NCBI RefSeq assembly: GCF_000702945.1
Contig: NZ_JNLE01000003.1
Span: forward strand, 310,001-374,000
Source of the DNA: Clostridium sp. KNHs205
GTDB lineage: Bacteria > Bacillota > Clostridia > Lachnospirales > Lachnospiraceae
Reading direction: 5' to 3'
Length of the DNA stretch: 64,000 nucleotides
Shown here: positions 1 to 64,000 of the stretch, piece by piece
How positions within the stretch are numbered: position 1 is the first letter of the stretch
Layout: each line of letters starts with the position of its first letter
Translations under genes and position numbers: made by a program
Notes under the pieces: generated by a model
What the model saw: only the letters and a program-made list of their open reading frames with translations
Database searches by the model: none
What the model was told of the DNA's origin: nothing

Positions 1-1456
1 TAATTAACTCTACTACCTTTTCTGCAAGCTCTTCCTTATCATTACGGTATTTCAGATCCAGATTTATCAGCACCTTACCTTTGCTTAATTCAAAAAGCTC
101 CCGCACGGTAGGAACAGTGGTACCTGCAAAGTCTCTGGAAAACCAGCTGCCTGCATCCAGCTGGCTGATTTCCTCATAGGTGGTATTCCATACATATTTA
201 TTTAGTCCGGTGGTACGTTTTAAGCTGGCATCATGCATCAGCACCAGTTCTCCGTCTTCTGTAACTCTTACATCCACCTCAACATAATCAGCCTGCTCTT
301 CTATGGCTTTCTCTATGGCAATCAGGGTATTTTCCGGAACAGAATGAGAATAACCTCTGTGGGAGGTAACCTGTATTGCTTCAAGATTCATATAATCCAG
401 CGCTGAACCATTACGGACTACCTGGTAAAAATAATAGAAATTGATACAGAACAACGTTACAAGCAGAAAATACACAATCTTTTTATAAGGGTATGCCGGT
501 TTAAAGAATTCCTCTGCTTCTGCCTGACCATTGATCTTTAACTTTCTGTGGCGGTGATACAGATAGGTTGTAAGTGCCATATTAACCGTTATGCTGATAA
601 CGAACATAATAAGGGCCAGATAAACACTCATGCTGTCATATACCTCTATAAAAGTAGCCGTTGCCTGTACCTTATCGGCAAAACCGGATACCAGCAGAGT
701 CGTAATCAGCATGGTAAAGGCATAGATGATAAAAAGAAAACAGGTCAGGAGAATATTCCAGCCAATAATATAAAGTAATGCTTTCCTTCTTTCTTTATAA
801 GATACATCTTTTCTGCTGACGGTGAGAAGTCCATTCTTTTTTGCCAGAAGGCTATGGAAATAGTATGGTCCCCAAAAATAGAGATAAATCACCAGAACCA
901 CTACTGCAACTCCAAAGCCGAGAATAAGAAATCTTTCCGGCGCTTCTTCAATATAATACTGAAATATTCGAAACCGCCACATGGAAAACAGTATAAAAGG
1001 CACACAGCTTAATACAGACAGTATCCAGGAGGTTAAGATGGCTGCACCCTTTCCTATTTTAAGACAGTAAAACCAACGGTATATGGTAAGCTTTACCACC
1101 ATAACCGGATTGAGCTTCTGTTCTCTTTCCGTGGCGGAAAAGAATATGATAAGAAAGATTATATCAAAGGTCAGAAATAGTCCGATTACAAAGAACAGCA
1201 CCAAATTTGTACCAATAGTAATGGGGTGAATAAGAAATTTTCCGATGTTGCCTGCTGTAATATAGCTATTGCCGGTTAGTTTAAGAGCTATGCCAAATAC
1301 CTTACTGACAAAGGGAAACAGAAGAAAGTATGCAAACCCCATGATTAAACCTTGTCCAACCACAAGATAGTGTATATTTCTTGCTATTCTTTTTACTGTT
1401 CCGGTATATATATGAATTACTTTTTTTATTTTATTTAAAATTTTCATTTCGTTCAT
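1..1456 (-). CDS. Membrane-anchored glycerophosphodiester phosphodiesterase (3' end outside window)
   Basis: The reading frame runs from the ATG at 1456 to the left edge without a stop, so about 485 residues are present and the C-terminus is missing. The first roughly 340 residues are a polytopic membrane region with six or more hydrophobic stretches, of the kind annotated as the GDPD membrane domain. Near residue 364 the catalytic GDPD domain begins with SHRGYSHSVPENT, then EVDVR and LMHD, which carry the His and acidic metal ligands of the family. The family hydrolyses glycerophosphodiesters to glycerol 3-phosphate and an alcohol; here the active site is tethered to the membrane. A CAGGGACG ribosome site precedes the ATG. 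It lies downstream of the SpoIIQ-like gene but has its own promoter. The domain call is secure; the substrate is unknown. Confidence 0.85.
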   Translation of the reverse strand, partial: MNEMKILNKIKKVIHIYTGTVKRIARNIHYLVVGQGLIMGFAYFLLFPFVSKVFGIALKLTGNSYITAGNIGKFLIHPITIGTNLVLFFVIGLFLTFDIIFLIIFFSATEREQKLNPVMVVKLTIYRWFYCLKIGKGAAILTSWILSVLSCVPFILFSMWRFRIFQYYIEEAPERFLILGFGVAVVVLVIYLYFWGPYYFHSLLAKKNGLLTVSRKDVSYKERRKALLYIIGWNILLTCFLFIIYAFTMLITTLLVSGFADKVQATATFIEVYDSMSVYLALIMFVISITVNMALTTYLYHRHRKLKINGQAEAEEFFKPAYPYKKIVYFLLVTLFCINFYYFYQVVRNGSALDYMNLEAIQVTSHRGYSHSVPENTLIAIEKAIEEQADYVEVDVRVTEDGELVLMHDASLKRTTGLNKYVWNTTYEEISQLDAGSWFSRDFAGTTVPTVRELFELSKGKVLINLDLKYRNDKEELAEKVVELI

Positions 1457-1487
1457 GGTCGTCCCTGCCGTATAAAATCTATTTTTA

Positions 1488-1516
1488 ATTGTATACTCAA
1501 GGTTAGTAAAAATCAA
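1488..1516 (-). promoter_or_regulatory. Sigma-A type promoter for the GDPD gene
   Basis: On the minus strand TTGATT (1511-1516) and TACAAT (1488-1493) are separated by 17 bp, about 30 bp upstream of the ATG at 1456. Confidence 0.6.
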
Positions 1517-1529
1517 GCAATTCAAAAAA

Positions 1530-1565
1530 TGGGCGGCAAAATTTCTTTCGCTCGCCCACCTTTTT
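1530..1565. terminator. Hairpin with T-runs on both strands
   Basis: TGGGCG (from 1530) pairs with CGCCCA, and the hairpin is flanked by T-rich tails in both directions. It sits upstream of the GDPD promoter and would insulate it from leftward read-through. The rest of the 1457-1892 gap shows no convincing coding sequence. Confidence 0.5.
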
Positions 1566-1832
1566 GCATATCTATGTCAAGCAGCCAAAAATATAGTGCT
1601 TTTCAATGAGGTCAAATAAAGTGTAAGAAGTTTCAGCTGCGAATTTTTTAGATATGTATACCTCTTAGTTCTTTATTCAGAAAAGCACCAGGTTTTAGCC
1701 TATCAGCAGATTCTCAGCTCCGGTTCTATCTGACCTGCCAGCTGAATCCTGATACCAGCTATTTTTTATAATATCATTATATTCCAGACAGAGTTATTGG
1801 TTCCTGTCCGTTTCATTTCCTGATTGCAGGAA

Positions 1833-1868
1833 AAAAAGGCTGAACTCCCTTGAAAGAACAGCCTTTTT
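1833..1868 (-). terminator. Rho-independent terminator of the glgP/SpoIIQ-like unit
   Basis: A perfect 10-bp stem (AAAAAGGCTG with CAGCCTTTTT) ends in a T-run on the minus strand, 25 bp after the stop of the SpoIIQ-like gene. Confidence 0.85.
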
Positions 1869-1892
1869 ATACATTATCTTAAGTTGGAATTC

Positions 1893-2777
1893 TTATTTCT
1901 TTAATAAAGTGAGGGGATCAACGGTATCGTTATCCTTTTCCACCATAAAATAGAGGTTACTTCCTTCAACAGAGTAGTACATGGTAGGCTTTGCAACTGT
2001 ACCAAGTACATCACCCTTGTTTACCACATCGCCAACCTTAAATTTCAGACTGTCTTTTTCCATCTGTCCGTATATCAGACTGTAACCGCTTCCGATATTA
2101 ACCGTTACGGTAACACCGGTTTCATCAACCTTCTTGATAGAAGTGATAATTCCGGTAGCAGCACTGTTTACCTCTGCTCCTATTTTGGCATCGATAATAA
2201 GTGCAGGATTCGTACGGAATTGCTCTAAGGTCTTAAAATAAATTACTTGGTCGGGGCTGTATTTTAACAGCACATCCCCGTTAATGGGCCATGACAGACC
2301 TTTATCCACATCAAAGTATAAGGTCTCCAGAGTCATAACCTGTTCGGTCTCCTCCGTTACAGCTGCATCCTTCTCAGTATCTTTTTTTGCATCTGCAGTC
2401 TGATTTGCTTTATCCGTTTCATTTTTTTCTGCTACGGCATTCGCATAGTTAGGGTCGTCAACGGGGTCATTCTCTAAATAACCATCGTTTCCGCCGGGTT
2501 CTGTAGGAACTGCTGCTACATCTTTCCCGTCGTCCGTACTACCAGTCTCATTTTTGGTAGTGTCCGAAGGGGTTGTGCTAGGGGTTTCTGTAGGTTTAAC
2601 ATCATTATCAGCTACTTCGTTAGGCTCATTCAAATCAGCAAGATAATTCTCTTCCTTGTTGCTTGAAGGCTGATTCAGAGTGACTACGGTTATAGCAATG
2701 ATAGCTAATGCACCGATACCCAATAACACATAAAAGCTTTTGCTCTTTAGAAATTCAGCTAAGCTATGTTTTTTCAT
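1893..2777 (-). CDS. SpoIIQ-like membrane protein with degenerate M23 (LytM) domain
   Basis: One N-terminal membrane segment (LGIGALAIIAITVVTL) is followed by a long acidic Ser/Thr/Glu-rich linker and a C-terminal LytM-like fold of about 130 residues (GLSWPING to DPLTLLKK). The position where active M23 peptidases carry HxH reads NLYFMVE, and no zinc-binding HxxxD is visible, so catalysis is unlikely. The plan resembles SpoIIQ, the forespore partner in the engulfment channel, whose LytM domain can also be inactive. I chose the Met at 2777 because AGAGGTGATGATA precedes it; an upstream in-frame ATG at 2804 lacks such a site. The gene follows glgP by about 90 bp and could be co-transcribed. It could also be a general cell-envelope LytM factor rather than SpoIIQ. 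Confidence 0.7.
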   Translation of the reverse strand: MKKHSLAEFLKSKSFYVLLGIGALAIIAITVVTLNQPSSNKEENYLADLNEPNEVADNDVKPTETPSTTPSDTTKNETGSTDDGKDVAAVPTEPGGNDGYLENDPVDDPNYANAVAEKNETDKANQTADAKKDTEKDAAVTEETEQVMTLETLYFDVDKGLSWPINGDVLLKYSPDQVIYFKTLEQFRTNPALIIDAKIGAEVNSAATGIITSIKKVDETGVTVTVNIGSGYSLIYGQMEKDSLKFKVGDVVNKGDVLGTVAKPTMYYSVEGSNLYFMVEKDNDTVDPLTLLKK

Positions 2778-2865
2778 TATCATCACCTCTAGATATATTT
2801 TCACCAGAAATGATTATTTTATTCATGCTCTAAAATGCAGTTATAACATAATTTAACTGAAAGTT

Positions 2866-5313
2866 TTATTTCCTTACCTTGGTAAGGTGCCATATATCTC
2901 TAACATATTCTTCTATGGTTCGGTCAGAAGAGAATTTACCACTTTTTGCAGTATTTAAGATGGCAGACTTTGCCCAGCCTTCCCTGTTTCTGTATGCTTT
3001 CTCCACCTTCTGCTGCGCTTCTTCATAGGACCTGAAATCCTTTAGGATAAAGTATCTGTCCGCCGGTTCTCCGCCTTTACCTGCCAGAAGTGATTCATAC
3101 AAAGAAGAAAATAAAGCCTTATCCTCTTCACTGTAGGTACCGTCTACCAGCTGATCCACAGTTCTCTTTAATTCCCGGTCAGTATTATATAATTCTCTTG
3201 GGTTATAGCCTCCATGCTGCTCATATTCAATAACCTCACCGGAATGAAGCCCGAAAAGAAATACATTCTCTTCTCCTACTTCCTCTACTATCTCCACATT
3301 GGCACCGTCAAGTGTTCCAAGAGTCAGGGCACCGTTTAACATAAACTTCATATTGCCGGTACCGGAAGCTTCCTTGCTGGCAGTTGAAATCTGTTCCGAA
3401 ACATCTGCCGCCGAAAAAATTATCTCTGCATTGGACACACGATAGTTCTCTATAAATACGACTTTAATCTTATCTTCAATGGCCTCATCCTTGTTAATTA
3501 CTTCAGCAACATTGTTAATGAGTTTTATGATAGCTTTGGCTCTTTCATACCCTGCAGATGCTTTTGCACCAAAGATAAAGGTTCTTGGGTAGAATTCCAT
3601 CTGGGGATTATCTTTAAGTTTATTATAAAGGTGCATGACATGAAGGATATTAAGGAGCTGCCGCTTGTATTCATGAAGCCTTTTCACCTGTACATCAAAG
3701 ATGGAATCAGGGTTTACGGTTATGCCGTTATGCTCTTTTATATAAGCCGCCAGCCTTACCTTATTGCGGTGTTTTATCTCCATGAACTCTTTCTGGCTTA
3801 GGGGGTCTGCTGCCAGCGCTGTGAGTTTATCCATTTGCGCCAGGTCGGTAATCCAGCCGTCACCAATCTTTCCGGTTACCCAGGAAGCCAGCAGCGGATT
3901 TCCGTGAAGCAGGAATCTTCTCTGGGTTATTCCATTGGTTTTGTTATTGAATTTCCAGGGATACAGCTCATAAAAATCCTTTAATTCCTGATTCTTAAGA
4001 ATCTCAGTATGAAGCTTAGCAACTCCGTTAACAGAAAAGCTTCCTACAATTGCAAGATTTGCCATTCTTACCTGGCCGTCATATAAAATGGCCATTTTTT
4101 CAATCTTCTTTGCTTCAGAAGGGTATTTCTCCAGCACCACCAGCAGGAATCTGCGGTTTATCTCCTCCACAATCTGATAGATTCTTGGAAGCAGTCTCTT
4201 AAACAACTCAAGGGGCCATTTCTCCAAAGCCTCTGACATAATGGTATGATTGGTATAGGCACAGGTCCTGGTAGTGATATCCCAGGCCTCCTCCCAGCTT
4301 AAGTAATAATCATCCAGCAGGACTCTCATGAGTTCAGGTACTGTTACCGTAGGATGGGTATCATTCAGCTGAAAGGTAACCTTTTCTGAAAGCTCTCTGA
4401 TATTCTCATGCCTTTCCATATACTTGCTGACTGCTCTCTGGATACTGGCAGATACAAAGAAATACTGCTGCTTCAGACGCAGTTCCTTTCCGGCAATGTG
4501 ATTGTCATTGGGGTAGAGGACTTCACATATTGTTCTTGCCAGATTCTGCTGCTCTACTGCCTTTTGATAATCTCCTTTATCAAAGGAATCCAGATTAAAG
4601 GTATCAATGGCCTCCGCATCCCAGATACGCAGCGTATTCACCACATGGTTTCCATATCCCAGTATAGGCATATCATAGGGAATTGCTCTTACAGACTGGT
4701 AATTCTCCTGGATAAAACGGTCATTTCCGTATTCATCCCGAATCATTCTTACATAACCTCCGAACTTTACCGTAGTAGCATATTCACTTCTCTTTATCTC
4801 AAAGGGGTTACCGTTCTTCAGCCAGTTATCCGGTACTTCTACCTGATAACCGTCTTCTATCTTTTGCTCAAACATACCGTATTTATAACGAATTCCGCAG
4901 CCATAAGCGGGATAGCCAAGAGTGGATAAAGAGTCCAAAAAGCAGGCCGCCAGTCTTCCAAGACCGCCATTTCCAAGAGCCGCATCCGGCTCTTCGTCTT
5001 CAATGGTCTCCAGATCACAATCCATCTCCTCAAGCGCCTCTCTGATTACAGAATCCGCTTTCAAATTTGTTATCATATTTCCCAATGCCCTTCCCACCAG
5101 AAATTCCATGGAAAGGTAATAAACAGTCTTTAAATCCTGCTCTTCATAAGCCTTATGCGCTTCCAGCCAGTCATCTATTATCATATTCTTAACAGTATAG
5201 GCAACACCCTGATAAACCTGCTGCCTTGTGGCATCCTCAATGGGCTTTCGGAAGAATACACCGAGATATTCCTCCACATTTTTCTTAAACTCTTTTTTAT
5301 CAAATTCCTGCAT
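2866..5313 (-). CDS. glgP: Glycogen/starch/maltodextrin phosphorylase
   Basis: This 815-residue protein has the usual length of bacterial alpha-glucan phosphorylases. It removes glucose 1-phosphate from the non-reducing ends of glycogen or maltodextrins in the cytoplasm using PLP and phosphate. The signature EASGTGNMKFMLNGAL near residue 650 holds the lysine that binds PLP. Other family blocks are ALGNGGLGRLAACFLDS, the FQLNDTHPT segment and VKRLHEYKRQLLN. AGGAGGCAAT precedes the ATG. No other glycogen genes are nearby, so it is not in a glg cluster. In sporulating clostridia glycogen is often mobilised during sporulation, which would fit the SpoIIQ-like gene downstream, but that link is inference. 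Confidence 0.95.
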   Translation of the reverse strand: MQEFDKKEFKKNVEEYLGVFFRKPIEDATRQQVYQGVAYTVKNMIIDDWLEAHKAYEEQDLKTVYYLSMEFLVGRALGNMITNLKADSVIREALEEMDCDLETIEDEEPDAALGNGGLGRLAACFLDSLSTLGYPAYGCGIRYKYGMFEQKIEDGYQVEVPDNWLKNGNPFEIKRSEYATTVKFGGYVRMIRDEYGNDRFIQENYQSVRAIPYDMPILGYGNHVVNTLRIWDAEAIDTFNLDSFDKGDYQKAVEQQNLARTICEVLYPNDNHIAGKELRLKQQYFFVSASIQRAVSKYMERHENIRELSEKVTFQLNDTHPTVTVPELMRVLLDDYYLSWEEAWDITTRTCAYTNHTIMSEALEKWPLELFKRLLPRIYQIVEEINRRFLLVVLEKYPSEAKKIEKMAILYDGQVRMANLAIVGSFSVNGVAKLHTEILKNQELKDFYELYPWKFNNKTNGITQRRFLLHGNPLLASWVTGKIGDGWITDLAQMDKLTALAADPLSQKEFMEIKHRNKVRLAAYIKEHNGITVNPDSIFDVQVKRLHEYKRQLLNILHVMHLYNKLKDNPQMEFYPRTFIFGAKASAGYERAKAIIKLINNVAEVINKDEAIEDKIKVVFIENYRVSNAEIIFSAADVSEQISTASKEASGTGNMKFMLNGALTLGTLDGANVEIVEEVGEENVFLFGLHSGEVIEYEQHGGYNPRELYNTDRELKRTVDQLVDGTYSEEDKALFSSLYESLLAGKGGEPADRYFILKDFRSYEEAQQKVEKAYRNREGWAKSAILNTAKSGKFSSDRTIEEYVRDIWHLTKVRK

Positions 5314-5798
5314 ATTGCCTCCTATCTGTTACACCTGTTTTACTGGTGAAACCGGGAATGGACCCTTTCTCCTTCGTATTGCATATACTCGTAAACATAT
5401 AAGTTAAGCTGAAATTACATATTTTAACCAATTGCAAATATCCCTTAAATAAAGGACTCTCAATTACTTTTAAGAAAATGTAAGTTCAGCTGGATTAGAT
5501 ATTCACATTATATATTATGCATTACCATGTACACAAGGGAAAACTTTTAAAGAATTTTCCAATATATTAATCTGTATGTATTGTAACCATATTATTCTCT
5601 TAAATACTTAAATTACCTTATTATCCTGATTTACAAATTCAAATAAAATCATTTTTCAGGATAAATTGCTGCATTACCGCACTCTATAAATAGTAATATT
5701 TTACTATAAAAAAGGCGGGACTTAATAAGGAGACATATGTTATACTGGAAGGGCGTATAGTCAGCTTTAGTCATACTAATAGGAAGGATGGGTTAACC
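5314..5798. other. Intergenic region upstream of glgP and the two-TM protein gene
   Basis: This gap lies between divergent genes. It holds two imperfect direct repeats of about 20 bp, ATATAAGTTAAGCTGAA (from about 5398) and ATGTAAGTTCAGCTGGA (from about 5479), some 80 bp apart. A possible -10 TATACT sits at 5741-5746 for the rightward gene, with no clear -35. No RNA gene or further coding sequence was seen. Confidence 0.4.
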
Positions 5799-6956
5799 AT
5801 GGAAGAAAATTATCTAAAGAAAGTCATTAAAAAAAGTGGGGTAAATACCCTGGTAATTATTATAGCTTGTATTGGTATATTTGCCTTCGGGTTTTTCAGC
5901 TTTAAGGATAAGGTAAGTACCTTATTTACCACTTTGGAAACGGGAACAAACGTTGAAAGTATACAGAAATTGTATGAAAATAAAAAAGCCTACATTCAAC
6001 TAAAGGATGCAGATATTTATTTTCTGGATTATGCAATTTACACCTATAATACCGTAAATGGTGTTAAGACCGGTGAAGAGAAGCTGGACCAGGTGTATGG
6101 TATGATCGCCTATGAGGACGGCTATCTCCTTGCACTGCTCCCAAAAGAGTATCTGGATATGACCGATGAAGAATTAAGTTCCGTTAACACGGTAGCTCTG
6201 CTTGAGGGCATTGAGAATGGTGATTTCAGTGACACCGATGATTATCATAAGGATGCTTATGATGAGCTTATCAACACCATAAGTGAATCCTATGGAGAAG
6301 AGGCTTCCTTTGTAAAGGATTATGTCCCTGAAATCTGTATTACAATAACAGATAACGGCCGTACGAACGACCAAATGATTTTTGGTGGTATTACAATATT
6401 GTTCCTGGTGGCATTGGGAATATTAATTCGTAATATCCTGGTTAAGAACAACTACAAATCCTCTAAATTCTACAAGTCACTCAATAGAATCGGCAATGCA
6501 GAATCCATAGAACATGCACTGGAGCAATCCATTGTAAAAGGTACTTATCTCTATAAAAGTGATGAAAAGTCATACGCATACGCAGGATTGATTACACCTG
6601 AGTATGTTCTTGCTAAAAATAACACGGCTCTGACTCTTGCCTCTACAAAGGATATGATATGGGCGCATTTAAAAGTAACCAAACATAAGTACTATTTTAT
6701 AACCACAGGCAAATCCTTTCAGGTAGTTATGTATTTTAAGAATAACAAGACACCTGTAACCATTGATTTTAAGAAAGAAGACGAGGCAACCTCCGTTATA
6801 CAGACCTTAGCCGAGAAACTTTCTGTGATTGCAGGTTATTCCGATGAACTTATGAAAATGTTCAAAAAGGATTATCAGGGCTTCCTGAGAATGGCAGAAG
6901 AGCAGAAAGAAAGCGCTTCTGGTGAAACTGAAGCTACAAATGAAACATATGAGTAA
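5799..6956 (+). CDS. Uncharacterised protein with two membrane segments
   Basis: I do not recognise this 385-residue protein. A first membrane helix lies at about residues 17-33 (TLVIIIACIGIFAFGFF) and a second at about 193-211 (MIFGGITILFLVALGIL). The roughly 155 residues between them would be extracytoplasmic. The remaining 170 residues, probably cytoplasmic, contain a region with beta-strand character and a charged tail. No cysteine or catalytic motif stands out. AGGAAGG about 11 bp upstream serves the ATG, and a strong terminator follows, so it is probably monocistronic. Its neighbours, glgP and ileS, are unrelated to each other and give no functional hint. Confidence 0.75.
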   Translation: MEENYLKKVIKKSGVNTLVIIIACIGIFAFGFFSFKDKVSTLFTTLETGTNVESIQKLYENKKAYIQLKDADIYFLDYAIYTYNTVNGVKTGEEKLDQVYGMIAYEDGYLLALLPKEYLDMTDEELSSVNTVALLEGIENGDFSDTDDYHKDAYDELINTISESYGEEASFVKDYVPEICITITDNGRTNDQMIFGGITILFLVALGILIRNILVKNNYKSSKFYKSLNRIGNAESIEHALEQSIVKGTYLYKSDEKSYAYAGLITPEYVLAKNNTALTLASTKDMIWAHLKVTKHKYYFITTGKSFQVVMYFKNNKTPVTIDFKKEDEATSVIQTLAEKLSVIAGYSDELMKMFKKDYQGFLRMAEEQKESASGETEATNETYE

Positions 6957-6973
6957 AGTATACGCAAAGTAAG

Positions 6974-7014
6974 AAAAGGACGACTGGAATTGATAAATTC
7001 CAGTCGTCCTTTTT
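6974..7014. terminator. Bidirectional terminator between convergent genes
   Basis: A perfect stem of 17-18 bp (AAAGGACGACTGGAATT, loop GATA, then its complement) ends in TTTTT on the plus strand and a T-rich tail on the minus strand. It can end both the 5799 gene and ileS. Confidence 0.9.
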
Positions 7015-7067
7015 ATATTCTACGCTTTTATATTTTAGAGATGATTTCTATACTAATGTCAAAATAA

Positions 7068-10000
7068 TTACTTTTTAACAACTCCAAGCACTACGTTCTC
7101 TCCATTGATACTCCATTCCTTGGTAAAGCCTTTTACCTCACCCAGAATGATTTCTTTTGCCAGGACTTCAGATTTGATTTCTTCAATATTTCTTTCGAAG
7201 ATTCCCTTAATAACCTCATTGCCTTCCTGGTATACTTCAATATGATCCATCACTTCAAAACCGGCATCTTTTCTCATAGTCTGGATCTTACTGATGATTT
7301 CTCTTACAAAACCTTCCTCAATAAGCTCAGGTGAAAGGCTGGTTTCGAGAACAACGGTTATTCCTTTATCGGAATCGGATACAAATCCTTCGGTCTGGGC
7401 TGCCTCAATGAGAAGATCTTCTTTCTCAAGCACTGCTTCTGCACCTTCTATGGTAATCTTAAGTTTACCGGTAGTATTAAGTTCATCCATAGCTGCATTA
7501 CCGTTCAGTTCAGACAAGAGGGTTCTGATTGCACCGATCTGCTTACCAAATTTCGGTCCCAAAGTCTTTAACTGAGGTTTAAAGCTATAGGAAGTGAAGT
7601 TCCTGACATCGTCAGTAAATACAACCTTCTTAACATTTAACTCTTCTTCAATGATTTCCAGATAGAAAGGTGTAAGCGTATAATCTGCTTTTACATACAT
7701 GGTACCAATAGGCTGTCTGTTTTTGATATTTGCAGTATTACGGCAGGCACGGCCAAGAACTACAATATCAAGAACTGCCTCCATATTCTTTTCAAGGTCT
7801 TTATCTATGAACTCCTCTGCAAAACCCGGGAACTCACAAAGATGAATGCTCTCTGGTGCAGATTTATCAAGCTTAACTACCAGGTTGCGGTAGATATCTT
7901 CTGTCATATAGGGAATGAAAGGTGCTGATACCTTAGCCAGGGTTACCAGTGTGGTATACAGAGTCATATAAGCATTGATCTTATCCTGCTCCATTCCCTT
8001 TGCCCAGAAGCGTTCCCTACTTCTTCTTACATACCAGTTACTCATCTCATCCACGAAACTGTCTAAGAGTCTTGCAGCCTCTGTTATACGGTAGTTCTCC
8101 AGATGGCTGTCAACGGTCTTAACCAAAGTGTTTAATTTGGATAAGAGCCATTTGTCCATTACAGAGAGTTTATCGTAATCCAGGGAATATTTCGTTGCAT
8201 CAAATTCATCGATGTTAGCATACAGTACAAAGAAAGCATAGGTATTCCAGAAAGTTCCCATGAATTTTCTCTGACCTTCCGTAACCGCACTGCTATGGAA
8301 ACGGTTAGGCAGCCATAAGGCACTGTTGATATAGAAATACCAGCGTACTGCATCCGCTCCGTGCTCTGACAGAGTATCAAAAGGATCTACCGCATTTCCT
8401 TTGGACTTAGACATCTTCTGACCGTTCTCATCCTGTACATGGCCTAGTACAATTACATTCTTATAAGGAGACTTTTCAAATATAAGTGTTGAAATGGCAA
8501 GGAGGGAATAGAACCAGCCTCTGGTCTGATCCACCGCCTCACTGATAAAGTCTGCCGGGAAGTTATTATCAAACATCTCCTTATTCTCAAAAGGATAATG
8601 CCATTGGGCAAAAGGCATGGCACCGGAATCGAACCAGCAGTCGATAACGGGTTTTACACGTTTCATCTCTTTTCCGCACTCCGGACACTTAATAGTTACG
8701 GCATCGATAAACGGCCTGTGAAGCTCAATATTATCCGGGCAGTTATCTGACATGGATTTTAACTCTTCAATACTTCCGATTGCGTGACGGTGCCCGTCTT
8801 CGCACTCCCAGATATTAAGAGGTGTACCCCAATAACGGTCTCGGCTGATTCCCCAGTCCTGTACATTCTTGATCCAATCGCCGAATCTTCCCTGTCCGAT
8901 ACTCTCAGGCATCCAGTTTATGGTGTTGTTATTGGCCACTAACTGGTCTTTTACCTCTGTCATCTTGATAAACCAGGAATCTCTTGCATAATAGATAAGA
9001 GGTGTATCACAACGCCAGCAGTGAGGATAGCTGTGCTCAAATTTTAATGTCTTAAATAAAAGGTTTTTAGAGGCTAAGAGTTTGATGATTCCCTCATCTG
9101 CATTTTTACAGAAAACCCCTGCAAAGTCTGTAACCTCAGGTTTCATCTCACCTTTACCGTCAACTAACTGTACAAAAGGCAGATCATATCTGCGGCCTAC
9201 ATTGGCATCGTCTTCACCGAAAGCAGGTGCGATATGAACGACACCGGTACCGTCTGATAAAGTAACATAAGTATCACAGGTAACGAAATAGGCTTTCTTA
9301 TCCAGCTCCACATAATCAAATAATGGTTCATACTCTTTATATTCAAGGTCTGTCCCTACATAGGTCTCTTCAATGGTATAATCTCCGTCAATTACAGAAA
9401 GCAGGGCTTCCGCAAGGATATATTTCTCTGTTCTGACAGAAGTCTTATCTTCACTGTCCTCTTTGATAATATCACCTTTGGCGTTTATCTGAACTGCGGC
9501 TTTTACGTAAGTCTCAACAGGATTTACGCAGAGCGCAACGTTTGAGGGCAGGGTCCAGGGAGTGGTGGTCCAGGCAAGGATATATTCATTTTCTGTTCCT
9601 TTCACCTTGAACTTAGCGATAGCGGATTTCTCTTTAACATCCTTGTAGCCCATTGCCACTTCGTTACTGGAGAGAGGAGTTCCGCATCTGGGGCAGTAAG
9701 GTACGATCTTAAAGCCTTTGTATAAGAGGCCCTTCTCCCAGATCTGTTTTAATGCCCACCATTCAGATTCAATAAAGTTATTATCATAGGTAACATAGGG
9801 ATTCTCCATATCAACCCAGTAACCAACGGTTTCAGAGAAATCCTCCCACATTCCTTTGTATTTCCATACACTTTCCTTGCATTCGTGAATAAAAGGCTCC
9901 AGCCCGTATTCTTCAATCTGCTCTTTGCCGTCAAGGCCCAGCTTCTTCTCAACCTCTAACTCCACAGGCAACCCATGGGTATCCCAGCCGGCTTTTCTTA

Positions 10001-10238
10001 ATACATTGTAGCCTTTCATGGTACGGTATCTGGGTATGATATCCTTAATAACCCTGGTCAGCACGTGGCCGATGTGGGGTTTTCCATTGGCAGTGGGCGG
10101 TCCGTCGTAAAAGGTGTAGGGCTTTCCGTTTTTTCTTTCCTCAATGGTCTTTTCAAATACTTTTTCATTTTTCCAGAATTTCAGTACTTCTTTTTCACGC
10201 TCTACAAAGTTCAGATTCGTAGACACCTTATCGTACAT
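7068..10238 (-). CDS. ileS: Isoleucyl-tRNA synthetase, long (eukaryote-like) type
   Basis: The enzyme charges tRNA-Ile with isoleucine and edits valine. PHIGH lies at residues 54-58 and KMSKS near residue 604. Zinc-ribbon-like Cys pairs include YCPRCG, HCWRC and IKCPECG. At 1056 residues, and with the PPTANGKPHIGH context, it matches the longer second class of bacterial IleRS, related to the eukaryotic cytosolic enzyme, rather than the form of about 930 residues in E. coli. That class is often less sensitive to mupirocin; this is a family property, not shown here. Expression is controlled by an upstream T-box with an ATC specifier. Frame and length are intact. Confidence 0.97.
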   Translation of the reverse strand: MYDKVSTNLNFVEREKEVLKFWKNEKVFEKTIEERKNGKPYTFYDGPPTANGKPHIGHVLTRVIKDIIPRYRTMKGYNVLRKAGWDTHGLPVELEVEKKLGLDGKEQIEEYGLEPFIHECKESVWKYKGMWEDFSETVGYWVDMENPYVTYDNNFIESEWWALKQIWEKGLLYKGFKIVPYCPRCGTPLSSNEVAMGYKDVKEKSAIAKFKVKGTENEYILAWTTTPWTLPSNVALCVNPVETYVKAAVQINAKGDIIKEDSEDKTSVRTEKYILAEALLSVIDGDYTIEETYVGTDLEYKEYEPLFDYVELDKKAYFVTCDTYVTLSDGTGVVHIAPAFGEDDANVGRRYDLPFVQLVDGKGEMKPEVTDFAGVFCKNADEGIIKLLASKNLLFKTLKFEHSYPHCWRCDTPLIYYARDSWFIKMTEVKDQLVANNNTINWMPESIGQGRFGDWIKNVQDWGISRDRYWGTPLNIWECEDGHRHAIGSIEELKSMSDNCPDNIELHRPFIDAVTIKCPECGKEMKRVKPVIDCWFDSGAMPFAQWHYPFENKEMFDNNFPADFISEAVDQTRGWFYSLLAISTLIFEKSPYKNVIVLGHVQDENGQKMSKSKGNAVDPFDTLSEHGADAVRWYFYINSALWLPNRFHSSAVTEGQRKFMGTFWNTYAFFVLYANIDEFDATKYSLDYDKLSVMDKWLLSKLNTLVKTVDSHLENYRITEAARLLDSFVDEMSNWYVRRSRERFWAKGMEQDKINAYMTLYTTLVTLAKVSAPFIPYMTEDIYRNLVVKLDKSAPESIHLCEFPGFAEEFIDKDLEKNMEAVLDIVVLGRACRNTANIKNRQPIGTMYVKADYTLTPFYLEIIEEELNVKKVVFTDDVRNFTSYSFKPQLKTLGPKFGKQIGAIRTLLSELNGNAAMDELNTTGKLKITIEGAEAVLEKEDLLIEAAQTEGFVSDSDKGITVVLETSLSPELIEEGFVREIISKIQTMRKDAGFEVMDHIEVYQEGNEVIKGIFERNIEEIKSEVLAKEIILGEVKGFTKEWSINGENVVLGVVKK

Positions 10239-10387
10239 GTGATATCCTCCTTACTTATCTAACGCCTGTATAACAGACTAATAACTTATCATTTTGCACT
10301 CATGGATATTCGTTTCTATCCCGCCCGGCAGGCTTTTATGCATCAGGAAATTGTGTCCGTCTGTCAGGATGTAATTTCCTAATATAT

Positions 10388-10650
10388 AAAAAGCCCCCAT
10401 CCATAAACAGGATGAGAGCATTTGGGCTTCATTGTACCACCTATTTACATACGTTTCCTCTTAAAGCATTTCCAGAAAAGGAACATGATATGCTATCTGT
10501 ATAACGGCAGATACCGGCTCAGCTTACTAACCTGATGGTCTTCAGCTTGCAACTTGGGAGTGATTTTCGAAAATCCGCTACTGGTACCGGGCTTACACTC
10601 TCCCCGGCTCGCTTGGACGTTTGCCTGACTTCTACTCTCTCCGTCACAGT
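10388..10650 (-). promoter_or_regulatory. T-box riboswitch controlling ileS (isoleucine specifier)
   Basis: The minus strand carries a stem I with GGAGAGAGTAGAAG, the T-box bulge AGGTGGTACAATGAA (about 10429-10443), and a terminator whose GGGGC arm runs into TTTTT (10388-10429). The specifier loop just 5' of the CCGTT that closes stem I against GACGG contains ATC (10510-10512), an isoleucine codon, matching the gene downstream. The T-box bulge is slightly off the usual AGGGTGGTACCGCG. Uncharged tRNA-Ile would stabilise the antiterminator. Confidence 0.92.
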
Positions 10651-10683
10651 TTTTGTGTATTTATATAATTTATCTAATTTATA

Positions 10684-10712
10684 ATGATAGTATAAAAGTT
10701 TTTAAATGTCAA
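10684..10712 (-). promoter_or_regulatory. Promoter of the T-box/ileS transcript
   Basis: TTGACA (10707-10712) and TATCAT (10684-10689) are separated by 17 bp on the minus strand and lie just upstream of stem I. Confidence 0.75.
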
Positions 10713-10783
10713 TTCCTTTTTTATGGATATCCATGGTGAGGGAATAAAGGATAACCCTGAAAATGTCCGATGATTTTGTATAA

Positions 10784-11992
10784 TCAGGGTATTATTTCCG
10801 TTCCATCATCTGTGCCGGGTTCTTCCGTGGGTGTAATTACTTCTCCCGTAGGTGTTACCGTTACAGTATCCGTGGGCGTAACCTCCGGCGTTACCGTAAC
10901 TTCCTCCGTCGGTTCCGGCGTCTGGGTCGGTTCCTTTGTTGGTTTTGCCGGCTTCTTGGTAGGTGTTGGCGTCGGTTCCGGTGTATCTGTCGGCTCCTCT
11001 GTTGGTGTCGGTGTCAGAGTAGGCGTTGGTGTCGGCTTCTTGGTAGGAATTCTGGTAGGAACCTTCACATCATCAGGGTTGATACCGTATTCCTCCAGAT
11101 TATCGTAACTTATAGCCTGACTGTAATCTTCACTTGGAGTAAATTTATAATATTCCTCCAGACACATGTTATTCTCGTAAAGGTATTTCGCCAGGGCTTT
11201 TCCCACATAACGTATATGCCAGGGCTCAAAGGAATAACCGGTCATGGCAGTCTTATCATCGGGATAACGTATGATAAAACCATAAAGATGGGCATTCGCC
11301 TTTAGCCATTCATACTCCGGTGTCTCTCCAAAGGAGGCATCCAGTCTGTAGTTTACAGACTTGGTTGAGATATCTATGGCAAGTCCGGTCTGATGCTCAC
11401 TGTATCCTGGTATGGCAGAGTATTTGGTGGTATGGTCCATCCCCTGGGTCTTAACATTATTGGTAAAGATCTGGTATTGCCTTTCATAAGAGCGGTATGC
11501 AGATACCCCGCAAAGGATATAACCCTTCTCCTCTGCGCCGTCAAAGAGCTTCTTTAAAGCTTCTCCGGCCTCTTTCCTCATAAGCTTCTTCTCGTCATAA
11601 TAGGTTATGGAAAAGTCCACATCTGGTACTGAAAGATCTGAGGGAATATAATCAGACGGTAACCTGAGTTCCTTATTTACTATAACCGTTATACTCTCTG
11701 GTGTAGTATCCAGTGTTACATTATCGTTGTTTGTAATTTCCTCTTCTAAATCGCCTGTATCCACGGATGTTCCCTCCCCTGGTATACTGTTATTATGATC
11801 TTCGTCCTCAGAAGCCTCCTCCTGATAGGACGGGTTGTTATAATACTGGCTGGAGGCAGTGGATTCACTGGCACCTAATAATTGTTTTAAGGAAAAATAA
11901 CCCATGCTGCCAACTACAACTATCGGCAGTCCAACAAGGAAAATTCTTCTTAATAATTTCATTCTTCTGGCTTTTTTCCTTCTGTTTTGCAT
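10784..11992 (-). CDS. VanY/DacB-type D-alanyl-D-alanine carboxypeptidase (peptidase M15B) with Pro/Thr-rich tail
   Basis: After a basic N-terminus comes a membrane anchor (FLVGLPIVVVGSMGYF), then a Ser/Glu-rich spacer and a catalytic domain at roughly residues 125-305. The zinc motifs are SEHQTGLAIDI (SxHxxGxAxD) and EPWHIRYVG, so it should trim the terminal D-Ala from peptidoglycan stem peptides outside the membrane. The last 80 or so residues are a Thr/Pro/Glu repeat tail (units such as PTPTPT and EPTEEV) with no domain or sorting motif after it. A GGAGAG site precedes the ATG. It follows pncB by about 40 bp and may share its transcript. The opposite strand shows a Val/Gly-rich open frame that merely mirrors the repeat. 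Confidence 0.88.
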   Translation of the reverse strand: MQNRRKKARRMKLLRRIFLVGLPIVVVGSMGYFSLKQLLGASESTASSQYYNNPSYQEEASEDEDHNNSIPGEGTSVDTGDLEEEITNNDNVTLDTTPESITVIVNKELRLPSDYIPSDLSVPDVDFSITYYDEKKLMRKEAGEALKKLFDGAEEKGYILCGVSAYRSYERQYQIFTNNVKTQGMDHTTKYSAIPGYSEHQTGLAIDISTKSVNYRLDASFGETPEYEWLKANAHLYGFIIRYPDDKTAMTGYSFEPWHIRYVGKALAKYLYENNMCLEEYYKFTPSEDYSQAISYDNLEEYGINPDDVKVPTRIPTKKPTPTPTLTPTPTEEPTDTPEPTPTPTKKPAKPTKEPTQTPEPTEEVTVTPEVTPTDTVTVTPTGEVITPTEEPGTDDGTEIIP

Positions 11993-12033
11993 ACTCTCTC
12001 CGTACTGTACTTCCTAAAGGAGGTCTAAACCCC

Positions 12034-13491
12034 TTAATTATTGCCTGTTATATTGATACTGTCTAAAAGCGAATGCTTTAACTGGTATAGATCATTGGAT
12101 AAATCGATATAAACTTCATGAGGATTAACAAGTCTTCTGGTCTCATCCCATAGAGTATTAAGCTCTTTCTGGCAGTATGCCCTGATGTCCATAACACTTG
12201 GCGACTCATATACACATTTTCCATCTTTAAATACCGGTACCAGCAGCTCTCTTAAAGTATAACTGCCACCTTTTAGATATGTCTTTTTCCAGGTAGCCAT
12301 TGGATCAAAAAGCTTTAATGGATATTCTTCTTTGTAAACTTCATCAGCCATGGCAATTAAATCTGCCTTGATCTTACCGTTTTCTTTGTCATAAACTCGA
12401 TATATTGTCTTATTGCCGGGATTCGTTATCTTCCATTGATTTTCCGACAATTTTATCTTTGGTATGAATTTATCCCCCTTCTTAATGGCAGCAAGTTTGT
12501 ACACACCGCCGAAAGCAGGACAATCCTTTGAGGTAATCAGATTAGTACCTACACCCCAGGAGTTAATGGCAGCTCCCTGGGTCTTAAGGGAATCTATCAG
12601 GTATTCATCCAGATCGCTGGAGGCAACAATAACAGCATCCTGAAAACCTTCTTCATTTAACATCTTCCGGGCTTTCTTGGACAGATAAGCTAAGTCACCG
12701 CTGTCTAAGCGAATACCGTACTTCTCAGGCATAATACCGGCTTCCCTTAATTCCTTAAAGACCTTTATTGCATTTGGCATTCCGGATCTTAAAGTATCAT
12801 AGGTATCTACCAGAAGTGTTGTGTTCTGGGGATAAAGCTTGGCATATTCACGAAAAGCTGAAATTTCATCCTCAAAGCTCATTATCCAGCTATGGGCATG
12901 GGTTCCAAGAGCAGGAACATCAAACATCCTGGCAGTCAGCACATTACTGGTACCGACACATCCGCCGATTACTGCGGCTCTTGCTCCATAAACTCCCGCA
13001 TCAGGTCCCTGGGCTCTTCTTAAGCCGAATTCCATAACAGGTTCACCCTTGGCAGCATAACAGACCCTGGAGGCCTTGGTAGCTATAAGACTTTGATGGT
13101 TTACAATGTTTAATATGGCTGTCTCAATTAATTGAGCCTCCATAATAGGTGCAATTATCTTAAGCAAAGGCTCCATGGGGAATACTACGGTACCTTCTTC
13201 AACGGCATAGATATCTCCGGTAAAACGAAAACCTCTCAGATACTCCAGGAAATCCTCCCCGAACATACCAAGGCTTCTTAAATATACGATATCATCGTCG
13301 GTGAAACAGATGTTATTAATATAGTCAATAACCTGCTCCAGTCCGGCACAAACCGCATACCCGCTGCCGGAGGGGTTGTTTCGGTAGAATACATCAAATA
13401 TAACTGTTTCGTTGGCTCCGTTCTTGTAGTACCCCTGCATCATAGTCAGCTCATAAAAGTCAGTAAGCAGGGTAAGGTTCTCTTTTCCCAT
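12034..13491 (-). CDS. pncB: Nicotinate phosphoribosyltransferase
   Basis: This protein of about 485 residues joins nicotinate to PRPP to give nicotinate mononucleotide, the first step of Preiss-Handler NAD salvage. Family blocks visible are LLTDFYELTMMQGYY at the N-terminus, the FGLRRAQGPDAG phosphate loop, GTHAHSW, IRLDSGDLAYLSKKAR and the GVGTNL segment. I placed the start at the Met at 13491 (MGKENLTLL) because AAGAAGGAAT precedes it and the conserved domain starts there. The track allows 13 more upstream residues that look untranslated. The upstream leader contains an inverted repeat that could be an operator. Confidence 0.93.
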   Translation of the reverse strand: MGKENLTLLTDFYELTMMQGYYKNGANETVIFDVFYRNNPSGSGYAVCAGLEQVIDYINNICFTDDDIVYLRSLGMFGEDFLEYLRGFRFTGDIYAVEEGTVVFPMEPLLKIIAPIMEAQLIETAILNIVNHQSLIATKASRVCYAAKGEPVMEFGLRRAQGPDAGVYGARAAVIGGCVGTSNVLTARMFDVPALGTHAHSWIMSFEDEISAFREYAKLYPQNTTLLVDTYDTLRSGMPNAIKVFKELREAGIMPEKYGIRLDSGDLAYLSKKARKMLNEEGFQDAVIVASSDLDEYLIDSLKTQGAAINSWGVGTNLITSKDCPAFGGVYKLAAIKKGDKFIPKIKLSENQWKITNPGNKTIYRVYDKENGKIKADLIAMADEVYKEEYPLKLFDPMATWKKTYLKGGSYTLRELLVPVFKDGKCVYESPSVMDIRAYCQKELNTLWDETRRLVNPHEVYIDLSNDLYQLKHSLLDSINITGNN

Positions 13492-13633
13492 TATTCCTTC
13501 TTTCTGGATAATCCAAACATTATGAAACACATTTACCTTCCACGCCTGTATGTTTAATGCCTATAAATATCGGCTGGTAAGATAGTGCTTTTCTTTTCAC
13601 TCTATTATCCTGGTGCACTTATTTAGTCTGTAT

Positions 13634-13674
13634 AACCTGTTAGTCCTGAACATAATAATACTTATGAACAGGTT
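13634..13674. promoter_or_regulatory. Inverted repeat in the pncB leader
   Basis: AACCTGTT (13634-13641) and AACAGGTT (13667-13674) form a perfect 8-bp inverted repeat with a 25-nt spacer, downstream of the predicted start of transcription. It may be an RNA hairpin or a repressor site for NAD control; nothing in the sequence decides which. Confidence 0.4.
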
Positions 13675-13722
13675 GCTCTGGTAGGGAATCTGGCGTAAAT
13701 TAAAAATTCCCCGTACGTTTTC

Positions 13723-13750
13723 ATTATATCACATTATTTCCAGAGTACAA
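13723..13750 (-). promoter_or_regulatory. Promoter of pncB
   Basis: TTGTAC (13745-13750) and TATAAT (13723-13728) are separated by 16 bp on the minus strand, giving a leader of about 225 nt. Confidence 0.6.
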
Positions 13751-13864
13751 GAAATAGCAGGATTTTTAATAATACTTAAGGATTTTGTAAGTTCTCATAA
13801 AAGATGCGCATAAAAGTAAAAAATATGTTATAATACCAGTAATGAAATTATAGCAGGAGGGGTT

Positions 13865-14596
13865 ATGAGAACCTTATTCGTTTTATTATTCTTACTTATA
13901 TTTTTTACCGTCAGTCTTCTTTTATTTCTGTATGAAATCATCCTCGGCAAGATCAATCCCAGAAAAAAAGTGGAATCCTCCCAGCGCATCGTATCCTGGG
14001 CATTTCGTGTGATTCTGTTTATCAGCGGTACAAAGTATGAGGTAAGGGGTCTGGAGAATGTTCCAAAAGACCAGGCTGTATTATATGTATCCAACCACCG
14101 CAGTTATTTTGATATTGTTCTGGGTTATGCAACGGTACCCACGCTCACCGGATATGTGGCAAAAAAAGAAATCGGGAAAGTGCCTATCCTCAAGGTCTGG
14201 ATGAAATATCTTAACTGTCTTTTCTTAGACAGGGACGACCTAAGAGAAGGGCTAAAAATGATTCTTACAGGAGTAGACCTGGTTAAGAATGGCTATTCTG
14301 TATTCATCTCTCCCGAGGGAACCAGAAATCATGGTGACGAAATGCTCCCCTTTAAGGAAGGCAGCTTAAAGATTGCAGAAAAATCAGGCTGTCCCATCAT
14401 TCCCGTTGCAATATCCAATACGGACAATATTTTTGAAAATCATCTTCCCTGGATAAGAAGAGCGAAAGTTATCATAGAATACGGCAAACCCGTAGAGCCA
14501 GGTTCCTTAAGCAAAGAAGAGCGTAAATTCCTGGGCTCCCATGTTCAGAATATTATCCGTGGCATGCTTCAGAAAAATGCCGGCCAAACAGTTTAA
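13865..14596 (+). CDS. plsC: 1-acyl-sn-glycerol-3-phosphate acyltransferase (PlsC family)
   Basis: The 243-residue protein starts with a strong membrane helix (LFVLLFLLIFFTVSLLLFLY). Motif I is NHRSYFD (HX4D) near residue 77 and motif III is SPEGTRN near residue 150, followed by PIIPVAISN. These are the active-site and glycerophosphate-binding blocks of the family that acylates lysophosphatidic acid to phosphatidic acid at the inner membrane face. GCAGGAGGGGTT precedes the ATG. A possible -10 TATAAT is at 13829-13834. The gene after it, 70 bp on, is an anchored protein of unknown role. Substrate specificity beyond the family is inferred. Confidence 0.92.
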   Translation: MRTLFVLLFLLIFFTVSLLLFLYEIILGKINPRKKVESSQRIVSWAFRVILFISGTKYEVRGLENVPKDQAVLYVSNHRSYFDIVLGYATVPTLTGYVAKKEIGKVPILKVWMKYLNCLFLDRDDLREGLKMILTGVDLVKNGYSVFISPEGTRNHGDEMLPFKEGSLKIAEKSGCPIIPVAISNTDNIFENHLPWIRRAKVIIEYGKPVEPGSLSKEERKFLGSHVQNIIRGMLQKNAGQTV

Positions 14597-14665
14597 TTAC
14601 TTGAACTTTTGAAAAATTAATGATAAAATAAATCCATTGCAAATTCTGGGGAAGGAGGTAGAAAG

Positions 14666-15127
14666 TTGAGTCCCGGTATTATTGTATTGATAGTAGTTCT
14701 GGTTGTTGTTCTTGGTGCTCTTATCGGTCTGTCCATTTATGGAAGAAAGCTTCAGAAAAGATCTGAAGAAAGTCAGGCTCAGATGAAAGCCGGCGCACAG
14801 TCAGTTTCTATTTTAGTAATAGATAAAAAGCGAATGAAGTTAACGGAGGCCGATCTGCCAAAGATAGTAATCGATCAGACACCGAAATATCTGCGCCGTT
14901 CTAAGGTCCCCATTGTAAAAGCAAAAATCGGACCAAAGATTATGAATTTAATGTGCGACGATAAGATTTTTGATCTTATCCCCGTTAAAAAAGAAGTAAA
15001 AGCCGTAATGAACGGTATTTACATTATGGATGTAAAAGGCTTACGCACAAATCTTGATGTAAAGCCTGAAAAGCAAAAACTTTTTGCAAGAATCAAAGGC
15101 AAAATTACAAAGAATAACAAAGCTTAA
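14666..15127 (+). CDS. Membrane-anchored protein of unknown function
   Basis: This protein of 153 residues begins with TTG, supported by GGAGG seven bases upstream. One helix (IIVLIVVLVVVLGALIGLSIY) anchors it, leaving a cytoplasmic domain of about 125 residues rich in Lys and Ile/Val, including KVPIVKAKIGPKIMNLMCDD. I do not recognise a named domain. The position right after plsC and before a shared terminator suggests a two-gene unit, so a role at the membrane is plausible but not shown. Confidence 0.75.
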   Translation: MSPGIIVLIVVLVVVLGALIGLSIYGRKLQKRSEESQAQMKAGAQSVSILVIDKKRMKLTEADLPKIVIDQTPKYLRRSKVPIVKAKIGPKIMNLMCDDKIFDLIPVKKEVKAVMNGIYIMDVKGLRTNLDVKPEKQKLFARIKGKITKNNKA

Positions 15128-15131
15128 AATC

Positions 15132-15176
15132 AAACAGCCGCCTACCCTTGATATTACAGGTAAAACGGCTGTTTTT
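15132..15176. terminator. Bidirectional terminator
   Basis: AAACAGCCG pairs with CGGCTGTTT with an inner TACC/GGTA pair, followed by T-rich tails. It lies between the convergent 14666 gene and DUF1934 gene. Confidence 0.85.
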
Positions 15177-15195
15177 ATTTCTTATTTACTGCTGT

Positions 15196-15618
15196 TTATT
15201 TTCTCGAGGTTATCTTTATCTGTATCTGACAGTCACCGATAAAGGCATAATTTATATCCAGTCCATAATTTATCTCTAACGTCAATTTATCCTCTTCCTC
15301 TGCTACCTGTATCCTGCCGGTATGAATGCCTATTTGCAGATCGCCATAAGGAGTGTTGTAGAAAGTGGTATTCTTCCTGCCTACTTCAAATATCATATGG
15401 ACATTGCTGGCACCTCTTTTTATAATATCAATCTGTTCATTTCCTACCTTAACAGTACAACTGGTCACTCCGTCGGTGCCCTCTATTACTTCATCATAGC
15501 AAATGTAATGTTTGTCGTTTTTGTTATAGTACTGACCCACGGATATTACTTCAATGGGCTCGTCCCTGTCTACCTCGTATTGAAGTCCGGATATGGAAAC
15601 CAATACATCTTTCTTCAT
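15196..15618 (-). CDS. DUF1934 (YwiB-like) beta-barrel protein
   Basis: The 140 residues show alternating strand-like patterns with features of the DUF1934/YwiB family: a YICYDEVIEG segment, then SCTVKVGNEQIDIIKRG, a TTFYNTPYGDLQIGIHTGRI block, and LEINYGLDINYAFIGDCQIQI at the C-terminus. The fold is expected to be calycin-like and the function is unknown. AGGGAGGATTGC precedes the ATG. It is the last gene of the ddl-murI operon, 31 bp after murI, so a cell-envelope link is suggested by position only. Confidence 0.8.
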   Translation of the reverse strand: MKKDVLVSISGLQYEVDRDEPIEVISVGQYYNKNDKHYICYDEVIEGTDGVTSCTVKVGNEQIDIIKRGASNVHMIFEVGRKNTTFYNTPYGDLQIGIHTGRIQVAEEEDKLTLEINYGLDINYAFIGDCQIQIKITSRK

Positions 15619-15649
15619 GCAATCCTCCCTATCACGCCTTGCTTTCAGG

Positions 15650-16480
15650 CTATAAATATGTTGTCAGAGCATCCGCAAAGCTTTCAATATTCACATCTTC
15701 AGTTTCAACTACGTCACAGGGAAGTATGGTATTGGCAAACCTTTTGAATTTATCCGCACCGTCACTTACATAGAATTTATGCTCACAGGCAGGTCCGTTA
15801 TTTTCTATTCCTGCCTGCATCAGCACCTGCTTTAACTCTATGGCTGTTTCATAAGCAGGATTAACCAATGTTACGTCATTTCCTACTATTGATCCGATTA
15901 TATTACGTATAAGAGGATAGTGGGTGCACCCTAATACCAGAGTGTCTATATTCAGTTCAAGGAGACTGCTGATATATCTCTTTGCCACCTCCACTGTCAA
16001 AGGATCTGTAAGCCAGCCTTCTTCCACAAGAGGAACAAAGAGGGGACAGGCCTTTCCGTATACCCGTACATCCGGATTCAGTTCTTTTATATATGTGTTA
16101 TATATTCCGCTGTTGATGGTGCCTTCTGTACCTATTACTCCGATATTTCCATTCTTTGTAGCTTCAGAAGCCACCTTGGCACCAGGTTTTACCACTCCGA
16201 TTACAGGTATTGAGACCTCTCTTGCAACCACCTCAAGTGCAAGTGCACTGGCCGTGTTACAGGCGATAACAATGGCCTTTACGTCTTTTGTCTGAAGGAA
16301 TTTGATTATTTGTCTTGAGTAAGTAATAATAGTCTTTTGTGATTTGCTTCCATATGGAACCCTTGCAGTATCTCCAAAATAGATTATCGTTTCTCCCGGT
16401 ATCTGTCTCATGATCTCCCTGGCTACCGTTAATCCCCCGATTCCGGAATCAAAAACACCGATAGGTGCATTACAAGACAT
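15650..16480 (-). CDS. murI: Glutamate racemase
   Basis: It makes D-glutamate for peptidoglycan. The two catalytic cysteines are visible in IACNTASA and LGCTHYPL, and the N-terminal loop is GVFDSGIGGLTV. I set the start at the Met at 16480 (MSCNAPIG), which has a strong AGGAGGAG site. The longer frame to 16519 would overlap ddl more deeply and has no site of its own. The chosen start overlaps the end of ddl by 11 bp, which implies translational coupling. Length (276 residues) is normal. Confidence 0.95.
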   Translation of the reverse strand: MSCNAPIGVFDSGIGGLTVAREIMRQIPGETIIYFGDTARVPYGSKSQKTIITYSRQIIKFLQTKDVKAIVIACNTASALALEVVAREVSIPVIGVVKPGAKVASEATKNGNIGVIGTEGTINSGIYNTYIKELNPDVRVYGKACPLFVPLVEEGWLTDPLTVEVAKRYISSLLELNIDTLVLGCTHYPLIRNIIGSIVGNDVTLVNPAYETAIELKQVLMQAGIENNGPACEHKFYVSDGADKFKRFANTILPCDVVETEDVNIESFADALTTYL

Positions 16481-17555
16481 CGCTCTCTCCTCCTGCTTCT
16501 GCTGCTCTGGCAAAGGCAAGCTGCAATAATTTTTCTATCAACTGGGGCTTTCCGATTCCTTTAGCCTCCCATAGCATGGGATACATGCTGATGGATGTAA
16601 AACCTGGCATGGTATTGATTTCGTTAAAGATTACTTCTCCGGTAATTCTATCGACGAAGAAATCCACTCTGGATAAACCATGTCCGTCCACTGCTCTAAA
16701 AATCTTTATAGCATAGTCCCGAATTGTATCAGCTGCGCCTGCGGGCAGTTCAGGAGAGATAATTGTCTTAGATTCTGCATTGTTGTATTTGGCATCATAA
16801 TCGTAGAACTGTGCTGCAGCTACGATTTCGCCTACACCGGATGCCCTGGATTCATTACCTCCAAGTACGGCGCATTCGATTTCGCGTCCATTAATGGTTT
16901 CCTCTACCAGTATCTTTCTGTCATGCTCTGCAGCAAGTTTTAAGCCTGCTATCAGTTCATCTCTGGACTCTGCCTTAGAGATACCTCTGGAGGAGCCGGA
17001 GTTTGAGGGTTTTATAAAAACAGGGTAAGGAATCGCTGCTTCAATTCTTTTAATGGTATCCTCCATGCTGTTTAGGTCTTTCCTTGTAACAGCCACATAT
17101 TTTGCCTGTCTGATGCCCAGCGTATCCACGATGATTTTTGTATATAATTTATCCATGGAAACGGAGGAAGCCAAAACTCCGCATCCAACATAAGGTATCT
17201 TAGCCAGTTCTAAGAGTCCCTGAATGGTACCGTCTTCTCCGCATAATCCGTGAAGAACAGGAAATACCACATCTACTTTTATTTTTTCTGCTTTGTCACC
17301 GTTTAAAATCAACACGGACTTAAGTGAAGCATCCGGTAACAGAACTGCGGTTTCTGTATTTTTAATCCAGGTACCTGAAGTAATTTCATCCACATTGTTT
17401 ACTTTCAGCCATTTTCCTTCTTTGGTAATTCCTATAATGAGAATACGGTATAAATCCGCATTGATATGTTTAATTACGGTAGTAGCGGAAACGCAAGAAA
17501 CCTCATGCTCAGTAGACTGCCCGCCAAACAAGACTGCAACTGTTTTTTTACTCAT
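16470..17555 (-). CDS. ddl: D-alanine--D-alanine ligase
   Basis: The 361-residue ATP-grasp enzyme joins two D-alanines for the peptidoglycan stem. Visible blocks are FGGQSTEHEVSCVSA at the N-terminus, VFPVLHGLCGEDGTIQG, the grasp loop KPSNSGSSRGISKA and DFFVDRITGEVIFNEINTMPGFT with metal-binding acids. It heads the ddl-murI-DUF1934 operon and is read away from spoIIR. There is no sign of a Van-type D-Ala-D-Lac change that I can judge with confidence. Confidence 0.95.
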   Translation of the reverse strand: MSKKTVAVLFGGQSTEHEVSCVSATTVIKHINADLYRILIIGITKEGKWLKVNNVDEITSGTWIKNTETAVLLPDASLKSVLILNGDKAEKIKVDVVFPVLHGLCGEDGTIQGLLELAKIPYVGCGVLASSVSMDKLYTKIIVDTLGIRQAKYVAVTRKDLNSMEDTIKRIEAAIPYPVFIKPSNSGSSRGISKAESRDELIAGLKLAAEHDRKILVEETINGREIECAVLGGNESRASGVGEIVAAAQFYDYDAKYNNAESKTIISPELPAGAADTIRDYAIKIFRAVDGHGLSRVDFFVDRITGEVIFNEINTMPGFTSISMYPMLWEAKGIGKPQLIEKLLQLAFARAAEAGGESDVL

Positions 17556-17853
17556 ACTGATATCCTTCCTTTAATATCCTGATGTTTGCTTTCGAAGCCT
17601 ATATCTCTATATCTTATCCTTAAAATTCTATTTTATGATTGTGATTTTCTTTGAATTTATACCGCTGTATGTGCAAATAATACCAGGCAAAACTTTGAGC
17701 CTGATATTTCTATTTTATACATATAGCTTTTTTTATTTTACTCTTTCTTTTTATAAATCGCAAGGATTTTATTCTTTTTACCTCTTTTGTTTAATTTTGG
17801 ATTATCCGTACATACTTAAAATAATTATAAATATCTAAAGGAGGTCCGGGAAC

Positions 17854-18597
17854 TTGTCCAGAATAAAAATCCATATTTATCAATTCCTGCATCGGCATAA
17901 ATTTTCAGAAAACAGAGGTCCTTTACATAAGAAATTCCAATCCGTTGACCGAAAGCTGATCCTTAAATTAAGCGCCTGCCTGTCTCTTTGCTTACTCTGC
18001 CTCTTATATTCCATTAAGGTTATACATGCAGATCCTTATGAGAGCAAGGCTGCCATGCAAAAGGATATTGCGTCCCAGATTATTCGCTTTCATGTGATAG
18101 CCAACAGCGATTCTGCGGAAGACCAGGCTCTGAAGCTGAAGGTCAAATCAGCCCTGACAGAAGCCCTGAGACCCAAGCTGTCAAGCCTGACGGATGTTAA
18201 TGAAGCAAGGCGTGTCATTGAAGAGAATCTGGCGGCTCTGGAAGCTCTGTCAGAAGATATAATACAGGAGAATGGGTATCAGTATACGGTTACAGCTTCT
18301 TTGGAAACTGGTTACTTTCCTATTAAAATTTATGGAGACCTTACTCTGCCGCCGGGACAGTACGAGGCTCTGCGTGTTGAAATTGGAGAAGCAAAAGGGC
18401 AGAATTGGTGGTGCATCATGTTCCCGCCTCTCTGTTTTGTGGATGCTACCTACAGCGTGGTACCCAAAGAATCCAAAGAACAGTTAAAGCATGTACTGAC
18501 AGAAGACGAATACGAAGCCGTCTTTTCTTCGAAAAAAGCAGATGTCCGGGTGAAGTTCAAACTTTTTGAATTAATAAAAGATTATCTGTCAAATTAG
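17854..18597 (+). CDS. spoIIR: Stage II sporulation protein R
   Basis: SpoIIR is made in the forespore and secreted to the intermembrane space, where it signals to SpoIIGA so that pro-sigma-E is processed in the mother cell. The 247-residue protein has a basic N-terminus, a membrane or signal helix at about residues 34-53 (LILKLSACLSLCLLCLLYSI) and the family core IIRFHVIANSDSAEDQALKLKVK, followed by GQNWWCIMFPPLCFVD. The start codon is TTG, supported by AAAGGAGGT eight bases upstream. The gene is divergent from ddl and lies directly upstream of ispE. Confidence 0.93.
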   Translation: MSRIKIHIYQFLHRHKFSENRGPLHKKFQSVDRKLILKLSACLSLCLLCLLYSIKVIHADPYESKAAMQKDIASQIIRFHVIANSDSAEDQALKLKVKSALTEALRPKLSSLTDVNEARRVIEENLAALEALSEDIIQENGYQYTVTASLETGYFPIKIYGDLTLPPGQYEALRVEIGEAKGQNWWCIMFPPLCFVDATYSVVPKESKEQLKHVLTEDEYEAVFSSKKADVRVKFKLFELIKDYLSN

Positions 18598-18662
18598 AGT
18601 AAAACTTGCATAACGCTTTCTCTAAGATTATAATAAAGACATTAACTTACAGAGGAGTATCC

Positions 18663-19541
18663 ATGAATTCCATCAAGCTGAAAGCATATGCAAAAATAAA
18701 TCTTGGCCTGGATGTGGTGCGAAAAAGGGAGGACGGTTATCATGAAGTTCGTATGATTATGCAGACCATCGGCCTATATGACAAGGTATCCATATTACGG
18801 ACCAACAATACTTCCATAACCGTTAAGACGAATCTTCCATACCTGCCTACAGATGAAAATAATCTGGTATATAAAGCCGCCGCTCTAATAAAAAAGAATT
18901 ATGGTATTACCCAGGGTGTTCATATTATATTGGATAAGAAAATCCCTGTAGCAGCGGGTCTCGCTGGCGGAAGCAGCGATGCCGCTGCTGTTCTTTACGG
19001 ATTAAACCGCCTGTTTCATCTAAATCTGTCAAAGGAGGAATTGTCACAACTGGGCTTGCAGTTAGGTGCCGATGTTCCTTATTGCCTCTTACGGGGAACG
19101 GCTCTTTCCGAGGGTATCGGTGAAATACTGACCCCTGTCCCTCCCTTTCCTTCCTGTCATATACTTATTGTTAAGCCCGGAATTAACGTATCGACTAAAC
19201 ATGTTTATGAACACCTTAAGCTGGAGGAGGATACCCTTCACCCGAACATCGATGCTATTCTTGCCGCTATAAATAAGAAGGATCTAAAAGCTGCCGTCAG
19301 CCACTTTGGTAATGTGCTGGAATCCGTTACCATAAAAGAATATCCTGTAATCGGCCAGATCAAAGAAGAACTTACAGCCTTTGGAGCCATCGTAGCCATG
19401 ATGAGCGGCAGCGGTCCTACGGTGTTTGGATTATTCGACAACAGAGAAAAAGCAGAAAAGGCTTTCTATCAGTTAAAAGCTGAGAAATCCTATAAACAGG
19501 TATTTTTAACCGGTCTTTACCAGCCAGGTCTTAAGTTTTAG
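18663..19541 (+). CDS. ispE: 4-diphosphocytidyl-2-C-methyl-D-erythritol kinase
   Basis: This GHMP kinase phosphorylates CDP-methylerythritol in the MEP route to isoprenoids. The ATP loop PVAAGLAGGSSDAAA and the C-terminal MMSGSGPTVFGLF motif are intact, as is AYAKINLGLDV at the start. I chose the Met at 18663 because AGAGGAG precedes it; the open frame extends 19 codons upstream without a site. It is co-oriented with spoIIR and an unknown small protein gene. Confidence 0.95.
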   Translation: MNSIKLKAYAKINLGLDVVRKREDGYHEVRMIMQTIGLYDKVSILRTNNTSITVKTNLPYLPTDENNLVYKAAALIKKNYGITQGVHIILDKKIPVAAGLAGGSSDAAAVLYGLNRLFHLNLSKEELSQLGLQLGADVPYCLLRGTALSEGIGEILTPVPPFPSCHILIVKPGINVSTKHVYEHLKLEEDTLHPNIDAILAAINKKDLKAAVSHFGNVLESVTIKEYPVIGQIKEELTAFGAIVAMMSGSGPTVFGLFDNREKAEKAFYQLKAEKSYKQVFLTGLYQPGLKF

Positions 19542-19603
19542 CCCTCTTTATCCGATATGGTCAATGTAGACTTATTGACATTGCCATACATGGAGGTATG
19601 AAG

Positions 19604-20176
19604 ATGAATGTAAATGGAATTACAGCGGCTGCTTATGCACCGACGGCAAAAACCACCGGGAAAACTTCCGGCGCTTCACAAAAAAGCAGCTCTGCACCTG
19701 CTGCAGTATATGAAAAATCCACAGAAGTTACTGCAACTCCTGCCAAAAGCGATACCGCTGTGGTAGAATCTCTTAAAGCAGAAGCTGAGAAAAGAACATC
19801 ACAATTAAGAAGCCTGGTTGAGAAGATGATGCTTTCCCAGGGAAAAGCTTTTGATTCAGATGCTATGTGGAATTTCTTAAGAAGCGGAGAATATACCGTA
19901 GACGAAGCAACAGCTAATCAGGCAAAAGCTGACATCGCAGAAGACGGTTATTGGGGAGTTGAACAAACCTCCGATCGTTTAGTATCTTTTGCAAAAGCCT
20001 TAGCAGGCAGTGACCCGGCAAAAGCGGAGAATATGATAAACGCTGTGAAGACTGGTTATGAACAGGCAACCAAAGCCTGGGGCGGTGAGCTTCCTGAAAT
20101 CTGTCAGAAAACCCTGGATGCCACTTTAAAGAAGCTGGATGAGTGGAAATCCTCCACCACCGAATCTGCAAAGTAA
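19604..20176 (+). CDS. Small Ala/Lys/Thr-rich protein of unknown function
   Basis: I do not recognise a named family. The first 60 or so residues are low-complexity (Ala, Ser, Thr, Lys) and likely disordered. The remaining 130 form a helical domain with a distinctive block DGYWGVEQTSDRLVSFAKAL, then YEQATKAWGGELPEICQKT, and a charged C-terminus. The aromatic-Gly motif and mixed charges look conserved rather than random. There is no signal peptide, so it is cytoplasmic. The start is the ATG at 19604, six bases after GGAGGT; the ATG at 19598 is too close to that site. It ends with a clear terminator. Confidence 0.75.
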   Translation: MNVNGITAAAYAPTAKTTGKTSGASQKSSSAPAAVYEKSTEVTATPAKSDTAVVESLKAEAEKRTSQLRSLVEKMMLSQGKAFDSDAMWNFLRSGEYTVDEATANQAKADIAEDGYWGVEQTSDRLVSFAKALAGSDPAKAENMINAVKTGYEQATKAWGGELPEICQKTLDATLKKLDEWKSSTTESAK

Positions 20177-20221
20177 CTTTTCTTACATACATAAGCCTGT
20201 ACTTACAGGCAAACTAATCAA

Positions 20222-20275
20222 GTTCCATGGCTATTTTTCAAAAACAGAAAAAAGCCATGGAACACTTTTTTATTC
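20222..20275 (+). terminator. Rho-independent terminator after the 19604 gene
   Basis: An 11-bp stem (GTTCCATGGCT with its complement) closes an A-rich loop and is followed by CTTTTTTATT. Confidence 0.88.
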
Positions 20276-20356
20276 TAATCCCATTAGGGTCATTACCTGC
20301 ATAACATTGCATTGACTCTGCTCCGAACATGCCGGTGCTGCTGAGAGCTGAAGAAA

Positions 20357-21925
20357 TTACAGGATTCTGTCCACTCTCTTTGTGATTAACAGTTTATCAC
20401 CGGGTTTTATATATTCATCCTCTAAATCATTCAGTTCTTTGAGTTTATCCACCGTACTGTAATATTTCTTGGCAATACTCCACAAAGTATCCTCATTCTT
20501 TACAATATACCCTACCATACTGGGCATACCCTTTAACTTCTCATAGTCCAGATCATATTCCTGCACATCTGCTATGATAGGCTCTGTGAGAGCATTGAAT
20601 ACAATGGTACTCAGTCCTATTCCTGCCTTAACCTCCATCTCCTCACCGTCAAGTACCATAACACTTAACTGTTCCAGGGAAGGTTTTATGCGGTAAATAC
20701 TTTCTGTATTAACTCCTCTGGCTTCAACTGTCTGGTTAAAGGGGATTACACCTTTAATGGAATTCAGAGGTTTGCTATCATCCGGGCAGATATACAGAAC
20801 CTGAATATCAATGACGCCACCTACTAAAAGACCGCTGTCCGTAACTTCGATATCATCTACCTTAATATCTCCGGAAGCATGACAGATCTGCAGAATCTCC
20901 GGCTGGCCGGGAGCTAACCGGATTCTGTCATTGACTCTTACTTTACTGTTATTTTTGACCAGAAGGCTTTCATAATGGGCTTCCTTCATTACCGGAACCA
21001 AATCCTTATAAGGAGAGTAAACATCGCTTAAGAGCTCCAGTTCTTCTTCCTCATACATTTTGATAGCCATATCAATTACGACTTCTACGTCAACGATTCT
21101 TTCCTCCCCGTCAGCATCGGGTACAACTTCCAAATTAACGCCTGATATGGTGAAAGTAATATTATCTATCATATCTTCAGAACAGCCGTTGCAATCCACA
21201 GTGGCAGAGAAAGGTATTTCCGTTTCATAATATTCAACAGGATTGTCTTCACTTTCACCTGCGTAAATAATAAAAACAATTAATTCCCCTTTTACTGTAA
21301 ACTTATCCTCCAGTAATCTTACTTCTACATTACGAAGTTCAACCTCGCTATAGAGTATCTCTGATATATTCCCTTTATTAGAAGGCAAATGTATCTGGTC
21401 CTTTACCCTGTATGTATCCCTCTTATCCACGGCGACATCAGTGACAGTAATACTCTTGTTCCTGAACTGGATATCTCCATCACTCTCGATTCCTACAGCC
21501 GTTGCTTCATCATAAAGATCTTCCACCAGCACTGTCAGGCATACAATGGCTTTAACACTTAGCTTTCTGGAATTGATCAACCCGGTGGTCATATCCTCCA
21601 GCTCCCAGTGAACCACTGCATCGTCTCCGGCGCAGGCATCTTCTAAGTGAATCAATTCGTCAAAAGTAACTTCTCCTGCCATATTATGTAAGGGTCTTGC
21701 GTTTTCGTCACTGAGATAAAGGACATTAAAATGCAGTGAGCCGTTAACCATGAGCTTACCATTTGACATTTTAACATCATTGATTTTTACTGTGCCCTGT
21801 TCTTTAATAATTTTATAAATGTCAGGCTTTACATCCGGCACATTAAAGTCATCATCCAGGGTAAGCTGAAGGCTGGTTTGACATTTTAATTTATTCATAT
21901 GAACATTTTTCTTTATCAGTTCCAC
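20357..21925 (-). CDS. sipL: SipL-type spore coat morphogenetic protein (DUF3794 + LysM)
   Basis: The 522-residue protein has DUF3794-type beta-rich domains (one around residues 15-150, another starting near 330 with VNDRIRLAPGQPEILQICH) and a C-terminal LysM near residues 470-517 (YIVKNEDTLWSIAKKYYSTVDKL). This arrangement is that of clostridial SipL, which binds SpoIVA and is needed to place the coat around the forespore. The start codon is GTG, with AAGGAGGG upstream. No signal peptide is visible, as expected for a mother-cell cytoplasmic coat protein. The name rests on domain order; function here is inferred from C. difficile. Confidence 0.82.
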   Translation of the reverse strand: MELIKKNVHMNKLKCQTSLQLTLDDDFNVPDVKPDIYKIIKEQGTVKINDVKMSNGKLMVNGSLHFNVLYLSDENARPLHNMAGEVTFDELIHLEDACAGDDAVVHWELEDMTTGLINSRKLSVKAIVCLTVLVEDLYDEATAVGIESDGDIQFRNKSITVTDVAVDKRDTYRVKDQIHLPSNKGNISEILYSEVELRNVEVRLLEDKFTVKGELIVFIIYAGESEDNPVEYYETEIPFSATVDCNGCSEDMIDNITFTISGVNLEVVPDADGEERIVDVEVVIDMAIKMYEEEELELLSDVYSPYKDLVPVMKEAHYESLLVKNNSKVRVNDRIRLAPGQPEILQICHASGDIKVDDIEVTDSGLLVGGVIDIQVLYICPDDSKPLNSIKGVIPFNQTVEARGVNTESIYRIKPSLEQLSVMVLDGEEMEVKAGIGLSTIVFNALTEPIIADVQEYDLDYEKLKGMPSMVGYIVKNEDTLWSIAKKYYSTVDKLKELNDLEDEYIKPGDKLLITKRVDRIL

Positions 21926-22010
21926 AAAAATATCCCTCCTTGTCTTATACCATATAATATTCGTAAGAAGTAATATTTATGAATAAAGAATTGGTCCTGT
22001 GCCAAGAAAT

Positions 22011-22060
22011 AAAAAAAGGGAGAGTGTCCCGGGGTCTTATGACCTCCGGAACATCCTCCC
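22011..22060 (-). terminator. Terminator of veg
   Basis: On the minus strand GGGAGGATGTTCCGG pairs imperfectly with CCGGGACACTCTCCC and is followed by TTTTTTT. It separates veg from sipL. Confidence 0.8.
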
Positions 22061-22077
22061 AGCTTGTCTATATCAAA

Positions 22078-22320
22078 TTAGCACAACATCATCTGTACAT
22101 CTTTTGTTAATACATCTGCATAGCTAAAAGATAATGTTTTAAAAGTTTCAGCTGATCCATCTTCAATCTTCACCAGAAATATGCTTGGATAGGTTTCAGT
22201 TATTATGCCTTCTGTTATGTCAATCTTATTTCTTCCCCTGTTAGCTTTTATCCTGACTCTGCTTCCTATGTGACTGATAACTTCTCTGCGAACTTTGCTT
22301 ACATCTGCTTGTTTCATCAT
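22078..22320 (-). CDS. veg: Veg family protein
   Basis: The small protein (about 80 residues) carries the Veg core GSRVRIKANRGRNKIDITEGIITETYPSIFLVKI followed by SFSYADVLT, close to the B. subtilis Veg pattern. In B. subtilis Veg promotes biofilm formation by opposing SinR; its role in clostridia is unclear. Three consecutive ATG codons follow AAGGAGGCTGTA, and the middle one (22320) has the best spacing. Upstream residues in the open frame are leader. The promoter is a perfect consensus, in keeping with the famously strong veg promoter of Bacillus. Confidence 0.9.
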   Translation of the reverse strand: MMKQADVSKVRREVISHIGSRVRIKANRGRNKIDITEGIITETYPSIFLVKIEDGSAETFKTLSFSYADVLTKDVQMMLC

Positions 22321-22411
22321 CATTACAGCCTCCTTATGGGTATGCCATTTTATATTAAGGGTTTTTATACAAACCAATAACTCGGAACATAAGTAAACAC
22401 ATAACTATCTT

Positions 22412-22440
22412 ATTATATCAAATTTTTTGATAAATGTCAA
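22412..22440 (-). promoter_or_regulatory. Consensus sigma-A promoter of veg
   Basis: TTGACA (22435-22440), 17-bp spacer, TATAAT (22412-22417) on the minus strand: a perfect match to consensus in both boxes. Confidence 0.9.
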
Positions 22441-22757
22441 ATAATTTTCTGACAATTCAGTACTTTTTACCTACTTGTTTATATAAAAAATAATAAATTA
22501 TACTTTTAAAAGTCACTATATCTTGTCATTTTTTTACTTATGCGTTCTAGTATACCCATTTTTTCCAAAAAAATGCATGTATAGCAAGATTTTTTTAAAT
22601 AATTATTTATGCAAATTATACTATAGTCATTGTGCAAATGATGGAGGTTTCACTTTTCGCTTTTGGTTAGAACTTACCAGGTCGTATAATAATGCTCCTT
22701 ATGGAATTCTGTTTCAAGATTAATCTTGAGTATGAATAATATCATGGACATGAATTT
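22441..22757. other. AT-rich intergenic stretch
   Basis: Between the veg promoter and the terminator of the PrcB-like gene. One open frame (22523-22723) has no ribosome site and no coding character. I see no RNA gene or repeat here. Confidence 0.4.
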
Positions 22758-22832
22758 AAAAGACTGTAACGAAGCGCACTTTATATACCGGTTATTTGCC
22801 TGACATATAAAATACAGCCTGCTACAGTCTTT
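22758..22832 (-). terminator. Probable terminator of the PrcB-like gene
   Basis: AAAGACTGTA pairs with TACAGTCTTT across a long loop, ending in a short T-rich tail on the minus strand. Confidence 0.55.
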
Positions 22833-22843
22833 CATTCTTACTA

Positions 22844-23305
22844 TTATTTATATTTAGGTGTCTTATCAACAAATTCAGTCTTTATTACTACGTATGGATA
22901 TGTAAGTGCATTGGTAACCTGCTCATTTTCACCAGGTCCCACCAGATTGGTGTCTACAACTATTGCATCCTCTGTTAAATATACTTCGTTTACAGTAATA
23001 CTGTAACCGCCGGTAGGCTGTTCACCATACCCCACTACTATGTACAGATTTTCCACATCAGAATAGGATAACCTGAAAGGTTCCTTTTTCTTTTCGTTAA
23101 TCATCTTCATTAAAGGTTCCGGTACATCGGCATCCTCTACCACTGTAAATTCAAGATCTTTAATCTTCTTACCACCTGTATCCTGTGTACTGCAGCCTGA
23201 AAACAGCAGGGAAACTCCCGCTATGATAAATATGAACAGACCGGATAGGTACCTTCTGCTGCCAAGACATCTTCTGACAGCAGTGAGATGTTTGCTTGCT
23301 TTCAC
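22844..23305 (-). CDS. PrcB-like lipoprotein (protease complex subunit PrcB C-terminal domain)
   Basis: A lipobox (LLFSGCS) follows a hydrophobic helix, so the mature protein would be lipid-anchored outside the membrane. The C-terminal half, YIVVGYGEQPTGGYSITVNEV through TYPYVVIKTE, matches the PrcB C-terminal domain, known from spirochaete dentilisin complexes but widespread in Firmicutes with unknown role. The start is uncertain: a GTG at 23305 has GGAGGG four bases upstream, while the longest open frame starts at 23365 without a good site. A PEGA protein gene lies just upstream, suggesting a small envelope cluster. Confidence 0.75.
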   Translation of the reverse strand: MKASKHLTAVRRCLGSRRYLSGLFIFIIAGVSLLFSGCSTQDTGGKKIKDLEFTVVEDADVPEPLMKMINEKKKEPFRLSYSDVENLYIVVGYGEQPTGGYSITVNEVYLTEDAIVVDTNLVGPGENEQVTNALTYPYVVIKTEFVDKTPKYK

Positions 23306-23467
23306 ATTACCCTCCATTATAGGCATTGGAATAAAAATATTATCTTTTACTCTAAGCCTCCTCATAGAATCTACTTACAGTATTTTATGCTGAAAAGTGA
23401 GATATATTACTGATAATGAGCTGCAAATCCTAAAAGTGGCAATTAAAAAAGTGGTAATTAAAATGTA

Positions 23468-23506
23468 AGAGCGTTCCAAAACTTTTATTAAGTTCCGAAA
23501 CGCTCT
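23468..23506 (-). terminator. Probable terminator of the PEGA gene
   Basis: AGAGCGTT pairs with AACGCTCT with a partly paired interior (TCCAAAAC/GTTCCG). The T-tail is weak. Confidence 0.5.
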
Positions 23507-23529
23507 GTGCAAATCACCATTAACTTATA

Positions 23530-24975
23530 CTAATTGGATGCTTCCATCGCAGGGAAATTAAGTTTAACATCTTCACCGTCATCTTTTACTTCCACGGTAT
23601 AGGTTTTCGTATTATAACCCGACTGAATAAGGGTGATATACTGCTGTCCTGTTGTTTTCGGATAACTTACAGGAGCTATTCCTTTGAATTCCCCGTTTAC
23701 ATATACTGACGCTCCTTCCGGACTTTGGATATAAACATACTTCTTAGAGGTTCCTCCTGTATTCCCGGAATTATTGGTGTTGTTACCATTGTTATTCGTA
23801 TTGTCAGTATCCGTAGAGGTTCCGTTATTCCCTGAATCTGTACTGCTATTGTCTCCGCCTGAGCTGGAACCGTCTTCCTCTTCTCCTGCTGGATTCTGTT
23901 CTCCAGCTGTGCTCTCTTCACTGCTGTTGTCTGCGGCAGCCAGCTTGATATAGAGCTCCTTTTCTTCTTCCTGTACATCTATGATCCCGCTATATTCTTT
24001 ATATCCTCCTAAGGTTGCCTTTATACTGTGTTTTCCATATTCTAACTCAATGGCTTCCGTGTAGGAGACTTCTTTTCCGTCAACATACAGATCCGCACCT
24101 TCCGGAGATACATGAAGAGTCACCATAGCAGACTGAACAGGTGGCAGCTTGAACTCTCCCATATTGACCTCAACCTCCTCCTCAGGCAGAACCTGTACGG
24201 TTTTGGTACCGGTCAATCTTCCTTTTTCCAGTGTAACCTCGTAGTCCCCTTCTCTTACAGTAACAACCATATCTTCTTCTACTGCCAGAACCGCCCGCTT
24301 TCCGATATAAGCCGTTCCTCCGATAAAGTCCTCATAATCAGTAAATTTAAGTGTTCCATGACCTTTTGTTACGATAATAGAATAAATCTTTTTTTCATAA
24401 CCTACTGCCAACAGTTCATCGGCAGTATCAAGCTCCTCTAAAGTCAGTTCCTCTCCGTCTCTGGTAATCAATAGATAATCTGCATATTGATAGAATTTGT
24501 CTGCAATGCGGATGCTTCCATCTTCCCCATCCAACCCCCAGTTAGATATCCCCTGGTATCTCCATGCCTTATCCCAAATCTGAAGGCTAACAATTTCGGA
24601 AGTCTCCTTATTATAGGTTGCCTCAACTATTTCTCCGACTTTTAACTTCTCTGCCGTAACATTCTTACCATATTTATCCATTGTCAATGAACTATCTGTA
24701 AACATCAGGTTTATATCTTGTCCATCACTAATGCCTCTTAAGGTATATTTCCCGCTGTTAACATCTTTCCCGGCTATAATGGCAGGAATTACGGTTCTTT
24801 CACCTTCCGGCTGCTGTACTGTATTACCATCCTCCCCATTGTCTTTGCTTTCCACCGGGCTTTTTGGCAGCAGAGACGTCAGACTTATGATTAATATGAG
24901 AAGAAACCCTCCTATTAACAGGTATAAAAAGGTATTATTCTTTTGTTTTCTCTTAATTGTCCTTTTTTCTTCCAA
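23530..24975 (-). CDS. Membrane-anchored protein with two PEGA domains
   Basis: The 481-residue protein has one N-terminal membrane helix (FLYLLIGGFLLILIISLTSL), a beta-rich region of about 230 residues, a PEGA domain near 284-345 (VTLHVSPEGADLYVDGKEV), a Ser/Asn/Gly/Glu-rich linker near 346-410, and a second PEGA domain near 411-475 (VYIQSPEGASVYVNGEFKG). PEGA domains are found in surface-layer-associated and envelope proteins and are thought to mediate binding. The extracellular side is the C-terminal part. It probably sits in a small operon with the PrcB-like lipoprotein. No enzymatic motif is visible. Confidence 0.82.
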   Translation of the reverse strand: MEEKRTIKRKQKNNTFLYLLIGGFLLILIISLTSLLPKSPVESKDNGEDGNTVQQPEGERTVIPAIIAGKDVNSGKYTLRGISDGQDINLMFTDSSLTMDKYGKNVTAEKLKVGEIVEATYNKETSEIVSLQIWDKAWRYQGISNWGLDGEDGSIRIADKFYQYADYLLITRDGEELTLEELDTADELLAVGYEKKIYSIIVTKGHGTLKFTDYEDFIGGTAYIGKRAVLAVEEDMVVTVREGDYEVTLEKGRLTGTKTVQVLPEEEVEVNMGEFKLPPVQSAMVTLHVSPEGADLYVDGKEVSYTEAIELEYGKHSIKATLGGYKEYSGIIDVQEEEKELYIKLAAADNSSEESTAGEQNPAGEEEDGSSSGGDNSSTDSGNNGTSTDTDNTNNNGNNTNNSGNTGGTSKKYVYIQSPEGASVYVNGEFKGIAPVSYPKTTGQQYITLIQSGYNTKTYTVEVKDDGEDVKLNFPAMEASN

Positions 24976-25303
24976 TGTAATTCCTCACTGACTTTAACAG
25001 TCTGCTTTCTCTTTATGAGTCCAAGTTCTATTCTGTTAAAATGAGCTTAATTTAATTTTACCGCTTCCAGCTATAAAAAAGCTGTTATTTAGCATTTTTA
25101 TGTTTGAAAGCGGTAATAAATAATTCAGCTTACTTTAAACTTATATTGCACATATAGTTTATATAATTACAATTAATTCCGTTACAGGTAACAATGAACT
25201 TTGCATGGATGTACGGAATGTTTTAGTAAAACAGGCAGCACAGATACGTAAAAACACCTAGACCGTTTGGTGAATTTATGTCTTGCTGCACTTATTATAA
25301 AAC
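24976..25303. other. Intergenic region with paired segments
   Basis: TACCGCTT (from about 25057) and AAGCGGTA (to about 25112) form an inverted repeat with inner AGCT pairing. A further branched segment lies near 25234-25290 (GCAGCA/TGCTGC with inner CACC/GGTG). No start-codon and ribosome-site pair was found, and the role is unknown. Confidence 0.35.
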
Positions 25304-25340
25304 ATAAAAAAACAAAACTCAAGGATTACAAGCGGTTTTG
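25304..25340 (-). terminator. Weak terminator after the CotS-like gene
   Basis: CAAAAC and GTTTTG form a short stem followed by TTTTTTT on the minus strand, just past the stop at 25351. Confidence 0.5.
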
Positions 25341-25350
25341 CCTTAGTGCT

Positions 25351-26427
25351 TTAGTTCAGGGTACCATGGAGGCAGTCAAGAAATCTCTTTCTGCCTTCTA
25401 ATTGCTCCCAGGTTCCAATAAGCTTCTGGATGTTTCTCTGTGGCACCCAGGATTTTTTACCATTATAATAAAAGTTGGTTATTTTCCAGAACTTTTCAGG
25501 ATAGAGGAGCAATATGTATAGAAGCTTTCTCTCATCCCTGTCAAGGGGTTGTATATCTGTATAGGTATTTAATATCATACTTCCAATATCAATATCCCAG
25601 TCATTTTTCTCAAGGCATTTACGAATATAAAAATACAAATCCGTACATTGTACCCCAATACAGGATTTATCAAAATTAGTCGTGGCCATCTCTGCCCGCG
25701 TCCTGTTCTTGATACCCGCAGCCGATATCAGATCTCTGCGAGGGGAGGAGGGTTTTAAACCGGATGAAAACTGCGCTGTATTTACCATGATAACATTATG
25801 ATAGGTGTAATTGCCATGGCAGACATAACGGTGTTCCTTGGCTTCCTCCATTAATTTACTGTAATTGCTGTCTATAAGGAGCCTTGTAGCTTCCTGAGCC
25901 TGCTCATAAAATTCATCATAACAATTGATATAGCATACTTCAAATTCATTTTTCTTTTTCTTTTCCCTGATATAACTTCTGACCCGCTTCAACTCCCGGT
26001 TTCTTTTATCAAAAAGCTCCAGGAGATCCGGTCCGGTATTTTTTGCAATCTGCTCCTCATTCAGAGGAACTTCCCTGAGCAGTCCGTGGAGCAACGCTAA
26101 GTTGGCGGCACCATTTGCTATGTCCGACTCATTCCTGAGATTACATTCATCTCCCGGAAACCAGTTCTTTAAGATGTACTTACTCCCAGCACCGTCCTCT
26201 GTTATAATCTCACCGGCATTATTGCGCATATATAAATCCACATAAGGGTAGTCGTTTAAATACTCCAGCAGGGTATACTCAAATTCCACCCTGTTTTTAG
26301 AACTTTCCAAGCTTTTCAACAGCTTGAGTCCCTTATCCGTCTCTGCTATAAATGCCCCCCTGATTCTGTATGTGTTATAAATCTTTATATTATATTGTCT
26401 AAATACTTCCAGATTTCTATCCTCCAT
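25351..26427 (-). CDS. CotS-like spore coat protein (degenerate kinase fold)
   Basis: The 358-residue protein has the CotS/YsxE plan: an N-terminal lobe with a short Lys-rich segment, YVDLYMRNNAGEIITEDG, then KYILKNWFPGDECNL, a helical middle, and a C-terminal lobe. The catalytic-loop position reads HGNYTYHNV instead of the family's HGDYxxHN, so the usual aspartate is Asn. About 26 residues (from SSGLKPSSPRRDL) are inserted between this loop and NFDKSCIGVQCTDLY. Both suggest a non-catalytic coat component. Homologues are mother-cell spore coat proteins. AGGAGGCTTTCCT precedes the ATG. The domain call is good; the coat location is inferred. Confidence 0.75.
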   Translation of the reverse strand: MEDRNLEVFRQYNIKIYNTYRIRGAFIAETDKGLKLLKSLESSKNRVEFEYTLLEYLNDYPYVDLYMRNNAGEIITEDGAGSKYILKNWFPGDECNLRNESDIANGAANLALLHGLLREVPLNEEQIAKNTGPDLLELFDKRNRELKRVRSYIREKKKKNEFEVCYINCYDEFYEQAQEATRLLIDSNYSKLMEEAKEHRYVCHGNYTYHNVIMVNTAQFSSGLKPSSPRRDLISAAGIKNRTRAEMATTNFDKSCIGVQCTDLYFYIRKCLEKNDWDIDIGSMILNTYTDIQPLDRDERKLLYILLLYPEKFWKITNFYYNGKKSWVPQRNIQKLIGTWEQLEGRKRFLDCLHGTLN

Positions 26428-26619
26428 AGGAAAGCCTCCTGACTCAAACTATTGCACCGCTCATAGGTGTCTCTTTTAATCCTATGATATAACGCAGGTT
26501 TTCATGACAGGAATCCTAAGGATTCTAAGAATATTTTACAGGGCTTTTTACTTTTGGTTCAACGAATTTTAGAGAATCTGAATATAATACTTTAAACTAT
26601 CCTGTTATGAATTATGAAT

Positions 26620-26697
26620 AGCTGGCTCCCCGGGGCAAGGCAGAACATTTGGTGCCCGCAGCTTGCCACGGGTCTTTACGTAACTGTGGGTTTTTTA
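26620..26697 (+). ncRNA. Candidate small structured RNA ending in a terminator
   Basis: A GC-rich island in an AT-rich gap downstream of cca on the plus strand. GGCAAG (26634-26639) can pair with CTTGCC (26662-26667), with CCCG/CGGG flanking. Alternatively GGGCA pairs with TGCCC (26653-26657) and CCACGG (26666-26671) pairs with CTGTGG (26684-26689) just before TTTTTT. The first pairing and the terminator stem share bases. A TATAAT at 26583-26588 could be a -10, but no good -35 was found. No plus-strand gene follows, so it would be a stand-alone transcript. Confidence 0.4.
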
Positions 26698-26726
26698 AAA
26701 GATCTTGGAAGTTTTATGAGTAATTT

Positions 26727-28037
26727 TTATGACCTTTTTAAAAATATCTCTTCAGCCATCAGGCTTAATTTTTCTTTCGTATTTAACTCCGGTTCCTTCA
26801 GAACAGATACTAGCAATTCTCCCAGAACCTGTCCCATGATTTTACCTGGTTTAAATCCAAGTTCTATAAGATCCTTTCCATTAATCATCAGTTCCTTTAA
26901 TTCAACACATTCTTTTTTTGAAAGGATATCATGGTATAACTCTCTGGCTGTATTTAAGTCTTCCCCTTTCCCCCCGGAAATACTACCTCTCTCCGTAAGA
27001 ATACACGCTTCTTTAACAAAGAACAGCATATCCATCAAGTCTTTACCAATGGCATTTACTGCCTTTCTCATTTCCCAGGGTGTAAGCAGGAACTCATAAT
27101 CACACCAGGTTAACAGCCGGTATACATAGTCAATGGTTTCATTGTCAAATTTTAGCCTTCTAAGTACTTCCCTGCCTTCTTCCGGTTTAAGACCCTGTAA
27201 CAATAAGGCCCAGGAAAGAATACTTGACTCTTTTTCTTTTCCCCTGACGGATGACAGCACCTGCTCTCTAAGTAACCTTATGCTTCGTAGGGAAAATGCT
27301 CCATAAGGCTCCTTCTGCTCCCGTAAGTTATGAGGTCGTGTCATAAGCACATTGAATTCCGGCAGGATTATTGCTGTAATTCCCAGTTCCCAGGCAGTCA
27401 GGAGCCTGTCCGGATTAGGTGATAACAGCAGCTTATTAAGCTCTGTCCTAATTCGTTCAGCACTTATATTTTTAAGATTTTCTGCCTTTATCTCCGCTGC
27501 ACTAAGAGTTCCTTTATCTATTTCAAAACCCAACTGCGCAGAAAAGCGAACCGCCCTGAGTATCCTTAAGGCATCCTCCTCAAAACGCATTTCGGCACTG
27601 CCTACACAGCGAATCCTCTGCTCCTCCAGATCTTTTAGCCCTTCAAATATATCGACAAGACCACTGTCTTCGTTATAAGCCATGGCATTTATGGTAAAAT
27701 CCCTTCTCATAAGATCTTCTGTGAGATAAGGTGTATAAGTAACCTCCCTTGGATGTCTGTTATCTTCATATTCTCCGTCAATACGGTAAGTTGTAACCTC
27801 ATAACCGTTCTTATCAAGCATAACGGTAACCGTTCCATGTATGATACCCGTATCTATTGTCCGCTTAAAAATCCCCTTAACCTGTAGGGGGCTTGCAGAG
27901 GTGGTTATATCCCAGTCCTCCGGCTCTCTGCCAAGTATTACATCCCTCACGCATCCGCCTACTGCATAGGCCTCATAACCATTCTTCTGCAATTCCTTTA
28001 TTATATAATCCACATCTTTTGGCAGCTGTATCCTCAT
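26727..28037 (-). CDS. cca: CCA tRNA nucleotidyltransferase (poly(A) polymerase family)
   Basis: It adds or repairs the CCA 3' end of tRNAs. The nucleotidyltransferase head has YAVGGCVRDVILGREPEDWDITTSA with the DxD carboxylates, then HGTVTVMLDKNGYEVTTYR, the RRDFTINAMAYN block and EEDALRILRAVRFSAQLGF of the RNA-binding neck. The length of 436 residues is normal for class II enzymes. Its ribosome site AGGAAGG and its promoter lie inside a terminator-like hairpin (see 28044-28095). Confidence 0.95.
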   Translation of the reverse strand: MRIQLPKDVDYIIKELQKNGYEAYAVGGCVRDVILGREPEDWDITTSASPLQVKGIFKRTIDTGIIHGTVTVMLDKNGYEVTTYRIDGEYEDNRHPREVTYTPYLTEDLMRRDFTINAMAYNEDSGLVDIFEGLKDLEEQRIRCVGSAEMRFEEDALRILRAVRFSAQLGFEIDKGTLSAAEIKAENLKNISAERIRTELNKLLLSPNPDRLLTAWELGITAIILPEFNVLMTRPHNLREQKEPYGAFSLRSIRLLREQVLSSVRGKEKESSILSWALLLQGLKPEEGREVLRRLKFDNETIDYVYRLLTWCDYEFLLTPWEMRKAVNAIGKDLMDMLFFVKEACILTERGSISGGKGEDLNTARELYHDILSKKECVELKELMINGKDLIELGFKPGKIMGQVLGELLVSVLKEPELNTKEKLSLMAEEIFLKRS

Positions 28038-28043
28038 AAAAAA

Positions 28044-28095
28044 ATCCTTCCTGACATTCTCTCTTTATTATAGCCGATGTCAGGAAGGATAACAA
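28044..28095 (-). promoter_or_regulatory. Terminator of the CPBP gene overlapping the cca promoter and ribosome site
   Basis: On the minus strand a perfect 14-bp stem (ATCCTTCCTGACAT, 28077-28090, with its complement at 28044-28057) is followed by TTTTTTT immediately before the cca ATG. The loop holds TATAAT (28067-28072), which is 17 bp from TTGTTA (28090-28095). A start there would skip the 5' arm and free the AGGAAGG site. Confidence 0.75.
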
Positions 28096-28109
28096 ATTTT
28101 TTTTAAGGT

Positions 28110-28991
28110 TTAATTATCATCATAGGAATCAATTAAATATACAGGTTCTTCCTCTTTGATGCTTTTTATTAATTTACCTGCATATACCAGGCTGGCAGTT
28201 ACTGCTGCTCCGGTAACAAGGAAAAGGATACTTACTGCAATGTAATTATTAAGTATTTGCTCCGGTAATATATAATCCAAAGTCATACCGGCGATATTCA
28301 CGGTCATATGCAGTAAAATAGCACCAATAAGTGAGTATGCCCGGCGAATCAACCCAAAACTAAGCCCCATTGCAAAAGCATATATTCCTTGTATCAGATT
28401 CATATGGTATATGCCGAACAGCAGCGCCTGAACAAAATTTGCAGCCAGGAAGGGCATATATTTTCTTGCTTTATTAAAGGTAACTCCTCTGAATATAAGT
28501 TCTTCTGCAATTGGTGCTACCAACCCTACATAAAGAAAGGATATAAAGGTATTACCCATCCCAAGGCTCTCTATTAATTCACCGTAACCATCAAACCAAT
28601 CGGGTCTGAGGTTTGATATTACTGTAAGTATAATAGAAAGGGAAATCTGTATACATACTCCCAGTATAAGAATCAGAACGATTCCTTTTGCATTGAGCTT
28701 ATTAGCCTTGACCAAAATATCCCCTGATTTCTTCTGTTTCTTAAGCCAGATACTAAAAACGACGATGTCAACAATTCCTATAGCTGCCGATATTCCCAAA
28801 AGTATTTGAGGATTTAGCGCTCCATTGGCAATATCCTGTATATTGTTTATATCCAGCGTACCCTGTGCTGACATCTGAATTCCCATCACAACACCATATA
28901 TAATCATTCCCCAAAAGGCTCCTACAATCTGCAAGGCCAGTGCCAGCAAAAAGGGGAAGGTAATGGTCAGATAATTACCTGTCTTCTTCAT
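28110..28991 (-). CDS. CPBP family intramembrane glutamic endopeptidase
   Basis: The 293-residue protein has about eight hydrophobic segments. The CPBP (CAAX protease and bacteriocin-processing) motifs are EELIFRG near residue 162, FGIYHMN near 194 and LLHMTVN later, giving the Glu-Glu-Arg, His and His/Asn set of the family. Members cleave within or near membranes and include bacteriocin self-immunity proteins. A bacteriocin-like exporter locus lies 1.3 kb upstream on the same strand, though nudC intervenes, so an immunity role is only a possibility. It is preceded by a small membrane protein gene 51 bp away. Confidence 0.88.
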   Translation of the reverse strand: MKKTGNYLTITFPFLLALALQIVGAFWGMIIYGVVMGIQMSAQGTLDINNIQDIANGALNPQILLGISAAIGIVDIVVFSIWLKKQKKSGDILVKANKLNAKGIVLILILGVCIQISLSIILTVISNLRPDWFDGYGELIESLGMGNTFISFLYVGLVAPIAEELIFRGVTFNKARKYMPFLAANFVQALLFGIYHMNLIQGIYAFAMGLSFGLIRRAYSLIGAILLHMTVNIAGMTLDYILPEQILNNYIAVSILFLVTGAAVTASLVYAGKLIKSIKEEEPVYLIDSYDDN

Positions 28992-29042
28992 GTTTACCTC
29001 TTTCTCAATATCAGATTTTGAGTGATATTCCTGTAAAATGTG

Positions 29043-29228
29043 TTATCTATGGGTAGGTTTTTTTAGTAATAAGAAAGCTGCTATAAGAAAAAAGCTGAAT
29101 GAAATTATATATCTTACAAATCCACCCTTCCACAGATTTAATAACCCAAATACTATATATACACCAGCGATTACCAAATGGGTATACTTCCAATTTTTTA
29201 TTTTGTCTAACATTTCAATAAATCCCAT
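29043..29228 (-). CDS. Small two-TM membrane protein
   Basis: This 61-residue protein has two hydrophobic segments (LVIAGVYIVFGLLNLW and IISFSFFLIAAFLLL) joined by a short loop with charged ends. CAGGAG seven bases upstream of the ATG supports translation. It lies between nudC and the CPBP gene on the same strand with gaps of about 40 and 51 bp, so the three probably form one operon. The function is unknown. The overlapping plus-strand frame lacks a ribosome site. Confidence 0.7.
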   Translation of the reverse strand: MGFIEMLDKIKNWKYTHLVIAGVYIVFGLLNLWKGGFVRYIISFSFFLIAAFLLLKKPTHR

Positions 29229-29268
29229 ATCATATCTCCTGACAATATAGATTTATATCAATAATCTC

Positions 29269-30108
29269 TTACTGCTTATGTTGATCTCTGTACCAGCGTA
29301 TCAATTTACCTGCCACGCTATCGGTTGAGGGTATATCCGGTAAATTATCGGCATTATACCAGCCTGCAGCAGTAATCTCCTCATTATCCACCGTAATATC
29401 TCCGCTTTCATATTCCGCTGTAAAAGCTGTCATAAGAGCATCCGGAAAAGGCCATGGCTGACTTCTGAAATAGCGTACATTTTTGACCTTAATGCCTACT
29501 TCTTCCTGTATTTCCCGTTCTACGGTCTGTTCAAGGGTCTCACCAGGTTCTACATATCCAGCAATCAGACTGTATCTGCCTTCTTTAAAATTACGGTTAT
29601 GTGCCAGCAATATCTGATCCCCTTTAAAGATTGCAGTAATAACTGCCGGTGATATTCTCGGGTAAACGATATTTTTGCAAATAGGACAGGTTCTCGCCCG
29701 TTCTCCTTCCTTCCTGATCATCTTATTGCCGCAGCGTCCACAGTATTGATTTATCCTGTTCCAGTGTAAGATATGATTCGCGGTTCCTGCCAGGATAAAT
29801 AATTCAGGATCACCGGAGCGTTCTGTTAATTCCATCAGATCAATGGATATAATATCACCATTATCCTCCGGCATTTCCGTAAGACCAAGACAATAGCATT
29901 CATGACTATCATATTTTCCAAGATATTCAGCTTCTTCATAATCTGTGATAAGCTTATCTAAATCTATCTTTTCAGGTATTAATACCTTTTCCCCGGTCTT
30001 CTTAACCAGCATTCTTTTTCCTGCTAACACCAATATCCATGCCTTATCCAGAGAAGTATCTGTGGGGTTAAAAGCAGGTATAAATTTCTGTTCGTCTCTA
30101 TTGCTCAT
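29269..30108 (-). CDS. nudC: NAD(+) diphosphatase / NADH pyrophosphatase (NudC type)
   Basis: It hydrolyses NAD(H) and in some bacteria removes NAD caps from RNA. The 279-residue protein has the NudC zinc ribbon YCGRCG...CPIC, then the Nudix box GYVEPGETLEQTVEREIQEE and, downstream, SQPWPFPDALM, the block that marks NADH pyrophosphatases (usually SQPWPFPxSLM). The N-terminal domain is of normal size. AAGAGATGAATCATA precedes the ATG. Nothing here regulates it visibly. Confidence 0.93.
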   Translation of the reverse strand: MSNRDEQKFIPAFNPTDTSLDKAWILVLAGKRMLVKKTGEKVLIPEKIDLDKLITDYEEAEYLGKYDSHECYCLGLTEMPEDNGDIISIDLMELTERSGDPELFILAGTANHILHWNRINQYCGRCGNKMIRKEGERARTCPICKNIVYPRISPAVITAIFKGDQILLAHNRNFKEGRYSLIAGYVEPGETLEQTVEREIQEEVGIKVKNVRYFRSQPWPFPDALMTAFTAEYESGDITVDNEEITAAGWYNADNLPDIPSTDSVAGKLIRWYRDQHKQ

Positions 30109-30193
30109 TATGATTCATCTCTTTCTTCTTAATTGTGTGCCTGTTATTAGAGTATAACATATTTTACCCAGTATATATAGAAGTTGTAACAGG

Positions 30194-30251
30194 TTTTATG
30201 CCTTTTCTATCTTAAAGTACAAACACAGGTACTTTTAAGTAAAAAAGGCAT
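30194..30251. repeat. Long AT-rich hairpin downstream of the exporter gene
   Basis: TTATGCCTTTT and AAAAGGCATAA, plus an inner GTAC-centred pairing, make an imperfect stem of about 25 bp with an 8-nt loop. It has no T-run on the minus strand, so it is not a textbook terminator, although it follows the exporter stop. Confidence 0.55.
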
Positions 30252-30305
30252 AAATAATATTTCTATATTTAGGTATCGGTATATTACAGATATAATAACA
30301 GCTGC

Positions 30306-32507
30306 TTATCCTGCCTGCTGTCTCCATAATACTGCATATTGTCCTTCTCTATCAATTAATGTCTGATGATTTCCATATTCAATAATTTTTCCTTTCTCCA
30401 TTACATAAATACGGTCACATCTTCTAATGGTGCTTAATCTATGAGCAATAATAATAGTTGTCATACCTTTACTGTATTCCTCAATGGTATTTTCTATTGC
30501 CCATTCTGTCATGGAATCCAGATTACTGGTGGCTTCGTCAAGAATCAGGATATCCGGCTTTCTTAATATAGCCCTGGCAATAGCTAACCGCTGTCTCTGA
30601 CCGCCGGAAAGGTTAGATCCATTCTCCTCCAGCCTAGTATTATACTGAAAAGGAAGTTCACTGATAAATTCATGTGCCTGTGCCTTTTTAGCTGCTTCCA
30701 TTACTTCTTCCGGAGTGATATCTTCTGATCCCATCGTCAGATTGTCCATAACACTGCCACTGAACAGAAAGGTTTCCTGAGGTATATAAGCAATACGATT
30801 ACGTAGTGCTTCAATCTGAATATCTTTTATATTATAACCGTCTATCAATATCTCTCCAGACTCCGGGCTATAAAGGTTTAATAATAATTTTGAGAGGGTT
30901 GTTTTACCGGAACCGCTTCCTCCAACCAAAGCTATCTTCTCACCCTGTCTTATATGTATGTTAACTCCTTCCAAAACTGGCTTTCTGGTTCCATATCGAA
31001 AGGTAATATTCTTAAATTGTATATCTCCTTTAAGATTTTGGAGATTTGTTTTGTTATCTTCCACATCGCTTTTTTCATATTCCAGGTCAAGTATCTCACC
31101 TAACCGTTCTGCTGCAACAATCGCCATTTGCATTTGTGGTTGAAGATTAATCAGGTTCTTCATTGGTTCAAGGAAATATGCCAGCAGAAAGTTAAAAGTA
31201 ATTAACTGTCCGGCAGAGATATTTCCTTTTATTACATTATAAGCCCCAACCCACAGAATGACAATGCCGCCTGTTAATTCGGTAAAACTTACCAGGGAGC
31301 CCTGGAGATTACTCACCCAGCCGAGTTTAAAAACACTTTTAAGGAGTTTTGTAAATTTTCTCTCTGTCTCAAGATCAAGTTTACTCTCGGCATTGTAAGC
31401 TTTTACTGTCTGTATACCGTTTAAGGATTCGACCATGTAGGAGGTCAGCTGTGCACTGTCTTCCATCTGGGTCTGGTTTAATTTCTTATACCATTTATTA
31501 AAACTCCATACTATAAAGAAGTATAAGACTACAACAACTGCAGTTACACCAAACATTTGGGCATTTTGCAGGTACAAAATAATACCGCCGGCTATTGCCA
31601 TCAGTGTATCTATCATAATGGTCAGTGTCGCACCTGATATGGCATCCCTGACCTTGGAAGCATCATTAAAACGAGAGATAATCTCTCCTACTTTTCTGTT
31701 GTCAAAAAAGTTCATCGGCAATTTGAGCACATGCCTGTAATAACCAAGCAGCAAGGCTATATCCAGTTTCTGGCTTAAATACATCATCATGTGAGATCGT
31801 AAAGCGGATAATATTACTTTAAATAAATTCAGAAAAATTACACCTAAAGAAAGCCTGTGAAGTGTTTTTAATAACCCCGATGGAAGCACTTCATCGATCA
31901 GTATTTTAAAATAAAAAGAAACAAGTATACCAAATGCAGTTATAAACAGGGAGGCTGTAAATACCTGCAACAGTAATTGTTTCTGTGGTAGAAACAGAGA
32001 AAAGAACCGTTTAAACAACCCCTTCGTCTCATCACCTTTTTCAAAGGCGGCCCCCGGTACCAATAGGATAAGAATTCCTGTCCACCTGTAAGCGGAGGAG
32101 TTTCCAATCCCATTCCCCTCTAACGGTATTTCTCCGAGGAACTCGTCGGGAGATAGCTTAATGATTCCTTTCCCTGGATCTGCTATAGTAATTTGTTTGG
32201 CAGTGATTTTATGTATTACTACATAGTGGAGCAAAGCTCCATCAGCAACTACATGTGCAATACAAGGTAAAGGAAACTCAGAGTAAAGTGAATTTCTGTC
32301 CCCTTTTACACCTTTTGCCGTAAAGCCTAGTTGCTTGGCTGCCTTTATCATGCCGTAAGCATTGGTTCCATGCCTGTCTGTTCCTGCAACTTCTCTTATC
32401 TTTGATATGGAGGTCTTAAATCCATATTGTCTTGAAATAGTCGCAAGGCAAGCTGCTCCGCAATCGGTTATGTCATGTTGTTTGACACAGTAGTATTTAT
32501 CAACCAT
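30306..32507 (-). CDS. Peptidase-containing ABC exporter (C39 bacteriocin/pheromone type)
   Basis: This 733-residue protein has three parts. Residues 1-135 are a C39 protease with Gln10, Cys16 (DITDCGAACLA), His94 and Asp110 (TIADPGKG), the complete catalytic set. Residues of roughly 160-440 form the six-helix export domain. The C-terminal ATPase has GGSGSGKTT (near 530), LSGGQRQRLAIARAIL (near 634) and ILDEATSNLD. Such exporters (PCAT1, ComA, LagD types) cut a leader after GG and export the core. The gene follows the GG-leader peptide gene by about 110 bp. GAGGT precedes the ATG. No accessory HlyD-like subunit is nearby, as is common for Gram-positive PCATs. Confidence 0.93.
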   Translation of the reverse strand: MVDKYYCVKQHDITDCGAACLATISRQYGFKTSISKIREVAGTDRHGTNAYGMIKAAKQLGFTAKGVKGDRNSLYSEFPLPCIAHVVADGALLHYVVIHKITAKQITIADPGKGIIKLSPDEFLGEIPLEGNGIGNSSAYRWTGILILLVPGAAFEKGDETKGLFKRFFSLFLPQKQLLLQVFTASLFITAFGILVSFYFKILIDEVLPSGLLKTLHRLSLGVIFLNLFKVILSALRSHMMMYLSQKLDIALLLGYYRHVLKLPMNFFDNRKVGEIISRFNDASKVRDAISGATLTIMIDTLMAIAGGIILYLQNAQMFGVTAVVVVLYFFIVWSFNKWYKKLNQTQMEDSAQLTSYMVESLNGIQTVKAYNAESKLDLETERKFTKLLKSVFKLGWVSNLQGSLVSFTELTGGIVILWVGAYNVIKGNISAGQLITFNFLLAYFLEPMKNLINLQPQMQMAIVAAERLGEILDLEYEKSDVEDNKTNLQNLKGDIQFKNITFRYGTRKPVLEGVNIHIRQGEKIALVGGSGSGKTTLSKLLLNLYSPESGEILIDGYNIKDIQIEALRNRIAYIPQETFLFSGSVMDNLTMGSEDITPEEVMEAAKKAQAHEFISELPFQYNTRLEENGSNLSGGQRQRLAIARAILRKPDILILDEATSNLDSMTEWAIENTIEEYSKGMTTIIIAHRLSTIRRCDRIYVMEKGKIIEYGNHQTLIDREGQYAVLWRQQAG

Positions 32508-32619
32508 TTTTTTACCTCATTCAGCTATGGCTTAAAATATTATTCTACTTTTATGAGTACTATGGAACCTGCTTTTTTCATTTGTACAGAGGATTTTCAA
32601 CAGATGGATATTTTTTTAC

Positions 32620-32769
32620 TTATGCCTTTACAATTCCTATGAATTTGTCATAAAGTTTTGTTATAATATCATTAAATATTGATAAACCGCCATCTACTTC
32701 CTCAAGTTCTGCCTGGTTTAATTCTTCCATTTTGCTATTTGAATATAAAGCTTGATTTGTGTTATCCAT
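32620..32769 (-). CDS. Double-glycine leader peptide (bacteriocin or pheromone precursor)
   Basis: With the start at 32769 (AAAGGAGGTCAGATAAT upstream), the product is 49 residues: a 28-residue leader containing MEELNQAELEEVDGG, the classic GG leader with hydrophobic residues at -4, -7 and -12, and a 21-residue core that starts LSIFNDIITKLYDK. The core has hydrophobic residues at 1, 3, 4, 7, 8, 11, 12, 15, 16, 18 and 19 and polar or charged ones between, an ideal amphipathic helix with a small net positive charge and no cysteine. It could be an antimicrobial peptide, a phenol-soluble-modulin-like peptide or the ligand of the neighbouring kinase. The open frame extends 11 codons upstream without a site. 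Confidence 0.85.
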   Translation of the reverse strand: MDNTNQALYSNSKMEELNQAELEEVDGGLSIFNDIITKLYDKFIGIVKA

Positions 32770-32828
32770 ATTATCTGACCTCCTTTGTAAGGAATTTATC
32801 ATTATTTGGAGAAATATACAATATAGAT

Positions 32829-32861
32829 GTGCTATTTGGTAGATTGGACGTGCTATTTGGT
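32829..32861. promoter_or_regulatory. LytTR-type operator: two identical 12-bp direct repeats 21 bp apart
   Basis: GTGCTATTTGGT occurs at 32829-32840 and 32850-32861, a two-helical-turn period typical of LytTR regulators. It lies between the peptide gene and the kinase gene. Read on the minus strand, an AT-rich -10 candidate (TATATT, 32813-32818) follows, so the peptide operon is the likely target. Confidence 0.7.
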
Positions 32862-32894
32862 TAAAAAATAATACTTTTACTGGGAGAGAATACG

Positions 32895-34214
32895 ATGAGA
32901 GAATTTACACTTACCTTTATAATAGATTTGGTAAATAATTTACTTCCTTTTTTAATCTTAGACATATTCAGCAATCATATATTAATACATAAATATTCTG
33001 ATAAGTATCATGGCAAAAGACTGTTTTATTTAATACCGGTTCAAATATTATTAGGCGCAGCGGTACAAAATGTTGTTTTATTTACCATCCTGCTCTTATT
33101 AAGTTACTATTTGTATGTACTATTTTTATATAAAGTCACCTTACGAAGTAGTGTGGCTTATGTTTTAAGATTTTTCCTGTTTTATTACGGGACTCTGGCC
33201 GCCTTTTATTTCATACTATCTTATATAATTGATTTCATACCTAACTCTACTTCCCTGTTAAGCAATCATTTTTACATCTATCTAAAGGGGATTTTATTAA
33301 ATGCAGTTATTTATATTCTCTCCAGTTTTTATTTAAACAGGCGGCGGCTGAAAGGACAAACTATTAACAACCCTTATAAAAGAAGTATATATTTTATAAT
33401 GGCCTTAATTATATTTGTATTGGGTTGTTTCATTATCTTCCTCTACACCCTGGATGCCTCTAAGAAAACCATGGAAAACATTGTTATGATTATATTTTTA
33501 ATCAATACACTAATGATTATAATGATACTTTCTATCTATGAGAAAATTATTGATTTTCTTCAGGATGCCGCAAGGCGTCAGATACAACAGCAAAAATATG
33601 AGATTACACAGAGTTATTATGATGAGCTCTCTGAAAAATCCAAGCAGCTATCATCACTCAGACATGATTTTAAGAATCATCTGGGTGTTATTGCCGGACG
33701 CCTGGAACAAAAGGATTATTCCAATGCTCTTGATTATCTTACCCATATAACATCACAGATTCAATCCGCTGGTGATCTTGTTATCACAAACAACACGACT
33801 GTTTCTGCCATACTTCAATCTAAAAAATCAGAATGTGAAAGAAAATGTATTACCTTTAGCTATACAGCTGCCTTTGAAAAAATACACAAATTATCAGACA
33901 TCCAAATAACGATAATATTAGGAAATATACTGGATAATGCAATTGAGGCTCTGGAAACGGATGAAATATTAAATAAATACCTTACTTTATCCATTTCACA
34001 GATTAATACCTACCTTGCTATTCAGTGTGAGAACCCGTATCTTATTGAACCCCAGGAAAAGAACGGATACCTGCTTACTACGAAAGAGGAGAAAGAATTT
34101 CATGGAATAGGACTTAAAAATATAGCAGAAATCTGTGATGCTCACAGCGGAGAAATACATTACAGCTTTGAAAATTCGGTATTTACCATTCGAATCCTGC
34201 TTCCGAACTATTAA
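32895..34214 (+). CDS. AgrC/ComD-like sensor histidine kinase
   Basis: About 215 N-terminal residues form six or so membrane helices. They are followed by a coiled linker and a GHKL ATPase domain. The phosphoacceptor motif SLRHDFKNHLGVIAGRL holds His257, the N box is LGNILDNAIEAL and the G box EFHGIGLKNIAEICD. This is the HPK10 class, whose members sense peptides. GGGAGAG precedes the ATG. The gene is divergent from the peptide gene and convergent with its presumed partner regulator. Their stop codons overlap in a single TTAA. The peptide ligand is inferred from proximity. Confidence 0.9.
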   Translation: MREFTLTFIIDLVNNLLPFLILDIFSNHILIHKYSDKYHGKRLFYLIPVQILLGAAVQNVVLFTILLLLSYYLYVLFLYKVTLRSSVAYVLRFFLFYYGTLAAFYFILSYIIDFIPNSTSLLSNHFYIYLKGILLNAVIYILSSFYLNRRRLKGQTINNPYKRSIYFIMALIIFVLGCFIIFLYTLDASKKTMENIVMIIFLINTLMIIMILSIYEKIIDFLQDAARRQIQQQKYEITQSYYDELSEKSKQLSSLRHDFKNHLGVIAGRLEQKDYSNALDYLTHITSQIQSAGDLVITNNTTVSAILQSKKSECERKCITFSYTAAFEKIHKLSDIQITIILGNILDNAIEALETDEILNKYLTLSISQINTYLAIQCENPYLIEPQEKNGYLLTTKEEKEFHGIGLKNIAEICDAHSGEIHYSFENSVFTIRILLPNY

Positions 34215-34966
34215 ATTGCCTGCTGGTTTAATTTATCGTATATTCGGGACATAAAGCGTTCCTTAAGCTCCTTATAATATTTTCTGCTGACAGGTACCTC
34301 CATGTAGTCTGCCAATACTACCATGTTCTTGCCGACCTCCAGAATCCTGTCAAAATTAACGATATACCCCTGATGCACATAAAAGAATTTATTAACATCC
34401 AGTCTCTCATATATTTGAGATAACGTCTCATAGCAGGCATACTCATTATCTGTAGTGTGTATAATGCTGGTATTGCGTTTCTTTTCAATATATTTTATTT
34501 TAGATATCTCTATATGGACTTCGTTGTTCTTTATTTTTACTTCCAGGTATCTTTTTCTGGCACTGATTTTATCTCTCATAAAATCTATGGAAGCCGTAGC
34601 TATACCCATGACTTTCTTAAGCTTTATATAATCCACCGGTTTCACAAGATAATTCAGTGCATTGACTTCAAATGCACCTAAGGCATAGTTTTCAAAACTT
34701 GTGGCAAAAATAATTATTACATTCTCATCTGCTTTCCTTATGCTTGCAGCCGTTTCAAGTCCGGTAAGGCCATTCATCTCCACATCTAGTATCAGAATAT
34801 GGTATACCGCTGTTTCATAATCTTTAAGCAAATCCTCTCCCCTGCTGAATCTGCATAACTCAAGTTTATTTCCACTTTCATTTTCATAAGCTTTCAAAAG
34901 ATTGCACAGTTCTTCCTGGTAATAACTTTCATCGTCACATACTGCAATCCTGTAATGATTAGACAT
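34211..34966 (-). CDS. LytTR-family response regulator (AgrA/ComE-like)
   Basis: The 251-residue protein has a receiver domain with Asp11, Asp12 and the phosphoacceptor Asp61 (ILILDVEMNG), FATS and YLVKP, then a LytTR DNA-binding domain near residues 140-245 (KIKYIEKKRNTSIIHT, FFYVHQGYIVNFDRI, VPVSRKYYKELKERF). Such regulators bind pairs of short direct repeats about 21 bp apart. Two such pairs occur at this locus, one upstream of this gene. Its coding strand is opposite to the kinase's, an uncommon layout for a two-component pair. Confidence 0.92.
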   Translation of the reverse strand: MSNHYRIAVCDDESYYQEELCNLLKAYENESGNKLELCRFSRGEDLLKDYETAVYHILILDVEMNGLTGLETAASIRKADENVIIIFATSFENYALGAFEVNALNYLVKPVDYIKLKKVMGIATASIDFMRDKISARKRYLEVKIKNNEVHIEISKIKYIEKKRNTSIIHTTDNEYACYETLSQIYERLDVNKFFYVHQGYIVNFDRILEVGKNMVVLADYMEVPVSRKYYKELKERFMSRIYDKLNQQAI

Positions 34967-34978
34967 ATTCTCTCCCCT

Positions 34979-35023
34979 TTAATTTTGATTGCTATCTTAA
35001 TTTTGATTGTTATTTTAATTTTA
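34979..35023. repeat. Short tandem repeat in the regulator gene leader
   Basis: TTAATTTTGATTG plus TAT occurs twice with an 18-bp period and a third partial copy, upstream of the response regulator start. Confidence 0.6.
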
Positions 35024-35053
35024 CTCAGCTTAACTTGATTTATCAACTATTAT

Positions 35054-35086
35054 GTGCTGTTTGGCGTTAAGGACGTGGTAATCAGT
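35054..35086. promoter_or_regulatory. Second LytTR-type operator upstream of the response regulator
   Basis: GTGCTGTTTGGC (from 35054) and GTGGTAATCAGT (from 35075) repeat with the same 21-bp period. The 33-bp element matches the operator at 32829-32861 at 22 of 33 positions by my alignment, including ACGTGC/ACGTGG and TTTGG. Orientation relative to the minus-strand gene is the same. A weak -10 lies just beyond. Confidence 0.6.
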
Positions 35087-35175
35087 TAATAAAATGGGAA
35101 GAAACGGTGAAAACTGTTTTACAGGTATCATTTCACCTAGTTAAATTATATTTTAAAAAATTTAATTTTACCCTA

Positions 35176-35204
35176 TTGACATTATTACTAGTTAGTAGTA
35201 TATT
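35176..35204 (+). promoter_or_regulatory. Promoter and probable operator of marR
   Basis: TTGACA (35176-35181), 17 bp, TATATT (35199-35204). The spacer holds a perfect inverted repeat, TACTA-GT-TAGTA (35186-35197), well placed for autorepression. The expected start of transcription falls on or next to the ATG at 35211. Confidence 0.75.
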
Positions 35205-35210
35205 ATAGCC

Positions 35211-35657
35211 ATGGAAAATAAATTACAAATTAATCCACAAACAGATTTAAACATACACACCCTGAGGGCATTAAGCAGATGCAGTCAGTCAATCCACAAG
35301 CAGGAGCTTACAGTAATTAAGAGCAGCGGACTCACAGCCTCACAGTTTGAAGTTCTGGAAGTACTGTTTCATCTCGGTGATCTTAGAATTAGCGATATCA
35401 TTGAGAAGATACTTGCTACCGGTGGCAATATGACTGTGGTCATTGATAACCTGGCCAAGGATGGACTGGTACAGCAGTGTACGGATCTACAGGATAAGAG
35501 AGTTAAGCTTATCCGGATTACAGAAAAGGGGAAAGCCTTAATGGAGGATTTATTACCCCGACACTTAGAAAGTATAAATGCAATATTTCAGGTACTTACG
35601 GAAGAAGAAAAGCTTTACCTTAGTAAGCTCTTAAATAAACTTACACCTGTGCCATAG
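35211..35657 (+). CDS. MarR family transcriptional regulator
   Basis: The 148-residue winged-helix protein has the MarR core: GLTASQFEVLEVLFHLGDLRISDIIEKI, the recognition region LATGGNMTVVIDNLAKDGLV and the wing CTDLQDKRVKLIRITEKGKAL. It probably represses itself and the nitroreductase gene 148 bp downstream. No ribosome site is visible upstream of the ATG, which lies seven bases after the -10 box, so the mRNA is probably leaderless. Such MarR-nitroreductase pairs often answer to oxidants or quinone-like compounds. Confidence 0.9.
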   Translation: MENKLQINPQTDLNIHTLRALSRCSQSIHKQELTVIKSSGLTASQFEVLEVLFHLGDLRISDIIEKILATGGNMTVVIDNLAKDGLVQQCTDLQDKRVKLIRITEKGKALMEDLLPRHLESINAIFQVLTEEEKLYLSKLLNKLTPVP

Positions 35658-35805
35658 GTACACCTTTAACAGTGATAGTACGAACTAATACTATCAGGAA
35701 AGACCCTTATTTCTGAAAACTATTCAGAATACTTCTAAAGCAAGCACATACAGGGTATATTAAGAACATCTAAAATAAAATATTATGTATTCAGGAGGAT
35801 CCACC

Positions 35806-36408
35806 ATGAAGAATTTCAACGAAGCAATCGCAGACAGAAGAACCGTATACGCCTTTAGCAAAGAATCACCTGTTTCTGATGATAAAATCAAAGATCTTGT
35901 AGAGCACGCAGTAAAGCATTCTCCCTCTGCCTTTAATTCACAAAGCGGTAAAGTTGTATTATTATTCGGTAAGGAACATGATAAACTTTGGGATATTACA
36001 CTGGAAGCATTAAGAAAGGTAGTTCCTGCAGACAGCTTTGCACCTACAGAAGAAAAAATCGCATCCTTTAAAGCAGGCCATGGTACAGTATTATTTTTTG
36101 ATGACAATGGTATCGTTGAATATCTGCAGAAGGAATATTCTCTTTATAAAGATAACTTCCCGGTATGGGCACAACAATCCAGCGGTATGCTTCAGCTGAT
36201 AGTATGGACCGGCTTGGAAAACGAAGGTCTTGGTGCTTCTCTTCAGCATTACAATGAGCTTATAGAAGCAGAGGTAAAAAAAGCCTGGAATGTGCCGGAG
36301 TCTTATAAGCTGATTGCTCAGATGCCTTTTGGCAAACCCACTGCAGCACCTGGTGAGAAGGCATTTACTCCTTTGGAAGACCGCATTAGTGTATTTGGAA
36401 TAGCATAA
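35806..36408 (+). CDS. Nitroreductase family protein (Frm2-like)
   Basis: The protein of 200 residues starts MKNFNEAIADRRTVYAFSKE. Further family blocks are AFNSQSGKVVLLFGKEHDKLWDI and SSGMLQLIVWTGLENEGLGASLQHYN, features of the FMN-dependent nitroreductase subgroup related to fungal Frm2/Hbn1. It probably reduces nitro compounds or quinones with NAD(P)H. The start at 35806 has AGGAGGATCCACC; the open frame begins seven codons earlier. It sits just downstream of marR and is likely its target. The substrate cannot be read from sequence. Confidence 0.85.
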   Translation: MKNFNEAIADRRTVYAFSKESPVSDDKIKDLVEHAVKHSPSAFNSQSGKVVLLFGKEHDKLWDITLEALRKVVPADSFAPTEEKIASFKAGHGTVLFFDDNGIVEYLQKEYSLYKDNFPVWAQQSSGMLQLIVWTGLENEGLGASLQHYNELIEAEVKKAWNVPESYKLIAQMPFGKPTAAPGEKAFTPLEDRISVFGIA

Positions 36409-36650
36409 AGATCAGCAATAACGAAAGGGAGTAACGGTTTTCAGCTATTTTAAGTGAATGATTTTTATAACATATAATTTTGTGTAATTTAAGAATTTGA
36501 GTAATTTAAGAAAGATATAAAGCCGTTATAAACTTTCGATTGTATAAAGGAACAGAAAAGGCCCACCCCCTCAGGTTCTGACTGTTCCATTGATAAGGAG
36601 GCAGGATAAACCTGACCTCCTTATCTAAAGTTATAACCTGAAAATAATAA
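36409..36650. other. Gap with two hairpins
   Basis: GGAACAG/CTGTTCC (36549-36588) and a strong stem, GATAAGGAGG/CCTCCTTATC with inner CAGG/CCTG (36592-36625), lie between the nitroreductase and the shared terminator. Neither ends in a T-run. They could be part of the nitroreductase 3' UTR or a small RNA. Confidence 0.4.
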
Positions 36651-36694
36651 AACAAGGTTAACAGATACTATTCTCCTGATAACCTTGTTTTTTA
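36651..36694. terminator. Bidirectional terminator at the end of proS
   Basis: AACAAGGTTA pairs with TAACCTTGTT and is followed by TTTTT on the plus strand and a T-rich tail on the minus strand. Confidence 0.85.
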
Positions 36695-36735
36695 TTATAC
36701 TATAAACTGTAATGCCTTTCTTACGTCAATTCTAA

Positions 36736-38169
36736 TTAATATGCTTTCCCCCAGTACACCATTGACTTTGCTTTCTTGCCACAGCATACACAGGTATCAG
36801 CTATTTCTTCCTGTTTAAAAGGCATACATCTGGAAGTAGCACCTGTCTCTTCTTTAATGGTATCCTCACAGGCTTTATCTCCGCACCACATTGCCTTTAT
36901 GAACCCGGGCTTTGTAGCTACCACCTCTTTAAACTCTTCGAACTCAGTTGCCTGATAGGTATGGGCATCTCTGTGTTCTCTGGCTCTTTCAAGCATTTCC
37001 TTCTGGATTACATCAAGCACCTTCTCAACCTCATTCTCAAGGTTATCAAGAGCTACAACGATTTTTTCTCTGGTATCACGGCGTACGATAACTGCCTGAT
37101 TCTCCTCGATATCCTTAGGTCCGATCTCTATACGGATAGGGATTCCTCTCATCTCCTGCTCACTGAATTTCCAGCCGGGACTCTTATCTGTATCATCAAC
37201 CTTTACGCGGAAAGCACCAAGGCGTCCTTTCAGTTCAGCTGCTTTTTCAAGGACACCCTCTTTATGCTGCGCAATGGGAACGATCATTACCTGAACAGGT
37301 GCAACTCTGGGCGGAAGAACAAGACCGCTGTTATCTCCATGAACCATGATAACCGCACCAATCAGTCTGGTGGTCATACCCCAGGAGGTCTGATGCACAT
37401 ACTGAAGCTTGTTGTCTTTATCGGTATATTGAATATCAAAAGCATGTGCAAATCCATCTCCAAAGTTATGGCTGGTTCCGGATTGAAGTGCCTTGCCATC
37501 ATGCATTAAAGCTTCAATGGTATAGGTATCCTTTGCACCTGCGAATTTCTCTTTATCTGTCTTCTTTCCTCTGACCATGGGAATGGCCAGGACCTCTTCA
37601 CAGAAGTCTGCATAGAGATTTAACATCTGTATGGTCCTCTCCTCAGCTTCCTCTGCTGTAGCATGAGCCGTATGCCCCTCCTGCCACAAGAATTCCACTG
37701 AACGCAGGAAAGGTCTTGTGGTTTTCTCCCAACGTACAACAGAACACCACTGGTTATATACCTTTGGCAGATCCCTGTAGGACTGAATAATATTGGAGTA
37801 ATGATCACAGAAAAGTGTCTCGGAAGTAGGTCTTACGCACATTCTCTCCTGCAAAGGTTCCAGACCTCCGTGTGTAACCCAGGCAACCTCCGGTGCAAAG
37901 CCCTCAACATGATCCTTCTCTTTCTGCAGCAGACTCTCGGGAATAAACATAGGCATATAAACATTCTCTACCCCTGTCTCCTTAAATCTACTGTCCAGCT
38001 CCTTCTGAATGTTCTCCCAGATGGCATAGCCGCCGGGTCTTAAAATCATACATCCTCTTACACTGGAATAATCGATTAATTCTGCTTTCTTAACTACATC
38101 TGTGTACCACTGGGCAAAATCCTCTTCCATGGAGGTTATTGCTTCAACCAGTTTCTTTTCCTTCGCCAT
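36736..38169 (-). CDS. proS: Prolyl-tRNA synthetase, archaeal/eukaryote-like type
   Basis: The 477-residue enzyme charges tRNA-Pro. Class II motifs include [18 protein letters not shown] (motif 2 region) and [19 protein letters not shown] (motif 3). There is no INS editing domain. The C-terminal extension carries cysteines ([17 protein letters not shown]) and ends in Tyr, as in the eukaryote/archaeal-like class common in clostridia. AAAGGAG precedes the ATG. A T-box with a proline specifier controls it. Confidence 0.96.
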
Positions 38170-38249
38170 AGCGATTTCTCCTTTCAGAACAATTGTTTAT
38201 AAACTAACGTTTATAAGGAGGAGACATATTTACTCTGCAAAAAAGCAAT

Positions 38250-38468
38250 AAAAAAAGTCCTTCCTCCACAAGGGACCGAAAGACCTCGGCGGTACCACCC
38301 TAATTAACTGTAAACAGTTCACTTTAACACCGCTAACGCCGGTTCTACGCCGTATTTTCATACAGTGCTCCAAGGTAGGTTCTATAAAGTTATCCTGAGA
38401 ATCTCACACCAAGCTATTCTCTCTCTGGGAGGATAACATCTATATACTATTCCTCTTCATTGCTTTGT
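38250..38468 (-). promoter_or_regulatory. T-box riboswitch controlling proS (proline specifier)
   Basis: The minus strand reads GAAGAGGAATAGTA, the stem I core with CAGAGAGAGAATAGC, a specifier loop GAACCTACC with CCT (38377-38379), a proline codon followed by A, the canonical T-box AGGGTGGTACCGCC (38288-38301), and a terminator (38250-38276) with GTCC/GGAC pairing and TTTTTTT. Confidence 0.95.
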
Positions 38469-38474
38469 ATTATG

Positions 38475-38503
38475 ATTTTATGCCACCTCACAGCCTTTGT
38501 CAA
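38475..38503 (-). promoter_or_regulatory. Promoter of the T-box/proS transcript
   Basis: TTGACA (38498-38503) and TAAAAT (38475-38480) with 17-bp spacing on the minus strand, directly upstream of stem I. Confidence 0.8.
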
Positions 38504-38597
38504 CTTCTTTTTTCAGCTTTAAAGCATTCCCCTCTTTGATTCAACATTACATAAGATATTCCATAAATACCTCATCACCGATTACTATCAATACCCC

Positions 38598-39644
38598 TTA
38601 ACTTAACCGGTTCTGTGCTTCCTTAACCACTGTAATGATTATTACCAGACCTACAGGTCCAAGAATAAATCCGGGTATGCCAAATATTTTGAGCCCTGCA
38701 TACATGGCCATCATAGTATACACAGGTTTAATTCCAATACTGTTTCCCAGCAATTTAGGCTCCACCGTCTGACGCAGGACCTGACAGCTTACATAAGCTG
38801 TCAGCAGCACTGCCGCAGTTAAAAAGTCTTGCTGAAATAAGCTGATAACAGTCCAGGGTATCAGGATCATTCCGCTGCCCAGGATAGGGAAAGCATCCAC
38901 TACACCTATTCCTATTCCTACGAGCAATGCATATTTATTTCCAATGAGCAGCATAGCAGCCGTACTTACGATGGAAATTAAGAGCATCATAATTCCCTGG
39001 GTCTTTAAGTAAGCAACTCCCATACCTGAAAGTTTTGAAGTTACCAGGTGAATCTCATTGTAATAAGCAGAACTCCTTATTCCGCTTTTATATTTATCCT
39101 CATCTTTGATTAAAAGCAGGATGCTTACTATCATAATTAATAAAATTCCCACAAAACCTGCTATTCCAATAAGAAGATTGATACTTCTGGTAGTTATGAC
39201 AGGCATAATTTTATTTTTTATAATTACTAGCACTCCATCGAAATTAGTATATATAAAGTTCTGAACTGTCCCTAATTTGATTCCGAAAAATTTATCACAT
39301 CCCCTGCAAAAGTCGTCTAAATATCCGGAAAGTATCGCTAAATAGATAGGGAAATTCTTAAGCAACGCGACAAACTGTTTAATCAGTATATCACACAGAT
39401 AGAATAAACCCATGCCGCCAAGTGCACCCAACAGGCTTAAGGAAAGAATCCCGCCAAGAAGTTTTGGAAGTCTGGTTTTACGGTTTAAAAATTTTACGAA
39501 AGGCAGCAGACCTGATGCTACCAGATAAGCCAGAATAAATGGCGCAAAGAGAGGCAGCACATACTCAAGACCGATATAAACACCAAACACTGTAAGTATG
39601 ATTATAATGGACATTTTCACCTTGCTGTTGTTTAGAATTTCCAT
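38598..39644 (-). CDS. ytvI: AI-2E/PerM-type transporter family protein, YtvI-like
   Basis: The 348-residue protein has about eight membrane helices arranged as in the AI-2E exporter family, including the GIGIGVVDAFPILGSGMILIPW region and GLKIFGIPGFILGPVGLVI, which are family signatures. In B. subtilis YtvI is a sporulation membrane protein of this group. With spoIIR, sipL and cotS genes in the window, a sporulation role is plausible, but the substrate is unknown. GGGAGG precedes the ATG. Confidence 0.8.
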   Translation of the reverse strand: MEILNNSKVKMSIIIILTVFGVYIGLEYVLPLFAPFILAYLVASGLLPFVKFLNRKTRLPKLLGGILSLSLLGALGGMGLFYLCDILIKQFVALLKNFPIYLAILSGYLDDFCRGCDKFFGIKLGTVQNFIYTNFDGVLVIIKNKIMPVITTRSINLLIGIAGFVGILLIMIVSILLLIKDEDKYKSGIRSSAYYNEIHLVTSKLSGMGVAYLKTQGIMMLLISIVSTAAMLLIGNKYALLVGIGIGVVDAFPILGSGMILIPWTVISLFQQDFLTAAVLLTAYVSCQVLRQTVEPKLLGNSIGIKPVYTMMAMYAGLKIFGIPGFILGPVGLVIIITVVKEAQNRLS

Positions 39645-39694
39645 AAAAACCTCCCTTCTTTCCTTAACCGAATTGGATATAGTTTAGATATGAA

Positions 39695-39740
39695 TAAAAA
39701 AACAGATAATAAAACAAAGATTTCTTTGTTTTATTATCTG
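39695..39740 (-). terminator. Strong terminator of the cytidylate-kinase-like gene
   Basis: An 18-bp perfect palindromic stem (CAGATAATAAAACAAAGA and complement, centre TT) is followed by TTTTTTT on the minus strand. Confidence 0.88.
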
Positions 39741-39795
39741 CTGAAATTAAGTTTGTATGTTAGGTTATTATTGCATCAATTTCAAAAGAATGGGT

Positions 39796-40611
39796 TTAAT
39801 TACATTCCAACTCAGTAATTAAAAATGGCAGGCCTGCTTCTATCGCAGCTTTTACAGTATCTTCATCGGAAAGCAAGGTATACTCACCCTTTTCTTTCCT
39901 TGCGTTAACTTTAATATCCGGTACTTCCTTTAATTTAGAAAATTCCGCGATCTTGTCCTTTAAAGAGGTTAATTCTTCCTTGGTTACCTTATCCTTATAG
40001 AGAGATTTTGGAGAAAGCAGAATTCTGGTAGTCTTAACACATTGGCCGTTGTTATCTGCCATCAGCGCATAATAATTTTTGGCTTCCTTCATTATTATAG
40101 AAGCAATAAGCTCCGGTGAGGAATAGGTACTTTCTATAACAAGATTATAATTTGAATAATTGAAATATTCCAGATTATAAATGTCTTTATAGCGCAGGTT
40201 CTCTGTCTGGGCTCTCTCAAACAGTTTCTCTTTTGCTTCCTCTAAAGTGGCGTACTGTTCTTCCTTCCCTCTATTATCATGCATAACTCTCTCTGCCGCT
40301 ATATTTAAGTCTACTGCCAGAAATACCTTAAAAGATTTTTCCACAAAGTGCCAGGCCAGCCTGGAATCGAATATAATGTTCTTATCCGGATTCTCTCTGG
40401 ATATTGCAGCAGTTGCATCATCTATCATGTTGTCATACTTATGGTCACTGCACATTAACTGGTTCATCTCTAGGGTCGTCATGTTCATCTGTCTCGCCAG
40501 TTCTCTTTGAACCTTCCCTGTGGAATAAATCTCAAAACCGAACTTGTCCTCCAATATCTTGCAGATTGTGGATTTTCCGCTCCCAAGATTTCCTGTTATC
40601 GTGATATGCAT
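39796..40611 (-). CDS. Cytidylate kinase-like P-loop protein with extra C-terminal domain
   Basis: The 271-residue protein begins ITITGNLGSGKSTICKIL (P-loop) and continues in the manner of the short archaeal-type CMP kinase, with STGKVQRELARQMNMTTLEMN, IIFDSRLAWHFV and a lid-like RVMHDNRGKEEQYATLEEAK. About 185 residues cover that domain. The last 80 or so residues (RILLSPKSLYKDKV through FLITELECN) are a separate mixed-charge segment I cannot assign. The phosphate acceptor is uncertain. AGGAGGACACT precedes the ATG. It stands alone between ytvI and a cupin gene. Confidence 0.75.
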   Translation of the reverse strand: MHITITGNLGSGKSTICKILEDKFGFEIYSTGKVQRELARQMNMTTLEMNQLMCSDHKYDNMIDDATAAISRENPDKNIIFDSRLAWHFVEKSFKVFLAVDLNIAAERVMHDNRGKEEQYATLEEAKEKLFERAQTENLRYKDIYNLEYFNYSNYNLVIESTYSSPELIASIIMKEAKNYYALMADNNGQCVKTTRILLSPKSLYKDKVTKEELTSLKDKIAEFSKLKEVPDIKVNARKEKGEYTLLSDEDTVKAAIEAGLPFLITELECN

Positions 40612-40819
40612 AGTGTCCTCCTAATCGTTAACAAAACATTTATAAAAATTTGTGGTTATCATTATAACACGGTATGTCACGCAAGTAAAGGCTCTGTTAA
40701 GAACACCACAAAAATAAGAATAAATAATTATAAATGATCTGTCCATTGTCCATAAGGCCATGATAAATATAGAATAAATAATATCACAATAACAACCCAA
40801 GTGCTGAAAGAGAGGTACA

Positions 40820-41284
40820 ATGAACAGAATCACTAACATCAACAACATCTCAAAAGATTTTATAGACGACCCGGAATTTGAATCACCAATGAAAACCCTC
40901 TGGTTAGGACATGCCGCAGGCTGTGAAAAAATATATGTTAACATGGATTTTGTAAAGCCAGGCGGAATAAGTGTGAAATATCATTCCCATTCAAGGCAGG
41001 AAGAATTTTTCATGATTATGAGCGGAACCGGTATTTTACGAATGAATGATACAGAAACAGTTGTAGGAGCCGGTGATATAATAGCAAAACCTGCCGGCAA
41101 GGATAATTGTCATCAATTTCTTAATAAGGGCAACGAAATACTTCAAATACTTGATATAGGAACAATAGAACCAGATGATGAGGTAACCTATCCGGATGAA
41201 AATGTAATTTATATCAAAAATAAGAACAAGGTCTTCTCGCTTAATGATTCCATTAAGGGCTGGACCTCTGATCCTAATCTCTAA
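40820..41284 (+). CDS. Cupin-domain protein
   Basis: The 154-residue protein has cupin motif 1 in KYHSHSRQEEFFMIMSGTG, with the His-His-Glu metal ligands, and motif 2 in GAGDIIAKPAGKDNCHQFLN. The flanks are short and there is no signal peptide. Such single cupins bind metal and sugars or small acids, and the ligand cannot be predicted. AGAGGTACA precedes the ATG. It is monocistronic, ending at a strong terminator. Confidence 0.85.
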   Translation: MNRITNINNISKDFIDDPEFESPMKTLWLGHAAGCEKIYVNMDFVKPGGISVKYHSHSRQEEFFMIMSGTGILRMNDTETVVGAGDIIAKPAGKDNCHQFLNKGNEILQILDIGTIEPDDEVTYPDENVIYIKNKNKVFSLNDSIKGWTSDPNL

Positions 41285-41289
41285 AACTT

Positions 41290-41331
41290 AACGGGTATAT
41301 GGATACCATATAGTCTCCATATACCCGTTTT
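41290..41331 (+). terminator. Terminator of the cupin gene
   Basis: AACGGGTATATGGA pairs perfectly with TCCATATACCCGTT, followed by TT. Confidence 0.8.
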
Positions 41332-41398
41332 ATATGCTGGAATCAAACTTATTTCATAAAATTTCAATATAATAATTCCTATGCTTAAAAATTATTCT

Positions 41399-41917
41399 CT
41401 AGAATTGCTCTCTTCTAATCTTAGCAATAGGCAGCTTCTCCTCCTGGTGAGGAGCTTTTGCTTCCGCCGGGTATCCAAGTGCAATAACACACTCCACACC
41501 ATAACCTTCCGGTATCTTTAGCAACTCTTTTATATAGTCCTCTGCTATAACGCCTTCTTCTCTGCTTCGATTTCTTATCTGTACCCAACAGGAGCCAAGC
41601 CCCTTTGCATGAGCTTCAAGCTGCAGGATAGCTGCCAGAATAGAAGCATCCTCAACCCATACGTCCGAAAGCGCAGTATCAGCTGTTATCACCACTGCCG
41701 TATCCGCTCCTCCAATAAGAGCTGACTGAGCGCCTCTGCAGCGGCCTAGAGAACTTAAGGTATCCTTGTCTCTTACCACTACAAGTTCCCAGGGCCGGAT
41801 GCTTCGGGAAGATGGTGCCATCAAGGCACCTTTTAATATTTCCTCTAATACTGCTTCCTCAATAGTCTTATCCGTAAATTTTCTGATGCTTCGTCTTGAT
41901 TTCAAAATATCATACAT
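41399..41917 (-). CDS. Nitroreductase family protein
   Basis: The 172-residue protein starts MYDILKSRRSIRKFTDKTIEE, the FMN-binding Arg/Ser cluster, followed by ALMAPSSRSIRPWELVVV and LGSCWVQIRNRS. This is the short nitroreductase type. A redox role with NAD(P)H is expected and the substrate is unknown. AGGAAGGGC precedes the ATG. It belongs to a different subgroup from the Frm2-like gene at 35806. Confidence 0.88.
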   Translation of the reverse strand: MYDILKSRRSIRKFTDKTIEEAVLEEILKGALMAPSSRSIRPWELVVVRDKDTLSSLGRCRGAQSALIGGADTAVVITADTALSDVWVEDASILAAILQLEAHAKGLGSCWVQIRNRSREEGVIAEDYIKELLKIPEGYGVECVIALGYPAEAKAPHQEEKLPIAKIRREQF

Positions 41918-42108
41918 AGTTAATGCCCTTCCTACCTCAGTCTTGTCAGAGATACTGCCATATATTAAAAAGATGCAATAGTATCTGTTGGTGGCAGCAT
42001 TTTCATATTAATTTCTTCCACTGTAACCCCAATTAGCACTCTGGTATGCTCCAATCCTAAGAGGATAACCTATGCATCCTCAATCTGCCTGTCGTGCTAC
42101 GTCTTTTA

Positions 42109-42363
42109 TTAATTGGTTCCCGCTTTTGAATATACAGTCTTAGCACTGATTCCTTCCAACATGCCAAGCTTACCGGACAGAGAATTAATAGTATTGCTGT
42201 CTGCTTCTACTACGATGCTGATAATATTTACACCATGTTCTCTTATAGGCAGTCCCATTCTCCCCACAATAAATTTACCATATTCATGAAGGATATGATT
42301 TACCTCTTCTACCTTTTCAAGATTCTCTACAATTATACCGACTAAAGCAATCCTGGTCTCCAT
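42109..42363 (-). CDS. TM1266-type iron-only hydrogenase system regulator
   Basis: The 84 residues have an ACT/NikR-C-like ferredoxin fold: METRIALVGIIVENLEKVEEVNHILHEYGKFIVGRMGLP, then GVNIISIVVEADSNTINSLSGKLG. This matches the small family annotated as putative regulator of the iron-only hydrogenase system. AGGAAGGGGGAGC precedes the ATG. No hydrogenase maturation genes lie in the window, so the link is by family only. Confidence 0.85.
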   Translation of the reverse strand: METRIALVGIIVENLEKVEEVNHILHEYGKFIVGRMGLPIREHGVNIISIVVEADSNTINSLSGKLGMLEGISAKTVYSKAGTN

Positions 42364-42525
42364 ACATGCTCCCCCTTCCTAATACACATATTCTTTTCCT
42401 TTTATACACCTCGTGTTAATTCTCTAACCCATAGATGAATTCGAAACGGCTTGTTTCGGGTCTGTTCAAACCTGCCGGTTCCATTGCTAAATCTATTATT
42501 GACCTTCTTTTATTATTCCTTCTAA

Positions 42526-43215
42526 TTATACTTTAAAACGGTAACCCACACCCCATATAGTCTCAATATACTGAGGCTTTGAAGTGTTAAATTCAATCTT
42601 TTCCCTGATTTTCTTGATATGCACGGTAACTGTTGCAATATCACCAATGGAATCCATATCCCAGATTTCCTGGAATAGCTCTTCTTTTGTATATACGCGA
42701 TTGGGGTTCTCCGCTAAAAAGGTTAGAAGGTCGAACTCTTTTGTGGTAAAATTTTTCTCTTCACTATTAACGTATACTCGTCGGGCTGTCTTGTCAATCT
42801 TAATTCCTCTTATTTCAATAATCTCATTTTCCCTGACACTTTCACCGATTAATCTCTCATAACGTGCCAGATGTGCCTTTACTCTGGCCACCAGTTCGCT
42901 GGGACTAAAGGGCTTTGTTATATAATCATCTGCACCCATCCCCAGGCCCCTGATCTTATCTATATCCTCTTTTTTTGCAGATACCATAAAGATAGGTATA
43001 TTTTTTGCACTTCGGATAGACTTGCAAATTTCAAAACCATCAAGCCCCGGAAGCATCAAATCCAGAATGATCAGATCAAAATCTTCCTTCAGGGCTCTTT
43101 CAAGACCCTGATCACCTGTGTTTTCTATATCCACATCAAAACCGCTGAGCTCCAGATAATCCTTCTCCAGCTCCGCAATTGCCATTTCATCTTCTACAAT
43201 TAATATTCTGCTCAT
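42526..43215 (-). CDS. OmpR/PhoB-type response regulator
   Basis: The receiver domain starts MSRILIVEDEMAIAELEKDYL with the phosphoacceptor in DLIILDLMLPGLDG, followed by a winged-helix DNA-binding domain (KNFTTKEFDLLTFLAENPNRVYTKEELFQEIW, VTVHIKKIREKIE, ETIWGVGYRFKV). The start at 43215 follows GGAGGATACT. It partners the kinase gene just upstream (56 bp). Targets are unknown. Confidence 0.93.
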   Translation of the reverse strand: MSRILIVEDEMAIAELEKDYLELSGFDVDIENTGDQGLERALKEDFDLIILDLMLPGLDGFEICKSIRSAKNIPIFMVSAKKEDIDKIRGLGMGADDYITKPFSPSELVARVKAHLARYERLIGESVRENEIIEIRGIKIDKTARRVYVNSEEKNFTTKEFDLLTFLAENPNRVYTKEELFQEIWDMDSIGDIATVTVHIKKIREKIEFNTSKPQYIETIWGVGYRFKV

Positions 43216-43271
43216 AGTATCCTCCATTCCAAATTCTATATTTTTATGGTTTAAATTACTCTAGTTTTTCT

Positions 43272-44792
43272 CTAGTTGAAAGACTGCTCCTGTTCTGGGT
43301 TTTCCTTGCATTTCTTCAAGGAGAAAAATATAGCAGTCCCTTTTTCTTCCTCACTTTCCGCCCATATAGTCCCCATATGATCTTCTATAATTTTCTTGGC
43401 GATGGCAAGTCCCAGACCGGTTCCGCCTTTGGTGGAATTTCTGGAGGCATCTGCCCTGTAAAACCGCTCGAATACAAAAGGTAGGTCTTTCTTTGGAATC
43501 CCCACACCATTATCTTCGATACTGATTACCACATCCTCCGGTCGGTTAAAACTTCTGCCCTCCATGATTCGTATAGTGATACGTCCATGTTTTCTATTCA
43601 TATATTTTACGGAATTTCCAACAATATTATTAACCACACGTTTCAGCTGCTCTGCATCTACATTAACTTTGGTGTCTTTATCCGTATCATTATGATATTC
43701 CACTTCTATATTCTTAACCTCCAGATCCAGGTTGATCTCACCGAAGCAGTCCTCAAAATAATCACCAAGATTAAGGCAGGAAAACGTATATGGCATGGTA
43801 TTACAGTCAATTTTAGAGTAAAAAGACAGCTCATCTACCAGGGCAGATAGATCATTGGCCTTGGTGTAAATAGTCTTTAAATACTTCTCCTGCTTCTCTT
43901 TCGTATCTGCAACTCCGTCCATAATCCCTTCCGCGTAACCCTTGATAGCAGTAATTGGTGTCCTCAGATCGTGAGAAATATTACTGATTAATTCTTTCAT
44001 TTCCTGTTCATAGCGAAGCCTTACGTCTATCAGCTCTTTCAGGCGTATTCTCATCTCCTCAAAGTCAACACAGAGCCTTCCGATTTCATCCTCCGGATCA
44101 CCTTCAATGGAATAATCCAGATTGCCCTCCTTCATGGCATTGGTTGCCGCATGAAGTGTGTTGATGGGTATTATAACACTTCGGTAAATCCATATTATTA
44201 ATACAGAAGCCGTTAATATTATAATTGAAATAAGTGAAAGGAGAAGCTGTATGGCGGAAGCCTTAATTTGAGGGATCAAGGTATCCAGCTCCGTAATGAT
44301 TATCACGCTTCCCTCCGTACCGTCACTAAAGTGGAAGTCCTGCTGCTTTAAGAGAAAAGGATATTGACCATCTACATAAAGTCCGCCTTCTACTGTTCCG
44401 GTATACTTGCCGAATTTAGGAATACTGTTTTGAATTTTCTCAAATTTGGTTGTGTTTCCGCTGTATAGAAAGGTATTGTCCTTGCGTATAACAAGATAGG
44501 AATATTTTCCGGTAAGTTCCTTCTCCAGATAGTTCACATATTCGCTGTCTTCAAATTTATCGGGATTCTTGGCTGCCATTAAAACAATTTCATTGTATAC
44601 ACCTTTTGTAAGTCTGCTTAAGAGCTGTACCGGGTTTGATATGGCTGTGATAGAATCTGTTTTCACATCATAGACCTGTTTAATCTCATTGTTCTGATAT
44701 CCTATTATTATACTAATGGATAAGCAGACCAGCAAAAGAGGTATCGTAGTTATAATAAGAAAGGCCGTAAACAGCCTGCTCTTTAATTTCAA
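43272..44792 (-). CDS. HisKA sensor histidine kinase
   Basis: The 506-residue kinase has a membrane helix near residues 7-28 and another near 180-205, an extracellular sensor domain between them, a HAMP linker, HisKA with ISHDLRTPITAIKGYAEG (His near 274), and HATPase boxes NIVGNSVKYMNRKHG, IEDNGVGIPKKDLPFVFERFYRAD and GGTGLGLAIAKKIIEDHMG. The start codon is TTG, supported by AGGAGGTTCC. The downstream response regulator is its partner. The signal is unknown. Confidence 0.93.
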   Translation of the reverse strand: MKLKSRLFTAFLIITTIPLLLVCLSISIIIGYQNNEIKQVYDVKTDSITAISNPVQLLSRLTKGVYNEIVLMAAKNPDKFEDSEYVNYLEKELTGKYSYLVIRKDNTFLYSGNTTKFEKIQNSIPKFGKYTGTVEGGLYVDGQYPFLLKQQDFHFSDGTEGSVIIITELDTLIPQIKASAIQLLLSLISIIILTASVLIIWIYRSVIIPINTLHAATNAMKEGNLDYSIEGDPEDEIGRLCVDFEEMRIRLKELIDVRLRYEQEMKELISNISHDLRTPITAIKGYAEGIMDGVADTKEKQEKYLKTIYTKANDLSALVDELSFYSKIDCNTMPYTFSCLNLGDYFEDCFGEINLDLEVKNIEVEYHNDTDKDTKVNVDAEQLKRVVNNIVGNSVKYMNRKHGRITIRIMEGRSFNRPEDVVISIEDNGVGIPKKDLPFVFERFYRADASRNSTKGGTGLGLAIAKKIIEDHMGTIWAESEEEKGTAIFFSLKKCKENPEQEQSFN

Positions 44793-45060
44793 TTCAGGAA
44801 CCTCCTATTCTTCTTGTGCACAAAGCAGGTAGTTCAGCAGTAAATCAGCCAGCATACCTTCCCGGCAGACCCATTTGCCTTATTCACAGAATCTTCCATG
44901 CTTCTATAGGTTATTATACCATATGCCTCCTGCTTCTACACTGAAAATAACTATGAGTTTTCTAAATATTTTATAAACCCTGCTTCTGTTATGTCCAGAC
45001 ACGATAACTCCCAATGCATTCCTATCTGCTTGCAGGCGTTTACCGGGATGAATTTATAAT
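44793..45060. other. Intergenic region upstream of the sensor kinase
   Basis: I see no coding sequence, hairpin or strong promoter box here beyond the ribosome site of the kinase gene at its left edge. Confidence 0.4.
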
Positions 45061-45064
45061 TCAA

Positions 45065-45104
45065 AAACAGAAGGTTCACCATTAATGGAAAACCTTCTGT
45101 TTTA
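45065..45104. terminator. Terminator downstream of metK
   Basis: AAACAGAAGGTT pairs with AACCTTCTGTTT, with T-rich tails on both strands; the minus-strand side serves metK. Confidence 0.75.
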
Positions 45105-45224
45105 GTGAAGTATATCGTATTCTATGGCAACGTTTTATAAGTTCAGTCTTTCCTGGTTTAATCGTCAATACACCAACTTAATAAACACGAAAAAGACAGC
45201 CACTTATATCAGTTACCAACAGAC

Positions 45225-46415
45225 TTATTTCTTATATCTGCTTAATACCTCAGCCTTATCAGTCTTCTCCCAAGGCAGATCAAGGTCATTTCTTCCGAAA
45301 TGTCCGTAAGCTGCAGTCTGCTTGTAGATAGGACGTCTTAAGTCAAGCATTTTAATAATTCCTGCGGGACGAAGATCGAAGTTCTCACGAATGATTTCTA
45401 CGAACTCATCAGCACTTAAAGTACTTGTTCCGAAAGTATCAACCATAATGGAGGTAGGCTGTGCCACACCGATTGCATAGGATAACTGAATCTCACATTT
45501 TTCAGCGAGGCCAGCAGCTACAATATTCTTTGCTACATAACGTGCCGCATAAGCAGCTGAACGGTCTACCTTTGTGCAGTCCTTCCCGGAGAAAGCACCA
45601 CCGCCGTGACGAGCATATCCGCCATAAGTGTCTACAATGATCTTACGGCCTGTTAAACCGCTGTCACCATTAGGTCCGCCTATTACAAATCTGCCGGTGG
45701 GATTAATGAAGAACTTTGTATTTTCATCTACTAATTCAGCAGGAAGAACTTCATCAAATACATATTTCTTGATATCTGCATGAATCTGTTCCTGTGTAAC
45801 TTCTGCACTATGCTGGGTAGAGAGAACTACCGCATTTAAATGCACCGGTTTGCCGGCTTCATTATATTCTACTGTTACCTGAGATTTTCCATCGGGTCTT
45901 AAATAAGAAAGAGTTCCGTCTTTACGTATTTTGGTCAACTGTCTGGTAAGCTTATGTGCTAAAGAGATAGGATAGGGCAGATACTCTTCCGTCTCATTAC
46001 TTGCATAACCAAACATCATACCCTGGTCTCCTGCACCGATTGCTTCCAGCTCGTCCTCAGACATAGTCTTTTCCTTCGCTTCAAGGGCTTTATTAACACC
46101 CATAGCGATATCAGAGGACTGCTCATCTAACGCTACAATAACACCGCAGGTATTAGCATCAAAACCATAATCTGATCTGTCATAGCCAATCTCTCTGATA
46201 GTATCACGTACAATTTTCTGAATGTCTACATATCCGTTTGTTGTAATCTCTCCCATAACCAGTACCAAACCGGTGGTTATAGCTGTTTCGCAGGCAACAC
46301 GGCTCATAGGATCCTGCTCTAACATGGCATCCAATACAGAATCGGAAATCTGATCACAGATTTTATCGGGATGCCCCTCTGTTACGGACTCTGATGTAAA
46401 TAATAATTTATTCAT
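45225..46415 (-). CDS. metK: S-adenosylmethionine synthetase
   Basis: It makes SAM from methionine and ATP. The 396-residue enzyme has [16 protein letters not shown] at the N-terminus, [34 protein letters not shown] and [19 protein letters not shown], all family signatures. AGATAGGAGTTAACA precedes the ATG. It is preceded by a SAM-I riboswitch and terminator, so high SAM turns it off. Confidence 0.97.
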
Positions 46416-46602
46416 TGTTAACTCCTATCTGTGCTCCACGGCACACATACTCAAAACTTTTCCTCTATCACTGCAAGATCAAAGAACCTGGTTTTCCAGA
46501 TTCAAGCGCTAATGCACTTGGTCGTATTGACAATCTTTCCTTCTGTGCGTCATGTGCATTCTGCTTGTAGGACTCTTTAGGCATAGGATACCATTTCCTT
46601 AC

Positions 46603-46746
46603 ATAAAAAAAAGTCCTGCTAAGCGGACTTGAAAAAAAAGCATCAAATCCTCTTATTGTTCGATTACTCGCTCAGGTTGGCACCTTCCGCATAGGGGGTT
46701 GCCGTGACTTCATAGAGCCTTTACTCTCCGTCACTCTGAATAAGAG
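46603..46746 (-). promoter_or_regulatory. SAM-I (S-box) riboswitch with terminator, controlling metK
   Basis: The aptamer is closed by CTCTTATT (46739-46746) with AATAAGAG (46650-46657) and contains TATGAAGTCACGGCAACCCC and AAGGTGCCAACCTGAGCG, the S-box core. The terminator AAGTCCGC...GGACTT (46611-46630) ends in TTTTTTTT. Confidence 0.95.
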
Positions 46747-46760
46747 ATATAAGTTTTATT

Positions 46761-46776
46761 ATATTACGTTACGTAA
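46761..46776. promoter_or_regulatory. Near-perfect palindrome at the metK transcription start
   Basis: ATTACGTTACGTAAT is a 15-bp palindrome with one central odd base. It lies between the metK -10 box and the riboswitch and could be a repressor site. Confidence 0.4.
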
Positions 46777-46779
46777 TTG

Positions 46780-46808
46780 AGGATATCTTATATAGGGTTC
46801 TTTGTCAA
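46780..46808 (-). promoter_or_regulatory. Promoter of metK
   Basis: TTGACA (46803-46808), 17 bp, TATCCT (46780-46785) on the minus strand. Confidence 0.7.
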
Positions 46809-46819
46809 GTATTTTTTTA

Positions 46820-46848
46820 TTGACAACTGATTTGAGATTAAATATACT
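46820..46848 (+). promoter_or_regulatory. Promoter of the HD-GYP gene
   Basis: TTGACA (46820-46825), 17 bp, TATACT (46843-46848). Its -35 box is only 11 bp from that of the divergent metK promoter. Confidence 0.8.
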
Positions 46849-46926
46849 TAGCCTATATGGTAAATACAGGTTGCTCTAAACCCTGTAACCATGCGCCGTG
46901 AAGGCACAGATAGGAGCGGATTAGAC

Positions 46927-48024
46927 GTGAAGAAACAAAGGATATCCATGAGACAGGCTAAGCCCGGAATGATCGTTGCCGATGATATTTATAATTCATC
47001 CAATCAATTAGTTATTTCCAAAGGGATAATGCTGACAGACCGTATAATTACAAGACTTAAATTTAATTCAATCATTGAATTCAATATCATCGTGTCTGAG
47101 GGAAAGGATACCTCTGAACCGCAGAAAGCACCGGAACCGGTAATAGAAATCAGTTATTCTGAGAAGGTGCGCACCAGCGCAGAATTCAAAGAGTTTCAAC
47201 AATCGTTTAACCAGAAAGTTGATTCCTTTAAAGGTGAACTGGATAAACTTTCAGATGCCAATGAACCCATAGATATTTCTGGTCTCCTGGAGCATACCTC
47301 TGATCTACTGGAAAAGAGCCGGAATGGAATCCATGTCTTTGACATGCTTCACTGCATGAGAGAACATGATGATATTACATACGTACACTGTCTCAATGTA
47401 TCATTGCTAAGCAATGTATTCGGTAAATGGCTTAATCTGCCGGAGAAGGAAATTGAAATTCTTACCCTGGCAGGACTTCTTCACGATATTGGTAAGCTCT
47501 CCCTTCCTGGTGAACTGATTAATAAACAGGAGAAACTGACTCCTACTGATTATGTAACCATAAAGACCCACACCCTCCAAGGGTATAATGTGTTGAAGAG
47601 CAAGGAACTTGATCCGAGAATAGCCAACGTAGCATTAATGCATCATGAACGTTGCGATGGCAGCGGATATCCATATAAACTAACCGCAGATAAGATAGAA
47701 CCTTTTGCTAAAATTATCGGAATTGTTGATGTATATGATGCCATGACCTCAGCAAGGGTTTATCGCCCTGCATTAAGTCCTTTTCAGGCCATTTCTGTAT
47801 TTGAATCCGAAGGCCTCCAAAAGTATGATCCTGCTTATGTGCTTTTGTTCCTGGAGAAGATCATACAAGCTTATGTAGGTAATAAAGTCCGTTTAAGCAA
47901 CGGAAAAGAAGGGGAAATACGTATGATCAATAAGCATGCCCTTTCAAAACCCATCGTTCAGACAGGTGCATCCTTTCTTGATCTGTCTAAAGAGAAGGAT
48001 ATCATAATAGAAGCTTTACTCTAA
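46927..48024 (+). CDS. HD-GYP domain protein (probable cyclic-di-GMP phosphodiesterase)
   Basis: An N-terminal DUF3391-like or helical segment (MRQAKPGMIVADDIYN) precedes an HD-GYP domain with LLHDIGKLSLP near residue 186, HTLQGYNVL, HHERCDGSGYPY (the GYP motif) and DVYDAMTSARVYRPALS. All metal ligands look present, so c-di-GMP hydrolysis is expected. I place the start at the GTG at 46927, with AGGAGCGG upstream; the longest frame starts at an ATG at 46891 without a site. No receiver or sensor domain is attached. Confidence 0.88.
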   Translation: MKKQRISMRQAKPGMIVADDIYNSSNQLVISKGIMLTDRIITRLKFNSIIEFNIIVSEGKDTSEPQKAPEPVIEISYSEKVRTSAEFKEFQQSFNQKVDSFKGELDKLSDANEPIDISGLLEHTSDLLEKSRNGIHVFDMLHCMREHDDITYVHCLNVSLLSNVFGKWLNLPEKEIEILTLAGLLHDIGKLSLPGELINKQEKLTPTDYVTIKTHTLQGYNVLKSKELDPRIANVALMHHERCDGSGYPYKLTADKIEPFAKIIGIVDVYDAMTSARVYRPALSPFQAISVFESEGLQKYDPAYVLLFLEKIIQAYVGNKVRLSNGKEGEIRMINKHALSKPIVQTGASFLDLSKEKDIIIEALL

Positions 48025-48078
48025 CTATGAAAATTGACTGTAGCAGCACAATTCTCTATAGTCCTTTCATTATATATT

Positions 48079-48200
48079 TTCTTTATAAACCTTTATAAAT
48101 TTATGAGCCTGTATGTTCTTTATAAACCTATACATATTTATGCGCCTGTACGTTCTTTACAAACCTATACAAATTTATGAGCCTGTATGTTCTTTAAAAC
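48079..48200. repeat. 37-bp tandem repeat, three full copies
   Basis: Units at 48079-48115, 48116-48152 and 48153-48189 share TTCTTT.(A/C)AAACCT and TTTATG(A/C)GCCTGTA, with a partial fourth copy. They lie in the 3' UTR of the HD-GYP gene. Confidence 0.9.
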
Positions 48201-48224
48201 CTAAATATATTCTTTATATACCAC

Positions 48225-48262
48225 AAAAGTGCTGACGCAGATATCCTTACGCCAGCACTTTT
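48225..48262. terminator. Bidirectional terminator
   Basis: AAAAGTGCTG pairs with CAGCACTTTT with inner CG pairs; it lies between HD-GYP and murA, which converge. Confidence 0.82.
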
Positions 48263-48263
48263 A

Positions 48264-49565
48264 TTAACTTACCTTTAATTTAAATTTCTGAATAGCTTTT
48301 TCATCTTCTACATCAACTTTTTCCATAATGGCTCCAAGCTGCTGCATCTTTCTCTCAAAATGCTCATAGCCTCGTTCAATATACTCAACCTGTTCAACAA
48401 TGGTAAAACCGGTTGCTGCAAGGCCTGCTATAACAAGGGCTGCGCCGGCTCTTAAATCAGGAGCAGTCACGATAGCACCCGTTAAATTCTTAACGCCCAT
48501 AATCACTGCCGTATTACCTTCAACTTTTATATTGGCACCCATTCTGGAAAATTCATCCACATAACGAAGTCTGTTCTCATAAACAGTTTCCGTAATAATG
48601 CTGGTTCCTTCGGAGGTAACTAAAACAGCAGAAATCTGAGGCTGCATATCGGTAGGAAATCCTGGATAAGGAAGAGTCTTGACATGAGTATGTCCAAGGG
48701 TACCTGTTACGCTAACTCTTACCGCATCATCATATTCCTCTACCTGTGCACCAATCTCAATAAGCTTTGCTGTAATAGCCTCAAGATGCTTTGGTATGAC
48801 ATTTTTTATAAGAACATTTCCTTTTGTTGCAGCTGCTGCTAACATGAAAGTTCCAGCTTCAATCTGATCTGGAATAATGGAGTATTCACTGCCGCTTAAT
48901 TTCTCCACGCCTTTAATACGGATAACATCTGTTCCTGTACCTTTGATATTGGCACCCATACTGTTTAAAAAGTTCGCAACGTCAACTACATGAGGTTCCT
49001 TAGCAGAATTCTCTATGATGGTTACGCCTTCTGAAAGACAGGCTGCAAGCATTATGTTGATGGTAGCTCCGACACTGGCGCAATCCAGGTAGATATGATT
49101 GCCTTTCAGTTCTTCGGCCTCAGCTTTTATCATACCATGCTCAATCTTTACAGTAGCGCCTAAAGCCTCCAGCCCTTTGATATGCTGATCGATAGGACGG
49201 CTTCCGATATTACAGCCTCCAGGTAAAGCAACCTGCGCTTTTTTGTATTTACCAAGTAAAGCTCCCAGCAGATAATAGGAGGCTCTTATTTTTCTGATAA
49301 AATCATAATCTATTCCTATACAGGGATCAATATCTTTTCCATTAACCTTAACAGTATGCTTATCTATACGCTCAACTTTGGCTCCGATTTCTTCAACTGC
49401 CTGTATCAGTATATGAATATCACTGATGTCGGGTAAATTTCCGATTACTACTGTTTCATCTGTCATTATTGCTGCACATAAGATTCCCAGTGCTGCATTC
49501 TTGGCACCACCGATAGTGACCTCTCCCTGCAAGGCATTGCCGCCCTTTATAATATACTGCTCCAT
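48264..49565 (-). CDS. murA: UDP-N-acetylglucosamine 1-carboxyvinyltransferase
   Basis: First committed step of peptidoglycan synthesis, using PEP and UDP-GlcNAc. From MEQYIIKGG the protein has 433 residues. The catalytic cysteine is Cys118 in LPGGCNIGSRP, which is the fosfomycin target. GFPTDMQPQ and NRLRYVDEFSRMGANI are also typical. The start at 49565 follows AAAGAGGTG; the open frame goes on 30 residues upstream without similarity. It is convergent with the HD-GYP gene. Confidence 0.95.
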   Translation of the reverse strand: MEQYIIKGGNALQGEVTIGGAKNAALGILCAAIMTDETVVIGNLPDISDIHILIQAVEEIGAKVERIDKHTVKVNGKDIDPCIGIDYDFIRKIRASYYLLGALLGKYKKAQVALPGGCNIGSRPIDQHIKGLEALGATVKIEHGMIKAEAEELKGNHIYLDCASVGATINIMLAACLSEGVTIIENSAKEPHVVDVANFLNSMGANIKGTGTDVIRIKGVEKLSGSEYSIIPDQIEAGTFMLAAAATKGNVLIKNVIPKHLEAITAKLIEIGAQVEEYDDAVRVSVTGTLGHTHVKTLPYPGFPTDMQPQISAVLVTSEGTSIITETVYENRLRYVDEFSRMGANIKVEGNTAVIMGVKNLTGAIVTAPDLRAGAALVIAGLAATGFTIVEQVEYIERGYEHFERKMQQLGAIMEKVDVEDEKAIQKFKLKVS

Positions 49566-49866
49566 CGCACACCTCTTTATTGCGGTTTCCATACTGTCCG
49601 CACTATTTCTTTTTCTCTTATGACATTTACATAAAATTAGACCCCTTATGCTCAAGCTTACGCAAAGAGGCTGCCATATATCACGGTCTTTGTTCCGTTC
49701 TCTATTTTTTTATCACTTATATTCATTCGTAATTTAAATCAGATTGATTATACCATAAAAATGCAAGATGTAAATAATTTTTGACCAAATTATGTATCTT
49801 GTAGCGCTTGTTAACTACATAACACACTAATCGTTACCATTTTTTAAATAATCCACATTTCCCGCA

Positions 49867-50376
49867 TTATTTATTTTCATAATCCTTAAGAGCATTTTTT
49901 ATATTTTCCATCAGCTCTTCCGTGTTCAAATTCTCTCCATCAACTGTTATATGGGCATACTTTTCATAAAGAGGACATCTCTCCTCATAAAGCATCTTCA
50001 AAGTCTGTCCCTTTCGCAGAACAACCCCTCTCTGTTTAATATTTCCAAGGCGTTCTGATATTGTCTGAAGTGTGAGTTTAATATACACAATGACTCCCGT
50101 TTCCTGAAGGTGTTCCATTGCTTCTTTCCCATAAATGACACTTCCGCCTGTAGCAATCACCGTGTGATCGGTATCTATCTCTCTATTAATCTGATTTTCA
50201 ATAGCCAGAAAACCATCTATTCCTCTTTTGTCAATGATATCCTTTAGTAATTCTTTTTCCTGCTCCTGAATTAATAGGTCGGAATCAAGAAACTGATATC
50301 CCAAAACCTTAGCAAGGATAATTCCAATGGTACTTTTACCGGCTGAAGGCATTCCAACTAAAACAATATTCTTCAT
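49867..50376 (-). CDS. aroK: Shikimate kinase
   Basis: Phosphorylates shikimate in the chorismate pathway. P-loop GMPSAGKSTIG, then FLDSDLLIQEQE with the shikimate-binding Asp, IDKRGIDGFLAIE with its Arg, and ATGGSVIYG. The lid holds RGVVLRKGQTL, where the usual R-P-L is altered. The start at 50376 follows AAAGGACATG. It lies alone among unrelated genes on the minus strand. Confidence 0.9.
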   Translation of the reverse strand: MKNIVLVGMPSAGKSTIGIILAKVLGYQFLDSDLLIQEQEKELLKDIIDKRGIDGFLAIENQINREIDTDHTVIATGGSVIYGKEAMEHLQETGVIVYIKLTLQTISERLGNIKQRGVVLRKGQTLKMLYEERCPLYEKYAHITVDGENLNTEELMENIKNALKDYENK

Positions 50377-50475
50377 GGGCATGTCCTTTCGCACATAATG
50401 TAGTGATTATATCATCTTTATCACTCTTCGCCAAGTATTTTTTATTATCTGCAAAAGCAGGCCATCTCATCCTCT

Positions 50476-51036
50476 TTATTTTTTGACACTATACCCAAAT
50501 GTTCCCATTATGTCCCCTAAACCATAGTACTCTCCGTGAGAATATACAACAGGTTTTGCTTTGCTGAGTTCAAATTTTCCCTTTTCGTTCATGTATTTGC
50601 TCGCTGCATGAACACCTACAACATCGGCTAAGAACATATCATGAGAACCCAGGGGAATTATCTCTTTTAAACGGCATTCGATATTAACAGGTGCTTCTTC
50701 AATACATGGTGCGTCTATATGAACTCCCTTTACAGGAGTTAACTTCATTTCCTTAAATTTATCAACATTTCTCCCGGATCTTACTCCACAGTAATCCGCT
50801 GCTTTTACAAGCTCTTCACTTGTAAGATTTATGGTAAATTCTTTGGTTTCCTTTATTATATCATAGGAATATCTCTCTTTTCGCAGGGAAATATAGACCA
50901 TGGGCGGATTCGTACAGACAGTACCCGTCCAGGCCACTGTTATAATATTGTTTTTTCCTTCTTTACTCTTTAAGCCTACCATAACTGCCGGCAGGGGGTA
51001 GAGCATATTCCCGGGTTTCCATAATTCTTTATTCAT
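50476..51036 (-). CDS. Flavin reductase-like / flavoredoxin family protein
   Basis: The protein of 186 residues has the split-barrel FMN-binding fold: PLPAVMVGLKSKEGKNNIITVAWTGTVCTNPPMVYISLRKERYSYDII, then FTINLTSEELVKAADYCGVRSGRNVDKF. FMN binds and the partner protein is unknown. The start at 51036 has GGAGGTTAGT. It precedes aroK on the same strand with an 80-bp gap. Confidence 0.87.
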   Translation of the reverse strand: MNKELWKPGNMLYPLPAVMVGLKSKEGKNNIITVAWTGTVCTNPPMVYISLRKERYSYDIIKETKEFTINLTSEELVKAADYCGVRSGRNVDKFKEMKLTPVKGVHIDAPCIEEAPVNIECRLKEIIPLGSHDMFLADVVGVHAASKYMNEKGKFELSKAKPVVYSHGEYYGLGDIMGTFGYSVKK

Positions 51037-51048
51037 ACTAACCTCCAT

Positions 51049-51350
51049 TTGGAAATATCAAATCTTACAGTTGATATTCCTGTACATAGTTGAAAAAACC
51101 ATGTTTAATTTTTTCAACCTAACCTTCTTGGATAGCGCAATTGCTTAAGGTACTGTCCACTATACCACCTGGTCTTCTTTCCTATATTCAAAAATTCGGC
51201 ATAATAATACTTTTTTTTAGGATGGATTTATTATATAATTAAGCTAGAATAACACATAAAAATTCTGCCGTTCAATAACAGCAGACTGCTCCTGTATAAT
51301 AGTTATGGTATTTACTGCATACCAGTCTGGAAGGGCTAAGGAGGTATTCA
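51049..51350. other. Intergenic region without a gene
   Basis: Upstream of both the flavin reductase (leftward) and the Ig-like protein (rightward). Apart from AAGGAGGTATTCAT at the right end I see no defined element. Confidence 0.4.
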
Positions 51351-51351
51351 T

Positions 51352-51699
51352 ATGCCTGATAATTTAATTCAAATAGAATCCGTTACACAAGGAGTTTCAG
51401 ATAAAGTGAAACAAGCCTTAAAGTTTAAGACCGGTAAATTCGTATGGCGCATTAAATTCTCTGCACCTTTGGATCCGGCAACTGTTAATAATAAGAATCT
51501 CTATGTTACAAATTTAAATCAAATGCCTCTTAAGACCTATATCCGTTATGACACTGTAAATCAGTACATCGAAATAGAACCTTTAGAAGCCTACACACAG
51601 AATCAGTCCTATATATTAACCATTAGTAAAAATGTGAAATCCAAAGGAGGCAAGAACCTTAAGGCTCCTGTTACCCTCCAGTTTAAGATTCAGGATTAA
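51352..51699 (+). CDS. Small SbsA Ig-like domain protein
   Basis: The 115 residues form a single Big_5/SbsA Ig-like domain: VWRIKFSAPLDPATVNNKNLYVTNL, YIEIEPLEAYTQNQSYILTISKNVKSKGGKNL and a beta strand end. Such domains usually sit in S-layer or secreted proteins, but this one has no signal peptide, so it is either cytoplasmic or exported another way. AAGGAGG precedes the ATG. Its stop overlaps that of the convergent pyrophosphatase gene in one TTAA. Confidence 0.78.
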   Translation: MPDNLIQIESVTQGVSDKVKQALKFKTGKFVWRIKFSAPLDPATVNNKNLYVTNLNQMPLKTYIRYDTVNQYIEIEPLEAYTQNQSYILTISKNVKSKGGKNLKAPVTLQFKIQD

Positions 51700-53339
51700 T
51701 TCTCCTGGAGTGCCAGCATAAGAGCAGGTATCACCTGCTTCTTTCTTGACACCACATTTTCCAGGTAGAATACACTTGCATCTTTGTTAAAATGAAACGT
51801 ATTTATCAAAAGTTCCTTGGCTCCCGCCCCCTGATATAAAAACTCAGTGGAACCGTCCATGATACTGGTCAGCATAAAAAATAACATTTCTACTCCATGC
51901 TCATGGTAGGCTTTCTTCATATAGGGAACCAGGGATTCTTTTATTTTATCTAATTCTTCTCTGCTCATAGAGCTGATCTGCCCTACTCCAAAAGTAACAT
52001 CCCCTGCAGTAAATTTCTTAAAATCCTGATAAAAAATTTCTTCGGAGGTCTTATTACTCAGATTGCTGCCCGCTGCAAACATATCCCTGGCATATTCATC
52101 TGTCTGTATTCCAGCTATCTTTGCAAGAGCTTCTGCGGCTCCCTTGTCTGCATCTGTACAGGTAGGTGAACGGTATACCAGCGTATCCGAGAGTATGGCA
52201 GAGCATAATAGCCCTGCTATTTTAGGCTCAATGGGAACCTGATGCTCACAATACATCTGGTACACAATGGTAGCAGTACAGCCTAAAGGCTGATTTCGAA
52301 AAAATACAGGATTAATGGTCTCCAGGCTTCCTAATCTGTGATGGTCTATGATTTCCAGGATTTCCGCATCCTCTAAGCCATCCACCGCCTGGGATTTCTC
52401 GTTATGATCCACCAGAATCAGTTTCTTTCGTTTGGCTCCCAGTAAATTTCTTCGGGATATCATTCCGAAATAATATCCGTCCTTATCAAGAATAGGGAAA
52501 TCCCTGTGACGCTTCTGCGCCATAATCCCTCTGATATCCTCGATATAATCCTCCTGGGTAAAATAAAGTATGTCCTTATCCGTCATAAAGAACCGAATGG
52601 GAATACTCTGGTTAATCAATCGCGCTGCCGTAAAGGTATCAAAAGGTGTTTTAATAATTATACAATTATTATTCTGGGCCATCTTTGTAATTGTCTTGGA
52701 AACACTTGCTCCATCGCAGACAATAATACAACCTGCATTCATTTCGATAGCACAGAGCTGGGATTCATACCGGTTCCCCAATATAACCACATCATCCTTT
52801 TCGATGTAATTTTCCATCAAATCAGGGTTTGCGGCAGCAATCAGCACCTTACCGCTTTCAAAGACCTCTTCCCTGTTTCCAACTATCAGTTCACCTTCCA
52901 GTGTCTCCACCAGATTGCTGCAGGGTGTATTCGCCTTTGTCAGTATACGGTTGTCATAAACATCCATATAGGATTTTGTAATATCTCCTACGGTAATCAG
53001 ACCTTCCAGATGATTATCATTATCTACGATCGGCAGTGTCACTACGTTGCTTTCCCTCATATATGCCCAGGCTTCTTTTAAGGAAATACCGCTGCTTACA
53101 CCTTTGATCCTGCGGATATCAATATCCTTAACCTGGGTTCTGACATCCGGAAGATAACCAGGTGCAGTGGTTTTAAAAGCTTCCAGCACGAATTTTGTTT
53201 CAGAGTTAATATGCCCCGCTCTTTTGGGTACATAATTTTCTCCGGTAATTTTAGATTTTAAATCTGCATATGCAATTGCTGAACAAATAGAGTCCGTATC
53301 CGGATTAACATGCCCGATTACAAATATCTGATTTCCCAT
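51696..53339 (-). CDS. CBS/DRTGG-containing manganese-dependent inorganic pyrophosphatase
   Basis: The 547-residue protein is a family II pyrophosphatase with a regulatory insert. DHH motifs: GHVNPDTDSICSAIAYA, LVDHNEKSQ and IDHHRLGS. DHHA2 follows at the C-terminus. Between residues of roughly 70 and 300 lie paired CBS motifs (VVTLPIVDNDNHLEGLITVGDI; DFPILDKDGYYFGMISRRNL) around a DRTGG-like domain. Clostridial relatives are controlled by AMP, ADP or diadenosine polyphosphates binding to CBS. It is four bases after the upstream AAA protein gene and overlaps it for ribosome binding (GGAGG within its last codons), so translation is coupled. Confidence 0.9.
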   Translation of the reverse strand: MGNQIFVIGHVNPDTDSICSAIAYADLKSKITGENYVPKRAGHINSETKFVLEAFKTTAPGYLPDVRTQVKDIDIRRIKGVSSGISLKEAWAYMRESNVVTLPIVDNDNHLEGLITVGDITKSYMDVYDNRILTKANTPCSNLVETLEGELIVGNREEVFESGKVLIAAANPDLMENYIEKDDVVILGNRYESQLCAIEMNAGCIIVCDGASVSKTITKMAQNNNCIIIKTPFDTFTAARLINQSIPIRFFMTDKDILYFTQEDYIEDIRGIMAQKRHRDFPILDKDGYYFGMISRRNLLGAKRKKLILVDHNEKSQAVDGLEDAEILEIIDHHRLGSLETINPVFFRNQPLGCTATIVYQMYCEHQVPIEPKIAGLLCSAILSDTLVYRSPTCTDADKGAAEALAKIAGIQTDEYARDMFAAGSNLSNKTSEEIFYQDFKKFTAGDVTFGVGQISSMSREELDKIKESLVPYMKKAYHEHGVEMLFFMLTSIMDGSTEFLYQGAGAKELLINTFHFNKDASVFYLENVVSRKKQVIPALMLALQEN

Positions 53340-53343
53340 CCTG

Positions 53344-55527
53344 TCACACTACCTCCATTGTTATATCTTCCTTTATAATATATAGCAAATCTTCCTGTGT
53401 TATATTCCCGCTGCCGATTATATCTCCTAGAAGGTTTTTATACCTGGTATCCGCTGCCTTTCTTACCTTTGAAGCAAGCTGCATCACTTTTGCATAAGTT
53501 CCCTTTTCTTCTGAGCTTAGTATCCTCTCAACTGATTTTATAAATTCCTCTGACGCATCTTCTTTAAATTTATATTCTTTATTCTCCATATACTGATTAA
53601 CAAAACTCATAAGCTGTTTTAAATTATAGGAGGTGCTAAGTGAAATTTCATGAAGAAAATAATTCATATATTCAGGGTAGGTTTCCAGGAAACTACCGAC
53701 TTCTTCTTTTGTACCTTCCAATACGATAAATATATTATTCCCCATTTCCTTAATAAATCTATAAAGACTTTCAGCAGACGCACTATTAATTACCGTGGGA
53801 TTCTCAATTATAAGAGAAGCGCCGTAGAGCTTATCTTTCTGTGTCAGAATATTTACACGATTAAGATTCTCTCCTGTAATTTTCGCAATCTTGTCTGTTT
53901 TAATCCAATCAACAGAATACAAAGCCTTGCATACTTTAAAAGCCAGTGTACTCTTGCCGCTTTCCTTTTCTCCCGTGACCATCATAAACTGATTCTTAGA
54001 AGAATCTGAAAGAATATTCTCAAGGCAATACCGTAATTCTTCTTTCACAGTATCTATCTGTAAAAAGCCGCCAAATTCCTTTCGATAATCAAATTTCTTT
54101 TTATCCAGCAGACTAAATACACTGTCTTCACAGACCTCCCCAGATTTCATTATAGTTCTCTCAACAGTAACAACATTTGTCTGTTCTGTATTATCAATAT
54201 ATACCGAAGTTTCTTCTGCTTTGCCCTCTGTAGGAGGAGTATTTTCAGACACAACATTATTAGTGCTTGCCGCTTCTTGTTCTTCATAGGCTGCACTTAT
54301 TTGGGCTTCATCCTCTAATGCTAATTTTTCTTCATAGGCTGCAGCTTTTTTACTTGCTGCTTCAGATACTGCCTGCCCTGCAAAGATTGCAATCTCCAGG
54401 CTTCTACTCTCAGATGCTGCCTGCCCCTCACAGGTTTCAGCCACAAGGCTTCCATTCTCAGATTCTGCTTGTCCTTCGTAGGTTATAGCTTCTAAATTTC
54501 CATTCTCAGCCTTTGCCTGTCTTTTATATAACGTCGCCCCTGTTTCTGCTTCAGTCTCAGTGATCTCCTGACTCTTATATCCTTCAGTCACTTCGGCTTC
54601 ACCAGGAACTGCTGTCTGGCTTTTATCTACTTTAACATCCTCTGTTTCCGCTTCCGTTGTTTCATAGCTTTCATATTCCACCGTTTCATTATTTTCATAA
54701 TCATTGGTTTCATATTCCTTCGAAATATATCCGCTTGCCGCTTCCTCTGCAACCTTATTGTTTTCATACCCACCAGTTTCCTGGTGTACCTTATATGCTT
54801 CATAAGCAGCGGCAGGCTGTGCTTTCACTTTATCATCCCTATCCAGATACTGATTTATCTGTTCTCTGATACTGCTATAGTCTTTTGTCTTATCCAGACC
54901 GAGTCTTTGTCTGGCCTCATTTTTATCTTTTGCCTTTAACATATGTAAAGGATCCAGTTCACCGACATAGTAGGCCTTTAATAGCTTGGCTTTATCTACA
55001 TAAATGCCGTCACCAAACCAGAGGACGATATCCGAACACTCTCTGACACATTTATCCTTAAGGCCGGCTTTATGATAAAGCTTTGCAAGCTCATATGCCC
55101 ATACTTCAATATATTCATATTCCTTAAGCTGTTCCAGTGAATCCATAAGAACTTCTAAGGGCTCTCCCTTTAATTTATCAATATAATAGCGGAATATAAA
55201 CCGGTATGAATCATTAGGAGCAGCCTGCATGTACTTAACCAGATAGGCATCAGCTAACTTGGCATCTCCCTTTTTTATTGCAAGTTCTACCATTTGGTAT
55301 AGAATTCTTCTGGTCTTTGACTTTTCATAAATCCTTTCCAGAAGCCCCATAGCCTCATCCAAACGTCCGTTTTCTGTGAGTACATCTGCCAGTACACTTA
55401 GATCTGTTAAGGATTTGATTTTATGTATTTCCATGGTGTCAAGGATCTTAACAGCTTTTTGGTATTGTCCTCCGTCTGTCAATTTACGGATCTCTTCTAT
55501 CTTAACTATATTTTCATACCGCTCCAT
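53344..55527 (-). CDS. Large TPR/AAA-like protein with acidic repeat region, function unknown
   Basis: I do not recognise a family name. Residues 1-175 are helical repeats of TPR type. Residues of about 240-460 are acidic and low in complexity, with a block of roughly six degenerate 16-residue repeats near 328-425 (TYEGQAESENGSLVA, TCEGQAASESRSLEI). The last 250 residues form an ATPase-like domain with a P-loop GEKESGKST and a Walker-B-like SLIIENPT lacking a canonical acid pair. Possibly a scaffold or a spore/cell-division ATPase. GGGAGGCTACT precedes the ATG. The pyrophosphatase gene follows in the same unit. Confidence 0.72.
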   Translation of the reverse strand: MERYENIVKIEEIRKLTDGGQYQKAVKILDTMEIHKIKSLTDLSVLADVLTENGRLDEAMGLLERIYEKSKTRRILYQMVELAIKKGDAKLADAYLVKYMQAAPNDSYRFIFRYYIDKLKGEPLEVLMDSLEQLKEYEYIEVWAYELAKLYHKAGLKDKCVRECSDIVLWFGDGIYVDKAKLLKAYYVGELDPLHMLKAKDKNEARQRLGLDKTKDYSSIREQINQYLDRDDKVKAQPAAAYEAYKVHQETGGYENNKVAEEAASGYISKEYETNDYENNETVEYESYETTEAETEDVKVDKSQTAVPGEAEVTEGYKSQEITETEAETGATLYKRQAKAENGNLEAITYEGQAESENGSLVAETCEGQAASESRSLEIAIFAGQAVSEAASKKAAAYEEKLALEDEAQISAAYEEQEAASTNNVVSENTPPTEGKAEETSVYIDNTEQTNVVTVERTIMKSGEVCEDSVFSLLDKKKFDYRKEFGGFLQIDTVKEELRYCLENILSDSSKNQFMMVTGEKESGKSTLAFKVCKALYSVDWIKTDKIAKITGENLNRVNILTQKDKLYGASLIIENPTVINSASAESLYRFIKEMGNNIFIVLEGTKEEVGSFLETYPEYMNYFLHEISLSTSYNLKQLMSFVNQYMENKEYKFKEDASEEFIKSVERILSSEEKGTYAKVMQLASKVRKAADTRYKNLLGDIIGSGNITQEDLLYIIKEDITMEVV

Positions 55528-55710
55528 AGTAGCCTCCCTTTCGCCACCGACATTGCAAATAGTTCTTTTGTTTTATCTATCTTACCATTTTCAACGTATT
55601 TATACAAGTTCTTTCCCTTAGACAGCAGCAATCCTCGGATTTCAGCAAATTTTCCCCCACACCTGTGTTCCCTGTATTTTTAACTTCCGCTCCTATATTA
55701 AAACGCAAAA

Positions 55711-55751
55711 AACAGGTGTCTGTCGATAATTCTACAGACACCTGCAATTTT
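55711..55751 (-). terminator. Terminator-like hairpin after the 33-codon gene
   Basis: ACAGACACCTG and CAGGTGTCTGT pair over 11 bp with a 10-nt loop. On the plus strand a CAATTTTTA tail follows; on the minus strand the tail is a less T-rich TTTTTTGCG. It separates the small gene from the TPR/AAA gene. Confidence 0.7.
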
Positions 55752-55788
55752 TATGTTTATATTATGTTTACTATGCTCCGATTAGAGA

Positions 55789-55890
55789 TCATACAAGAAT
55801 AGCGACCTCATTGAGGATCCCATCATGTAATACTTCTTTTTGCGAATCAGTTAAACAAATATACGCTGATTCAGTCTCTATCGTGTCCAT
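55789..55890 (-). CDS. 33-residue small protein with strong expression signals
   Basis: The start at 55890 has AAAGGAGGAGATTCC directly upstream. The product begins MDTIETESAYICLTDSQKE and ends ILNEVAILV, acidic with a hydrophobic C-terminal end. A perfect consensus promoter lies 75 bp upstream and a terminator 38 bp downstream. It is too short for database-style recognition. It could be a small protein or a leader peptide regulating the TPR/AAA-pyrophosphatase unit; no run of one codon is visible to favour classical attenuation. Confidence 0.6.
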   Translation of the reverse strand: MDTIETESAYICLTDSQKEVLHDGILNEVAILV

Positions 55891-55964
55891 TGGAATCTCC
55901 TCCTTTTGTATAGCTCACAGTATGTATTTTCTGTTATTTATACTGTTTGCTTTGTTGTAATTAG

Positions 55965-55993
55965 ATTATATTCCACTTACACACTTTTGTCAA
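55965..55993 (-). promoter_or_regulatory. Consensus promoter of the 33-codon gene
   Basis: TTGACA (55988-55993), 17 bp, TATAAT (55965-55970) on the minus strand: perfect in both boxes. The leader contains an inverted repeat (CAGTAT/ATACTG). Confidence 0.88.
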
Positions 55994-56080
55994 GCCTTTT
56001 TTAAATATATTTTATTTAATTCTGTTATATTAATGTATCTTGCTAATTTGTCAGACTATTTAACCAAGCAATTTTATGCA

Positions 56081-58420
56081 TCACAATTCACGATAAAACC
56101 TTAAGGATTCCTGCAGCTCCGGTGTTATGGTACCACCCTCTTTTTCTATCATTCGGTATCTTAACTCAGTCTCCTTAATCTTCTTGGCAGTATTTCTTTT
56201 CAGGCGCTCCATAGCATCTGCAAACAAAGGCATATTCTTAAATCGTTCCCTAAGTTCTTTACGGAAAGGACAATAGGTCGCTAAGATTTCTCTTGCAAAC
56301 CGGTTTAACCTGATTGCACCATTTGATTCGCTCTTCATCCAGCCTTCATAGTCTATAACAAAGATTTCTCTGTAGTTGTTCTTGCCCTTTTGTATCTGTG
56401 CTTTAATCTTCTCCCGCAGATCCTCCGATATCTCTCTGTTCTTCCGATAGAACTGGATATAATCAGAGTATTCCGACGTCAGAGATTTTTCTTTTATATT
56501 ATTCCATGCATTTCCCTGAATACTTCTGCAAAGCTCCCAGCGGAATCTTCCAAGTACCTTTATAAGCATATCGTTAAGATTAGCGTCTACTAAAATAGGG
56601 AAGATAAACCTTCCTTCACGGCTCTTCTTCTTTCCTGTAATTTCCTGCCACATAACACCATTGTAACCCAGAACCGGCATTAAGATGATATCCGGATATA
56701 CAGGCTGCATGAGATATTCCTTGGTTATTCCCTTTCCCGGATTTACATAAAGAACCTCTCTGTGGAAAACAGAATAGTCTATATCCAATAAGGTTTTCAT
56801 TGCTTCATTAAAACGTTTGGAATTCAGCTTCAGGCTTTGTAAGCTCTTTACAATGCTCTCTCCCCATAGGAACGGAACAAAGGTTGAAAACTGGCCGTTT
56901 ACAACTCTGGTGTTATAACGGAACATGTTCTGCATCTCATATTTTACCTTTAGAACAGGGTTGGTTAAGGCATCTCTTTCCTGATCCTCCGTAAGCTCTC
57001 CCCGTTTACGATTGCTTCTTAAATAATCCGGATATTCCTGATCAAACTCATTTTTAGAAGGTTCTTTTTCTCCTTTGTAAATGCTGGTCAGCCAGGACTT
57101 GATATCGTACACCTTGCAGGGGCCTGCTTCTTCCTCTGCCTCATTGTCAAGGAAGTATAATTCTCTTAGCTGCTCTGTTGATAAAAGTCTCTCATCTAAA
57201 AATCCATATTTCAGGAACAGATCAATAACTTTAGGAGGTTTTGCTTCTTTGCAGGCTTTTAGGTATACAGATTCGTACAGTTCATAAAAATGCTGTGTAA
57301 GCTTCCTGCGAAGGAGCCTGATTCTGTCATCTGTGGAAAATTTATCTCTCAGATTGATAAAGTCTAATATTCCATGAGATAATTCCTCTGCTTTCTCATG
57401 GTCATACAGAGCGTAGGTACAAATCTGCTGCAGGGAAGCGTCCAAAGCCTCACTGACTTCTTTGGCTTCGTTTTCTGTATATTGAAAATTATTGTCCACC
57501 TGTTCTTTGCGGTTAGAGCTTTTGGATATCAGCGTATAATAGATATCTTCCATACGGTTTCTATCCACACCGCATTTTCTGCCCAGTTTTTCCTCAAATA
57601 GTTTCTCTACCAGATTAATACGTTCAATGATTGCATCTACGACTTTAATTAGTTCCCTGTTGTCTCCGCCTGTTTCGTCAATGTTGATTGCAAGGACGGC
57701 ATAGCTTTTATAAAGGCAGCTGTCTGAATTATTTATAAGCACAGTAAGGAGCTTCTCAAGGTAATCTGCTATGGCTGCACATTCTGTTAGCATCTGGCTG
57801 ATAATTTCCTGTGTATCTTCTACTGTGTAAAGTGCTACAATTTCACCGAAAGAGCAGAATGCCTTCCAGTTATCTACGGTTATTTTGGCACATTCCTTAT
57901 AATACTCCAGCTTCTTATCATCCAGCATGTCCTCTTCACTATAAGCTTCCAGCTCCTGTAATATTGAAATGGAATTTACAGAATAACCCAACTTTGCGCA
58001 TAACTCTTCGTATTTCTTATTATATTTTGTGCTGAACTCGAATATCTCTTCGGCAGCGCCTCGTAACTGACTATATATCTTTTCAACCTCTGCTACATAT
58101 CTGGATAAAGAGGCAGACATTAAACCCTTGTAATCTTTATTTATATTAAAGATATCTGTAATATCTTCCATATGCTGAATGGGGAAGCTATAAAACAGCA
58201 CTTCATCGAAAGCTTCATAGGAACACTGATATTCACCAGCTCTTAAGTCACTGACACCGATAAAATTACCGGTACCTAACAGCACTCTGGCACCCTTTCC
58301 TTTGACCAGCACTCTTCCTTTCAGAATAATCGCTACGCCGTTAATCTTCTCCCCTTCAGTATATATCATCGTATTTTTGTCTACTTGATTTACCGCATTA
58401 TGATTAATTATTATTCCCAT
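56081..58420 (-). CDS. Large protein with N-terminal cyclic-nucleotide-binding domain, function unknown
   Basis: Of 779 residues, about the first 110 resemble a cyclic-nucleotide-binding (Crp-like) jelly roll (IYTEGEKINGVAIILKGRVLVKGKGARVLLGTGNFIGVSDL). The remainder is largely helical with no DNA-binding HTH, kinase or channel segment that I can see. A later region (near 520-640) is strand-rich: TFVPFLWGESIVK, PDIILMPVLGYNGVMWQEITGKKK, GRFIFPILVDANLND. No membrane helix. GCTGAGGTGAGCC precedes the ATG. It lies downstream of the structured RNA at 58518-58703. Confidence 0.75.
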   Translation of the reverse strand: MGIIINHNAVNQVDKNTMIYTEGEKINGVAIILKGRVLVKGKGARVLLGTGNFIGVSDLRAGEYQCSYEAFDEVLFYSFPIQHMEDITDIFNINKDYKGLMSASLSRYVAEVEKIYSQLRGAAEEIFEFSTKYNKKYEELCAKLGYSVNSISILQELEAYSEEDMLDDKKLEYYKECAKITVDNWKAFCSFGEIVALYTVEDTQEIISQMLTECAAIADYLEKLLTVLINNSDSCLYKSYAVLAINIDETGGDNRELIKVVDAIIERINLVEKLFEEKLGRKCGVDRNRMEDIYYTLISKSSNRKEQVDNNFQYTENEAKEVSEALDASLQQICTYALYDHEKAEELSHGILDFINLRDKFSTDDRIRLLRRKLTQHFYELYESVYLKACKEAKPPKVIDLFLKYGFLDERLLSTEQLRELYFLDNEAEEEAGPCKVYDIKSWLTSIYKGEKEPSKNEFDQEYPDYLRSNRKRGELTEDQERDALTNPVLKVKYEMQNMFRYNTRVVNGQFSTFVPFLWGESIVKSLQSLKLNSKRFNEAMKTLLDIDYSVFHREVLYVNPGKGITKEYLMQPVYPDIILMPVLGYNGVMWQEITGKKKSREGRFIFPILVDANLNDMLIKVLGRFRWELCRSIQGNAWNNIKEKSLTSEYSDYIQFYRKNREISEDLREKIKAQIQKGKNNYREIFVIDYEGWMKSESNGAIRLNRFAREILATYCPFRKELRERFKNMPLFADAMERLKRNTAKKIKETELRYRMIEKEGGTITPELQESLRFYREL

Positions 58421-58517
58421 GGCTCACCTCAGCTATCTCTTCAGAATAATCTAATTATAATTCAAAATCCGACAATCTGAAAGATGAATTTTGCATATTT
58501 ATGATTTTCCGCCTAGT

Positions 58518-58703
58518 AAAAAAGCACCAATATATGATATTGGTGCCAGTTTTTTGGTTTTTTGGGGCCGGGCCATCCTTAATGATGGCTGAGCAAAGGC
58601 CTATCCCCATTGATAGATTCCGACCCCTATAAGTTGTTTATAGAAAACTACCCCCTTTGGCAGCTTCTATCAAGGTTGATACAAGAACGTTTCGGTTTGA
58701 TAG
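58518..58703 (-). ncRNA. Pseudoknotted structured RNA with terminator, class unassigned
   Basis: On the minus strand, in order: hairpin CTATCAA/TTGATAG (58697-58703 with 58667-58673); CAAAGG (58654-58659); hairpin TATAA/TTATA; GGGGTCGG (58620-58627); hairpin CTATC/GATAG; CCTTTG (58594-58599); hairpin GCCATC/GATGGC; CCGGCCCC (58564-58571). CAAAGG pairs with CCTTTG and GGGGTCGG pairs with CCGGCCCC, which cross and make a pseudoknot. A terminator, GCACCAATAT/ATATTGGTGC with TTTTTT, closes the RNA. No coding sequence fits. Confidence 0.75.
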
Positions 58704-58751
58704 AGAGTTCATCCTTGTTTTATTTAATCCGTAAAGCGCTTTTTTTGAAAT

Positions 58752-58782
58752 AAAAAAATGCCGCCCACATTATTGTGACGAC
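58752..58782 (-). terminator. Terminator of the SRP RNA
   Basis: ATGTCGTC pairs with GGGCGGCAT (with G-U pairs and one bulge), then TTTTTTT on the minus strand. Confidence 0.75.
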
Positions 58783-58820
58783 ATCCTTGCCAGATGAAAC
58801 TGTTTATTATTTTATATTAA

Positions 58821-59084
58821 TCCGTGCGTCTTGCTTTGAATGTATACCATAAGCGTTACCCTTACAGTTAACTCGGTCCAGGCACCCTTACGGCACACAG
58901 GAGCTTTCGCTTAGTGCTGCTTCATTCCTGACCTGACACGATTCACGAATTCCTGTTGCGTAAGACCCAAACGTCAACATCACTTGTAAGGGGCTGCCCT
59001 ACAGTACAACACCCTGGGCAAGACATCACCCCTGCTGTAGCGGATTGCAGGTACAGGGCACCGCTATCTCCCCGGCTGCACGGA
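58821..59084 (-). ncRNA. ffs: Signal recognition particle RNA, large type
   Basis: The 5' and 3' ends pair as TCCGTGC (59078-59084) with GCACGGA (58821-58827), giving a 264-nt molecule. The Alu domain has GCCGGGGAGATAGCGGTGCCC and GGATTGCAGG-type pairs; the S domain has GTGTCAGGTCAGGAATGAAG followed by CAGCAC, the SRP54-binding hairpin. This large form is standard in clostridia and bacilli. It lies downstream of tadA, as in many Firmicutes, though dnaX is not next here. Confidence 0.92.
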
Positions 59085-59183
59085 AATTTTATGACAAAGT
59101 AAAAATAAAAATGCAGATAATTAATTTGGATTTCAAATGCAGGAACATACCGAAATACTCTCCATGTTACATCCTGCTAAAAC

Positions 59184-59212
59184 AGTATACTTGATTTTAA
59201 TTACAAAGTCAA
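59184..59212 (-). promoter_or_regulatory. Promoter upstream of the SRP RNA
   Basis: TTGACT (59207-59212), 17 bp, TATACT (59184-59189) on the minus strand, about 100 nt upstream of the mature 5' end, implying a processed precursor. Confidence 0.7.
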
Positions 59213-59223
59213 GTGACTGCAGC

Positions 59224-59730
59224 TTATTCCTCACGACAAACTCCGCCCATTTCTTCCTTTTTCAACAACTTCTCTTTGCGGTTTCGTTCTCTCAGCCCAA
59301 CAAAGAAATCCTGTAGTACCTGTTTGCATTCTTCTTCCATAACTCCGGTGGTCAGTTCCACCTGATGATTAAATTCCTTCATCTGGAGAATGTTAAGAAT
59401 TGAACCTGCACATCCTGCCTTAGGATTCATGGCACCTACGATTACCTCTTTTATCCGGGCTTGTACAATGGCACCGGAGCACATCTGACACGGCTCTAAC
59501 GTAACATAGAGGGTGCAATCCTCCAGCCTCCAGTCTCCCATGCTTTTGCTGGCCTTTTGGATAGCTGTTATCTCTGCATGAGCCAGAGTGGTTTTATTGG
59601 TATTTCTCCTATTATACCCTCTGCCTATAATTTTATCCTGATATACAATGACACAGCCAATGGGCACTTCACCGATTTTTGCAGCCTTTTTAGCTTCTTT
59701 TAAGGCTTCCTTCATATATTTTAGTTCCAC
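59224..59730 (-). CDS. tadA: tRNA-specific adenosine deaminase
   Basis: It converts A34 to inosine in tRNA-Arg(ACG). HAEITAI and PCQMCSGA hold the zinc ligands and catalytic Glu. The N-terminus YMKEALKEAKKAAKIGEVPIG aligns with the B. subtilis enzyme, which suggests the start is the GTG near 59730 or the ATG at 59715; the longest frame, to 59784, would add a poorly conserved stretch. Ribosome sites at all candidates are weak. Confidence 0.9.
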   Translation of the reverse strand: MELKYMKEALKEAKKAAKIGEVPIGCVIVYQDKIIGRGYNRRNTNKTTLAHAEITAIQKASKSMGDWRLEDCTLYVTLEPCQMCSGAIVQARIKEVIVGAMNPKAGCAGSILNILQMKEFNHQVELTTGVMEEECKQVLQDFFVGLRERNRKEKLLKKEEMGGVCREE

Positions 59731-59784
59731 TTTGACACCAGTACTGCCCCGAATTGCTCTTATGATGTAAGCATCCCGCGGCAT

Positions 59785-60111
59785 CTTTCTATAGCTTATT
59801 TTATTTCATACCTCATACCTATACTCAGATAAGTGATTTTTCAAACAATTTTTTCATATACCAATTAATTGGAAGAAGCTCTGGACGAACAGGGCTGTAT
59901 TTGCTATATTAATATTACCACGGGCATCCTTTTGGAGCAAGCAATTACTTTCATATACCAACTGCTGCTGCATATATTTATAAAAGAGCCGGTAGAATAC
60001 GTGAGACAGCACACTCAGATTGGAGTCAGGTTGAAAAACCAAATCTCTGTTTTTCAACTACGGATTCTTGAATATCAGATAAAAGATTTGATATTTACGA
60101 AAGGGGTAAGA
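59785..60111. other. Intergenic region between tadA and the small leader frame
   Basis: Frames are open on both strands but lack ribosome sites and family resemblance. I see no RNA or repeat structure of note. Confidence 0.35.
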
Positions 60112-60213
60112 ATGATAGAAAATAATAAATTGAAAGGATGTCACGCCAGGATTCTCACTCCTTATTATTTGTGGCAGTATCGCAGGCCAGCCTGCAATAT
60201 GCAACGGGTATAA
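60112..60213 (+). CDS. Possible 33-residue leader frame upstream of nrdG2
   Basis: ATG at 60112 follows AAAGGGGTAAGA. The frame begins MIENNKLKGCHARIL and ends 3 bases before the nrdG2 ATG. That ATG has only a weak site (CGGGTATAAATT), so translation may depend on this frame. No known peptide is recognised. Confidence 0.45.
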   Translation: MIENNKLKGCHARILTPYYLWQYRRPACNMQRV

Positions 60214-60216
60214 ATT

Positions 60217-60912
60217 ATGAAAATACATGGTTTTCAGAAAACTACTCTGCTTGATTATCCTGGACATCTTGCTGCAACTATATTTTTTGGCGGCTGCAAC
60301 TTCCTATGTCCCTATTGCCACAACGGCTCACTCGTTCTCTGTCCTGACAGCCTCCCTGCTATACCCAAAGAAGACATACTAAATACCTTAAAGAAGAGAA
60401 AAGGAATTTTAGAAGGTGTCTGTATAACCGGAGGTGAGCCAACCCTGGCTGCAGAGCTTACAGGGTTTATTGCAGAGATAAAAGAACTGGGGTTTTTAGT
60501 GAAGCTTGATACCAACGGCAGTAATCCTGCTCGCCTGAAGGAACTTGTTCTTTCCGGACTCATTGATTATGTGGCAATGGATATCAAAAACAGCAGAAAT
60601 AAATATTCCAAAACTATTGGTAAAAATAGTTATTCCATAGACAAAATAGCAGAAAGCGTTGATTTCCTGCTAACAGATAAAGTAGCTTATGAATTTCGAA
60701 CTACTGTAACAAAAGAGCTCCATACTCCAGCTGATTTCTCAGCCATAGGTGAATGGATTAAAGGTGCAAAAGCTTACTATCTTCAATCCTATAAGGTTTC
60801 TGAGGACGTTATATCCCCTGTTTTTTCGGGATATAGCAAAGAAGAGCTTATGCTTATACAGAAATCTCTCCTTCCTCACATAGAAAAGGTTGAAATCCGC
60901 GGATTGGATTAG
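60217..60912 (+). CDS. nrdG: Anaerobic ribonucleoside-triphosphate reductase activating protein, NrdG2 type
   Basis: The 231-residue radical-SAM protein carries CNFLCPYC (CxxxCxxC, [4Fe-4S] cluster), GGCN before it, TGGEPTLA and a DTNGSN region. It belongs to the NrdG2-like group that activates anaerobic ribonucleotide reductase or similar glycyl radical enzymes. No nrdD gene is present within the window, so its partner is elsewhere. The upstream frame overlaps its expression signals. Confidence 0.85.
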   Translation: MKIHGFQKTTLLDYPGHLAATIFFGGCNFLCPYCHNGSLVLCPDSLPAIPKEDILNTLKKRKGILEGVCITGGEPTLAAELTGFIAEIKELGFLVKLDTNGSNPARLKELVLSGLIDYVAMDIKNSRNKYSKTIGKNSYSIDKIAESVDFLLTDKVAYEFRTTVTKELHTPADFSAIGEWIKGAKAYYLQSYKVSEDVISPVFSGYSKEELMLIQKSLLPHIEKVEIRGLD

Positions 60913-60958
60913 CCCCAACAGTTTATTTCTAACTATAAATTGGTACAGGAGAATTCAT

Positions 60959-61510
60959 ATGCAAATGGGTATTCAGACAGAGCGACTGCAGTTACGTATT
61001 CTGCACCCTAATGAAGCTGATAAGGTTTTAATATTCTACTCCCAGAACAAAGATCAATTTGAACCCTGGGAGCCGGAAAGAGATGTTAATTTCTACACTC
61101 TATCCTATCAAAGGCTTTCCTTATCAATTGAATATAATTTAATGCAGCAGTCCAAGCTCCTTCGCTATTGGGTGTTTCTGAAAGAAGATCCCCATACCAT
61201 CATTGGATCAGTTAATTTTTACAACATTACAAAGGGGTCTTATTACACCTGCCAGTTAGGTTATAAATTTGACCGGCGTTTTGTAGGCAAAGGTTATGCC
61301 ACAGAAAGTATCAGGGAAGCCATGCAGGTCCTGTTAACTGATTATGAAATCCACCGAATAGAAGCCAATATTATGCCCTCTAACCTTCGCTCCATACATC
61401 TTGTACAAAAACTTGGTTTTCAATACGAAGGACTTGCCATTTCCAGTATTAAGATAAACCACAAGTGGGAAGACCATGCACGGTATGCCTTTATAAATAC
61501 AGTTAACTAA
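60959..61510 (+). CDS. GNAT N-acetyltransferase (RimJ/RimL type)
   Basis: The 183-residue protein starts MQMGIQTERLQLRILHPNEADKV. It contains IIGSVNFYNITKGSYYTCQLGYKFDRRFVGKGYATESIREAM, the acetyl-CoA-binding loop, and a C-terminal ANIMPSNLRSIHLVQKLGFQYEG, typical of RimJ/RimL acetyltransferases. It could acetylate a ribosomal protein or small amines. CAGGAGAATTCAT precedes the start at 60959; the longer frame overlaps the end of nrdG2. Confidence 0.88.
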   Translation: MQMGIQTERLQLRILHPNEADKVLIFYSQNKDQFEPWEPERDVNFYTLSYQRLSLSIEYNLMQQSKLLRYWVFLKEDPHTIIGSVNFYNITKGSYYTCQLGYKFDRRFVGKGYATESIREAMQVLLTDYEIHRIEANIMPSNLRSIHLVQKLGFQYEGLAISSIKINHKWEDHARYAFINTVN

Positions 61511-61555
61511 AATAAACTCTGTAACTGCCAATATAATGCAGTTTCAGAGTTTATT
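61511..61555. terminator. Bidirectional terminator
   Basis: AATAAACTCTG pairs with CAGAGTTTATT with an inner AACTGC/GCAGTT, between the converging GNAT and repeat-rich genes. Confidence 0.75.
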
Positions 61556-61571
61556 TATGTAATGCACGGAT

Positions 61572-63302
61572 TTAATTACCACGGTTAAGCAATACAGGTA
61601 TATACCAATACCCAAACTCACCGGTTCTCTGAGGTTTTCTTTTGGCACATTTAAAGTTCTCAAAACCAAACATCTTAGCCATAAATTTCTCTCTGTTGTG
61701 ATAGATACCTGGTACACCAAGAATGTAATTCTGTCCGTTCTTATCGTTAACCCTTGCAAAGATCAAATGTCTGTAGCTATAATAACCATGCAGTAAAAAG
61801 CTGTTATTTCCAAGTCCCCATAAATCCATAGGAAGCATTCCGATATCTTTTGGCTCTATCCTGGCACACCAGGCAATCTCATTATCTTCAAAGGGGTACA
61901 TTTTGGGGAAGTTGTGATATATCTGTTTAGCTAAGGGGTGATCATCAAATATTGGCTTGTTATTGCTAAGACCTTCTGTCGCTGGCTCTGTCTTGGTATC
62001 CGATTCCTGAGGCTGGTTCACAGACTGATCTGCAGGAGGCTGTACTGCCTCAGATGGCTGCGGAATTTCAGCTGCCGGTGCTGCTAAGTTACTCTCTAAA
62101 GGGCCTTCATTGATTGCTTCAGGTTGTTTGATTGCTTCATTCTCTGTATCCCCGGTGGAATCTTCAACGGGATAATAATTCGTTGATTCTTCTGAATTAC
62201 TAATGAAACTTTTCGGCGGATTTTCTATGGGACTTTGAATCAAGGTTTCATCCGGGATTACAACAGCATTTTCCATCGGGGATTCAACCAAATTAATCTG
62301 ATTATCTGCAGTATAATCAATTGGTGCATTAACCAGATCTTTCGCCGGTGCTGCCGGACTATCTACCGAATCTGGATTACTGTCTGTACGCTCTGAATCA
62401 ACAGGCTTACCGAAAAATGTCTCGGTGGAACTATCAATAGTTTTATTATTTGCATCCTTGGGTTGTATTTCCTGTTCTTCATCCTGTTCTACAATACGAT
62501 TAAAGTTAGGTGTAAGAAGGTCCTTCAAGGATTTATCTCTATCCATTTCATCCTTGTTGTCTTTTGGGATTACTTCCTCCGTAGATTTCGAATATTCAAA
62601 TAAGACTTCTGCCAATGTTGCTGCTTTAATCTCTTCTGGCGTTTTAAGGGTTTCAGGAGATTTAACAGTTTCAGGGTTTTTTATAGTTACAGTTGTTTTA
62701 TCAGTTTCAGGGGCTTTCATAGTTTCCGGTGTTTTATCGGTTTCAGGGGCTTTCATGGTTTCCGGTATTTTATCGGTTTCAGGGGTTTTTATAGTTACAG
62801 TTGTTTTATCGGTTTCAGGGGTCTTATTGGATTCAGGGATTTTCACGGTTTCCGGTGTTTTATTGGATTCAGGATTATTATGGGCCTCCCCCTTTTTATT
62901 ATTGGTTCTATTTACGATGCCTGCAACCATGGACATTGTTATAGGTTTATTATCCCATTCAGCGGCAAAGAATTTCCTTTCCGAGAACACAAGAATAATT
63001 CCTCCCATGTCGTCTAACCCATAAGGGGAATTCATAATATGTGCAGCATCGGTTAAAATCTTAAAATCACCTGTGTTGTTTTTGATAAGAAGGCTACCAA
63101 GGAGTATTCCTTCTATACCGGAGGAGTTTCTTTTAAAGGAATAGACTTTCAGCTGTTTTTCATTCAGCCCCAGCGCCGTCACGTGAATGGTGTACTTACA
63201 CTGCCCGTTTCTACTCTCAACTCTGGCATAGCCTATGTTATTTCTTTTTTTACCCTCCTCATATAGGTACATGTACGAAACCAGTCGTTTATAATCAGCC
63301 AT
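61572..63302 (-). CDS. Repeat-rich protein of unknown function with conserved end domains
   Basis: From the Met at 63302 (GAGGAGTCCATT upstream) the product has 576 residues. Its N-terminal 125 residues are a DUF6128-like domain (YLYEEGKKRNNIGYARVESRNGQCKYTIHV to ERKFFAAEWD). A region of about seven 12-residue repeats follows (PETMKAPETDKT, TVTIKNPETVKS), then a Ser/Glu/Pro-rich stretch, and a C-terminal domain (HPLAKQIYHNFPKMYPF to FGYWYIPVLLNRG). The repeat is a 36-bp tandem array at DNA level (62622-62873). No signal peptide or membrane helix. I cannot assign a role. Confidence 0.75.
   Translation of the reverse strand: MADYKRLVSYMYLYEEGKKRNNIGYARVESRNGQCKYTIHVTALGLNEKQLKVYSFKRNSSGIEGILLGSLLIKNNTGDFKILTDAAHIMNSPYGLDDMGGIILVFSERKFFAAEWDNKPITMSMVAGIVNRTNNKKGEAHNNPESNKTPETVKIPESNKTPETDKTTVTIKTPETDKIPETMKAPETDKTPETMKAPETDKTTVTIKNPETVKSPETLKTPEEIKAATLAEVLFEYSKSTEEVIPKDNKDEMDRDKSLKDLLTPNFNRIVEQDEEQEIQPKDANNKTIDSSTETFFGKPVDSERTDSNPDSVDSPAAPAKDLVNAPIDYTADNQINLVESPMENAVVIPDETLIQSPIENPPKSFISNSEESTNYYPVEDSTGDTENEAIKQPEAINEGPLESNLAAPAAEIPQPSEAVQPPADQSVNQPQESDTKTEPATEGLSNNKPIFDDHPLAKQIYHNFPKMYPFEDNEIAWCARIEPKDIGMLPMDLWGLGNNSFLLHGYYSYRHLIFARVNDKNGQNYILGVPGIYHNREKFMAKMFGFENFKCAKRKPQRTGEFGYWYIPVLLNRGN
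62622..62873. repeat. 36-bp tandem repeat array within the repeat-rich gene
   Basis: About seven units of 36 bp encode 12-residue PETxK-type repeats; two adjacent units are nearly identical. The opposite strand mirrors it as a Val/Ser/Gly-rich open frame that is not a gene. Confidence 0.9.
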
Positions 63303-63350
63303 AATGGACTCCTCTTCCTGTGCCAGAGTAACCTCAGGGTTCTGGTACAA

Positions 63351-63710
63351 TCATTGCACTGTTATACTTACAACAATTATATTTTCCAGGATGGAATTTT
63401 AGACCATCATATAAAGTTATTTAAAAGAAACAATCTCTGTATTTACATACTACCGCTGCCTAAGTAAGAAGTGACATTGTCTAAATAAGAACGAGGATAT
63501 AAAGATAAAAAAATAAAGTTAACCCTTGTTTCCCACTCTGCCAGACAATTGCAACATAATATAAAATATTATTGTGGGCAGAAAAAACAACGTTCAACTT
63601 TATTAATATAAATTTTATCCATATCACAGCTCTTACGATACTGCTATCCTATAGCTAAAGTTTCACAATAATTTGATCAAAGTAAGAAAATCTTTTTCCC
63701 ATAGATTTCA
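63351..63710. other. Intergenic region without a gene
   Basis: AT-rich. One hairpin near 63538-63587 (TCTGCC/GGCAGA with ACAAT/ATTGT inside). No coding sequence with a ribosome site. Confidence 0.4.
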
Positions 63711-63926
63711 GGCAAACTGCGCAAAACAGAAAAGAACGCATGCGCCTATGGAAAGGTATTAGAATTCCTTTTCTCTGGATATTTTGTGCTATAATATAAA
63801 ACTGATTGTTTGAGCGCAGCGAGTTATCAGTTTTATATTATGCCAAGCACAAAACATCCAGAGAATTAGGAATTCTTATACCTTGGAATTGAAGCATGAG
63901 TTTTTTTCTGTTTTGTGCAATTTGCC
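63711..63926. repeat. Long inverted repeat (foldback element), arms about 100 bp
   Basis: Left arm 63711-63806 and right arm 63826-63926 are complementary over most of their length, including TTCTCTGGAT(A/G)TTTTGTGCT and ATAATATAAAACTGAT, with a loop of 19 bp holding GAGCGCAGCGAG. It could be a MITE-like or REP-like element or an unusually long terminator for the gene at the right edge. Confidence 0.8.
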
Positions 63927-63949
63927 GTCCCCTTACGAAAAACTTATAC

Positions 63950-64000
63950 CTACACAAATAAAGCTGCAACCAGATCATTTACAAGCTTGCCGTCTGCCTT
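63950..64000 (-). CDS. C-terminal end of a GatB/YqeY-like protein (partial)
   Basis: From the right edge the minus strand reads KADGKLVNDLVAALFV and a TAG stop at 63950-63952. ADGKLVN resembles the end of YqeY-type proteins. Only 16 residues are in the window, so this is tentative. Confidence 0.4.
   Translation of the reverse strand, partial: KADGKLVNDLVAALFV

What the first reader, a model, noticed from the sequence alone, without database searches (positions are those of the whole stretch)
30306..35086. Self-contained peptide export and sensing locus with an AgrC/LytTR pair
The sequence shows a C39 peptidase-ABC exporter with a full Cys/His/Asp set, a 49-residue GG-leader peptide, a polytopic GHKL kinase and a LytTR regulator within about 5 kb. 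Related operators, each a pair of half-sites 21 bp apart, lie upstream of the peptide and of the regulator. Established knowledge: such sets form pheromone or bacteriocin circuits (Com, Blp, Agr). Inference: the peptide is exported, sensed by the kinase, and the regulator activates peptide and regulator genes. Unusual points are that kinase and regulator are on opposite strands and converge, and that no immunity gene is adjacent (a CPBP protease is 1.3 kb away).
Basis: partly seen in the sequence, partly recalled or inferred. Interest (0 to 1): 0.78.

Follow-up and report, generated by a model that had tools for sequence, protein, structure and literature searches.

The report
Pheromone circuit without its bacteriocins
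A bacterium carries a complete set of genes to export, sense and amplify its own peptide signal, of the type that usually switches on bacteriocin genes, but the bacteriocin genes that some relatives keep beside it are missing here, so the circuit seems to control only itself.

Summary
Confirmed: C39-ABC exporter, 49-aa double-glycine peptide, GHKL kinase, REC-LytTR regulator, two operators with half-sites 21 bp apart. This is a GG-pheromone three-component circuit of the Com/Blp/Pln kind, not Agr. It recurs, whole or in part, in other Anaerocolumna and in four further genera of the family; peptide-kinase divergence (8 of 8 loci) and kinase-regulator convergence (8 of 9) are lineage traits, not oddities. 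Relatives keep GG bacteriocin-like peptides, immunity-like genes and/or an HlyD accessory beside the exporter; the window and its sister G014 keep none. G012 has 6 kb at the very junction that is bare in the window. An operator profile finds only the two local sites in the 6.36-Mb genome (plus one partial match at E 0.005; 150 of 4443 candidates were scored); HlyD is not found; the exporter is the only C39 protein found. Yet exporter, kinase and regulator are under purifying selection between window and G014 (dN/dS 0.055-0.099). Most likely an intact self-amplifying pheromone loop that outlived, or never had, bacteriocin cargo. Its benefit is unknown: the peptide may be the product, or the regulator has targets the profile misses. 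Nothing was tested at the bench.

The parts
30306..32507 (-). C39 peptidase-containing ABC exporter, 733 aa; C16/H94/D110, Walker A motif at 529, LSGGQ at 633
   Evidence: only PF03412 match at E <= 0.001 in G000
32620..32769 (-). double-glycine pheromone precursor, 49 aa, predicted 21-aa core LSIFNDIITKLYDKFIGIVKA
   Evidence: G014 orthologue differs by one core residue
32793..32862 (-). operator and promoter of peptide (and probably exporter): two half-sites ACCAAATAGCAC 21 bp apart, then TTGTAT-N17-TAAATT
32895..34214 (+). polytopic GHKL sensor kinase, 439 aa; LRHDFKNH at 255, GNILDNAIEA at 343, GIGLKN at 404
34211..34966 (-). response regulator REC + LytTR, 251 aa; LDVEM at 60
   Evidence: the only one of 7 PDB matches that spans both domains is ComE 4cbv
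35018..35087 (-). operator and promoter of regulator: degenerate distal half-site, proximal CCAAACAGCAC, then TTGATA-N17-TAAAAT
   Evidence: promoter pair also listed
30109..30305 (.). exporter-NUDIX spacer: the place where G012 has about 6 kb with two GG peptides, HlyD and a TolC-like ORF

Best explanation
A GG-pheromone three-component quorum-sensing circuit. The C39 domain cuts the precursor after Gly-Gly and the exporter releases a 21-aa amphipathic peptide (inferred); the kinase senses it (inferred); the phosphorylated LytTR regulator binds paired half-sites directly upstream of the -35 box and activates peptide-exporter and its own gene (inferred from operator geometry). In the window lineage the block of bacteriocin-like, immunity-like and accessory genes that relatives carry behind the exporter is absent (shown), so the only targets detected are the circuit's own two promoters (shown within the sensitivity of the profile). 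Exporter, kinase and regulator are under purifying selection (shown), so the loop most likely still works, as signal only or with the peptide itself as the product (inferred).
For: Domains and catalytic residues. Leader residues fit published recognition positions -4/-7/-12/-15 (passages of PMC7018657; passages of PMC6363468). Operator-to-promoter geometry: TTG invariant in 20 of 20 aligned sites (sites beyond the first 12 were found with an ungapped matrix, which favours constant spacing). Same promoter plan as PlnC/PlnD: 9-bp repeats, 12-bp spacer, upstream of -35 (passages of PMC2714321). In relatives the operator precedes pheromone, exporter, regulator, GG peptides and HlyD. R1 in 14 whole genomes: G000 2 clear sites + 1 partial (E 0.005), G014 2 + 1 partial, G012 3 + 1 partial, G010 4 + 2 weaker, G004 2, G022 2, G396 5, G227 4, G231 5; of five genus members without an orthologous circuit, G002, G006, G008, G011 0 and G009 1 (E 1.5e-4). 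At E <= 1e-6, 5 of 397 family genomes have it, all among the 6 whose regulator match exceeds 170 bits. No HlyD relative in G000 and G014, one each in G012, G010, G004. dN/dS window/G014: exporter 0.099, kinase 0.089, regulator 0.055; six flanking genes 0.025-0.124.
Against: No expression, binding or peptide data. Peptide dN/dS is 0.377 on 8 changes, weak evidence of constraint; the stretch upstream of the regulator is only 201 of 279 aligned columns identical to G014. G010 and G004 also show no GG bacteriocin at the locus, so lack of one is not special to the window; lack of HlyD and immunity-like genes is, within the genus. PF10439 is an insensitive probe (G012 peptide only E 0.037, and 8 of 14 control genomes ring at E <= 1), so unlinked bacteriocins are not excluded. 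R1 scored 150 of 4443 candidates in G000. Whether the window/G014 lineage lost the block or G012 gained it is not settled.
Confidence: 0.75

Rival explanations
1. A regulated bacteriocin system whose bacteriocin genes lie elsewhere in this genome under the same regulator.
For: G004 and G231 have operator sites on other contigs than the circuit; BlpC of S. thermophilus acts outside its own cluster (abstract of PMC10826417).
Against: Two local sites only above noise in G000 and in G014. Sites of 29 bits at the circuits of G396 and G227 were recovered, while G000 has nothing between 19.6 and 47.3 bits. The best PF10439 match in G000 is the pheromone leader itself, E 0.18, not significant.
Confidence: 0.15
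2. A decaying remnant of a bacteriocin locus that no longer works.
For: The block is missing at a clean junction, and parts of such loci are broken elsewhere: peptide in G012, exporter in G022.
Against: No stop inside peptide, exporter, kinase or regulator in window or G014; dN/dS far below 1 for the three proteins; peptide-kinase spacer with the operator 121 of 125 identical.
Confidence: 0.12
3. The core peptide is itself a bacteriocin or membrane-active product as well as a pheromone, as known for plantaricin A (recalled; only listings seen).
For: The core is amphipathic (moment 0.47; 220 of 20000 shuffles reach it), charge +1; cores of G010 and G004 are too (32 and 3 of 5000).
Against: Cores of G022, G396 and G227 are not amphipathic by this measure; no immunity-like gene beside it; it holds the pheromone position of loci that have separate GG peptides.
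Confidence: 0.2
4. An Agr-type system.
For: GHKL kinase and LytTR regulator.
Against: GG precursor and C39 exporter; no AgrB- or AgrD-type product among the 9 proteins scanned; other ORFs of 26000-40000 judged by eye only.
Confidence: 0.02

Closest known systems
Plantaricin regulon (PlnA-PlnB-PlnC-PlnD) and carnobacterial CS-CbnK-CbnR
   Same: Peptide inducer, kinase, regulator; paired tandem repeats 21 bp apart just upstream of -35 in pln (passages of PMC2714321; three-component logic from the abstract of PMC1634752)
   Different: Half-site ACCAAATAGCAC here, TACGTTAAT there; the kinase is on the strand opposite to peptide and regulator; no bacteriocin operon detected under the operator in the window genome
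Pneumococcal blp and com
   Same: GG pheromone exported by C39-ABC transporters; ComE is the only PDB match that spans both regulator domains; natural 'cheater' strains have lost part of blp (passages of PMC4739721)
   Different: Cheaters lose exporter function and keep immunity; here exporter, pheromone and sensor are kept and the bacteriocin side is missing. No HlyD-type partner found in the genome; that ComB/BlpB are HlyD-like is recalled
4ry2 exporter ('ABC-type bacteriocin transporter'; PCAT1 is its recalled name)
   Same: Best PDB match, 817 bits over residues 3-731
   Different: No regulatory circuit was compared
LahT of Lachnospiraceae bacterium C6A11
   Same: C39 exporter protease domain; leader residues Val-4, Leu-7, Leu-12 sit in its pockets (passages of PMC6363468) and are the same here
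   Different: LahT serves a lanthipeptide cluster; no modification enzyme was recognised in this locus

Membership tests
Com/Blp/Pln-type GG-pheromone three-component system | Small precursor with GG leader, hydrophobic residues at -4, -7, -12, -15 | tested here: met
   V-4, L-7, L-12, M-15 (sequence; positions from passages of PMC7018657). Family models match only below cut-off
Com/Blp/Pln-type GG-pheromone three-component system | C39 peptidase ABC exporter | tested here: met
   TIGR01193 over cut-off; triad
Com/Blp/Pln-type GG-pheromone three-component system | Polytopic GHKL kinase (HPK10 class; class name recalled) | tested here: met
   PF14501 and PF14689 over cut-off; about six hydrophobic segments
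Com/Blp/Pln-type GG-pheromone three-component system | REC-LytTR regulator | tested here: met
   PF00072 and PF04397 over cut-off; ComE 4cbv
Com/Blp/Pln-type GG-pheromone three-component system | Paired direct repeats about 21 bp apart next to -35 of regulated promoters | tested here: met
   published plan
Com/Blp/Pln-type GG-pheromone three-component system | The peptide induces its own promoter through kinase and regulator | not testable with these tools
   needs an experiment
Regulated class II bacteriocin locus | GG bacteriocin and immunity genes under the operator | tested here: not met
   Loose GG scan of 26000-38000 gave 6 ORFs, of which only the pheromone has a GG leader by my reading; same for G014. 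Present in G012, G022, G396, G227. Unlinked bacteriocins not excluded
Regulated class II bacteriocin locus | HlyD-like accessory protein | tested here: not met
   0 matches at E <= 0.001 in G000 and G014 (also 0 in G022), 1 each in G012, G010, G004
Agr system | AgrB protease and AgrD precursor beside the kinase | tested here: not met
   none among the 9 proteins scanned; remaining ORFs by eye

The most novel reading that the evidence does not exclude
A bacteriocin-free pheromone loop kept by selection: export, sensing and self-activation persist in at least two species with the circuit's own two promoters as its only targets, so that the secreted peptide, or the sensed state itself, is the selected trait rather than bacteriocin production.
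Probability: 0.35. Interest if true: 0.65.

Novelty: new variant of a known kind. Interest (0 to 1): 0.47.

Why it matters
Bacteriocin-linked peptide quorum sensing is best known from lactic acid bacteria and streptococci (recalled; the papers seen here are on those). This locus shows the same logic with its own operator in Lachnospiraceae, where exporter, sensor and targets are visibly modular: GG peptides in some genera, Sec-type secreted proteins in one, and only the circuit itself in the window and G014. A natural circuit without cargo makes it testable whether such loops have value apart from killing.

Tried and rejected
Rejected: Agr reading (GG peptide, C39 exporter). Rejected: the 60-aa in-frame version of the peptide starting at 32802, because that start lies upstream of the inferred -10 box (32793-32798). 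Rejected: the neighbouring CPBP gene as a cognate immunity gene, because in G009, which lacks the circuit, CPBP and CCA stand beside MarR (L142). Rejected: the third R1 match in G000 (E 0.005, positions 28-61 only) as noise; genus members without the circuit give up to 24.2 bits (G009).

Led nowhere: one search used a wrong spacer and gave only chance-like matches (18 against 5 for the control reading). The CPBP and NtrR rows, for both genome pairs, were out of frame; they are dropped and replaced. NCBIfam and PF10439 do not call the peptide over cut-off. No PDB match for the kinase at E <= 0.01. Alignment A2 of leaders was made but not used for a search. The regulator of G413 scores 189 bits, but no match to exporter, kinase or operator lies in the 18 kb read around it. 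Papers: 'Anaerocolumna' with 'bacteriocin' listed 8 papers, none on such a locus by title; passages of PMC13289728 on rumen bacteriocins hold no 'pheromone', 'LytTR' or 'Anaerocolumna'. Structure prediction was not used.
Full report
What is there. On the minus strand lie a 733-aa C39-ABC exporter (30306-32507) and, 112 bp upstream of it, a 49-aa GG peptide (32620-32769). On the plus strand, divergent from the peptide, lies a 439-aa GHKL kinase (32895-34214). The regulator (34211-34966, minus) converges on the kinase with a 4-bp overlap. The exporter has C16/H94/D110 and aligns over its length with 4ry2. The leader carries M/L/L/V at -15/-12/-7/-4, the positions that published work gives for recognition by such exporters (passages of PMC7018657; of PMC6363468). 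Of 7 PDB matches of the regulator only ComE spans both domains.

Operators. Each operator is two half-sites 21 bp apart; the proximal one stands at a fixed distance from a TTG that starts a -35 box, followed after 17 bp by a -10-like box (12 sites, 20 sites, TTG invariant in 20 of 20). I found the first sites by eye and the rest with an ungapped matrix, so constant spacing in the later ones is partly built in. To lessen circularity I built a matrix only from 9 sites of other genera: in the window it ranks the two reported operators first and second (46.6, 22.3), the next place scores 1.1, and 40 random 64-kb sequences do not exceed 11.8. Those 9 sites had been found with a matrix that included Anaerocolumna sites, so independence is partial. 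The plan is that of PlnC/PlnD promoters (passages of PMC2714321) with another half-site sequence.

Relatives. The genus is taken as Anaerocolumna because the G012 contig has the length of JAQSXJ010000038.1, titled Anaerocolumna sp., and G012 shares the window's genus label. Kinase matches of 41% identity or more over nearly the whole length are in 5 of the 15 genus genomes, the window included: G000, G014 (91%), G012 (87%), G010 (58%), G004 (41%). More distant loci were read in G022, G396, G227 and G231. Peptide and kinase are divergent in 8 of 8 loci where the peptide is in view (the G231 contig ends first). Kinase and regulator converge in 8 of 9 (G396 is the exception; in G004 only the end of the regulator is on the contig). 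An operator precedes the regulator, or in G227 a two-gene set ending in it, in 8 of 8 loci where that stretch is in view. The sensor part of the kinase is less conserved than the rest against G010 (48% against 77% and 64%) and G004 (31% against 59% and 49%), as expected if it tracks a changing peptide; against G014 it is not (93% against 93% and 86%), where the core differs by one residue only.

Specificity of the operator. Profile R1, built from these loci, hits 5 of 397 family genomes at E <= 1e-6: G000, G022, G227, G231, G396. These are 5 of the 6 genomes whose regulator match exceeds 170 bits; for the sixth, G413, no exporter, kinase or operator match lies in the 18 kb read around it. Because R1 was trained on these five genomes among others, the positive half is circular; the 392 silent genomes and the extra sites on other contigs of G231 and G004 are not. 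Against it: G009, without the circuit, gives one match at E 1.5e-4, and G004's extra site has no reading frame behind it. Both searches score only part of their first-look candidates (150 a genome, 12).

The missing block. Between exporter and NUDIX, G012 has two GG peptides of 81 and 79 aa with glycine-rich cores (L058 11418-11663 and 11685-11924; the second matches PF10439 at 23.5 bits, below the 27.1 cut-off), two further ORFs, a 620-aa HlyD protein and a 460-aa ORF that I call TolC-like (no Pfam match). Homology of window and G012 stops at the exporter stop codon and resumes about 195 bp before NUDIX; G014 has the same bare junction. G010 and G004 have HlyD and the TolC-like ORF behind the exporter, and G010 also two CPBP-type genes, which I read as immunity-like; no GG bacteriocin was found there. 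No relative of G012's HlyD was found in the whole of G000 and G014; matches of 30% identity in G396 and G227 show that such distance is within reach. G009, without the circuit, has proS, nitroreductase, MarR, CPBP and CCA together, i.e. an empty site, so the circuit sits as an island between MarR and NUDIX/CPBP.

Loss or gain. G012's exporter is closer to G010's (89.8%) than to the window's (82.0%), while its kinase and regulator are closer to the window's (87.0% and 96.8%) than to G010's (56.8% and 76.9%); exporter dS window/G012 is 1.64, against 0.17-0.52 for kinase, regulator, MarR, proS, NUDIX, CPBP and nitroreductase. Yet the exporter tree still puts G012 with the window, at 85/89 support, which speaks against a simple transfer from G010's own branch. 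G012's peptide gene departs from the window's at the GG, and a second operator stands before its exporter. So G012 probably exchanged its exporter side. Loss of the block in the window/G014 ancestor is the simplest reading, since G010 and G004 have HlyD in place; loss in the ancestor of all three with re-acquisition by G012 fits as well. Either way the bare state is shared by two species.

Still selected. Between window and G014: exporter dN/dS 0.099, kinase 0.089, regulator 0.055, against 0.025-0.124 for six flanking genes (proS, MarR, NUDIX, permease; CPBP and nitroreductase, their rows being out of frame and dropped). No stop inside any. The peptide differs by 3 synonymous and 5 replacement changes (0.377); its core has one replacement and no synonymous change in 13 sites. 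Identity to G014 is 121 of 125 columns for the peptide-kinase spacer, 106 of 113 for the peptide-exporter spacer and 201 of 279 upstream of the regulator.

No other targets seen. R1 in G000 gives the two local sites (58.5 and 47.3 bits) and one partial match of 19.6 bits (E 0.005); G014 likewise. Sites of 29 bits at the circuits of G396 and G227 were recovered, so a comparable site in G000 should have been seen; a site of another build would not. The exporter is the only PF03412 match at E <= 0.001 in G000 and in G014. PF10439 finds nothing better in G000 than the pheromone's own leader (E 0.18), but is a weak probe: the G012 peptide reaches only E 0.037 and 8 of 14 control genomes ring at E <= 1. 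The assembly is 97.9% complete with 7.5% contamination, so absences are not proofs.

How it most likely works. Shown: gene set, open frames, operator geometry, selection on three proteins, absence of the block. Inferred: cleavage after GG, export, sensing, phosphotransfer, activation of peptide-exporter and regulator. The peptide operator leaves 33 bp to the kinase start codon, so a bound regulator may also touch kinase transcription; a promoter-like plus-strand match at 32845-32872 overlaps it, but such matches are near background (29 found, 21.9 expected, sd 4.3). With nothing else detected under the operator, the peptide or the state of the loop should be the output, unless the regulator has unrecognised targets.

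Standing. By its parts it belongs with the Com/Blp/Pln/Cbn kind and not with Agr. It differs from the known cases compared here in strand layout, operator sequence and, in the window lineage, absence of cargo. Pneumococcal cheaters (passages of PMC4739721) are the nearest natural analogue I saw, with the opposite half lost. My paper searches listed nothing recognisable by title or abstract start as this locus or operator; the library holds open-licence papers only, and I saw listings, abstracts or passages, no whole paper.

Noticed in passing
L058 (G012) 8149-8300: Pheromone gene departs from the window's at the double glycine (LEG in place of GG, short unrelated tail) while its operator is kept; a second operator stands before the exporter.
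   Followed up: partly
L061 (G022) about 10470-11290: The exporter frame ends at about residue 275 (window numbering) and another reading frame follows, while pheromone, kinase, regulator and a GG bacteriocin-like peptide remain: resembles exporter-defective blp cheaters.
   Followed up: partly
L114 5638-5702 and 7051-7114, L115 3666-3724 (G231): The same operator stands on other contigs before Sec-type secreted proteins (one with LRR_5, one with a sub-threshold subtilase match), not GG peptides.
   Followed up: partly
L113 (G004) 5302-5370: A strong operator match (46.5 bits) on another contig with no obvious reading frame behind it.
   Followed up: partly
L118 (G010) 4823-4869: Partial operator match (positions 24-70) before a 54-aa hydrophobic ORF far from the locus, perhaps an unlinked immunity gene.
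   Followed up: no
window 29043-29228: 61-aa hydrophobic ORF between NUDIX and CPBP genes, kept in G014 (79%) and G012 (72%), with no Pfam or NCBIfam match.
   Followed up: no
L142 (G009): Empty site: proS, nitroreductase, MarR, CPBP and CCA contiguous without the circuit.
   Followed up: yes
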